34,409 nt of DNA from Chelativorans xinjiangensis (lineage in GTDB: Bacteria > Pseudomonadota > Alphaproteobacteria > Rhizobiales > Rhizobiaceae). The position numbers and the translations under genes were made by a program. The notes under the pieces are model-generated. The model was not told where the DNA came from and did no database searches. It saw nothing but the letters and a program-made list of their open reading frames with translations. Shown in pieces: positions 1-34,409 of the stretch. Position 1 is the stretch's first letter. Each line of letters begins with the position of its first letter. The DNA lies in contig NZ_WQNH01000048.1 in NCBI RefSeq assembly GCF_009812055.1, positions 1 through 34,409 on the forward strand, given 5' to 3'.

Positions 1-366
1 GGCGCTGCCGTGAAGAACCTGTCCCATAGTGCATCCTTCCATTCCTGGGAAAACAATGCACCATCAAAATGCGGGATCAAACAACTAGGTTCTACCATGG
101 AAAAGGACGCCGGACCGATCGCCGCCAACACGAGGCGCTCCAAAGTTCGGGCTCCGGGCCAACGCTGGGCGCTCCCTCGTTCCGTGAAATTGAACGAGCT
201 TCCCTTTCGGAACGTTCAAGCTGCATCGGCAATATGGCTCCTTCGGAGGTGGACCTCGGCTCAGAGGTCGGCTGTCGAGGGAGCAATCCGGATCGCTAAA
301 GGTCATAAATGGGCTCACAGTGATCTTAGATGAGGCGCATCGCTGTTAAGACAACAGGAGGTAACG
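1..366. other. No supportable gene
   Basis: Short overlapping reading frames occur on both strands here, but none resembles a family I recognise and none has a convincing ribosome-binding site. The last bases before 367 (aggaggta at about 357-364) are the Shine-Dalgarno of the following NTF2-like gene. Confidence 0.5.
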
Positions 367-807
367 ATGGCTGCACAACAGGCGATTGACGAGGCTCAGA
401 TTCGGCAGCGAATCGACAAATTGGTTGCGGCGATTCGCGCCATGGATCTCGAAGGTATGAAGTCGATTTACGCTCCGGACATCGTGTCATTCGATATCGT
501 ACCGCCGCTGCAGCACGTGGGAGCAAAGGCAAAATGGAAAAACTGGGTAGACGCGTTCGCGATGTACAAGCATCCGCTGGGCTACGAAATTCGCAACCTC
601 AAGATCACCTTGGGCGATGACTTGGCATTCGGGCACAGCCTCAATCGGATCAGCGGCACGCTGAAGAATGGGAACAGCAGCGATTTCTGGGCCCGATGGA
701 CAACCTGCTTTCGAAAGATCGATGGTAACTAGCTGATTGCGCACGACTAGGTCTCGGTGCCCGTCGATTTTGAGAGCGGCGGAGCGTTGCTGAACCTCGA
801 GCCCTGA
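367..807 (+). pseudogene. NTF2-like (SnoaL-fold) protein, broken by two amber codons
   Basis: The frame opens with ATG behind a strong AGGAGG site and encodes an NTF2-like/SnoaL-type domain, a small cone-shaped fold of ketosteroid-isomerase-like enzymes and binding proteins. A TAG at 730-732 stops it after 121 residues, within the last beta strands. Reading through, the same frame continues in family-like fashion (LIAHD, a second TAG at 748-750, then VSVPVDFESGG) and ends at a normal TGA at 805-807. From my memory of the family the two TAG codons sit where Trp and Gln are usual, so each is one base change from sense (TGG, CAG). I read this as a recently inactivated gene. Suppression of the stops is the less likely alternative. 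Its substrate is unknown. Confidence 0.75.
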
Positions 808-1357
808 CAGCTTGGCGATCTTGAGTGAGGCCCGCGCTGGCAGGCCTTGGATCGCTCGGGCCGTCCAGCCCTGGGGGAGCTCAGCTACGTGCACCAGACT
901 AAATTGGGCGGTTAGTTTGTTACCCTTGGGCTGGTTTACCGCAAAGCCAGCTCTCGAAGCACAGAGCCAACATAAGCGAGTAATGTGCTGACCGGCAGCA
1001 AAGGGTCGGAACTTCCGGTTCCTTTTTGCCGCGGTAAGGTGGTCAGCGGAACGACCGCTTGTTGCTAACTTCATCTTGAAAGCGGACGGGCAGCTTCCGG
1101 CTCCCGAACCGCTGGCGAGCTCCAATTTCAGATTCTGTCCAACAGCAATGCGCCCAGAACTGAGTAGAGGCAAAGCCGGCTCTCAACCCCGTAGCTGCCG
1201 TCTGCCCTCCAGCCACCATAGCCAGCCACCACCGCGCCTTTCGCCATCACTGCGTCTCCGGTACAGTTGGCGGCTTGGACTCTCCGGTGGCTGCCATGCA
1301 AAACTAAACAACAGACCGGAAAGCCTCGACCGGCCGCCGCACAGGACGTTTGGAACG
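808..1357. other. Intergenic stretch, no supportable gene
   Basis: A long minus-strand frame crosses 487-1173 but runs antisense through the NTF2-like gene and resembles no family, so I did not call it. The stretch carries one copy of a degenerate dispersed repeat at 1081-1098 and the leader of the TRAP binding protein gene. I see no clear promoter. Confidence 0.5.
1081..1098 (-). repeat. Dispersed intergenic repeat, copy 1
   Basis: The minus strand reads GGAAGCTGCCCGTCCGCT. Related words occur at 4464, 6191 and 14287 on the plus strand, all between genes. Only the core is shared in this copy. Confidence 0.4.
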
Positions 1358-2449
1358 ATGGCGAAGTTTTCCAACATCATTGGGGCTCTTGGCGGGCTCG
1401 CTCTCGCTCTCTGGCTTGCAGCAGGTCCGGCGGCCGGTCAGGAGGAAGTCCTGCGCTGGCGCATGAACAGTCTGCTCTACCCGAAGCTCTTTGGCGAAGC
1501 CGGAGAACGATTTGCCGAGACGGTGCGGCGATTGTCGGGCGGCAGCTTCGTCATCGAGGTTCACGATCGGCTCGTGCTCGACCAGGATACCTTCGGCGCC
1601 TTGGAATCCGGCCTGATCGACGCGGTGTGGGGGTCGGCGGGCCATCACCACCGCGAGGATCCGGCGCTGACGATTTTCACTGGCTTCCCCTTCGGTCCCG
1701 ATCCGGCGAGCTTCACGGCTTGGATGCAAGTGGGCGGCGGCGCCGAGGCGCTGCAGGCGATCTATGCCCGCCACGGTATGAAGAGCCTCTATTGCGGCAT
1801 CCTGCCAGCGGAAGGCGGAGGCTGGTTCCTCGAGCCGATCGAGGGCATTGAGGACCTGGAGGGACTGGCAATGCGCAGCTTTGGCTACGGCGCCCGGGTG
1901 CTGCGAAAGCTGGGTGTCATTACCTACGAGCTGCCGGGTCAAGAGATCCGCCCAGCGTTCGAGACCGGCCTAATCGGCGCGGCTGAATTCTCTCTGCCGT
2001 CGATAGATGCCGATCTCGGGATCGCCGAGATTGCCAAACACCTCTACTTTCCCGGCTGGCAGCAGCCTGTCACCTCGCTCGAGATTCTGATGCCGGAGCG
2101 GAGCTGGGCGTCGCTCTCAGATCACCATAAGACGGTGCTCGAGGCGGCCTGCGGCGATACCCTGTCATGGACCGCATCCGAGGCGGTCATGCGGCAGGTC
2201 GACGCTCTTGCTCGTTTCCGGGCCATGGGTGTCAAGTTCCACCATTGGCCCGACGACGTGCTCCTCGAACTGCGCCAGGCTTGGGATGAGGTGATCGCGG
2301 AGGAAACCGCTGGCGACCCGCTGCTCGCGAAAGCCTGGAGTGAGTACCTTCGCTTCCGCGACGGCTATGCCGGATGGCAGTCACGTGCCTACGCCGACTG
2401 GGCCGGCTCAGCCTGGCATGCCGGCGAGTCTGAGCCCATCGAGGACTAG
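1358..2449 (+). CDS. Orphan TRAP transporter substrate-binding protein (DctP family)
   Basis: This 363-residue protein would be secreted and would bind a carboxylate-type solute for a TRAP transporter. A signal peptide spans about residues 1-27 (hydrophobic GALGGLALALWLAAG, then AAGQ). The mature part has the DctP pattern: an early LRWRMNS strand, a FAETVRRLSGGSF segment and a central block of aromatic and acidic residues. An upstream start at 1076 is possible in frame, but it would put 94 unlikely residues before an obvious signal peptide, so I chose the ATG at 1358. No DctQ or DctM gene lies beside it, so it either shares membrane subunits encoded elsewhere or acts as a sensor-type binding protein. 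It converges with, and overlaps by 42 bp, the regulator gene that follows. The ligand is unknown. Confidence 0.75.
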   Translation: MAKFSNIIGALGGLALALWLAAGPAAGQEEVLRWRMNSLLYPKLFGEAGERFAETVRRLSGGSFVIEVHDRLVLDQDTFGALESGLIDAVWGSAGHHHREDPALTIFTGFPFGPDPASFTAWMQVGGGAEALQAIYARHGMKSLYCGILPAEGGGWFLEPIEGIEDLEGLAMRSFGYGARVLRKLGVITYELPGQEIRPAFETGLIGAAEFSLPSIDADLGIAEIAKHLYFPGWQQPVTSLEILMPERSWASLSDHHKTVLEAACGDTLSWTASEAVMRQVDALARFRAMGVKFHHWPDDVLLELRQAWDEVIAEETAGDPLLAKAWSEYLRFRDGYAGWQSRAYADWAGSAWHAGESEPIED

Positions 2450-3640
2450 AGCGAGACCTGTTTCGTCGGCAAAGCCGTCGAAGGATTGTGCCACGGCTGA
2501 GACGCTGTACTCGGACCGGCGCCCCTGCGCAGCCCTTACCACGCCCGCCGCCTCATCAGTCCGGCCGGCATGGGCAAGGCTCGCTGCGAAGAGCCATCCC
2601 GGCCACCACCGCGCATTGGCAAAAGTCCCCGCGCCATAGAGTGGGCCGAGCTTTTCCGCTGCGCGGGCCGGCTCGCCCGCGAGCAGATAGCTGAGGCCGG
2701 CGACCTGGCGGTGCCAGTCGGGGGGATTCGAACTCAGGCGCAGGGCCTGCTCGATCATGCCGACCGCATCCTTCGAGCGGCCCGTCAGGGCCAGCGCCTG
2801 GGCCAGCACCGCCATGTTGTCAGCATCGCCGGGGTCGATGGCAGCCGCCGCACGAGCGCTTGCCAGCGCGTCGACAGGTGAGCGCAGCTCTCTGAAAGGC
2901 GCAAGCAGCCGCATCTCCGCGAGCAGCCGGTGAGAGCGATCGCTTCCGCCGAACGCCACGGAACGTTCCACCAGTTCGAGCGCCCGTTCCATCTCGCGCC
3001 GGCCGCCTCCCCAGGCGAGGTGCTGGACTTCCAGCCAATAGGTGAGCCCCAGGCTCGCTAGCGCGTCCGGATTTTCGGGGTCCCCGGCGACAACCTGCTC
3101 GAGCAGACGCCTTGCACGCTCGTTGTCCTCGCGCCGGCGCCAGTCGCGTGCCTCCAGCAGTGCCTCCGCCTGCTGCATGGCCGAGACGGTGACATCGGGC
3201 GCCGCCTCGATCGCGATGCGCGGCGTTGCCCACCAGAGGCTGCCAGCAACCAGCAGCAATCCCGCGGCCAAGCCGCCGGCCCAAACCATCCGGGGACTCG
3301 AGGTTCGTCGCACCGGCAACTCCGGCCCCGGTTCGGAATCCAACAGCATGTATCCCCGCCGCGGCACCGTGCGCAGCAATTTGGCCCCATCCGGGCCGAG
3401 TACGCGCCGGATATCACTCACGCAATGGGCAAGAGAATCATCGGAAACGAACACGTCCGGCCAGATCTCGCGGACGAGGTCGTCCTTGCTTACCAGCCTC
3501 CCACGCCGCTCGCACAGGACCTCGAGCGCCCGATAGGACTTCGGCCGGAGGAAACGCTCACAACCCGTTCCGTCCTCGAGGCAGCCGCGCACCCGGTTAA
3601 GGACAAAACCGCCGAAGCGAATCCTGTGTGGATCATCCAT
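2408..3640 (-). CDS. CadC-like transmembrane regulator: winged helix plus TPR-like domain
   Basis: The roughly 410-residue product begins with an OmpR/PhoB-type winged-helix DNA-binding domain (about residues 1-105; motifs RPKSYRALEVLCERRGRLVS and TVPRRGYML). One membrane segment follows at about 120-140 (WAGGLAAGLLLVAGSLWWA). The C-terminal part is alpha-helical and Ala/Leu/Arg-rich, with repeats such as DPENPDALASLGLTYW that look like TPRs. This layout is that of CadC/ToxR-like one-component regulators, where the outer domain senses a signal or partner. An ATG six codons further upstream (3658) is also possible. I prefer 3640, where similarity to the winged helix starts. It is divergent from the DUF6647-like gene across about 130 bp and may control it. 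Its tail overlaps the TRAP binding protein gene. Confidence 0.75.
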   Translation of the reverse strand: MDDPHRIRFGGFVLNRVRGCLEDGTGCERFLRPKSYRALEVLCERRGRLVSKDDLVREIWPDVFVSDDSLAHCVSDIRRVLGPDGAKLLRTVPRRGYMLLDSEPGPELPVRRTSSPRMVWAGGLAAGLLLVAGSLWWATPRIAIEAAPDVTVSAMQQAEALLEARDWRRREDNERARRLLEQVVAGDPENPDALASLGLTYWLEVQHLAWGGGRREMERALELVERSVAFGGSDRSHRLLAEMRLLAPFRELRSPVDALASARAAAAIDPGDADNMAVLAQALALTGRSKDAVGMIEQALRLSSNPPDWHRQVAGLSYLLAGEPARAAEKLGPLYGAGTFANARWWPGWLFAASLAHAGRTDEAAGVVRAAQGRRSEYSVSAVAQSFDGFADETGLALVLDGLRLAGMPG

Positions 3641-3768
3641 GCCGGGCTCCGAGGCCATATTTCCCGTATTTGTAGCACAATTTCAGCCGTCTTTCAGGGT
3701 TCTTTCGATACTTCGCGCGCCGCTCGGCTGATCCTCGTCGATGGACAACCATCCGAGAAAGAAGCGCA

Positions 3769-4272
3769 ATGCACATCTCCGCCCTGAGATCCGCCGTCGT
3801 CGCGCTGTGCCTCGGTGCCGCTGCCTCGGTCGCAGCCGCCGAGACCCAGGATCCGCCTCCTTTGCTCGACACAATCGAGCTGTGGCTCGTGGCGAATTTC
3901 GGCCTGACGCCGGCGGCCGAGGCGCCCGACCTCGCGACTGTCCCGGCCTCCAGGCTTGTCGAGATCCGCTACGGCGCCGCAAGTCAAGTTTCACCCGGCG
4001 AAGTGGTGGCAGCCTACGACGAAGCCAGCCGCATCATCTATTTCACCGAAGGCTGGACCGGACGCACCCCGGCCCAGCTCTCGGTGCTGGTGCACGAGAT
4101 GGTTCACCACCTGCAGGGGTCTGCCAATATGCGCTTCGCCTGTCCAGCAGAGCGCGAAGTGCTCGCCTACCAGGCGCAGGATGCTTGGCTACAGCTGTTC
4201 GGCATGGACTTGGAGAGCACGTTCGGCATCGACCCTGCAATGTTGCTCGTCGCTACCGTCTGCACGCATTGA
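3769..4272 (+). CDS. DUF6647-like exported protein with HExxH zinc motif
   Basis: A 167-residue protein with an N-terminal signal peptide (about residues 1-25, ending AAAE). The motif HEMVHHLQ at about 109-116 is a classic HExxH metalloprotease signature. An acidic residue in the following AEREVLAYQAQ helix (about 128-130) could be the third zinc ligand, as in gluzincin-like small proteases. Cysteines at about 125 and 165 could form a disulphide. The length and the HEMVHHLQ plus EREAYQ pattern fit what I recall as DUF6647. Whether it is an active peptidase is unknown. It is transcribed away from the CadC-like regulator, which suggests a sensor-effector pair acting at the envelope. Confidence 0.7.
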   Translation: MHISALRSAVVALCLGAAASVAAAETQDPPPLLDTIELWLVANFGLTPAAEAPDLATVPASRLVEIRYGAASQVSPGEVVAAYDEASRIIYFTEGWTGRTPAQLSVLVHEMVHHLQGSANMRFACPAEREVLAYQAQDAWLQLFGMDLESTFGIDPAMLLVATVCTH

Positions 4273-4561
4273 CGCGGCTCAGGGGTCGAACGCCGCGCTC
4301 GCGCAACGCCGCACCATCCCGATGAACGTTCCGTCGCGAATGTCGGCTCACGGCAGAGTGCGCCTTTCGCGGCAAGCGTGCGGATGTCTGTAGCGGGTTC
4401 GTTCGAGGGTTAGATCACGTCGATGCGGGGCCTGAAGGTCCGCTTCTGAAAATCCGAGCCTCAAAGCTGCCGGTCCGCTCCGGCCCCCCAAACGGCACAA
4501 CCATTTACGGCTCCACCGGGGTGGATTTCAGACCTTCGTGTGCAATGAGATTGAAGACCGT
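4273..4561. other. Intergenic, no gene seen
   Basis: No reading frame here looks like a known protein. The stretch contains a dispersed-repeat copy at 4462-4494 followed by C- and G-rich sequence. Confidence 0.5.
4462..4494 (+). repeat. Dispersed intergenic repeat, copy 2
   Basis: The copy starts AAGCTGCCGGTCCGCT and continues into CGGCCCCCCAAAC. The copy at 6191 shares both the first word and the CGGCCCCCCAAAC end, so the two are clearly related. Confidence 0.5.
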
Positions 4562-5217
4562 CTACGAGCCCAGGGCCATTGAGCGCAGGCGATGCGCGAG
4601 ATGATCGATTGCCAGTGTGGCGCTCGGGGTGAGCGTATTGGACCGGTGAAGACGGATTTCGGCGCCCGGCAGCGGCGGCACATACTGGCCGGCGGGGACG
4701 CTTCGTAGGCCAGGCGCAAGCATGCGGCCTTTGACGACGGTCACCGCCAGGCCGTGCTCAACAATTGCCTCCACGGCAGCAAGACTCGGGCTGATATAGG
4801 CCAATCGCCACGGCCGGCCTGCCCCATTGAGCGCCCGAACCGCCCAAGCGCGAAACAAGCAGTCGGGATTCGACAAGGCGACAGGTAGAGGTTCAAGTTC
4901 CTCCACAGCCTGACCGGCCGCTGCTGCCCAAATCACCCTTTTCGCGGCATATCAACTCGCCCTCGATCGCACCCTCCGGATGCATGGCGATGACCGCATC
5001 GAACGTTAGGCCAAGCTTCTTCAAGAGCCGAGAGGTGAGGCCGATCTCCATCTCGATCTGCACGAGAGGAAATCGTTCAGCGACATCGGCAAGAAGGCGC
5101 GGCAGGACCCTGGTGCCGTAGTCCTCCATGACGCCGATGCGAATGCGTCCGGCGACCTTCTGGTTGGAAAGGCGCGCAATTGCTTGCTCGCTGAAAGCGA
5201 GAATGCGACGTGCGTCT
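4562..5217 (-). pseudogene. LysR-type regulator remnant, no DNA-binding domain, frameshifted
   Basis: The minus strand encodes the effector-binding half of a LysR-type transcriptional regulator. A linker (ARRILAFSEQAIARLSNQ) leads into GRIRIGVMEDYGTRVLPRLL and a periplasmic-binding-like domain. Near 4940 a run of G residues appears to carry one extra base: reading up to CREK and then shifting to VIWAAAAGQAVEEL restores the family sequence through to a normal C-terminus at 4562. Upstream of about 5217 the frame meets a stop and the similarity ends. The winged helix-turn-helix (about 60-90 residues) is therefore missing, replaced by an integrase fragment on the other strand. The gene is dead through both truncation and frameshift. 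Its former target is not inferable. Confidence 0.8.
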
Positions 5218-5352
5218 ATCAGAACTTATGGCCGACGCTCGAGCAAGTTTGCTCGCATGGCTCGATCGGCGTGGCGGAACAATCGACGATTATGCCTTTC
5301 CGAGTAGGATCGATCATTCGGCGCATTTGAGCACAAGGCAGTATGCTCACTT
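5218..5352 (+). pseudogene. Tyrosine recombinase (integrase) fragment
   Basis: About 45 codons match, by recollection, the catalytic domain of phage-type tyrosine recombinases of the kind common in rhizobia: a LLAWLDRRGGTIDDYAFPSR segment then HLSTRQYAHL, which normally precedes the HSLRR catalytic box. Everything after QYAHL is replaced by an unrelated deacylase sequence in the same frame, so the catalytic residues are absent. The reading frame can be opened from the ATG at 5210. It begins where the LysR remnant breaks off, so one recombination event probably joined three unrelated genes here. Confidence 0.65.
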
Positions 5353-5881
5353 AGCCGGCATGGATGTGCCCGAGGTCAAGGCGATGGTGGATCTCTATCC
5401 CGTCGGCCAGATTTTCGACAACCATGTATATCCCGGCGTCCTGCACAACGCGTTCATGGACGTTGGCATCCCGTCCTTTACCCCGAAGATCGGCGCTGCG
5501 CGCGTGCTAGACCTTGAGATGATCTCGCTGTTTGTGGAAGGCACGATGAACGTCCTCAAGCATCATGGCATCGTTTCCGGGCCGATGGGGCGCACGGGCA
5601 AGGACGTGCGCGTATTCGTCGGCAACAGTGCGTTTCCGATCCTCGCCACCGTGGGCGGCATTGTCGAGCATCTTGTCAAGCTCAACGACAAGGTCGAAGC
5701 CGGACAAAAGGTGGCCGTTCAGCGCAATAGCCTCGGCGAAGTGGTTGCGGAGTACACAAGCGGCGTGGCCGGAGAAATAACGGGTCAGCGCAGCGATGCA
5801 ATGTCCGAGCCTGGCAATCCCTTGGTGTTTATCCTTTTCAATAGGCCGACGCCATCGGGCGTTGAAACCTATCCCGAGTAG
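5353..5881 (+). pseudogene. C-terminal piece of a succinylglutamate desuccinylase/aspartoacylase-like protein
   Basis: The remaining 175 or so codons of the chimeric frame resemble the C-terminal part of the M14-like succinylglutamate desuccinylase/aspartoacylase family. The stretch LHNAFMDVGIPSFTPKIG is followed by a beta-hairpin, barrel-like tail (GGIVEHLVKLNDKVEAGQKVAVQ and later GVAGEI). The N-terminal zinc-binding part (HxxE...H) is missing, so the product could not be catalytic. The junction with the integrase fragment lies at about 5350-5358 and keeps the frame open, giving a 223-codon chimera that automated annotation would probably call a single gene. Whether it is expressed is unknown. 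Confidence 0.7.
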
Positions 5882-6394
5882 GTCACCTGTACGTGCGATC
5901 TTCTAGAAAGAATCGTATAGCGAAGTGAACGTTTGCAGCCGTCCTCGGGCGAACTTGACCGCATCCATTGAAAGCAAAGTCGATGCGGCGCCGTGGTGTG
6001 ATCGAAGGGTGGCGTTTCGTTGAGTTGCCCACGTTGGTCGGTGCGGAATGTCTGCCTTAGCTCTAGCGAGCCAACGTCACGTCAGAGTCGGCTTCGAGAC
6101 GTTCCCGCCGCCGAGGCAATGACTGGATCGGGCTCGGTTCGCGACCTCAATCCCAGAAGGCTGAACGTCAGCAATCGCCGTTGCGAACCCGGAAGCTGCC
6201 AGTCTGCTGACGGCCCCCCAAACTCCCAATAGCGCAAACGGCTGTGCATGGAGGGAAGCGGCCGTTTCCTCCGTCGCTACGAGATGTCTGCCTTGCTGAC
6301 GAAGCCCTTCACCTGGCTTGCGCGAATGTCTGCTATCGCTCGGTGGTTTTCCAAGCGGTCAGTTAGCCGGGACTCAAGAGGCGATCAGATTGCG
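5882..6394. other. Intergenic, no gene seen
   Basis: About 510 bases without a supportable gene. It carries a dispersed-repeat copy at 6191-6222. I could not find a promoter or RNA gene. Confidence 0.5.
6191..6222 (+). repeat. Dispersed intergenic repeat, copy 3
   Basis: The copy reads GGAAGCTGCCAGTCTGCT followed by GACGGCCCCCCAAAC, closely matching copy 2 at 4462 at both ends. Confidence 0.5.
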
Positions 6395-6700
6395 CTATGG
6401 CGTGATCCGGTACAAGCGCATCGGCTTGGTCGGTGCGCGTGCTATGATACCTTTCGATTCCAGATCAAGCTGAACCGCTTTCAGCCACCACCCGGCGGTC
6501 TTGCCTTCCGGATACAGCGCTTCGGGCAATTGGGATAACAGGGCGGATTTGGCTTCCGCGATTGTCGAACCTGGCTCTTCATCCGTGAGAACGGACAGCA
6601 GCGCCACCCGCATTGCTTCGTATTTCGCACGCTCAACACGTTCGGTCTTTCCCGGCGTGTTGACGTTCTCGATTTCGATCTTGTCGTTAGTCGCGGACAT
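6395..6700 (-). CDS. DUF6958-like small protein
   Basis: A 101-residue, probably cytoplasmic protein of unknown function. It starts with a charged beta-like stretch (KIEIENVNTPGKTERVERAKYEAMRVALL), followed by a winged-helix-like arrangement ending AGWWLKAVQLDLESKGIIARAPTKPMRLYR. This pattern is what I remember as DUF6958. The C-terminal part reads like a small DNA-binding-type fold, which is inference only. Its start lies 14 bp inside the preceding 46-codon ORF, so it may be the last gene of the TRAP/VOC/RLP/kinase operon, or an unrelated gene that became attached to it. The absence of signal and membrane segments suggests an intracellular role. Confidence 0.65.
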   Translation of the reverse strand: MSATNDKIEIENVNTPGKTERVERAKYEAMRVALLSVLTDEEPGSTIAEAKSALLSQLPEALYPEGKTAGWWLKAVQLDLESKGIIARAPTKPMRLYRITP

Positions 6701-6827
6701 CGAGCACCCCCTCTACATAGTCGATCTTCGGTCGATGAAACCCCATCGCGGCCCAGGCCCCGATCAGGCGGCTGGAGCTGGCTCTTTTGGGTGCTGTCGC
6801 AGACGTAGAAACGGTATAAGAATTCAT
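6687..6827 (-). CDS. Possible 46-residue protein coupled to the kinase gene
   Basis: A short frame starts with an ATG that overlaps the kinase stop codon (ATGA at 6827-6824), the same 4-bp coupling used elsewhere in this window. It ends 14 bp inside the DUF6958-like gene. The peptide has a polar N-terminus, a basic middle (KRASSSRLIGAWAAMGFHRP) and an acidic end. I do not recognise it. It could be a real micro-protein. It could also be the tail of an older gene left after a deletion, because the kinase C-terminus upstream looks extended beyond the usual end. Confidence 0.3.
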   Translation of the reverse strand: MNSYTVSTSATAPKRASSSRLIGAWAAMGFHRPKIDYVEGVLDVRD

Positions 6828-8155
6828 GGATGATGACGCCAAAGGCCCGACGGAGTGGTGGGGGATTTCGTGTTCATCGCAGAGACGAAGCGATCGAAAA
6901 CCGCGTCCGAGCCGACTTGACCGCCCTTGAGCATCAGGCGCATGCCATCCCTCTGCGGCATGTCCGAAGCCGCCACGCAGATCGCCACGCCTGCGTCCAG
7001 CTGTTCCTCGAACGCAAGGCTGCGGAAACCGAGCCGCCGGACGATGATGCTCGACGTGTCGCCGCCGGCCACGCCCAGAGCACACACCGTTTGTCGATCA
7101 AGGATGGCGGCGACCAGGTTCGCCAGTTTGCATGACAGCTCGGCTCCACTGCAGCGGTAATCCTCCGTGGGAGCGAGATGTGCCAGCACGTTTTCTCCGG
7201 CTGCGAGCGCCGCGGCGCAGCTTGCGGCGAACGCGCCGGCCGCGGTCTTATCCGCCAGGTGCCGAGGCTGTATCGGCATGGGCTTGAAGCGGCGTGCGGC
7301 TTTCACTTGGGCGGCTGTGACCTGTGACCGGCTGCCTGCCAGGACGAGGCACAGGCCCTCCGTCCTGCTGCCCTGCGCCGGGGCTGCCACCCCGGGCGGC
7401 CGGAGATCTCCGGAAAGCGCCTCGGCGACGCTGCTGGCACCAACGATCAGCAACGGGCGGCCGTCGCTGCCGCAGCCGCCCAGCGCGGCGCCTATCGTTT
7501 CGAGATGGCCCTGGTCACATGCATCGAACAACATGCGCTTCTTCCCCGCGCGCATGAGCTCGTCGACGTGTGTCTTGAGGGTCGCCCGGCGCTCCTCGAT
7601 CTCCGGCCACGCCAGGAGCAGCAGGTCCTGGAGGCCCTGCCTTGCAAGGTGGATGCGCAGGTCGGCCTCCGCCATCGGCGTGATCGGATGATTGCGCATG
7701 ACCGGGTGTCGGTCGATCCGGTGGATTTGGCCGTCCGGTCCGCTGGCAAAGAGATTACCGAACGCGCAGTAGCGTTCGAGGCTCGGCTGGCCGCCCATGA
7801 CGGCTACCAGCGCGGGATCGAGATGGCGCTCCAGGACCGCGACCGCGGCGCCGATGCTGCCCGTTTCGGGGCTGGAATCAAAGGTGGAGCAGACCTTGTA
7901 GTGAACGATGCGGGGGGACAGGGCCTTCAGCAGCGGCGCCAGCACGTCCATCTGCACGGCGATGGCCTCGGCCGGCAGCGCGCGGAACTCGGTGGCGAGG
8001 CCGACAGCGTCGAGTCCCTCTTCCGCGATCGCAGCCGCATCGGGCGGATCAAGGAACAGCCGAACACGGCGGCCGGCCCGGGCGAGCGTTGCCAGGGTGT
8101 CGGATGCGCCGGTGAAGTCGTCGCCGATGAAGATGTAGTCGACGCCCGCGCCCAC
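6824..8155 (-). CDS. DUF1537 four-carbon-acid-type sugar kinase (OiaK-like), module A
   Basis: The 443-residue protein belongs to the DUF1537 kinases, which phosphorylate sugar acids such as threonate, erythronate and 3-oxo-isoapionate with ATP. The N-terminal substrate domain starts with IFIGDDFTGASDTL (residues 8-21). A central signature IVHYKVCSTFDSSP and IDRHPVMRNHPITP is shared with the second kinase in this window. The C-terminal nucleotide-binding domain has AGGDTSS and LKGGQVG. The start lies only 2 bp after the RLP gene stop, so the two are surely co-translated. The last 15 or so residues (NTKSPTTPSGLWRHHP) look like an extension beyond the family end. By analogy with OiaK it should phosphorylate a branched or oxo sugar acid to feed the RLP. 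The exact substrate is not known. Confidence 0.85.
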   Translation of the reverse strand: MGAGVDYIFIGDDFTGASDTLATLARAGRRVRLFLDPPDAAAIAEEGLDAVGLATEFRALPAEAIAVQMDVLAPLLKALSPRIVHYKVCSTFDSSPETGSIGAAVAVLERHLDPALVAVMGGQPSLERYCAFGNLFASGPDGQIHRIDRHPVMRNHPITPMAEADLRIHLARQGLQDLLLLAWPEIEERRATLKTHVDELMRAGKKRMLFDACDQGHLETIGAALGGCGSDGRPLLIVGASSVAEALSGDLRPPGVAAPAQGSRTEGLCLVLAGSRSQVTAAQVKAARRFKPMPIQPRHLADKTAAGAFAASCAAALAAGENVLAHLAPTEDYRCSGAELSCKLANLVAAILDRQTVCALGVAGGDTSSIIVRRLGFRSLAFEEQLDAGVAICVAASDMPQRDGMRLMLKGGQVGSDAVFDRFVSAMNTKSPTTPSGLWRHHP

Positions 8156-8157
8156 CG

Positions 8158-9432
8158 TCAGCCTCCGAAGAAGCTCAGCGCGGCGCGCAGCTCAGGCAGG
8201 CGCTCGGCCGCCTTTTCGAGCGGTGTTCCCGATGCCACGGCCTCATAGGCCTGGCGAAGGCTGCTGACGCCGGCGGCCGGCCCGCCCGGGTGAGCGAGGA
8301 TCCCGCCGCCCGCCAGGAACATGAAGTCGGCCGAGCCCACGGCATCGTGCGTGAGGGGCAGCGTGCCCGCCCACTGGCCGGAGGAAAAGACGGGCAGCAC
8401 CGCATCCGCATCGTCCGCCGCATCGACGGCAAGCGGCCGCAGGCAGCGGCGGGCGGCAGAGGCCACCTCCTCCGCGGAATCGGAAAACTTGCCTCCGATG
8501 CCGTGGACATGCATGTGATCGACGCCCGTGAGGCGATAAAGCGCCTGATAGGCGTCGAAGCCGATGCCGAGCGAAGGGTGACGCGAGAAGGCGCCGAAAC
8601 CGTTTCTATGGCCGTGGAGGGCAAGCGGCGTGGAGCGCCGGAGCGTCTGGAGGGCTGCAAGGCCGCACCAGTTGAGGCTCGCCATGATGCAGGAACCGCC
8701 TTCCCCTTCCACCATCGCGGCGTGGCGGCGCATGGCATCGGTCTCGTCGGTGATGTTGAAGGCCACCATGACGTCGCGGCCGGTCGCCTGGCGATAGGCG
8801 CGGACCCGCCGCATCACCGCCGGCACCCGCTCGGCGAGCGGCGCATGATCCGGATCGGCACAAACCTCGTCATCCTTGATGAAGTCGACCCCCGCCTCGC
8901 AAAGCAGGCCTACGAGATCCGCGATCTCCGACGCGGCCATGCCGACATTGGGCTTGATAATCGTGCCGAAGAGCGGCCGGTCACCGATGCCGAGACGGCG
9001 GCGCGTTCCCGAAACGCCGAGAGGCGGGCGCTCGAAGCGGTCGCGATAGGTCTGCGGGAGCGCAATATCCACCAGACGCAGGCCAGTAACCTCGCCAAGA
9101 TCATAGAGATTACCTGCCGCCGTCGCGGCCAGGGTGGGCAGGTTGGCGCCTATATTGGCGAGCGGAAAGGCGATTTTCACGCTTGCCCGCCGGCATGGGC
9201 CGGCGGCGCCCTTGCGCTGCAGATAGGCACTTGCGAGGCTGGGCGCGGCCGCGGGTTCCAGTTCCTCCACGGACAGGACCTCGGCCGCGGCGCGCTCGCG
9301 CAGCGCATCCGTCTCGCCCGCCACGCGGACGAAAGTTCCGCTGCTCTGCTCGCCGGCCATGATCGCCGCCACCTTCTCAGGCTCGAGCGGAGTCTCGATC
9401 ACGTAGTGCGCTTCCAGGGTCCCGGCCTTCAT
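8158..9432 (-). CDS. RuBisCO-like protein (form IV, OiaX/OiaC-related), module A
   Basis: A 424-residue RuBisCO large-subunit homologue. Landmark residues, in RuBisCO order, are E28 and T33 (GEQSSGTF), N108, K160 (GTIIKP), the metal-binding K186-D187-D188-E189 (FIKDDE), H275-R276 (HGHRNG), loop-6 K315 (GGKF), S350-S351 (FSSGQ) and glycines 375-378. The position equal to RuBisCO K177 is Asn162, so CO2 fixation on RuBP is unlikely. The metal site and phosphate site look intact. Related proteins decarboxylate or hydrolyse 3-oxo-isoapionate 4-phosphate. It is roughly half identical by eye to the second RLP in the window but differs in loop 6 (HGIGGKF against NGLSNKF), so the substrate or the outcome may differ. 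It sits between the VOC gene (7-bp gap) and the kinase gene. Confidence 0.85.
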   Translation of the reverse strand: MKAGTLEAHYVIETPLEPEKVAAIMAGEQSSGTFVRVAGETDALRERAAAEVLSVEELEPAAAPSLASAYLQRKGAAGPCRRASVKIAFPLANIGANLPTLAATAAGNLYDLGEVTGLRLVDIALPQTYRDRFERPPLGVSGTRRRLGIGDRPLFGTIIKPNVGMAASEIADLVGLLCEAGVDFIKDDEVCADPDHAPLAERVPAVMRRVRAYRQATGRDVMVAFNITDETDAMRRHAAMVEGEGGSCIMASLNWCGLAALQTLRRSTPLALHGHRNGFGAFSRHPSLGIGFDAYQALYRLTGVDHMHVHGIGGKFSDSAEEVASAARRCLRPLAVDAADDADAVLPVFSSGQWAGTLPLTHDAVGSADFMFLAGGGILAHPGGPAAGVSSLRQAYEAVASGTPLEKAAERLPELRAALSFFGG

Positions 9433-9439
9433 CAGCGCC

Positions 9440-9985
9440 TCACAAGGTGGAGAGGTCGGGGAACGGGCGGACCGGCTCCGCGCCGTCCCAGCCTTTGGAG
9501 GCCTCGCGGATCAGATCGAACAGCCGCCCCTTGGGCCCCACGACTTCGGAGAGTTCGATCACCGTGCCGGGATGGGCTTCCCGGTCGAAATAGACGAAGC
9601 GGCCATTGGCGCCGACCTTGCCGCTCATCTTCTGCCTGAAACCTTGCGCTTCCATGCGGGCGAGGTCGGCATCGTAGTCCTGCGTCCAATAGGCGACATG
9701 CTGCAGCCCCTTGTGGCCGGCACGCATGAAGTCGCGGTACATGGAGGGGGCGTCGTTGCGTGTCTGGATCAACTCGACCTGCATGGGGCCGCTGTTGGCC
9801 AGCGCGACGGAGTTGTGGACCTCGTACGGCTCGCCGTCATAGCGGTAGTCCTCGATCGGCACCCGGGGATTGTAGAACCAGGGGCCGACGCCCATGACGG
9901 AATGCCAATGGGCCATGGCGGCTTCGATGTCGTCGACCACGTAGCCAAGCTGGCGGATCGCGCCCAGAAATCTGCTCATATTCAA
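9440..9985 (-). CDS. VOC-superfamily (glyoxalase/epimerase-like) enzyme
   Basis: A 181-residue vicinal-oxygen-chelate protein with two beta-alpha-beta-beta-beta units: residues about 8-75 (IRQLGYVVDDIEAAMAHW to QVELIQT) and about 90-150 (LQHVAYWTQD to GTVIELSEVVG). The expected metal ligands fall at Q12, E71, H96 and E144. The first is Gln rather than the usual His. Family members isomerise, epimerise or cleave by stabilising an enediolate on a divalent metal. Its position between dctM (3-bp gap) and the RLP gene suggests that it acts on the imported acid before phosphorylation, for example by isomerising or epimerising an oxo acid. Published apionate routes do not, to my knowledge, use such an enzyme. 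The start could also be Met3. Confidence 0.8.
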   Translation of the reverse strand: MNMSRFLGAIRQLGYVVDDIEAAMAHWHSVMGVGPWFYNPRVPIEDYRYDGEPYEVHNSVALANSGPMQVELIQTRNDAPSMYRDFMRAGHKGLQHVAYWTQDYDADLARMEAQGFRQKMSGKVGANGRFVYFDREAHPGTVIELSEVVGPKGRLFDLIREASKGWDGAEPVRPFPDLSTL

Positions 9986-9988
9986 ACC

Positions 9989-11266
9989 CTATTGCACGAA
10001 AAGTCTCGGGAGCCAGGTCGAGACCGCGGGAACCGCGGAGACGACCAGCAGCGAAAGAAGGAGAGGTATCAGGAAAGGCAGCACGCCCCGGATCACCGCA
10101 TGCACCGGCATCTTGGCGACGATCGACACCATGTAGAGGCTCATGCCGATGGGCGGGGTCAGAAGTCCGATCATCAGGTTGAGCACGAAGACGATGCCGA
10201 GCTGGAGGGGGTCGACCCCTGCCGCATGGAGGGCGGGGGCGACGATCGGCGCGATGATGAGGATGGCAGCGATGGATTCCAGCACCATGCCGACGACGAG
10301 CAGAAGAAGGTTGACGAGCAGGAGCAGGATGAAGGGATCATCCGACAGGCCGAGCAGGAAGGCGCCGGCCTTCGCCGGCACGCGGTCGAGGGTGAGCACC
10401 CACGCGAAAACGGCGGCAGTAGACACGATGAAGAGAATGCTGGCGGTGGCCTCCACCGTCTCGCGCAGGCTCTCCCAGACGGCGCCCAGCGTCAGCGTGC
10501 GGTAGACCGCAAAGCCGATCAGCAGCGCGTAGGCAACGGTGACGCCGGCGACCTCGGTCGGGCCGAACCAGCCGCTGAGAAGCCCGCCGATGAGAAGCAC
10601 CGGCGTAAGCAGCGCCGGGAAGGAGACCAGCGCCTTCTTCGCCACCGCGCGCAGGGAGGGGCTGACCACATCCCGTGGCAGGTCGTAGACTCGGGCGATG
10701 ATGGCGACCTGGAGCATCAGGAAGAGCGTGATGAGAAGTGCCGGAACGATGCCGGCGATCAGGAGCTGCACGGCCGAGACGTTGGCCACGCTGGCATAGA
10801 TAATGATGGGTATCGAGGGCGGGAAGATCGGCCCGATGGTTGCGGCGGCGATGGTGATGCCGGCAGCGAAGTTCTTGCGATAGCCCTGGCCGGTCATCTG
10901 GTCGATCTGGATTTTGCCCAGCGCACCGATGTCGGCGAGGGCGGCGCCCGAGACGCCGGAGAAAATGAGGCTGACGAGAATCGAGACCTGGGCCACCGCG
11001 CCGCGGATGCGGCCGACGAGAAGGCGCACGAGATCGAAGATGTGCGTCGTGACGCCCATCGCATTGAGGAGGCTTGCGGCGAGAATGAACAATGGGACGG
11101 CAAGCAGCGGGGTAGAATCCAGCGCGTTGACGGCGCGCTGCGCCAGTACGTTTACGGGAAGCCCGTAAGTGACGATCACGATCGCGGAGGAAAGCCCCAG
11201 CGAGACGGCAACCGGTGCGCCGAGCGCGAGGGTCGCGGCGAAGATGAGAATGAGGACGAGGCTCAT
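9989..11266 (-). CDS. TRAP transporter large membrane subunit (DctM family)
   Basis: The 425-residue polytopic protein is the sodium-coupled transport subunit of a TRAP importer, with about 12 hydrophobic segments along its whole length. Typical sequences include LFILAASLLNAMGV, a GAALADIGALGKI segment, AAATIGPIFPPSIPIIIYAS and NLMIGLLTPPIGMSLYM. I placed the start at 11266, where ATG overlaps the dctQ stop (ATGA). A longer frame exists upstream, but its Arg/Pro-rich translation is just the shadow of dctQ. It is followed after 3 bp by the VOC gene, which ties import directly to metabolism. TRAP systems usually import organic or sugar acids. The substrate here is inferred to be a sugar acid used by the RLP-kinase pair. 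Confidence 0.9.
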   Translation of the reverse strand: MSLVLILIFAATLALGAPVAVSLGLSSAIVIVTYGLPVNVLAQRAVNALDSTPLLAVPLFILAASLLNAMGVTTHIFDLVRLLVGRIRGAVAQVSILVSLIFSGVSGAALADIGALGKIQIDQMTGQGYRKNFAAGITIAAATIGPIFPPSIPIIIYASVANVSAVQLLIAGIVPALLITLFLMLQVAIIARVYDLPRDVVSPSLRAVAKKALVSFPALLTPVLLIGGLLSGWFGPTEVAGVTVAYALLIGFAVYRTLTLGAVWESLRETVEATASILFIVSTAAVFAWVLTLDRVPAKAGAFLLGLSDDPFILLLLVNLLLLVVGMVLESIAAILIIAPIVAPALHAAGVDPLQLGIVFVLNLMIGLLTPPIGMSLYMVSIVAKMPVHAVIRGVLPFLIPLLLSLLVVSAVPAVSTWLPRLFVQ

Positions 11267-11808
11267 GACGCCCGACGGCCCTCCGGCGCGGAATCGGTCG
11301 CCAGGAAAAGGCCGGCAAGGCGGACAGCAGCAACCAAGAAAAGGAGCACGAAGCCGGCGAGCGCGGGCGCGTAGAAGAGCCAGTTCGACATGCCGAGGGC
11401 GGGCGTGGAGAACTTGCCGGCGCGGGAGAGGAAAGACTGGAAGCCGTAAAGCGTGAGCAGGCAGAAGACGAGGATGGCGGCTTCGACCAGCGCAAGCGCG
11501 TAGAGCCTGAGACGCGGCTGCAGCATCGTCGGCACGAGATCGACTGCGACATGTTGGCCGCGCAGGGCCAGGAGCGGCGCGCAAAGGAAGACGAGCGCGA
11601 TGCCGCTGAAGCGCGCCAGCTCGTCCGCCCACGGCATGCCGAGATCGAAGGCATTTCGGCCCACCACCTGACCGACGATGAGCAGGGCCATCAGGGCGAG
11701 AAGGAGGATTGCCGCGGACCGGCAGGCCAGCGAGACCGTTTCCAACACCTTGCCTGCCGCCCTGACGGCGGAGCCGATCTGCATGGCTCTGCTCCTGGTC
11801 CGCGACAT
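11263..11808 (-). CDS. TRAP transporter small membrane subunit (DctQ family)
   Basis: A 181-residue protein with four membrane segments, as expected for DctQ: about 32-50 (AAILLLALMALLIVGQVV), 68-88, 105-122 and 145-168. The RNAFDLGMPWADELARF stretch between the first two segments is the family hallmark. It bridges the binding protein and the large subunit. It lies 19 bp after dctP and overlaps dctM by 4 bp, so stoichiometric expression is likely. Confidence 0.9.
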   Translation of the reverse strand: MSRTRSRAMQIGSAVRAAGKVLETVSLACRSAAILLLALMALLIVGQVVGRNAFDLGMPWADELARFSGIALVFLCAPLLALRGQHVAVDLVPTMLQPRLRLYALALVEAAILVFCLLTLYGFQSFLSRAGKFSTPALGMSNWLFYAPALAGFVLLFLVAAVRLAGLFLATDSAPEGRRAS

Positions 11809-11827
11809 CCGAAGCTCCTAACAGCCT

Positions 11828-12862
11828 CTAGCTGATCGCCATGATCTTCTCGTAGAGCGCGCCGTATTTCTCGCCGAAGCGCTCCTCGACGAGCTTCTCG
11901 ACCGAGGCGCGGAAGGCATCGACCTTGAGCCCGTCTTCAGGACCGATCACGGTCATGCCCAGCTCGCGCAGGGCTTGCGTGTCCTTTTCCTCATTGTCCT
12001 GAATGGCCTTGGTGGCGCGGTCGCGGATTTCCGCGGCGGCCTCGGTGACGGCTTCCTTGTGCGCGTCGGACAAGCCCTGCCAGGCATCCTCGTTCATGAC
12101 GACGACCTCGGCGTTGGACATGTGCCCCGTCAGCATCAGGTGAGACTGCACCTCGTAGAGCTTGACGTTGAGGATGACGTTCACCGGATTTTCCTGCCCG
12201 GCGACCACCCCGGTCGCGAGCGCGGTCGGCACCTCCGACCAGTCGACCGGAATAGCGGCCGCCCCCATGCCCTCCACCGCGGTCGTGTAGATCGGGAAGG
12301 GAACGGCGCGGATCTTCTCGCCGGCGAGATCGGCCGGCGAATAGACCGCCTTGTTGGCAGTCAGGTTCCGGCGGCCGAAATAATGCGCGTAGATGACGCG
12401 CACATTGGCCGCCTCGATCAGGCCCTGGTTCAACTCCTGCATGACCGGGGAATTGACGTCCATCACCTTCATGAGGTGGTCGATGTCGCGGTAGAGATAG
12501 GGCGTGTCGAGGGCGGCAAAGGGCTCATAGAGAGAGCCGATGCCGCCGGCCGTGTTGTGGGAGAAGGCGATGGTGCCGAGCGATACGGCCTCGGCAAGCT
12601 CCTGAAGCTTGCCCAATTGCGAGGACGGGAAGACCTCGATGGCAAGGTCCCCGCCGGAGTGCTTGGCCACCGCTTCGGCAAACCAGTCGGCCTGCGCGCC
12701 GGCGACGCTGGCGGGCTCGTTGTTGTGGCCGTAGCGCAGCGTCACCGATTGCGCGCGCGACCGGCCGGGAAGCATGGCGGCCGCACTCGCGCCCAGGCCG
12801 AGCGCAAGGGCGTTGCGGCGGCTGATGCGGCGGGCGCCAAACTGCATCGAATTCCTGTTCAT
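11828..12862 (-). CDS. TRAP transporter substrate-binding protein (DctP family), module A
   Basis: The 344-residue periplasmic receptor of the TRAP importer, and the first gene of its operon. The start at 12862 follows a GGAGG site by a good distance. A start 28 codons upstream at 12946 is unlikely. The N-terminus looks like a twin-arginine signal (ISRRNALALGLGASAAAML, cleaved about residue 38), which is common for rhizobial binding proteins. The mature protein shows DctP patterns such as LRYGHNNEP, WFAEAVAKHSGGDLAIEVFPSSQLG and a central FGRRNLTANK with the carboxylate-binding Arg region (KIRAVPFPI). It probably binds a sugar acid for the downstream VOC, RLP and kinase enzymes. It differs strongly from the orphan DctP at 1358. 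Confidence 0.88.
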   Translation of the reverse strand: MNRNSMQFGARRISRRNALALGLGASAAAMLPGRSRAQSVTLRYGHNNEPASVAGAQADWFAEAVAKHSGGDLAIEVFPSSQLGKLQELAEAVSLGTIAFSHNTAGGIGSLYEPFAALDTPYLYRDIDHLMKVMDVNSPVMQELNQGLIEAANVRVIYAHYFGRRNLTANKAVYSPADLAGEKIRAVPFPIYTTAVEGMGAAAIPVDWSEVPTALATGVVAGQENPVNVILNVKLYEVQSHLMLTGHMSNAEVVVMNEDAWQGLSDAHKEAVTEAAAEIRDRATKAIQDNEEKDTQALRELGMTVIGPEDGLKVDAFRASVEKLVEERFGEKYGALYEKIMAIS

Positions 12863-12947
12863 CGGGTCCTCCCATGACATGTTCTGACGGGCCATAGACA
12901 GCGCCTTCGTATGCTCTCCTCCGGAGACACTGCCTACTTGACACAAG

Positions 12948-12960
12948 GCTAGGAACTAGC
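12948..12960. promoter_or_regulatory. Candidate LacI-type operator between dctP and the LacI gene
   Basis: GCTAG-GAA-CTAGC is a perfect 5-3-5 inverted repeat in the 167-bp divergent region. It lies inside plausible promoters on both strands: TTGACA at 12938-12943 with a weak -10 at 12961 on plus, and TTGACC with TAGCCT 17 bp away on minus. That is where a LacI-family protein could repress both directions. Confidence 0.45.
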
Positions 12961-13029
12961 ATGCTTCAGGTCAAACCAGAAAAATTGAGGTTTTTTTAGG
13001 TGTCATCAGTTCGAGGAGACGGTCTACCG

Positions 13030-14106
13030 ATGCCGCTCATGACCGACATTGCGGAGGCCGCAGAAGTCTCGCTCGCGACGGTCGACCGGGTGCTCAACCG
13101 GCGCAAGGGCGTGAAGGCCCGCACCGTCGAGCGCGTGCTCAAGGCGGCGCTCGAACTCGGCTATCTGAGCGAAGCCGAGCATGCGCAACTCATCCACCCG
13201 CGCCCGCCGAATGTCGCCTTTCTGCTCCCCATGGGCGGCAACCCCTATCTCCGGCTGCTCGGCGACAAGGTTCGCGCCGTCGCCCAGTCGAAGTCGCGCG
13301 ACGAGGCGCAGGTGCGCTGCTACTTTATCGAGAGCTTCGATGCCGGCGCGCTCGCCGCGGCCATCCGCCACCATGCCGGCTGGGCGGACGGTATCGCCTT
13401 CCTGGCCATCGACCATCCGCTCGTGCGCGAGGCAGTGGAGGAGGTCTCCGCCGCCGGGCGGCGCATCGTGACCATCGTCTCCGACCTGCAGCATTCGCTG
13501 CGCGACGCCTATGTGGGGCTCGACAACCAGGCGGCCGGGCGCACCGCCGGATATCTGCTCGGCCGCTTCTGCCGCGCGCGAGAAGGCAGCGTCGCCCTGG
13601 TGGCGGGAAGCCGCAACTACCGCGCCCACGCGGAGCGGGAGATGGGGTTCCTCGGTCTTCTGGAGGAGATGCATCCCGGCCTGCGCGTGGTCGGCATGCG
13701 CGAGGGCCACGACGACCGCGAGGAGAACTACCGTCACGCGCTCTCGCTCCTGGAGCAGAACGCCGATCTTGTCGGCATCTACAATGTCGGCGGCTCCTCC
13801 GACGGGATCGGACGCGCGCTGCGGGAGCACGGCAGATCCGGTGAGGTGGTCTTCATCGGCCACGGGTTGACGGCCGACACCCGCAGGCTTCTCATCGAAG
13901 GCACCATGGACGCGGTGATCAACTCGGACCCTGATGTGCTGCTCACTTCCGCACTGCACGTCTTCGGCAGCCTCCAGCGTGACCATGCCTCTAACCCAAC
14001 AGTGCTTCCGCCGGTCAAGATGGATCTTTTCTTCCGCGAGAACATTCCCTCCGTCCTGTCCGTCGCCGGCGGAACCGCAATGCGTCGAGGCCGGCGCGCC
14101 CCCTGA
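13030..14106 (+). CDS. LacI-family regulator of the TRAP/RLP/kinase operon
   Basis: About 358 residues with an N-terminal LacI helix-turn-helix (MTDIAEAAEVSLATVDRVLNRRKGV, about residues 4-28) and hinge region, then a periplasmic-binding-protein-like sensor domain (NVAFLLPMGGNPYLRLL, GLDNQAAGRTAGYLLGRF, VGIYNVGGSSDGIGRAL, FIGHGLTADTRRLL). Such regulators release DNA, or bind it, on meeting a sugar or sugar derivative. The VDRVLNRRKGV recognition pattern and LacI/RbsB-type sensor suggest a sugar-like inducer. I chose the ATG at 13030, which follows a GAGGAGA site. A GTG start at 13000 is possible. The gene is divergent from dctP with a palindrome between them, so it is the likely local regulator of module A. 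Confidence 0.85.
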   Translation: MPLMTDIAEAAEVSLATVDRVLNRRKGVKARTVERVLKAALELGYLSEAEHAQLIHPRPPNVAFLLPMGGNPYLRLLGDKVRAVAQSKSRDEAQVRCYFIESFDAGALAAAIRHHAGWADGIAFLAIDHPLVREAVEEVSAAGRRIVTIVSDLQHSLRDAYVGLDNQAAGRTAGYLLGRFCRAREGSVALVAGSRNYRAHAEREMGFLGLLEEMHPGLRVVGMREGHDDREENYRHALSLLEQNADLVGIYNVGGSSDGIGRALREHGRSGEVVFIGHGLTADTRRLLIEGTMDAVINSDPDVLLTSALHVFGSLQRDHASNPTVLPPVKMDLFFRENIPSVLSVAGGTAMRRGRRAP

Positions 14107-14471
14107 GGGTTTGTCAACTCGGGACGCCAAGATCAGCAGCAAACGTCTCGCTGCTGCCACACGAAAAACCTTCAAGAATGAAGGAATTTTGATGCGCCTG
14201 CCATGAGCTTGGGAGCGTCGCAGAAAGGCTGAGGTCCAGAGGGTCAGCGAGTCAAATACAGTGTCCGCTTGCAGAAGCCGGACCCCAAAAGCTACCCGTC
14301 CGCTCGCGGTCCCGAAAATGCCTTGGCCGCTTTGATGTAACCAGGCAATTCAAAGCCGGGAAATATCCGCTTGATCGCACCTGATCGCACCTAATCGTAC
14401 ATAGGGCACTTCGATTTCCTGACATTCGGCACCATTCTTGTTCGGTCTGTCGAAACAGCGGAGCAGCGCCG
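14107..14471. other. Intergenic, no gene seen
   Basis: Apart from a degenerate dispersed-repeat copy (14285-14320) and a short direct repeat of gatcgcacct near 14372-14395, nothing can be assigned. It separates module A from the traG scrap. Confidence 0.5.
14285..14320 (+). repeat. Dispersed intergenic repeat, degenerate copy 4
   Basis: The copy reads AAAAGCTACCCGTCCGCT then CGCGGTCCCGAAAATG. It resembles copies 2 and 3 but is more diverged. Confidence 0.35.
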
Positions 14472-14615
14472 ATGACACCGACGAAGCTCCTTGTCGGCCA
14501 AATCACTGTCGTGTTCGCCATTGTCGTCCTTGGCGTATGGGCGGCCACGCAGTGGTGCGCCGATATGCTGGGCTATCAGGAGCAACTCGGCTCGCCATGG
14601 TTTAGGGCGGCCGGC
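14472..14615 (+). pseudogene. N-terminal fragment of a TraG/VirD4-type coupling protein
   Basis: About 48 codons from an ATG encode what I recognise as the membrane-anchored start of a conjugative coupling protein: one transmembrane helix (LLVGQITVVFAIVVLGVWAA), then TQWCADMLGYQEQLGSPWFRAAG, a motif typical of TraG-family N-termini in alphaproteobacteria. After AAG the similarity stops, and the frame continues only as antisense of the neighbouring permease gene. The ATPase domain is absent, so this is a truncated relic of a conjugative plasmid or integrative element. The break lies about 50 bp before the stop codon of the CUT2 permease gene. Confidence 0.65.
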
Positions 14616-14666
14616 GGGTCGATCCATTTGCGCGAGGACAGACAGCCATCGCCGGTCCCCGGCCGA

Positions 14667-15749
14667 TCACCGTCCGAGCGCGGCCTGATGCTGCAATGTG
14701 ATGCGGGCCTCCATGCGCTGCTGGAACTGATCGACCACGACGGCGGCGATGATGACGAGGCCCTTGATCACGATCTGCCAGAAGGAACTGACCCCCATCA
14801 TCACCAGCCCGTCGGAAAGGATGCCGATGACGAAGGCGCCGACGATGGTGCCGGCGATCCGTCCGCGCCCTCCAGACATGGAGGTGCCGCCGAGCACCGC
14901 CGCGGCGATGGCGTTGAGCTCGAACGTTTCGCCGGTCGCGGGATGGGCCGCCACGAGTTGGGACGAGATGACGAGACCGGCGACGGCCGCGCAGAAGCCG
15001 GAGAACATGTAGACGAACATCTTCACCCGGGCGACCTTGATGCCGGAAAGCGCAGCGGCCCGTTCATTGCCGCCGACGGCATAGATGTGGCGGCCGAGCG
15101 GGGTGCGCGCGCCGATATAGGCCGCTCCCAGCGAAAGCAGGATGAGGATCCAGATCGAATACGGAATGCCCGCAAGCGAGCCGGCACCGAGAAGGGGAAA
15201 GCCGGTCGTGCCGTATTCTGGATTGCCAACGAGATTGGGAAAGGTCGCACCATCGGAGGATAGAAGCGCAATGCCGCGCGCCACGTAGAGCATGCCGAGC
15301 GTGGCTATGAAGGGCGCCACGCTGAGCTTCGTGATCAGGAAACCGTTGACGGCGCCGACCGCCACCCCGACGAAGAGCGTGATCAGGATGATCACCGGCA
15401 CGCTGAAATAGAGCGTATAGCCGATGCTGATGCCGCCGAGGTCGATCCCGTGGAGAATAAAGTAACCCGCCACCATGCCGGTGAGCCCCACCACCGAGCC
15501 GACCGAAAGGTCGATGCCGCCGGTGATGATGACGAAGGTCATCCCAATCGCCAGAAAGGCGTTGACCGCCACGTGCTTCGCCATGATGACCGCGTTCGCC
15601 GTGCTGACGAAATTTGGCGCTGCCAGCGAAAAGAAGACAATGACCGCCAGAAGCGCGATCAGCGTGCGCATCTTCAGCATGAGTAGGACGGCGGCCTGAC
15701 GGTTCAGCCCCGCACGCACCGTTGTCGCTTCGATAGGCGTCACGCTCAA
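14667..15749 (-). CDS. CUT2 sugar ABC transporter permease (RbsC-like)
   Basis: A 360-residue inner-membrane permease of the ribose/xylose (CUT2) ABC family with 8 to 10 hydrophobic segments. Hallmarks are TFVIITGGIDLSVGSVVGLTGM (about 73-94), FIATLGMLYVARGIALL, YAVGGNERAAALSGI (cytoplasmic coupling region) and AVLGGTSMSGGRGRIAGT. It would form the homodimeric channel for the RbsA-like ATPase, whose stop codon overlaps its start (ATGA, 4 bp). It is the last gene of the apnO-led operon. Given its neighbours, the likely solute is free D-apiose or a related branched sugar. That is inferred from context. Confidence 0.9.
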   Translation of the reverse strand: MSVTPIEATTVRAGLNRQAAVLLMLKMRTLIALLAVIVFFSLAAPNFVSTANAVIMAKHVAVNAFLAIGMTFVIITGGIDLSVGSVVGLTGMVAGYFILHGIDLGGISIGYTLYFSVPVIILITLFVGVAVGAVNGFLITKLSVAPFIATLGMLYVARGIALLSSDGATFPNLVGNPEYGTTGFPLLGAGSLAGIPYSIWILILLSLGAAYIGARTPLGRHIYAVGGNERAAALSGIKVARVKMFVYMFSGFCAAVAGLVISSQLVAAHPATGETFELNAIAAAVLGGTSMSGGRGRIAGTIVGAFVIGILSDGLVMMGVSSFWQIVIKGLVIIAAVVVDQFQQRMEARITLQHQAALGR

Positions 15750-17308
15750 GCCTCCATCTTTGTCGCCGGTGCATGCCCGACGGCGGAGGCGGCGACGACG
15801 GCCTCCTCCGTCGCCTCTTCCCGCGCAAATTCGCCCGTCACACGCCCGTTGGACATGACGATAATGCGGTCAGAGAGCGACATCACCTCCTCAAGGTCGG
15901 ATGTCGCCATGAGGATGGCGATGCCTTCGGCCGCCAGCCTGCGCATCGTTCTGAACACCTCCGCCTTGGCGCCGACATCGATGCCGCGGCTCGGCTCGTC
16001 CATCAGGAGCACGTGCGGCCGCGTCATCAGTGCCTTTCCGATCACCACCTTTTGCTGATTACCGCCCGAGAGTGAACTTACCGGGTTCTCCGGGCTTGCG
16101 ATTTTGATAGCCAGATTGCTGACGAAGGACAGGACCGCATCGCGTTCCCGCTTCAGGTCGAGATGAAAGCCGTTCACGAACCCTCTCAGGCTGGAGAGGC
16201 TCATGTTCTCGCGGATGGCCATGATCTCGACAAGGCCCTCCGTCTTTCGGTCCTCCGGCACGAGCGCAATGCCACGCGCGATCCTCGACGCGACGCCGCC
16301 GCCGCCGCCGCCGCGGGAGAGCGGCTCTCCGTCCATGTAGAAGGTGCCTGTCATGGCCGCATGCTGGTTCATGACGCACTCGAAGAACTCGGAGCGGCCG
16401 GCGCCGAGAAGTCCGTAGATGCCGACAATCTCGCCGGCACGAAGCGACATCGACACATGGTCGAGGGCATAGCCGCCGCGCCTGCTCGGCAGGCAGATGT
16501 TCTCCGCCCGGAAGACCTCGTCTCCGATATCGTGTGGCTGCGTTTTGGAAAAATCGCGGGAAGCCGCCCCCGTCATGCTCCGCACGATCCAGGGGACATC
16601 GATCTCTGCCATTGGCCGGCTGCCGGTGACCCGGCCGTCACGCAGGACGGTGATATAGTCGCCGATGCGGGTGAGTTCCTCGAGTCGGTGCGAGATGTAG
16701 ACGACGGCCACTCCTTGCGCCTTCAGTTCAGCGATCACGCGGAAGAGGATCTCGACCTCCGCCGTACTCAACGCCGAGGTCGGCTCGTCCATGATCAGGA
16801 TGCGCGCATCCTGCGCCAGCGCCTTGGCGATCTCGACGATCTGCTGCTGACCGATCGGCAGGTCCGCCACCAGGGCGTCGGGGGAAATGTCGTGCTCCAG
16901 CCGGCCCATCAATACGCGCACCGCCTCCCTCTGGTCGCTGCTGCGGATGTCGGTGCCGAGGCGCGTCCTCTCCCGGGCGATGAAGATGTTGTCGGCCACC
17001 GAGAGATTGGGGAACAGGTTGAGCTCCTGGAACACGATGCCGATGCCATGGCGCGCGGCGTCCATCGTGTCGACGAAGACGACCGGCTCGCCGCCCAGCA
17101 GGATCGTGCCTTCGGTCGGCTGCTCCACACCGGCGATGATCTTCATGAGCGTCGACTTGCCGGCGCCGTTCTCGCCGACCAGCACATTGATTGCCCCGCG
17201 CAGCACGTCGAAGTCGACCGCGTCGAGCGCCCGCGTGCCGGGATAGACCTTGGTCGCCCCGCGAACGGAGAGCACGATGTCGTGCCGGTCGTCGCTAGCG
17301 GGTCTCAT
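15746..17308 (-). CDS. CUT2 sugar ABC transporter ATPase with two nucleotide-binding domains (RbsA-like)
   Basis: The 520-residue protein has two fused ABC ATPase domains. Domain 1 has Walker A GENGAGKST (about 45-53), a weak signature (LPIGQQQIVEIAKAL) and Walker B ILIMDEPTSALS. Domain 2 has the degenerate Walker A GLLGAGRSE usual for this family, a normal signature LSGGNQQK and VLLMDEPSRGID. It energises uptake by the RbsC-like permease. A run of six glycines (coded by a GCC-type triplet run at 16295-16313) lies in the loop of domain 2 just before GVASRIARGIALVPEDRKTEG. Its start overlaps the DUF2291 gene by 4 bp and its stop overlaps the permease gene by 4 bp. Confidence 0.92.
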   Translation of the reverse strand: MRPASDDRHDIVLSVRGATKVYPGTRALDAVDFDVLRGAINVLVGENGAGKSTLMKIIAGVEQPTEGTILLGGEPVVFVDTMDAARHGIGIVFQELNLFPNLSVADNIFIARERTRLGTDIRSSDQREAVRVLMGRLEHDISPDALVADLPIGQQQIVEIAKALAQDARILIMDEPTSALSTAEVEILFRVIAELKAQGVAVVYISHRLEELTRIGDYITVLRDGRVTGSRPMAEIDVPWIVRSMTGAASRDFSKTQPHDIGDEVFRAENICLPSRRGGYALDHVSMSLRAGEIVGIYGLLGAGRSEFFECVMNQHAAMTGTFYMDGEPLSRGGGGGGVASRIARGIALVPEDRKTEGLVEIMAIRENMSLSSLRGFVNGFHLDLKRERDAVLSFVSNLAIKIASPENPVSSLSGGNQQKVVIGKALMTRPHVLLMDEPSRGIDVGAKAEVFRTMRRLAAEGIAILMATSDLEEVMSLSDRIIVMSNGRVTGEFAREEATEEAVVAASAVGHAPATKMEA

Positions 17309-17961
17309 GGCGCAGGCCCAATTTCGACGGCTATGGGCGTAATGAGGATCTCGTCCGTCTGACCGCGCATGGTGAAGGCGCCCACACCGGACAACGTGCG
17401 CCCTTCGAGGGTCTCGCGCGGGAGCGCTTCCAGAGCCTCCGCATAGGCACGACTGTTGAGCGCGCGGGAGAAGCCCGCGAATTCGATCTGGTCAGCAAAG
17501 TCGGTGAAGCTGACGAAAGGCAGGGCATCACGCAGCGCGGTGCCACGGATCACCCGACCGAGCTGCACTGTCGCATCCGCCGTGCCGTCGCCATCGATAT
17601 CGATGGTGGCGGTCGCCGCCCGTGTCTCGGTGTTTGCCGCGACCACGCGGCCGCTGAAGCGGGTGGCGAAGGTCCAGGGTGTTCCTTCCCCGCCGGCCCG
17701 GTAGCCATACTCCAGGCCGGCCGCCTCGAGCCCGCTGCCGACGGCAGGAACGAGGATGGCGAGGTCCACCGCCCTTTCTTCGAAATGGGGTACCACCCGC
17801 GCGCGCCACATCTCGTCGACCAACGTGTCGAGCTTGGAGCCCTGTGCCGTCCCGCCGGTGCCGGTCTCCCCCTCGTTCTTCACGAGCTTGCAGCCGGCAA
17901 GGCTCGCGGCCACCAGCAGCGAGACCATGGTGAGAACGATGGTACGACCTGGCATCGGCAC
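17305..17961 (-). CDS. DUF2291 family lipoprotein
   Basis: A 218-residue predicted lipoprotein. Residues about 7-23 form a signal sequence ending in the lipobox LAGC, so Cys24 would be lipidated. The rest has the DUF2291 look: FSGRVVAANTETRAATATIDIDGDGTADATVQLG, then LPFVSFTDFADQIEFAGFSRALN. DUF2291 genes sit between the binding-protein and ATPase genes of CUT2 sugar operons in rhizobia, as here. Its function in transport is not established. An accessory role near the periplasmic receptor is a guess. It starts 94 bp after rbsB-like gene 18056, past a stem-loop, and overlaps the ATPase gene by 4 bp. Confidence 0.8.
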   Translation of the reverse strand: MPMPGRTIVLTMVSLLVAASLAGCKLVKNEGETGTGGTAQGSKLDTLVDEMWRARVVPHFEERAVDLAILVPAVGSGLEAAGLEYGYRAGGEGTPWTFATRFSGRVVAANTETRAATATIDIDGDGTADATVQLGRVIRGTALRDALPFVSFTDFADQIEFAGFSRALNSRAYAEALEALPRETLEGRTLSGVGAFTMRGQTDEILITPIAVEIGPAP

Positions 17962-18011
17962 CCTTTCACAAGTGCGGCCGGACCACTGCCCTGCCGGTGC
18001 TCTCGATCGAT

Positions 18012-18045
18012 GGGGACGAGGACCGCTTCATCGATCGGCGTCCCC
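18012..18045 (-). terminator. Intercistronic stem-loop after the CUT2 binding-protein gene
   Basis: GGGGACG (18012-18018) pairs with CGTCCCC (18039-18045), with an ATCGAT pair nested nearby. No T-run follows, so it is more likely an mRNA-stabilising or attenuating hairpin than a full terminator. It would keep binding-protein mRNA in excess over the membrane subunits. Confidence 0.4.
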
Positions 18046-18055
18046 GACGCCGTCC

Positions 18056-19015
<960 letters not shown>

Positions 19016-19062
19016 TCAGACGGTGTCGTGACGGTTTCTCCTCGTACCGTCGCCCTCCCGGG

Positions 19063-19887
19063 TCAGGTGATGCGCCTGATGCTCTCCACGATCTCCTCAG
19101 GTTCGAAGACCTTGATCCAGTCGTCGCGCATGAGGCGCGGCTTGCCGTTTTCGATGGCCTTGTTGCAGGCGTCCGAGAACTGGCCGTCCGTCTCCTCCAT
19201 GATGACCGAACCCAGCACATTCATGTGGCCAAGCAGGAAGTCGCGCGCGGCCTCGCGGTCGACGCCGCGGCGCACCACCTCCTCCATGGCCTCTTTCATC
19301 ACCACGAGTAGTGTGGCGCAGACCGTCTCCGAAAGCCCGGGCTCAAGCAGCGCCATCTGCTCGACGGTGGCGCGGTGCGAACGCAGGATCGGCTGGAAGA
19401 TCGTTTTGGCGATCTCCTCGCCGACGGCGAAATGCTCTTCCGGCCCCTGCATCAGCGCGGAGACGATCGCCTGGGCGGCCGCCACGCCACCGAAATAGTC
19501 CTTCTTGGCGGCCATATCGGTCTCGTCGTTGAAGATCGGCGGATGACAGGGATGGGTCACGAAATAGGTGATGTCCTCGCGCGGCGGGAGGTGGCCCGCG
19601 AAGGGCGCGGCGGCATCGAGGATGATGACGACGGTGCCGCTGTCGAGCTTCTCGACGATCTGCCGGCTGACTGCGCGGATGGCGGTGTCCGGCACCGCGA
19701 GGATTACGGCACCGGCTCCGGAAAGCGCCTCATCGAGAGGCATGCAGTCGAAGCCCGTCGCCTCCTTCAGCCGGGCCTGGCCGGCTTCGGAGACCTCGAC
19801 CGGGGCGACGGCAAAGCGCGAGCCCTTCAGGTTGGTGGCAAGCCGAACGCCCATTTTCCCGCCAGCGCCAATGAGTGCGATCTTCAT
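19063..19887 (-). CDS. apnO: D-apionate oxidoisomerase
   Basis: The 274-residue protein opens with the NAD(P) Rossmann motif KIALIGAGGKMGVRLA and continues with ILAVPDTAIRAV. A middle part THPCHPPIFNDETD and a helical C-terminal half (EQMALLEPGLSETVCATLLVVMKEAMEE) are what I associate with ApnO, which oxidises D-apionate and moves the carbon skeleton to give 3-oxo-isoapionate. I set the start at 19887, after GGAGG. The upstream frame to 19935 adds 16 unlikely residues. It leads the operon with the CUT2 transporter and is divergent from oiaX-oiaK, with an inverted repeat between them. The assignment relies on remembered family features plus the surrounding pathway genes. Confidence 0.85.
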   Translation of the reverse strand: MKIALIGAGGKMGVRLATNLKGSRFAVAPVEVSEAGQARLKEATGFDCMPLDEALSGAGAVILAVPDTAIRAVSRQIVEKLDSGTVVIILDAAAPFAGHLPPREDITYFVTHPCHPPIFNDETDMAAKKDYFGGVAAAQAIVSALMQGPEEHFAVGEEIAKTIFQPILRSHRATVEQMALLEPGLSETVCATLLVVMKEAMEEVVRRGVDREAARDFLLGHMNVLGSVIMEETDGQFSDACNKAIENGKPRLMRDDWIKVFEPEEIVESIRRIT

Positions 19888-19911
19888 GCAGTGATCCTCC
19901 CATCGCCGAAG

Positions 19912-19940
19912 AATGTTGCAGGTCATTATCATCATGTCAA
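19912..19940 (-). promoter_or_regulatory. Predicted promoter of the apnO-transporter operon
   Basis: On the minus strand TTGACA (19940-19935) lies 17 bp from AACATT (19917-19912). The -35 is a perfect consensus and the -10 is weak. The -35 overlaps the inverted repeat at 19937-19957, so a bound regulator would block RNA polymerase. The leader before the apnO ATG would be only about 20 nt. Confidence 0.5.
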
Positions 19941-19957
19941 CTGGTATAAACAGTTGA
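19937..19957. promoter_or_regulatory. Operator candidate 1 (GntR/FCD type) between apnO and oiaX
   Basis: TCAACTG-N7-CAGTTGA is a perfect 7-bp inverted repeat whose left half continues as ACTGGTAT. The same TCAACTGGTAT word stands before the CUT1 operon (32609 region), and ACTGGTAT stands before gntR. TGGTAT half-sites are typical of FadR-subfamily GntR proteins such as UxuR. It sits between two divergent operons of the pathway. Confidence 0.65.
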
Positions 19958-20027
19958 TCAGCATATCAAGCTGCGTTAGCTTCGGGTGACCGTGGCGGCA
20001 TGGAGCCGCGCGGAGGGAGATGGATCA

Positions 20028-21287
20028 GTGACGGAGCGCCTTTACGCGGAGTACGAGCTCGAAAGTCCGCTGCCGCTGGAGAAAGCGGCGGCCGTGATCG
20101 CGGGGGAGCAGTCCTCCGGTACCTTCGTGAAGCTGCCCGGCGAGACGGAGGGGCTGCTCGCCGCTTCAGGCGCGCGCATCGAGCACATAGAGGAGACCGG
20201 CGCCAGCTCCGCCCCGTCCCTGCCCTGCAGGATACGTAGCGAACGCTACGCGCGCGGGCGCATCCGCATCTCCTGGCCACTGTCGAATATGGGGCCGTCG
20301 CTCACCAACACGCTCGCAACGGTCGCGGGCAATCTCTTCGAGCTGGCCGAGGTCTCGGCCCTGCGGCTCCTGGACATCGAGTTCCCGGGCGCTTTCCGGC
20401 ACGCCTGTCCGGGGCCGGCCTTCGGGACAGAGGGCACGCGCCGCCTCGCCGGCGTTGAGCACGGACCGCTGATCGGGACAATCGTGAAGCCCAGCGTCGG
20501 GCTCTCCCCCGCCGAGACCGCGGAGCTGGCGCTCAAGCTCGCCGAGGGCGGCATCGACTTCATCAAGGACGACGAGCTTCAGGCCAACGGCCCGCACTGC
20601 CCGCTTTCCGAACGCGTGAAGCACGTCATGGCGGCGCTCAACCGCCAGGCCGACAAGACCGGAAAGAAGGTCATGTACGCCTTCAACATCACGAGCGACG
20701 AGATCGACGAGATGAAGCGCAATGCCGATCTCGTGCTTGCCCATGGCGGCACCTGCCTGATGGTCAGCATCCATTCTGTCGGGCTTGCGGGGCTCACCGC
20801 GGTGCGCCGCCATGCGCAATTGCCGTTGCATTGCCACCGCAACGGGTGGGGCCTGTTCTCGCGCTCGCCCGACATCGGCATCAGCTACCGTGCTTGGCAG
20901 AAATTCTGGCGACTGGCCGGCGCCGACCACCTGCACGTCAACGGGCTTTCCAACAAGTTCAGCGAGCCGGACGACTCCGTCATCGATTCCGCAGATGCCG
21001 TCGCCGAACCGCTCTTCGACGAAGCCTCCTATGCGGCCATGCCCGTCTTCTCCTCGGGGCAGACCGCGGCGCAGGCGGGCGCCACCTACCAGGCCCTCGG
21101 CACCACCGATCTCATCTACTGCGCCGGCGGCGGCATCATGGGCCATCCCAGCGGTGTGGCCGACGGCGTGGCGAGCCTGCGCCAGGCATGGGAGGCCGCA
21201 CTTGCCGGCGCGAGCCTCGGCGACTACGCCAAGGACCACCCGCCGCTCGCGGCCGCCCTCGAAGCCTTCGGAGCACGGATGAAGTGA
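20028..21287 (+). CDS. oiaX: RuBisCO-like protein, 3-oxo-isoapionate-4-phosphate transcarboxylase/hydrolase
   Basis: A 419-residue form IV RuBisCO homologue. RuBisCO landmarks are present: GEQSSGTF (E27, T32), N102, K154 (GTIVKP), K180-D181-D182-E183 (FIKDDE), H270-R271, K310 and S342-S343, with Ser156 at the RuBisCO K177 position. In the apionate pathway, OiaX converts 3-oxo-isoapionate 4-phosphate to 3-phosphoglycerate and glycolate, while the related OiaC only decarboxylates it. I favour OiaX because no erythrulose-phosphate isomerase gene is in the cluster to use the OiaC product. The two cannot be told apart by eye. I chose the GTG at 20028 after GGAGGGAGA, which aligns with the start of the other RLP. 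A GTG at 19986 is also possible. It overlaps oiaK by 4 bp. Confidence 0.8.
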   Translation: MTERLYAEYELESPLPLEKAAAVIAGEQSSGTFVKLPGETEGLLAASGARIEHIEETGASSAPSLPCRIRSERYARGRIRISWPLSNMGPSLTNTLATVAGNLFELAEVSALRLLDIEFPGAFRHACPGPAFGTEGTRRLAGVEHGPLIGTIVKPSVGLSPAETAELALKLAEGGIDFIKDDELQANGPHCPLSERVKHVMAALNRQADKTGKKVMYAFNITSDEIDEMKRNADLVLAHGGTCLMVSIHSVGLAGLTAVRRHAQLPLHCHRNGWGLFSRSPDIGISYRAWQKFWRLAGADHLHVNGLSNKFSEPDDSVIDSADAVAEPLFDEASYAAMPVFSSGQTAAQAGATYQALGTTDLIYCAGGGIMGHPSGVADGVASLRQAWEAALAGASLGDYAKDHPPLAAALEAFGARMK

Positions 21288-22612
21288 CCGGCGACCTGCT
21301 CATCGCCTATTACGGCGACGACTTCACCGGCTCGACCGACGTGCTGGAGGCCCTCGCGGGAAACGGCATCGAAACCGTGCTGTTCACCGCCATTCCCGAT
21401 CAGGATCAACGCGACCGCTTTTCCCATTGCCGCGCCATCGGCCTTGCCGGCACGAGCCGCAGCCGGCCGCCGGAATGGATGGACCGCGAACTGCCCGTCG
21501 TCTTCGAGTGGCTCCGCTCGCTTCAGGCGCCCATCGTCCACTACAAGGTCTGCTCCACCTTTGACAGCGCGCCGCACAGGGGCTCCATCGGCCGGGCCAT
21601 CGAGATCGGCCTTGAGCGCTTGGGGCAGGACATCGCCCCGATCGTGGTCGGCGCGCCGGAGCTCGGCCGCTACACCGTCTTCGGGCATCTGTTCGCCGCC
21701 TTCGACGGCACCGTCTACCGTATCGATCGCCACCCGGTGATGAGCCGCCATCCGGCAACGCCAATGACCGAGGCCGACCTTCTCCTGCACCTCGCCCTGC
21801 AAACCGACCTGCCCATGGGTCGTATCGATCTGGCCGACCAACTGGCCGGGCGGGAGAAGGAGGTCTTCGAGACGTTCCGCGCGGCCGGCAAGCGAGCAGT
21901 TCTTATAGATGTCTGCGACCCTGCTTCGCAGGCGCACGCGGGCAAGGTTCTGGCTGAAACGCTCAGCCCCGCACGATCGCTCGTCTTCGGCTCTTCGGGC
22001 GTGGAATATGCGCTCCTGCCCGTCTGGCGCGCGAAGGGCCTCGTGACGGCACCGCTGCCCGCCCCTCCCCTCGAGCCCGTCGAACGGATGGCAGTGGTTT
22101 CGGGAAGCTGCTCGGCCGTGACCGAAGGGCAGATCCACACTGCACTGGCGCAGGGATTCACCGGCATCCGGCTCGACTATGCCGCGCTCGCCACCGACCG
22201 GGGCGCAGAAGCCGCCTTCGAGCGCACGCTTGAGGAAGGCCGCAGCGTGCTTGCCGCCGGCGGCAGCCCCATTCTCTACACTGCGCTCGGCCCGGCGGAC
22301 ATAGAAGCAGCGGACGCAGGCGCCGACGACCGTCTCGGCCGCGTGCTCGGCCGCCTCCTCAGCCGGCTGGCCGAGGAGGCCTCGCTTTCGCGGTTGGTTG
22401 TGGCCGGCGGCGACACGTCCAGCCATGCGCTGGAGGAACTGGATATCTATGCGCTCACATTACGCCATCCGATGCCCCAGTCGCCAGGCTCTCCAGTCTG
22501 CCTCGGCCACCGCGGCGTACGGGAGTCTGCTCCGGTGGAAATCGTGCTGAAGGGCGGACAGATCGGCAAGGCGGACTATTTCGTTCGGCTGCGCGACGGC
22601 GACCTCCAATGA
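21284..22612 (+). CDS. oiaK: 3-oxo-isoapionate kinase (DUF1537 family)
   Basis: The 442-residue kinase starts with GTG overlapping the oiaX stop (GTGA, 21284-21287). A longer open frame upstream is the shadow of oiaX. The N-terminal domain starts LLIAYYGDDFTGSTDVLEAL. The central IVHYKVCSTFDSAP and YRIDRHPVMSRHPATP match the module A kinase. The C-terminal ATP-binding domain has VVAGGDTSSHALEEL and LKGGQIGKADYF. In D-apiose degradation OiaK phosphorylates 3-oxo-isoapionate at O4, giving the substrate of OiaX. Co-translation with oiaX and the nearby apnO, apnL and apsD support that role over the threonate or erythronate kinases of the same family. It is followed after 76 bp by gntR, which has its own operator-like site. 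Confidence 0.85.
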   Translation: MTGDLLIAYYGDDFTGSTDVLEALAGNGIETVLFTAIPDQDQRDRFSHCRAIGLAGTSRSRPPEWMDRELPVVFEWLRSLQAPIVHYKVCSTFDSAPHRGSIGRAIEIGLERLGQDIAPIVVGAPELGRYTVFGHLFAAFDGTVYRIDRHPVMSRHPATPMTEADLLLHLALQTDLPMGRIDLADQLAGREKEVFETFRAAGKRAVLIDVCDPASQAHAGKVLAETLSPARSLVFGSSGVEYALLPVWRAKGLVTAPLPAPPLEPVERMAVVSGSCSAVTEGQIHTALAQGFTGIRLDYAALATDRGAEAAFERTLEEGRSVLAAGGSPILYTALGPADIEAADAGADDRLGRVLGRLLSRLAEEASLSRLVVAGGDTSSHALEELDIYALTLRHPMPQSPGSPVCLGHRGVRESAPVEIVLKGGQIGKADYFVRLRDGDLQ

Positions 22613-22635
22613 GCAGGCTTCATTCCTTCCCCGGC

Positions 22636-22650
22636 ACTGGTATTATGAGC
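22636..22650. promoter_or_regulatory. Operator candidate 3 upstream of gntR
   Basis: ACTGGTATTATGAGC begins with the ACTGGTAT half-site seen at 19940 and 32609. It lies between oiaK and gntR, 38 bp before the gntR ATG, which would allow autoregulation. The second half-site is poor. Confidence 0.5.
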
Positions 22651-22688
22651 GCACAGGTCGACAAGCTGATTCCGGAGGCGACCCTGAG

Positions 22689-23402
22689 ATGAACCTTTCC
22701 GAACCGATCGTCCGCCGCAGGATTTCCGATGAGGTGTTCCTGCGCCTGAAGCATCTCATCGTCACCGGAGAGCTGAAGCCGGGCGACGAGATGCCCTCCG
22801 AGCGCGAGCTGATGGAGCGCTTCGGCGTCGGCCGGCCGGCGATCCGCGAGGCCATGCAGGCGCTCAGCAATGTCGGCCTCATCTCGATCTCGCATGGCGA
22901 GCGCGCCAAGGTGCTACAGCTCACCGCAAAATCAGTCATCCGCCAGGTAGACGTCGCGGCGAAGATCATGCTTTCGACCTCCAAGGACTCCCTGGAGCAC
23001 TTGAAGAGCGCCCGCATCTTCTTCGAGCGCGGCATGGTGCGCGAGGCCGCGGAAAAGGCAACAGACGAGGACCTAGAGCAACTGCGCGCGCTGCTGATGG
23101 AGCAGCGCGGCTTCCTCGGCGATGCGGAAGCCTTCATTACCGCCGACATGAAGCTGCACACCTGCATCGCCGCCATCTCCGGCAATCCGATCTATGTCGC
23201 CGTGAGCGAGGCCATGCTCGGCTGGCTCAAGGAATACCACACAGAGCTTTTGATCTGGACGGGCAAGGAAAAATACACGCTCGCCGAGCACAAGGAGATC
23301 ATCGACTGCATCGCCCGGCACGACCCGGTTGCAGCCGAGAAGGCCATGGTGAAGCACCTGGAGCGTTCGCGCGCGCTCTACGCGCTGAATCCGAGCGGGT
23401 GA
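22689..23402 (+). CDS. GntR-family regulator, FadR/NanR-like (FCD effector domain)
   Basis: A 237-residue regulator. The N-terminal winged helix (about 8-75) has the GntR pattern VFLRLKHLIVTGELKPGDEMPSERELMERFGVGRPAIREAMQAL, with PSERELMERFGVGR as the recognition region. The C-terminal half is an all-helical FCD-type ligand domain. Its metal-binding candidates include D151 and H155 (ADMKLHTCIAAISGNP) and later histidines around AEHKEIIDCI and VKHLERSR. FCD regulators often respond to sugar acids, so D-apionate, 3-oxo-isoapionate or their phosphates are natural inducers here. It follows oiaX-oiaK on the same strand and is convergent with apnL (12-bp gap). Three sites sharing ACTGGTAT in this window are its likely targets. 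Confidence 0.85.
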   Translation: MNLSEPIVRRRISDEVFLRLKHLIVTGELKPGDEMPSERELMERFGVGRPAIREAMQALSNVGLISISHGERAKVLQLTAKSVIRQVDVAAKIMLSTSKDSLEHLKSARIFFERGMVREAAEKATDEDLEQLRALLMEQRGFLGDAEAFITADMKLHTCIAAISGNPIYVAVSEAMLGWLKEYHTELLIWTGKEKYTLAEHKEIIDCIARHDPVAAEKAMVKHLERSRALYALNPSG

Positions 23403-23414
23403 TAGCGTTCGGCG

Positions 23415-25337
23415 TCATTCAATGCGCGCGACCGCGTAAGGCCGGAGGCGAACCTGGTGTGAGGCCGGCAGCGCCGTAGCCGTCTCTTCCCAAGAGCCGG
23501 CCAGCGTCTCCTGATCAAGGACGGCAACTTTGCATCCCGCATCGAGATCGAGCGCCGACAGATCGACCGCGACCTCCGCCGGTGTAAGATTTGCCATCCA
23601 CACCGTCAGCTTGCCCGCCGAGGAGCATCCCGCAAGAGCCGCCACGCGATCGTCGGCTGTCGTGCTTACCGCGACATGCGTCAATCCCGCCATGCGTGCG
23701 AGCCCAGCCACCGCATGGAAGATCGGCCGGGGCTCGCCCGCCGGCGCCGGCTCCCCATCGCCGGCCAGCACGCCGAAGGGGCCAACGAACCCGCTCGGCG
23801 TGAGCTGCTCGAGCCTGGCCCCCACTACACGCGCCGCATAGCCGATCGTCCAGGCCGCGCCGAAGAGGCCGTCATGGCGCGGGTCGCGATTGGCCATCGC
23901 AATCCTCTGCCGGCGCGGGTTGTCCTTCGTCGTGCTGCCATAGGGGTTCTGGCGCATGGCGATGGTGGACGGCCCGATGCGGTAAGGTGTGCCGCCGAAG
24001 ATCGCGCGCGCCGAGGCGGTGATGAAAGGCAGGGCCTCCAGCGTTTGCATCACGCTCAAATCGTCGGCCGCATGCACGATCGGGCACGTGCAGTGGGTGA
24101 TGAAATCGATGAGATCGGCCGGCGCCCGCTTGCGGTTCAGTTCGGTGAAGTAGCTGAGCATGCCGCCGCCGAGACGGATATCCGGAAAGGCGCACCGCGC
24201 CGCTGCATAGACCTCCTCGAGCGGCGGGCAGTCCGGCCAGGCGCTGCCGGGTGGCGTCGATTGCCGGTCGACCGAGGGTGACACCGCGACGGCATCGAGC
24301 CGTAGCCCCGCGCGCCGCACCATTTCCGTCACCCCGGAAAGCTCCGCGTCGAGGTCGCCCTCGCAGGTCAGCACGCATTCGAGCGTGGTCCGCGCGGGAT
24401 AGCCGGATGCGAGCGCGGCGAACCGCTCGAGTTCTTCAAGTCCGTGGCCCGACGTGAGATCGAAGTGGAACAGCAACCCCTGAGGCCCGAGGCGCTTCAG
24501 CTCCTCCAGGCTGAGAAGCGCCGGTTCGACATCCTGCGGATAGACCACGACGGCGATTTCGGGCAGGGCCGGCCCTTCCCCACCTGCTTCCAAACGCACA
24601 GGATGCTCCCGCCCGGTGGAGGCCTCGGGCGAGGCCGTGCCGCGAATGGCAAGGCTCACCGCCTGCCGCATCTCTTCGCCCGATGCCAAGACATAGGGCC
24701 AAGGTTTCTCAAGCGGGTGCACATAGGTCTTGTAGGAGGCATCGGACCAGTTGCGCTGGTCCTCCATCTCGAAGGTATCCCCCTCCATCCGGCATTCGGC
24801 GAAGAGGCCAGGGCGGACCTCATGCGTGATGGCGCGCATGTCCTTGAAGGGCTGCCAGGGATCGATCAGTTCGGGGAGCTTCGTCTCCGCGACGCTGCCG
24901 TCCACATGCTCCACCGTGACAGGCCGGCCGGCGAGCCCGACGATGGGGTGCAGGATGCAGAAGCCACAGCGGTTGGTCTCGAAATCGCCTTCCGGCCAGG
25001 CCGTGACATCGAAGACCAGCGTCCCGTCCGACCGGCCGGTGATCACGGCGTCGAAGCGCAAGGTGCTTTCGCTTGGGCCCCCGCACGCCGCCGAATAGCG
25101 TACCTCGAACCGCCTTTCCCCCTCCTCCACGGACAAGCCGGAAAGCTGAGGCTCGTAGGTGCCCCAGTCGCGGTCGCGCACCACATAGGCGATGGCGCGC
25201 AGCACCTCGCTTTCCCCGAAGCGGATCGTTCGCAGATTGCCGTTGACGAGATCGGCCGCAAGCGGCCCGGCGCGAAGGCGCACGGGCCCGGCTTCCGCCT
25301 CGTGCGTGCCGTAGAGAAGAAAGGTCTCAGCCGTCAT
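23415..25337 (-). CDS. apnL: D-apionolactonase
   Basis: A 640-residue protein without signal peptide, matching what I recall of D-apionate lactonase (ApnL), which hydrolyses D-apiono-1,4-lactone to D-apionate in the cytoplasm. The N-terminal third is beta-rich (about 1-210; TNRCGFCILHP and GDTFEMEDQRNWSDASYKTY are family-like motifs). The middle has barrel-like features (LLFHFDLTSGHGLEELERF, ADLIDFITHCTCPIVHAADD), and a beta-rich C-terminal region ends in DQETLAGSWEE. It starts inside the apsD stop (ATGA, 4 bp), so dehydrogenase and lactonase are translationally coupled, as expected for successive steps. It is the last gene of the CUT1/apioside operon and converges with gntR. Confidence 0.8.
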   Translation of the reverse strand: MTAETFLLYGTHEAEAGPVRLRAGPLAADLVNGNLRTIRFGESEVLRAIAYVVRDRDWGTYEPQLSGLSVEEGERRFEVRYSAACGGPSESTLRFDAVITGRSDGTLVFDVTAWPEGDFETNRCGFCILHPIVGLAGRPVTVEHVDGSVAETKLPELIDPWQPFKDMRAITHEVRPGLFAECRMEGDTFEMEDQRNWSDASYKTYVHPLEKPWPYVLASGEEMRQAVSLAIRGTASPEASTGREHPVRLEAGGEGPALPEIAVVVYPQDVEPALLSLEELKRLGPQGLLFHFDLTSGHGLEELERFAALASGYPARTTLECVLTCEGDLDAELSGVTEMVRRAGLRLDAVAVSPSVDRQSTPPGSAWPDCPPLEEVYAAARCAFPDIRLGGGMLSYFTELNRKRAPADLIDFITHCTCPIVHAADDLSVMQTLEALPFITASARAIFGGTPYRIGPSTIAMRQNPYGSTTKDNPRRQRIAMANRDPRHDGLFGAAWTIGYAARVVGARLEQLTPSGFVGPFGVLAGDGEPAPAGEPRPIFHAVAGLARMAGLTHVAVSTTADDRVAALAGCSSAGKLTVWMANLTPAEVAVDLSALDLDAGCKVAVLDQETLAGSWEETATALPASHQVRLRPYAVARIE

Positions 25338-26368
25338 GACAACGGGCTCGCAGGTTCGACCGGCTGCCGGCTCTCCGCGCTTTCATAGGCGGCTTCGACC
25401 AGCGCCAGCGTCTTCAGGTTATCGGTGCCGGAGGTGGCGGGCTCCCGGCCCGAGCGCAGGCAGTCCACCCAGTGCTGTTGGATGGCCACCACGCTCTCTT
25501 GGATGTTATGCCACGGCCGTGAGGCCCAGGGCAGAAGGGGCGGCGAGACGTCCTTCCTGGCAACGCCGCTGCGGCCCGTGACCACGAGGCGGTAGTCCTG
25601 CATGAGTCGGATCGTGCCTTCGCTGCCGTCGATCTCGATGAGCGTTTCGGGAAAGGGCTCCTTCGCCAGCCTCGTCGCATAGCTGCAATCGACAATCGAC
25701 GCCGCGCCGTCCTCGTGGTCGAGCAGCATGGTGGCAACGTCCTCGCCGGCGATGTTCGGGTTGACGCGCGCCGTGCGTGCGTCAACCCGCGCCGCATCTC
25801 CCAGCAGAAACCGGGCAATGTCGAGAATATGGATGCCGAGGTCCTCTATGATGAAGCGCTTGCCGGTGGCGAGATAGGGTTGACCGGAAAAGACGTCGTA
25901 AGCCGAACGGAAGGAGATCCGGCCGAAGAACGGCGTGCCGATCTCGCCCGCCTCGATCACCGCCCTTACCGCCCGGATCGGCGACTGCCAGCGGAAGTTC
26001 TCGTGCACCATCAACGGCAGGCCGGCCTCCGCGTACGCCTTCACCATGGCGCCCGCATCATCCAGCGAGGATGCGAACGGTTTCTGACAGATGGCCGGAA
26101 GCCGCCTGGAAGCCGCGAGCTCAACCAGCGGGCGATGGCTCTGGACCGTGGTGGCGATGTCCACGAAATCGAGTTCCTCCGCAGCCATCATCTCGGCTGC
26201 GTCAATGTAGCGGTGCTCGACCCCGAGCTGGTCGCCGACTTCCGCCAGGCGCTCAGGGTCGCGGTCGCAGATCGCGACGATCCCGGCCCCTTCCACGTCG
26301 TGCCAGCCATGCATCTGATTGACGGCGAAGAAGCCGCACCCGATCAACCCGCCGCGAAATTCCCTCAT
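25334..26368 (-). CDS. apsD: D-apiose dehydrogenase (Gfo/Idh/MocA family)
   Basis: A 344-residue NAD(P)-dependent sugar dehydrogenase. The Rossmann motif GLIGCGFFAVNQMHGW lies at residues 7-22, the second strand VAICDRDPERL follows, and the CQKP motif (95-98) holds the catalytic-type Lys96 of the Gfo/Idh/MocA family. The substrate-side motif EDLGIHILDIARFLLGDA carries the conserved His and Asp. ApsD oxidises D-apiose to D-apionolactone. Specificity is inferred from its overlap with apnL and its position beside the apiosidase-like gene. I placed the start at 26368, eight bases after GGAGGAGG. The upstream in-frame stretch to 26578 lies antisense inside the ATPase gene and was dropped. Confidence 0.8.
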   Translation of the reverse strand: MREFRGGLIGCGFFAVNQMHGWHDVEGAGIVAICDRDPERLAEVGDQLGVEHRYIDAAEMMAAEELDFVDIATTVQSHRPLVELAASRRLPAICQKPFASSLDDAGAMVKAYAEAGLPLMVHENFRWQSPIRAVRAVIEAGEIGTPFFGRISFRSAYDVFSGQPYLATGKRFIIEDLGIHILDIARFLLGDAARVDARTARVNPNIAGEDVATMLLDHEDGAASIVDCSYATRLAKEPFPETLIEIDGSEGTIRLMQDYRLVVTGRSGVARKDVSPPLLPWASRPWHNIQESVVAIQQHWVDCLRSGREPATSGTDNLKTLALVEAAYESAESRQPVEPASPLS

Positions 26369-26429
26369 GCGCTCTTCCTCCTCCCAAAGCGCCATTTTCG
26401 CCTCACCCTGAACTGAATGTCGACACACC

Positions 26430-27500
26430 CTAATCGGCAAGTCTCGCGCCTGTTTCCGGCGCAAAGAAATGCCCATGACCCCGGGCGAATGCCAGCGGAA
26501 TCGTTTCGCCTTCACGCACGGTGATACGCTCGCGAAGAACACACGTGACATCCGCATCGCCGATTTTGGCCAGCACATGCGTTTCGGCTCCGGTCGGTTC
26601 CACGACCTCGATCCTGGCCTCGATGCCGTTATCGGGATCGAGCTCTATGTGCTCCGGCCGGATGCCGAACACCACCTTGTCACCCGGTTTGACGCCACCG
26701 TCCTTGGCGATCGGGATGCTGGCGCCGGAACCGAGCACAAGCCTGGCGCCGCCGTCGTTCTCGATGGTGCCGGACAGCATGTTCATCGACGGCGAGCCGA
26801 TGAAGCCGGCGACGAAAACATTGGCTGGCCTGTCGTAGAGTTCGAGCGGTGAACCCACCTGCTCGATCACGCCATCCTTCAGCACGACGATCTTGTCGGC
26901 CATGGTCATGGCTTCGATCTGGTCGTGCGTCACATAGATGGTGGTGGTACCGAGCCGCTTCTGCAACGACTTGATCTCGGCACGCATCGCCACGCGCAGC
27001 TTGGCGTCGAGATTGCTGAGCGGCTCGTCGAAAAGAAACACCTGCGGGTCGCGCACGATGGCGCGACCCATGGCAACGCGCTGGCGCTGACCGCCCGAGA
27101 GCTGTTTGGGCAGCCGCTTGAGAAGCGAGGTCAGCCCCAGGATCTCCGCGGCCTCGTTCACCTTGGCGTCGATTTCTGCCTTCTTCACGCCCTTGAGCTC
27201 AAGGGCAAAGCCCATGTTCTGGGCGACTGTCATCTGCGGATAGAGAGCGTAGTTCTGGAACACCATCGCGATGTCCCGATCCTTCGGCTCCAGTTGGTTC
27301 ACCACCCGATCACCGATGCGGATCAGCCCGGAGCCAATGGACTCGAGCCCGGCGATCATCCGCAGCAGCGTCGATTTCCCGCAGCCCGACGGCCCGACAA
27401 GTATGACGAACTCGCCGTCGTCTATGTGGACCGACACGCCGTGGATGACCCCCACCGTGCCAAAGGACTTTCTTACGTTTTCGATCTCAACCGACGCCAT
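26430..27500 (-). CDS. CUT1 sugar ABC transporter ATPase (UgpC/MalK-like)
   Basis: A 356-residue ATPase of the MalK/UgpC type. Walker A GPSGCGKST lies at about 37-45, then VFQNYALYPQMTV (Q-loop), LSGGQRQRVAMGRA (signature), VFLFDEPLSNLD (Walker B) and THDQIEAM (H-loop). The C-terminal regulatory OB-like region (about 240-356) has FIGSPSMNML, VFGIRPEHIELD and FFAPETGARL. It energises the CUT1 permease pair encoded upstream in the same operon. It sits after the apiosidase-like gene (27-bp gap) rather than beside the permeases. MalK-type C-terminal domains can be regulatory, but none is shown for this one. Confidence 0.92.
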   Translation of the reverse strand: MASVEIENVRKSFGTVGVIHGVSVHIDDGEFVILVGPSGCGKSTLLRMIAGLESIGSGLIRIGDRVVNQLEPKDRDIAMVFQNYALYPQMTVAQNMGFALELKGVKKAEIDAKVNEAAEILGLTSLLKRLPKQLSGGQRQRVAMGRAIVRDPQVFLFDEPLSNLDAKLRVAMRAEIKSLQKRLGTTTIYVTHDQIEAMTMADKIVVLKDGVIEQVGSPLELYDRPANVFVAGFIGSPSMNMLSGTIENDGGARLVLGSGASIPIAKDGGVKPGDKVVFGIRPEHIELDPDNGIEARIEVVEPTGAETHVLAKIGDADVTCVLRERITVREGETIPLAFARGHGHFFAPETGARLAD

Positions 27501-27527
27501 GTGCGCTTCCAGTTCCAGGTCCTGTGG

Positions 27528-29051
27528 CTATTTCCGCGGCCGGACACGCACCGCGAGATACGGCTTGCCCGGAAGCTCGACGCCGAAGGCCGCGTCGGCC
27601 TTGCCGCCGCGAACGACGTCGGCGTGGCGCGTGGCGCGCGGAACGGGCGCCGGCACCTTCTTCCCGGGGGTGATCGTCATGTTCCAGGTGTCGATGATGT
27701 CGATCTCGTAATCGCCGTCCTGCAGAGGGAATCCCGTCGACCAGATCACCGGGCGGTGCTCGCCGAAATAGACGAATGTGACATCGCCATCTCTCGCGCC
27801 GCTGACGCGGTTCCAGGGGAAGCCGTGCCCAGTGATTTCATCGAACGGAGTGAGCCCGTTCCTGACATCTTCCTTGATGAGATCGAGCAGGAATCCGATA
27901 CGCCGCGGGCTCTCGCCCGTAAGCTCGCCGCCCTTGGCCCACCACAGCAGGTCCTGCGGGTGCGCATAGGTCTCGCCGTGGCCGGCATAGCCCCCCTTGA
28001 GAACGGTGATCCAGAAGCGGTGCACAAGCTCCCGGGCCGTGATGCTGCCCCAGGACTGGAATATGTTGCCCTCATATTCGGGCTCGTCGTTCACGACCGG
28101 CTTGCCGTAGTCCCGGCGCCATTCAGAGGTCTTCTTCACATCCCAGTTCTGCATGCAGACATGGTCGACCCACGGCTTGCGGTGGTCGTAGCACATGTCA
28201 GGGTCGCCATTGTGGATCGATTTCAAATGCCGGTAGGGATCGTTTTCCTCGATGATGTGAAAGAAGCGGTCCCAGCGGGTCATCGGCTTCACGTCGAGAA
28301 GGAAATCGTACTCGTTGGCGAGTGACCACCAGACATTCCGGTAGGCGGCGATGCGCGCCACGAGGTATTTCAGGTACCGGAAATCCTGCTCCTCGCTCAT
28401 GGTGCAGTTGCCCCACCGGTCGTAGGGGTGGAAAATGATGATATCGGCCTCGATGCCGCGTTCGGCAAGCCTGCCGATCTGCGTCTCGAAGTGACGGAAC
28501 GCCGCGAAGTTCGGCCGGTCATAGTCGTATGTGCCGTCGCCCACGGGCTCGAACACGTCGTGCAGCGGTTCGTTCTCGTTGTAGGGGTAGTCCTTGGGGA
28601 ACACGCACATGCGGATCTTGTTGAAGGGCGAGGCCGCGAGCGTTTTCAGCGTCTTATCCTGCATGGCGAGCGGCTGGTGGGTCCACGCATAGCAGGTCGT
28701 GCCGAAGGGAAAGTAGGGCGTGTCGTCGGCATGGGCGAAGTGCATGCGGTTGCGCACGCGCACGGGCCCGTGCACGCCTTCACGCGGCGCTGTGACGGTG
28801 AACGACGCCGTGGCGCCGTCGAGGGCGGCGACTTCCGACTCCGTCGTCAGCGTCCACTCGCCTTCGGTGTCGGGCATGAAGCGGACAATGAAAACGCCGT
28901 TTCCGTCATAGAAGCCGGGCACGCGGACCGCGCGGTTCTCATGGCGGAAAACGCCCCGGAACTCAGTTTCCGTATAGGGGTTGCCCGCGACCTCGGCCTC
29001 GATCGCGTGCTCGAAAATGTCCCACTTTGAGATCGTTGTGCTGGAAGTCAT
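27528..29051 (-). CDS. Apiosidase-like glycoside hydrolase (DUF5060/DUF4038, GH140-type), cytoplasmic
   Basis: A 507-residue enzyme. Residues about 8-100 form a beta-rich DUF5060-like domain (FRGVFRHENRAVRVPGFYDG, FIVRFMPDTEGEWTL). Residues about 108-400 form a TIM-barrel of the DUF4038 type, now linked to apiosidases of family GH140. The likely catalytic pair is Glu247 in SLANEYDF (acid/base) and Glu323 in VVNDEPEYEG (nucleophile). The C-terminal 90 residues are beta-rich. It has no signal peptide, so it would act on a sugar taken up whole by the adjacent CUT1 importer, releasing D-apiose inside the cell. Whether the substrate is a plant flavonoid apioside (apiin-like) or a pectin fragment is unknown. 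Other DUF4038 enzymes cut other furanosides, so specificity is inferred from apsD and apnL in the operon. Confidence 0.75.
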   Translation of the reverse strand: MTSSTTISKWDIFEHAIEAEVAGNPYTETEFRGVFRHENRAVRVPGFYDGNGVFIVRFMPDTEGEWTLTTESEVAALDGATASFTVTAPREGVHGPVRVRNRMHFAHADDTPYFPFGTTCYAWTHQPLAMQDKTLKTLAASPFNKIRMCVFPKDYPYNENEPLHDVFEPVGDGTYDYDRPNFAAFRHFETQIGRLAERGIEADIIIFHPYDRWGNCTMSEEQDFRYLKYLVARIAAYRNVWWSLANEYDFLLDVKPMTRWDRFFHIIEENDPYRHLKSIHNGDPDMCYDHRKPWVDHVCMQNWDVKKTSEWRRDYGKPVVNDEPEYEGNIFQSWGSITARELVHRFWITVLKGGYAGHGETYAHPQDLLWWAKGGELTGESPRRIGFLLDLIKEDVRNGLTPFDEITGHGFPWNRVSGARDGDVTFVYFGEHRPVIWSTGFPLQDGDYEIDIIDTWNMTITPGKKVPAPVPRATRHADVVRGGKADAAFGVELPGKPYLAVRVRPRK

Positions 29052-29091
29052 TCTGATCCTTGTCTGATTGTGGTGATTTGCCTGTTTCCCA

Positions 29092-29979
29092 CTATCCCTT
29101 GACCGCGCCGGACATGAGACCGCTGACGAAGTAGCGCTGGAAGATGAGATAGACGATCGTGGCCGGCAGAACCGTCATCACGATCGCCGCGTTGAGCTGG
29201 CCGTAATCGTTGGAGAACTGGCCCTGGAAGGACATCAGCCCGAGCGGCAACGTCCACATGCCGGCATCCTGAAGGATGACCAGCGCCATGGCGAATTCGT
29301 TCCATGTGTTGACGAAGTCCAGAATGAGCAACGCCGCAAGCACCGGTATCGAGGCCGGCAGGAATATCCGGCGGAAGATCGTGATATCCGAGGCGCCGTC
29401 GATGCGAGCGGCCTCGCTCAGCTCACGCGGAATGACGCTGAAGAACCCGTGCAGGATGAACACCTGATACGGCACGCCGAACGCCAGATACGGGAGTATG
29501 ATGCCGGGATAGGTGTCGATAAGGCCGAACGAGTTCACGACCGTGAAAATCGGCGCGAGCATCACCTGGAACGGAATCATCGTGCCGAACAGGATTATGA
29601 GCAGGATCAGCTTGCCCCAGATGATCCGCATTCGGGCGAGCGCATAGGCGGCCATCGCAGAGATGAAAAGGCCGAGCGGCACCTTGATGAAGGTGATGAT
29701 GACGCTGTTGGTGAATGTCGTCGAAAAATCCCCCCGGGCCCATGCGTTCTCGTAGTTCTGGTAGTGAACCGTTGCAGGCGGGGTGAACGCACCTGTCGTC
29801 ATGACATCGCCAGTCGTCTTCAACGATGTGAAGACAATGAAGACGAATGGCGCGATCCAGACGACCGCGACGAGAACCAGCGAGATCCAGAGCCCGATCA
29901 GAACCGGATCCCGACGCCGGGCCGATCCGTATCCGGCATCTGCGACGGTCGCGGAAGCTGGGGCTGTCGTCGTGCTCAT
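29092..29979 (-). CDS. CUT1 sugar ABC transporter permease (MalG-like)
   Basis: A 295-residue membrane protein with six hydrophobic segments and the family signature EAARIDGASDITIFRRIFLPASIPVLAA (the EAA loop that contacts the ATPase). The start at 29979 overlaps the stop of the preceding permease gene (ATGA). The frame upstream of that is Arg/His-rich shadow. It pairs with the MalF-like permease to form the channel for the sugar bound by the protein at 31164. The start of the apiosidase-like gene lies 40 bp downstream. Confidence 0.9.
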   Translation of the reverse strand: MSTTTAPASATVADAGYGSARRRDPVLIGLWISLVLVAVVWIAPFVFIVFTSLKTTGDVMTTGAFTPPATVHYQNYENAWARGDFSTTFTNSVIITFIKVPLGLFISAMAAYALARMRIIWGKLILLIILFGTMIPFQVMLAPIFTVVNSFGLIDTYPGIILPYLAFGVPYQVFILHGFFSVIPRELSEAARIDGASDITIFRRIFLPASIPVLAALLILDFVNTWNEFAMALVILQDAGMWTLPLGLMSFQGQFSNDYGQLNAAIVMTVLPATIVYLIFQRYFVSGLMSGAVKG

Positions 29980-30869
29980 TCGCCAGTATCCCGCCTTTGC
30001 ATCCAGCGCAGATACGGAACGACGATGGCGATGGTGATGACCAGAAGGACAACGGAAATCGCCCCACCGCGTCCGAAGTCGAAGATCTGCATCGACTGGG
30101 TGAAGGCCCAAAGCGCGAGCATCTGCGTCGACTGAGCCGGTCCCCCGCCGGTCATGCCGTAGACGATGTCGAATGCCTTGAGCGAGTTGATCAGCGAAAG
30201 AACCAGGACGATCGTGGTCGTGACCCTGAGCGCGGGCAGGGTCACGTATCTGAACACCTGAAACCGCCCGGCGCCGTCGATGCGCGCTGCCTCAACGAGG
30301 GTCTGCGAGACCCCCTGCAGGCCGGCCAGGAAAAGCACCATCGAGAACCCGACCTGCTGCCAGAAATAGGCGACGAAGATCGAGTAGAGCGCGATGTTGC
30401 GGTCGCCCAGCCAGTCCTGGATCAGGCCCTGGAGACCGAACGCCGCCAGCATCTGGTTGAACAGGCCGAAGAACGGGTCGTACATCCAGCGCCACATCGT
30501 CGCCACGGCGATGGGGGCGATGATGACCGGAAGGTAATACAACGCCCGCAGGGTGCCACGTCCGAAAATCTTTTGATTGAGCCCGATCGCAAGCAGCAGT
30601 CCGGCCGCCGGGGGGAAGATGACGCTGAGAACCGTCCAGATGACCGTGTTGCGGAAGGCGACCCAGAACACAGGATCATTGGTGAAGATGTACTTGTAGT
30701 TGGAGAGGCCGGCAAAAGCCCGTTCGGGATCGAGGCCATTCCAGCGCTGGAAACTGAGCACGAAGACATCGACCATCGGGTAGACGGCGAAGACGAGATA
30801 CACGACCAGTGCCGGCCCCAGGAGCACAAAGGCCTGAAAGCGTGAGTCCTGAAGAGGCTTAACCTGCAT
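29976..30869 (-). CDS. CUT1 sugar ABC transporter permease (MalF-like)
   Basis: A 297-residue permease with six membrane segments and the EAA loop (EAARIDGAGRFQVFRYVTLPALRVTT, about 210-236). The C-terminus PYLRWMQRRDTGE overlaps the start of the MalG-like gene. Its Shine-Dalgarno (AAGGAG) and ATG lie inside the left arm of a long inverted repeat (30859-30893). In the mRNA this can pair with a segment 121 nt upstream, so translation of this and the coupled second permease may be held low compared with the binding protein. Confidence 0.9.
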   Translation of the reverse strand: MQVKPLQDSRFQAFVLLGPALVVYLVFAVYPMVDVFVLSFQRWNGLDPERAFAGLSNYKYIFTNDPVFWVAFRNTVIWTVLSVIFPPAAGLLLAIGLNQKIFGRGTLRALYYLPVIIAPIAVATMWRWMYDPFFGLFNQMLAAFGLQGLIQDWLGDRNIALYSIFVAYFWQQVGFSMVLFLAGLQGVSQTLVEAARIDGAGRFQVFRYVTLPALRVTTTIVLVLSLINSLKAFDIVYGMTGGGPAQSTQMLALWAFTQSMQIFDFGRGGAISVVLLVITIAIVVPYLRWMQRRDTGE

Positions 30870-31049
30870 TTCTCACACTCCTTGCGCCCTGCGTCGCATT
30901 CCGGCAAGTCGGATATGGACAAAAGACGCGCAAAGCGTAGTGGTTCCTACGGTCAAGCGGCTTTCGCCCATAGAGGGCCGCCGCAATGCGACCCTTCGGG
31001 CCCGCCGAGAATGGCGCAGGGAGCAAGGAGTGTGAGAAATGCGGGTTAA
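30859..31049. repeat. 35-bp inverted repeat covering the MalF-like start codon
   Basis: Arms at 30859-30893 and 31015-31049 are reverse complements at 33 of 35 positions and are separated by 121 bp. The arm nearer the permease holds its Shine-Dalgarno and ATG. The far arm is an inverted copy with the same aaggagtgtgagaaATG word on the plus strand. An inner part (tcgcatt near 30894 and aatgcga near 30984) also pairs, so a longer structure can form. The mRNA could fold into a strong stem that hides the permease ribosome site. Confidence 0.8.
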
Positions 31050-31163
31050 ACGTCTGCACCGGTCAACCTGGCTTTCGACAGAAGGGACTGCGGCCCAAGG
31101 CCGGCCGCGATCGGCAACATCGGCGGAGCGGCAGCCAAGCCGCCGATCCTCCACGGGAGGAGG

Positions 31164-32411
31164 TTATGTGTTGCTTTCGATGAAAGTCTGCATCGCCTGA
31201 GCAGCGGCTGCGGGTTCGAGATTGCCCGAAGCCACCTCGTTGATCACACGGAAATACTCCGTGGTCACGTCAAGCGGGAAGCCCTGGTCGCCATTGACGA
31301 AAAGCTCGGTATGATTTGCGAAAACGTCGAGCCATTCGCGCTCCATGTCGGAGATGTCACCGACATATTCGACGTTCTTGTTCACCGACGTCGTGGCGAA
31401 AGCGCCGAGCGTCTCCTGCTGAAAATCCTCCGACAGATAAAGATCGATCAGTTCGGCGGCCAGATCCTTATGCTCGCTCTTGGCGTTGATATAGTGATAC
31501 TCGGCGAAGCCGTAGAGCCGGCCGGTTCCCGTCGGGAACGGGAAAATGCCGAAGTTCGAGAGGTCGGCGCCTTCCTTGATCTGGTCCACCAGCCAGTTGC
31601 CCTCGAGCATCATGGCCGCACGATCAGCGAAGAACAGACTTGTTGACTGCGCGTTGTCGATACCCATGAAGGGGGCGAGGAAATACTCCGTCGCCCACAT
31701 CTTCATCTCTTCGAAGGCCTTGGTGGCGCAGGGCTCTTCGGTCCAATCGAGCTCCATGCCGATCAGGGCATCGTGTTTTTCGGCGCCGCAGGTCGTCTCC
31801 AAGAGCACGTCCATCAGGCGCATGACGTGCCAGTTGACGGTGCCTCCGAATGTGAACGCCGGGATACCGGCATCCTTGAGCTTCTTGGCTGTCTCGACCA
31901 GCTCCTCGTAGGTCTGAGGTTCCTCGTCGATGCCGGCTTGTTCGAACAGCTTCTTGTTGTAATAAACCACTTCGCCCTTGAAGGTGTAGGGTGCGCCGTG
32001 CATGCCCTCGCCGAACTGCTCGACGAAGCCCATGGACGAGCCGACAAGCACGTCGGCCCAGTCGTACTTCTCATAGTACGGAGTCAAATCCTGGCTGAGA
32101 CCGGCCTTTACAAACTCGCCGCCGAGCCCGAGGCCGGCCCACATGAAATAGACGTCCGGCCCCCTTTCGGCCCCCGTGGCGACACGCAGCGCCGTTTTGT
32201 GCTCATCAGTGCCGCGTCGCACGATCTTCAGGTCCACACCTGGGTGTTCCGCCTCGAATTGCTGCTCCAGCTTCGCGAATCCGTCGTTGATGCGTTGCAC
32301 GTCGCTAAACGAAAGCGTCCACAGGGAAATCTCCTGCGCGCTTGCAGGTACAGCCAGCATCAACGCTGCAGCACCGGCCAGCAGCCCTCCTTTCGCGGTA
32401 GATAGCCTCAT
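31164..32411 (-). CDS. CUT1 sugar ABC transporter substrate-binding protein
   Basis: A 415-residue periplasmic receptor of the extracellular solute-binding family 1. The signal peptide is about 1-25 (GGLLAGAAALMLAVPASAQ). The mature part has EISLWTLSFSDVQRINDGFAKLEQQFEAEHPGVDLKI, TGAERGPDVYFMW, KLFEQAGIDEEPQTYEELVETAKKLKDAGI and DRAAMMLEGNWLVDQI, all typical. It leads an operon with two permeases, an apiosidase-like hydrolase, ATPase, apsD and apnL. The likely ligand is therefore an apiose-containing glycoside or oligosaccharide. The start at 32411 follows GGGAGG. A large inverted repeat lies in the 294-bp gap after it, and a promoter and operator lie about 170-210 bp before it. Confidence 0.88.
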   Translation of the reverse strand: MRLSTAKGGLLAGAAALMLAVPASAQEISLWTLSFSDVQRINDGFAKLEQQFEAEHPGVDLKIVRRGTDEHKTALRVATGAERGPDVYFMWAGLGLGGEFVKAGLSQDLTPYYEKYDWADVLVGSSMGFVEQFGEGMHGAPYTFKGEVVYYNKKLFEQAGIDEEPQTYEELVETAKKLKDAGIPAFTFGGTVNWHVMRLMDVLLETTCGAEKHDALIGMELDWTEEPCATKAFEEMKMWATEYFLAPFMGIDNAQSTSLFFADRAAMMLEGNWLVDQIKEGADLSNFGIFPFPTGTGRLYGFAEYHYINAKSEHKDLAAELIDLYLSEDFQQETLGAFATTSVNKNVEYVGDISDMEREWLDVFANHTELFVNGDQGFPLDVTTEYFRVINEVASGNLEPAAAAQAMQTFIESNT

Positions 32412-32581
32412 ATCGATCCTCCCAATCTTTCGGATTTTTCTGAATGTCGCTGTCTGCCCGATTCACGCAATTTCCGGCGAAACGGCAGCGATCACGCGTG
32501 GCCATATTCGCGAAAAGCGCACCTCCGTTCCCCGTCTGCAGCGAGGAAAGCGCTCTTCGTTCCAACTTCCCGCATTCGGGG

Positions 32582-32609
32582 ACCATATCGAAAGTAATTA
32601 TGTTGTCAA
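32582..32609 (-). promoter_or_regulatory. Predicted promoter of the CUT1/apioside operon
   Basis: TTGACA (32609-32604) and TATGGT (32587-32582) are 16 bp apart on the minus strand. The word ATACCAGTTGACA at the -35 is identical to the one in the apnO promoter. The mRNA leader would be about 165 nt, long enough for leader-based control. Confidence 0.55.
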
Positions 32610-32623
32610 CTGGTATGATAAGT
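32609..32623. promoter_or_regulatory. Operator candidate 2 upstream of the CUT1 operon
   Basis: ACTGGTATGATAAGT, preceded by TGTCA, matches operator 1 over TGTCAACTGGTAT. ACT and AGT ends form an imperfect palindrome. It overlaps the -35 of the promoter, a repressor-like position for the GntR/FCD protein. Confidence 0.6.
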
Positions 32624-32699
32624 AATCGACACAAGGAGCTGATACCCTCGGACGCGCGCCGGCGCGGCAAAGTGCCCGCGGATCCTCGGGAAACGACGT

Positions 32700-32779
32700 T
32701 GCCACGCCTGGCAGTGATCACGGGCGCCTCCTCAGGTATCGGTGCAATCTATGCCGACCGGCTGGCTCGCCGCGGCTAG
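32700..32779 (+). pseudogene. N-terminal fragment of a short-chain dehydrogenase
   Basis: The translation LPRLAVITGASSGIGAIYA followed by DRLARRG is the nucleotide-binding start (TGxxxGIG) of an SDR oxidoreductase. It then meets a stop and unrelated DNA. The remaining 220 or so residues, including the YxxxK catalytic pair, are missing. It is a relic left when a transposase fragment was joined at about 32780. Confidence 0.65.
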
Positions 32780-32786
32780 CCTGGCG

Positions 32787-32921
32787 CAGCTCTACGCAAC
32801 GGTGCGGCTGTTCATGAACTTCTTCCAGCCCTCGTTCAAGCTGGCCGGAAAGGAACGGGACGGCGCCCGCGTGTGCAAGCGCTATCACCCGCCGGCGACA
32901 CCCTGCCAGCGGCTGCTGGCC
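32787..32921 (+). pseudogene. Transposase fragment (integrase-catalytic-core type)
   Basis: About 45 codons (LYATVRLFMNFFQPSFKL, then KERDGARVCKRYHPPATPCQRLLA) resemble the region after the catalytic core in a group of IS transposases in which the protein reads NFFxPxxKL...KxRYxxPxTPYxRLL. No start, catalytic DDE residues or terminal inverted repeats are visible. It abuts the repC remnant at about 32920. The family is recalled from pattern only, so I do not name an IS. Confidence 0.5.
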
Positions 32922-33262
32922 GGAACGTTCTCCTCAATGCCGGCGTCGATCATCTTGACGATGCCCGGCGCAGAAGCGTGAGGCGTTCCTTGGCGACGCG
33001 GAAGGCCTTCTTTTCGGCCTGGACGGCTTCAGCCAGGTCGTTGAATTCCTCCGCGCGGGCAACAATCGGTGAGAGGTCGAAGCCGTAGGCCTGCTCGATC
33101 TCCCCTCCCCTGCCCTTACGAAGCGCTTCCCGTTGGGACTGTCCCTGCGGATGATCAGGCCGCATTCGACCAGCACGGCGAGATGGCGGCGCAGCGTCGT
33201 AGCCGGCATGCCGTTGGCGCGCGCCATCAACTGCTCGTTCGAGGGCCAGACCACCGCAGGTC
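32922..33262 (-). pseudogene. repC: Fragment of repABC-plasmid replication initiator RepC, frameshifted
   Basis: On the minus strand VVWPSNEQLMARANGMPATTLRRHL followed by AVLVECGLIIRRDSPNGKRF, then (after a shift) RKGRGGEIEQAYGFDLSPIVARAEEF and VQAEKKAFRVAKERLTLLRR, is very close to my memory of the N-terminal winged-helix half of RepC of alphaproteobacterial repABC replicons. At least two frameshifts occur, near 33118 (loss of about four bases) and near 32970 (loss of one base). After that a third frame gives IVKMIDAGIEENVP. The start and the C-terminal domain are missing. A decayed replication gene here means either old plasmid fusion or integration of plasmid DNA. Confidence 0.8.
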
Positions 33263-33498
33263 AACGCCCAACGCTGCTGCCATCTTCACCTCCGTGTCGC
33301 AATACATAGACGTGAATCAGTATTCGCAGCGCTTGCAACCCCCCTCAGTGAGTCAGATTCCGTTCAAAACGCTTCTAGCCGACACCGCCGTCGGCATAAC
33401 TGTTATGGCATATATCAATGATTGACAGCTTCCCGCATTTCGAAGACGCTGAATCATCCTTTTAGGGGGTGGCATTCGCGCAACGGAGAAGAACGCGC
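33263..33498. other. Intergenic, no gene seen
   Basis: No supportable feature apart from the leader of the tannase fragment, with GGAG at 33485-33488 before the ATG at 33499. Confidence 0.4.
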
Positions 33499-33745
33499 AT
33501 GCGACTGTCGCAACTGCTTATGTCCGGCAGCCTTGTTACCTTTGGTATAGGCATCCTTGCGGGCACGGCGGCCGCAGAAGTGAAGCGGACGGGCGAGGAC
33601 TGCCGTACGTTGGCCTCGCTCAAGTTGGAGGGAGTAGATCTCAAGATTGCCAGTGCCGAGCACCAAACCGGGGAAGGCACGCCCCAGGCCATGACCCGGC
33701 CCACAGGTGGTTGCGTTCGATGATCGGCGAACTGGCAAAGGAGTT
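33499..33745 (+). pseudogene. N-terminal fragment of a tannase/feruloyl-esterase family protein
   Basis: A frame of 74 codons starts with a signal peptide (MRLSQLLMSGSLVTFGIGILAGTAAAE). It continues with CRTLASLKLEGVDLKIASAEHQTGEGTPQAMTRPTGGCV, the standard mature start of secreted tannase/feruloyl-esterase proteins. A stop follows at 33721-33723. In the next frame DRRTGKG can be read, as in the continuing family sequence, so a frameshift is likely, and similarity then fades by about 33745. The catalytic domain (about 450 residues) is missing. Full-length members hydrolyse ester bonds of plant phenolics, so the remnant fits a plant-associated lifestyle. Confidence 0.65.
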
Positions 33746-34409
33746 GTCTTCGGAAGCCACCTAAGATGGCCTTTTCGTGTTCGCGTTGATGTCCGCGAAG
33801 AGCCATGGAACGGAAGCGTGGCAAACGTAGTAAATGTAGCAGGGCAGGTACAGGAAACCGCTGATCCCGCTCGCGGTGTGACGCAGCAGATGCCTTCGCC
33901 ACCGGCGCCGCGTGAACAGAAATAGAATGGAGTAGGCGGAAATGTGTGCCGAGCGTGTGACACGGAACACGCGGGAACGGATTGCAACGGACGGCGGAAA
34001 GGGTGGAAACCGTTGTAACGCCTTGGTTTTCATCGCAACGGTGTGGAACCGTTGACGGTACATGAAACCCGGCAGAGCCGGGCGATTAAACTCGTTTCCG
34101 ATACCGACATTCGTTGGCGACTGCGATCTAACTCATTGTTCCTTAATGAAAATCCCACTACCACGCCACGTATCCCGCACCTCGCGCCACGGTAGACCTA
34201 TTCTCCGCACCGGCGGCGCCTGCCTATAAGGGTTGCTGCAGCTTGGATGCGGCCCGGGAGGCAACATGACGACCCATGGCGTCGATGCAATTTTGAGCGC
34301 TTCGCGCGAGTTCGCAGCCCTGCTAGAGCATGTCCTGTGATCGATGAATCGATTGTGATGTGACGGCGACATTTTGTTCTGATTCAACCTCCATTTTGAC
34401 GGAGGTGGA
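33746..34409. other. Terminal non-coding stretch with small hairpins
   Basis: No gene is supportable. A minus-strand frame at 33761-34063 contains a hydrophobic stretch but matches nothing I know. Hairpins occur at 34036-34054 (CAACGGT/ACCGTTG), 34068-34082 (CCCGGC/GCCGGG) and 34387-34406 (ACCTCC/GGAGGT). The window ends inside this stretch. Confidence 0.4.
34036..34054. repeat. CAACGGT-type inverted repeat
   Basis: CAACGGT-gtgga-ACCGTTG is a perfect 7-bp stem with a 5-base loop. Two more CAACGG or CCGTTG words lie within 70 bp upstream (near 33984 and 34010), so the repeats are clustered. The role is unknown. Confidence 0.45.

Follow-up and report, generated by a model that had tools for sequence, protein, structure and literature searches.

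A widespread gene cassette of a VOC enzyme, a RuBisCO-like protein and a DUF1537 kinase as a candidate catabolic route for a small sugar-like acid

Related systems and the cassette in Chelativorans xinjiangensis

To our knowledge, few reactions have been assigned to RuBisCO-like proteins (RLPs). Carter et al. in 2018 reportedly described how D-apiose is broken down through RLP pathways, with ApnL, ApnO, OiaK, OiaX and a transcarboxylase/hydrolase RLP, and Zhang et al. in 2016 are said to have described the tetronate pathways that use DUF1537 kinases (LtnD/DenD, OtnI, OtnK, OtnC). The logic of the tetronate pathways is oxidation, isomerisation, 4-phosphorylation and loss of carbon. The D-apiose pathways are mentioned in part of PMC6302742, and the tetronate gene set ltnD, denD, otnI, otnK and otnC appears in part of PMC10580937.

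Here, the window is the 34,409-nucleotide stretch of contig NZ_WQNH01000048.1 that was analysed. Open reading frames and a Pfam profile search place a divergent lacI and a TRAP-VOC-RLP-DUF1537 kinase operon at 6824-14106 (Table 1), with all operon genes from the kinase through DctP (6824-12862) on the minus strand and lacI on the opposite one. The cassette has in common with the D-apiose pathways, to which the adjoining module B belongs, an RLP with a DUF1537 kinase, there acting on a branched sugar acid, and the kinase pocket motif. In contrast to them, it has a VOC enzyme, a TRAP importer and a LacI regulator without ApnO or ApnL, its RLP falls in a clade of its own, and both proteins score far below the OiaX and OiaK cut-offs. 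The order of its steps would follow that of the tetronate pathways, but its kinase falls below the OtnK cut-off, and its VOC and RLP families presumably differ from those of OtnI and OtnC.

The earlier note had described a distinct system with a VOC enzyme in place of ApnO and with its own importer, and this part of its reading stands: the VOC gene occupies the slot filled by ApnO in apiose clusters, with the kinase and RLP genes downstream. The divergent lacI gene falls just beyond the coordinates given in that note. The cassette and module B are not recent duplicates, as had also been stated, and a recent duplication was ruled out by identities of 46% between the RLPs and 34% between the kinases and by their separate clades. 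The figure of about half identity given for both pairs fits the RLPs and is too high for the kinases. No published pathway with this gene set was found in the open literature searched, two key papers on apiose and tetronates lying beyond its scope, which agrees with the note.

Table 1. Cassette, regulatory and module B features in the window
Feature	Position	Strand	Evidence or remark
DUF1537 (four-carbon acid sugar) kinase, 443 aa	6824..8155	-	PF07005 5.6e-48, PF17042 8.4e-22
RuBisCO-like protein (RLP), clade A, 424 aa	8158..9432	-	PF00016 1.6e-62
VOC (Glyoxalase_4) enzyme, 181 aa	9440..9985	-	PF13669 1.3e-26; ATG start at 9979
TRAP large permease DctM	9989..11266	-	PF06808 5e-108
TRAP small permease DctQ	11263..11808	-	PF04290
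TRAP solute-binding protein DctP	11828..12862	-	PF03480
Putative LacI operator copy 2, between promoter-like block and DctP start	12875..12889	-	1 mismatch to CNTCARAANNCNTCA; conserved in alignment
Promoter-like block, TTGACC-17-TAGCCT	12946..12974	-	conserved in alignment; missed by consensus scan
Putative LacI operator copy 1	12986..13000	-	1 mismatch to CNTCARAANNCNTCA; conserved in alignment
LacI-family regulator, Peripla_BP_4 sensor domain	13000..14106	+	PF00356 and PF13407
Module B (adjoining apiose module), ApnO-like	19063-19935	-	
Module B, RLP	19986-21287	+	
Module B, kinase	21284-22612	+	
Module B, ApnL	23415-25337	-	NF049900 921 bits, cut-off 750

Conservation and natural part swaps

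The cassette set comprised 85 loci, 84 of them distinct (L049 repeats L023; L021, the same locus as L038, was left uncounted), and 80 came from a scan of genome contigs as the best 80 of 582 matches. The VOC gene lies directly upstream of the RLP gene in 84 of the 85 loci, including 80/80 from those best 80 of 582 contig matches, and the sole exception (L025) is a decayed copy with an RLP fragment. Since 83 of the 84 loci other than the window, which were opened through their RLP matches, share this arrangement, the pairing is not due to chance. The two genes are separated by a median of 7 bases and are co-oriented in 84/85 loci. The kinase is present in 81 of the 85 loci and a divergent lacI in 82, the remaining three sitting on short contigs, and no further gene cluster exceeds 28 of the 85. 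Among the 398 genomes of an even phylum sample, a VOC gene adjoins the A-type RLP gene in 7/7 cases (Fisher p 3e-14, relatedness ignored). The same holds for 10/10 cases in an even order sample of 249 genomes, where 3 of 14 close VOCs (G242, G120, G155) have no RLP beside them. The earlier note had proposed searching genomes for the TRAP-VOC-RLP-kinase order without apnO; apnO or apnL was found near one of the 85 cassettes, that of the window, where they belong to module B. A functional tie to the neighbouring apiose module was considered and is unsupported by this count and by the cassette of Nitratireductor luteus, which is 94-95% identical to window positions 6772-14168, with homology ending at those limits. 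The cassette is widespread and unusually constant.

The importer and the dehydrogenase vary. TRAP genes are present in the window but are not essential, because in five relatives an amino-acid-type ABC importer, recognised by its SBP_bac_3 protein, takes their place; such PAAT importers usually carry amino-acid-like ligands. An SDR gene is linked in six loci, and as a constant member it was ruled out by its counts of 5/80 genome-contig loci (best 80 of 582) and 1/4 A-type plasmid loci opened; on the RLP tree, which carries a long-branch warning, the distribution of the SDR takes a minimum of 4 changes, of which 3 are forced. Most cassette loci are without a linked dehydrogenase, and no close SDR was found in the window's own genome at E <= 1e-50. 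The preformed, perhaps oxidised acid of the earlier note would be deduced from the absence of a dehydrogenase, and the six loci with an SDR qualify it.

Several loci carry exchanged parts. In one VOC cassette (L214), the RLP belongs to the B clade and the kinase resembles that of module B, and this RLP is identical to typical B at 12/12 compared positions. At six loci (L203-L207 and L219), a PdxA-family protein, an OiaK-like kinase and a DeoC aldolase replace the RLP beside the VOC gene, and the solute-binding protein of L219 is 78% identical to the window DctP. The PdxA family includes oxidative decarboxylases, D-threonate 4-phosphate dehydrogenase being one; it is unrelated to the RLP in family and mechanism, and is paired with DeoC in these variants. 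In addition, L218 consists of lacI-TRAP-VOC alone and L221 of lacI-TRAP-VOC beside pdxA without an adjacent kinase, and both genomes have an apiose cluster elsewhere. The SDR additions, the B-type RLP of L214 and the PdxA replacements constrain the chemistry of the cassette.

Features of the RLP, kinase, VOC enzyme and importer

The window RLP is closely related to PDB entry 3nwr (E 2e-185), and a solved structure for this type of RLP therefore exists. The entry, presumably from Burkholderia fungorum, is entitled 'A rubisco-like protein' without naming a function, and the literature searched yielded neither a paper about it nor a function for the clade as a whole. The window proteins were rejected as members of OiaX, OiaK, OtnK or MtnW, since all failed the equivalog cut-offs. 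The RLP scored 392.9 bits with NF042437, the model for OiaX (3-oxo-isoapionate-4-phosphate decarboxylase) (cut-off 700; module B RLP, 439.8) and 136 with the MtnW enolase model TIGR03332 (cut-off 513.6). In trees in which long branches meet (tool warning), it lies outside the clade of OiaX sequences that exceed the cut-off, in a separate A clade with support of 100. L025 was excluded from the trees by the length limit, and two loci that carry the label B, L171 and L172, group next to A (95/78). Genes for pyk and/or eno lie within about 9 kb of related RLPs in L157, L171 and L172, a hint at the RLP product.

By alignment, the window RLP retains the catalytic residues K160, K186, D188, E189, H275, R276, H308, K315 and S350. 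With the carbamylated lysine, the Mg ligands and the general acid/base residues in place, it is predicted to be catalytically competent in the RuBisCO manner. Eleven RuBisCO residues (E60, N123, K175, K201, D203, E204, H294, R295, H327, K334 and S379) have their equivalents retained in both clades A and B, whereas in the OiaX clade four of them (E60, N123, H327 and S379) are replaced by D, G, Q and C/G; rows L032-L036 were reassigned in this residue table from B to OiaX, following the tree. Among 12 positions chosen for clade difference, 11 (W354, H310, G314, F279 and N162 included) distinguish the A-clade RLP from typical B, and this RLP is near-invariant at the differing residues; therefore, the substrate of the cassette may differ from 3-oxo-isoapionate.

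The window kinase scored 228.3 bits with NF042436, the model for OiaK (3-oxo-isoapionate kinase) (cut-off 700; module B kinase, 455.6) and 176.1 with the OtnK model NF043035 (cut-off 350). It keeps the pocket R146-x-D148-R149-H150-P151 and R128-(Y)-x-x-(F)-(G)-x-L-F/Y-A. This pocket is OiaK-like and not OtnK-like: it is without the LLSESG of the single OtnK in the comparison, which otherwise comprised kinases that accompany OiaX and B RLPs.

In the VOC enzyme, Q12, E71, H96 and E144 stand at the metal-ligand positions and are invariant in 84/84 cassette copies and in 55/55 aligned rows (45 of the 84 cassette copies and 10 from other loci). Together with the PF13669 match, they point to a metal-dependent enzyme of the VOC superfamily; we take the ligand identities to be as in glyoxalase I and methylmalonyl-CoA epimerase. 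The human epimerase matched the VOC profile weakly (E 4e-5). The window VOC shares family and metal-ligand positions with these enzymes, but its cassette neighbours imply no thiol or CoA chemistry.

DctP keeps the carboxylate-binding residues R165, R185 and N225, and DctQ and DctM are present. The TRAP system is thus a probable carboxylate transporter, and these residues bear out the dedicated acid importer of the earlier note. The nearest solved chains to DctP are 4p9k, 4nq8, 4pdh and 4p47, and none matched at an E cut-off of 1e-60. Assigning the ligand from them was abandoned, the best profile E value of ~2e-51 not being diagnostic; 4p9k and 4pdh presumably hold ligands of the pantoate/erythronate kind. 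Both 4p47 and 4pfr are among the DctP matches in PDB and belong to a set in which the other crystal structures contain pantoate or erythronate (PMC11668362).

Proposed pathway, alternatives and regulation

With a probability of roughly 45%, the cassette is a self-contained catabolic unit for one small sugar-like carboxylic acid, which is isomerised by the VOC enzyme, phosphorylated and cleaved by RuBisCO-like chemistry. In the reactions and for the substrate class that we infer, the TRAP importer (a PAAT-type ABC importer in some relatives) would take up the acid and, where needed, a dehydrogenase, either the SDR that six relatives have beside the cassette or one that is not linked to it, would form the ketone first. 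As a metal-dependent isomerase, the VOC enzyme would convert the ketonic acid to a 3-oxo (beta-keto) acid similar to 3-oxo-isoapionate and so perform, without NAD, the rearrangement half of ApnO's job in apiose clusters. The kinase would phosphorylate O4, and the RLP would then use the resulting phosphate as its substrate, transcarboxylation and hydrolytic C-C cleavage being the most likely course. Its products would probably be 3-phosphoglycerate and a small acid, and therefore no further dedicated enzyme would be needed. In favour of this reading are the constancy of the cassette, the invariant ligand positions of the VOC enzyme, the RuBisCO residues of the RLP, the OiaK-like kinase pocket, the part swaps and the nearby pyk and eno genes; against it stand the lack of a linked dehydrogenase in most loci, the close VOCs with no RLP beside them, the low OiaX and OiaK scores and the amino-acid-like ligands usual for PAAT importers. 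The variant with PdxA and DeoC fits the C5 compound 3-oxo-isoapionate poorly, because formaldehyde would arise when its decarboxylated product is cleaved by the aldolase; a better fit would be a larger branched acid. We put forward more tentatively that the VOC enzyme acts as a ketol isomerase without any cofactor, by a 1,2-hydroxymethyl or equivalent shift, and supplies the beta-keto acid to a third clade of catabolic RuBisCO relatives, which would use the reaction of RuBisCO to break down an organic acid, in a widespread pathway for an acid that is possibly a larger branched or rearranged sugar acid. We know of no description of such a shift for the VOC superfamily.

The gene-for-gene parallel with a dehydrogenase-isomerase-kinase-decarboxylase series also permits a non-orthologous tetronate pathway for a linear acid, in which the VOC enzyme, like OtnI, would convert a 2-oxo to a 3-oxo acid, the kinase would form the 3-oxo acid 4-phosphate and the RLP would decarboxylate it in OtnC's stead, giving dihydroxyacetone phosphate if the acid is C4. 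The solute-binding protein matches to 4p47 and 4pfr, from the set with pantoate- or erythronate-bound members (part of PMC11668362), agree with such a route, but it is unlikely in view of the kinase score (176 bits against the OtnK cut-off of 350) and its OiaK-like motif in place of LLSESG. Moreover, the RLP retains residues lost in the decarboxylase (OiaX) clade, and the DeoC aldolase of the PdxA variant would have no role in C4 chemistry. The same retained residues (E60, N123, H327 and S379 equivalents) argue against plain decarboxylation of a branched acid, in which the VOC enzyme would epimerise or isomerise and the RLP, like OiaX, would yield CO2 and a ketose phosphate for housekeeping enzymes. 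The PdxA variant puts a decarboxylase-type enzyme and an aldolase in the place of the RLP, so that a decarboxylation product is chemically possible; however, RLP cassettes have no further conserved gene to use the ketose phosphate, and we regard this route as improbable.

A redundant branch of apiose catabolism, acting on D-apionate or 3-oxo-isoapionate as module B does, would explain why L214 joins a VOC enzyme to a typical B-clade RLP and why the genomes of L218 and L221 hold an apiose cluster elsewhere. It appears slightly more improbable still, given the near absence of apnO and apnL beside the cassettes, the near-invariance of the A-clade RLP where it differs from B, and the impossibility of oxidising D-apionate without a dehydrogenase. 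VOC homologs of 51-54% identity lie near TctC-type binding proteins with no RLP or kinase found within about 8 kb on either side, as might be expected if the VOC enzyme detoxified or repaired a metabolite and clustered with the RLP and kinase through shared regulation only. The short, co-oriented VOC-RLP spacing and the presence of an importer and a substrate-sensing LacI in the same cassette make this non-catabolic role very improbable.

Under the catabolic reading preferred here, the cassette is minimal (importer, three enzymes and regulator) and its parts are naturally swapped; therefore, a few in vitro assays of the three purified enzymes could establish a new pathway together with a new VOC reaction and a new RLP reaction. 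Such an assignment would name an environmental acid consumed by marine and soil bacteria. Genes of this kind currently bear no other annotation than 'ribulose-bisphosphate carboxylase large subunit family protein', which might misdirect carbon-fixation surveys, and a functional assignment would help to re-sort them.

The LacI regulator would sense the imported acid or an intermediate. The window holds two putative operators with one mismatch each, a number also reached in 25 of 100 shuffles and hence not significant, and no conserved palindromic operator was found among the 34 loci listed. Three exact operator-like sites occur elsewhere in the window's own genome, all as single copies, and one overlaps an SDR gene (G000:C34, L239) at its start; this gene is not closely related to the cassette SDR. 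A dehydrogenase hidden in the LacI regulon was rejected on these grounds, and the overlap was taken as chance. Other exact single matches occur, 11 of them in G120. The case for the putative operators is made by exact pairs 97-110 bases apart, which are present in 5 of 10 genomes.

Composition and conservation of the cassette

The gene set described in the earlier note, consisting of a TRAP importer, a VOC protein, a RuBisCO-like protein (RLP) and a DUF1537 kinase, was present at 6824-12862 on the minus strand, with a divergent LacI regulator gene next to it; the window spans an entire contig. Compared with module B, the neighbouring apiose-type cluster, the claimed identity of about one half held for the RLP (46%), but the kinases have diverged further than was claimed (34%). 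Module B encodes, besides its own RLP and kinase, ApnL (921 bits against a cut-off of 750), a PGDH_C protein resembling ApnO and a protein resembling an apiosidase. Its RLP and kinase (together 19986-22612) scored 440 and 456 bits, both short of the 700 bits required for OiaX and OiaK, respectively, which indicates a B-type apiose cluster and no true OiaX one. Decayed genes are found at the left of the window (4600-5900), with a frame-broken LysR-like remnant seen by eye on the minus strand, and a 223-aa ORF (5210-5881, plus strand) matches the DoeB deacetylase model in part only. An orphan TRAP DctP-like binding protein is encoded at 1076-2449 (plus strand); no DctQM genes were seen next to it within the window.

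Genes of the cassette and its divergent regulator gene
Gene	Position	Strand	Arrangement
dctP	11828-12862	-	1st in transcription order
dctQ	11263-11808	-	2nd in transcription order
dctM	9989-11266	-	3rd in transcription order
VOC gene	9440-9985	-	4th in transcription order
RuBisCO-like gene	8158-9432	-	5th in transcription order
DUF1537 kinase gene	6824-8155	-	last in transcription order
lacI	13000-14106		divergent from dctP

The cassette almost certainly forms one unit. Named genomes were scanned using the RLP as query, and of 582 matches the best 80 were used; these came from Alpha-, Beta- and Gammaproteobacteria and one Desulfopila, and the closest named relative among them was Nitratireductor luteus. 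The N. luteus contig matches the window at 94-95% over 6772-14168, and outside this segment its sole match is short and weak and falls in the module B kinase. Adding the window and four further loci gave 85 loci (84 distinct) for comparison. The VOC gene lies directly upstream of the RLP gene and co-oriented with it in 84 of the 85 (median gap 7 bases), the kinase gene directly downstream in 81 and a divergent lacI in 82, the remaining four and three loci, respectively, being short contigs. The sole locus without VOC, L025 in a genome of the same genus (G001, around 9511-10845), is a decayed copy that has lost about 3.4 kb corresponding to window 8941-12368, and with it VOC, dctM, dctQ and parts of the RLP gene and dctP. 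When flanking ORFs were clustered, no additional cluster covered more than 28 of the 85 loci, and the one present in 28 consists of ABC ATPases of several kinds. Among the 85 loci, apnO or apnL was found near the cassette in the window only.

In an even phylum sample of 398 genomes (A-type RLP, at least 60% identity; close VOC, at least 72%), seven genomes carried an A-type RLP, each with an adjoining VOC, and an eighth close VOC adjoined a B-type RLP (Fisher p 3e-14 for the association, relatedness ignored). In the order sample (249 genomes; at least 65% and 73%, respectively), VOC was at most 50 bases away in 10/10 genomes with an A-type RLP; 11 of 14 close VOCs adjoined an RLP, one of them B-type, and three had no RLP beside them.

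Conserved residues of the VOC protein, the RLP and the kinase

Across cassettes, identity to the window was at least 65% for VOC and at least 63% for the RLP, and fell to 38% for the kinase. VOC residues Q12, E71, H96 and E144 were invariant in 84/84 cassette copies and in 55/55 rows of a wider alignment. In profile alignments, they match Q-E-H-E of 3gm5 and H-E-H-E of human methylmalonyl-CoA epimerase, positions that bind the metal in glyoxalase I and in the epimerase. Enzymes of the VOC superfamily transfer a proton adjacent to a carbonyl bound to the metal, and such chemistry is compatible with isomerisation of a 2-oxo to a 3-oxo acid or with rearrangement of a ketol. More distant VOC homologs (51-54% identity; L208-L213) occur in a single genus within the same order, and a TctC-type binding protein was near the homolog in the four loci checked.

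The A-type RLPs form one clade (support 100 in a tree of 87 rows, 100/100 in one of 17 rows), separate from the B-type clade, which includes module B, and from sequences above the OiaX cut-off. In RuBisCO numbering, the equivalents of E60, T65, N123, K175, K201, D203, E204, H294, R295, H327, K334 and S379 are retained in A and B, one long-branch B row departing at some positions; the register was checked against RuBisCO 8dht from residue 84 on, and E60 and T65 were placed by motif alone. Four of these positions differ in the OiaX clade, where D stands in place of E60, G in place of N123, Q in place of H327, and C or G in place of S379. OiaX is the decarboxylating apiose RLP (NF042437), and the second apiose RLP is the transcarboxylase/hydrolase. 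Decarboxylation by one of two apiose RLPs and transcarboxylation/hydrolysis by the other are described in PMC6302742. Since residues for CO2 binding, hydration and cleavage should matter to a transcarboxylase/hydrolase and not to a decarboxylase, we infer from their retention that the A-type RLP would perform RuBisCO-like cleavage rather than plain decarboxylation. Twelve positions were chosen because they differ between the clades; A hardly varies at them (position 279 is F or Y) and departs from the window's B-type RLP at 10 of the 12 and from typical B at 11 of the 12, which speaks against A being a simple copy of B.

The cassette kinase scored below both the OiaK and OtnK equivalog cut-offs. 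Its N-terminal pocket carries the OiaK-like motifs RxDRHPxM and RYxxFGxLFA, which are common to A, B, OiaX-linked and PdxA-linked kinases but absent from the one OtnK compared, favouring a substrate like 3-oxo-isoapionate over 3-oxo-tetronate.

Importer and upstream motif

Most loci encode a TRAP importer, either as three genes or, in Betaproteobacteria, with a fused DctQM (both Pfam domains in L057). No TRAP binding protein was seen in 7/85 loci: L077, which is itself truncated; L104, L111, L115, L116 and L117, which have an SBP_bac_3 protein; and L062, with an ABC ATPase match only. Mapped on the RLP tree, the importer swap needs five changes, three of them forced. Window DctP retains R165, R185 and N225, which in the alignment correspond to Arg152, Arg173 and Asn213 of 4P47, the carboxylate-binding residues of that protein (PMC11668362).

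Two copies of the tandem motif CNTCARAANNCNTCA, 97-111 bases apart and flanking a conserved promoter-like block, lie upstream of the operon. Exact pairs were found in 5/10 genomes tested; the window pair has one mismatch in each copy and is not significant within the window by itself. Pairs are present in G120 and G155, genomes in which PdxA stands where the RLP would, which suggests that the same regulator and effector serve both variants.

Natural part swaps and the proposed pathway

Six cassettes (L082, L092, L100, L107, L112 and L170) carry an orthologous candidate dehydrogenase (SDR, 75-93% identity) between lacI and the binding protein gene, so oxidation can precede VOC. In L214 (lacI-TRAP-VOC-RLP-kinase), the RLP belongs to the B clade, each of the 12 positions compared has the B-type residue and the kinase is module-B-like, and thus VOC can replace ApnO ahead of a B-type RLP. 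Six loci (L203-L207 and L219) combine TRAP, VOC and PdxA with a DeoR-type regulator, an aldolase of the DeoC/LacD kind and a kinase that is OiaK-like (three were scanned and scored 451-474 bits), with no RLP found within the stretch examined around each; the L219 binding protein is 78% identical to that of the window. This PdxA variant appears to be a second pathway variant with VOC. L221 has lacI-TRAP-VOC beside pdxA, with no kinase next to them, and L218 has lacI-TRAP-VOC alone; both genomes hold an apiose cluster elsewhere (L236 and L235, respectively).

Another acid pathway appears to be represented by L029, L157, L171, L172 and L230, which have a TRAP binding protein, SDR, RLP (B-type or A-sister) and kinase, with neither VOC nor ApnO beside the RLP. 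In the tree, the A clade has the L171 and L172 RLPs as neighbours (95/78), and L172 has an ApnO-like gene about 6 kb off, with otnK and otnC also near. Two of the five include an alpha/beta hydrolase, and three have a gene for pyruvate kinase or enolase; these lower-glycolysis genes hint at 3-phosphoglycerate as product.

In a logic common to these arrangements, a beta-keto acid would be made by ApnO (oxidation and rearrangement), SDR alone, SDR with VOC or VOC alone; it would be phosphorylated at O4, and its carbon chain would be broken by RLP-A, RLP-B, OiaX or PdxA. For the whole chain, in which VOC would be a ketol isomerase and RLP-A an enzyme of the transcarboxylase/hydrolase type, we estimate a probability of roughly 0.45. 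Weighing against it, most loci are without a linked dehydrogenase, and no close SDR was found in the window's own genome; RLP-A has its own residues at positions where it differs from B; and the aldolase found in the PdxA variant would be in keeping with a branched acid of more than five carbons. The parts of the cassette belong to known families; we know of no pathway with this gene combination. The literature searched contained no description of the pathway, a mention in Carter 2018, Zhang 2016 or Tabita 2007 being possible. The cassette and SDR of L170 lie on Neorhizobium plasmid pNCHU2750c, near Fic and transposase genes, and since this plasmid is typed conjugative, the cassette may move between hosts.
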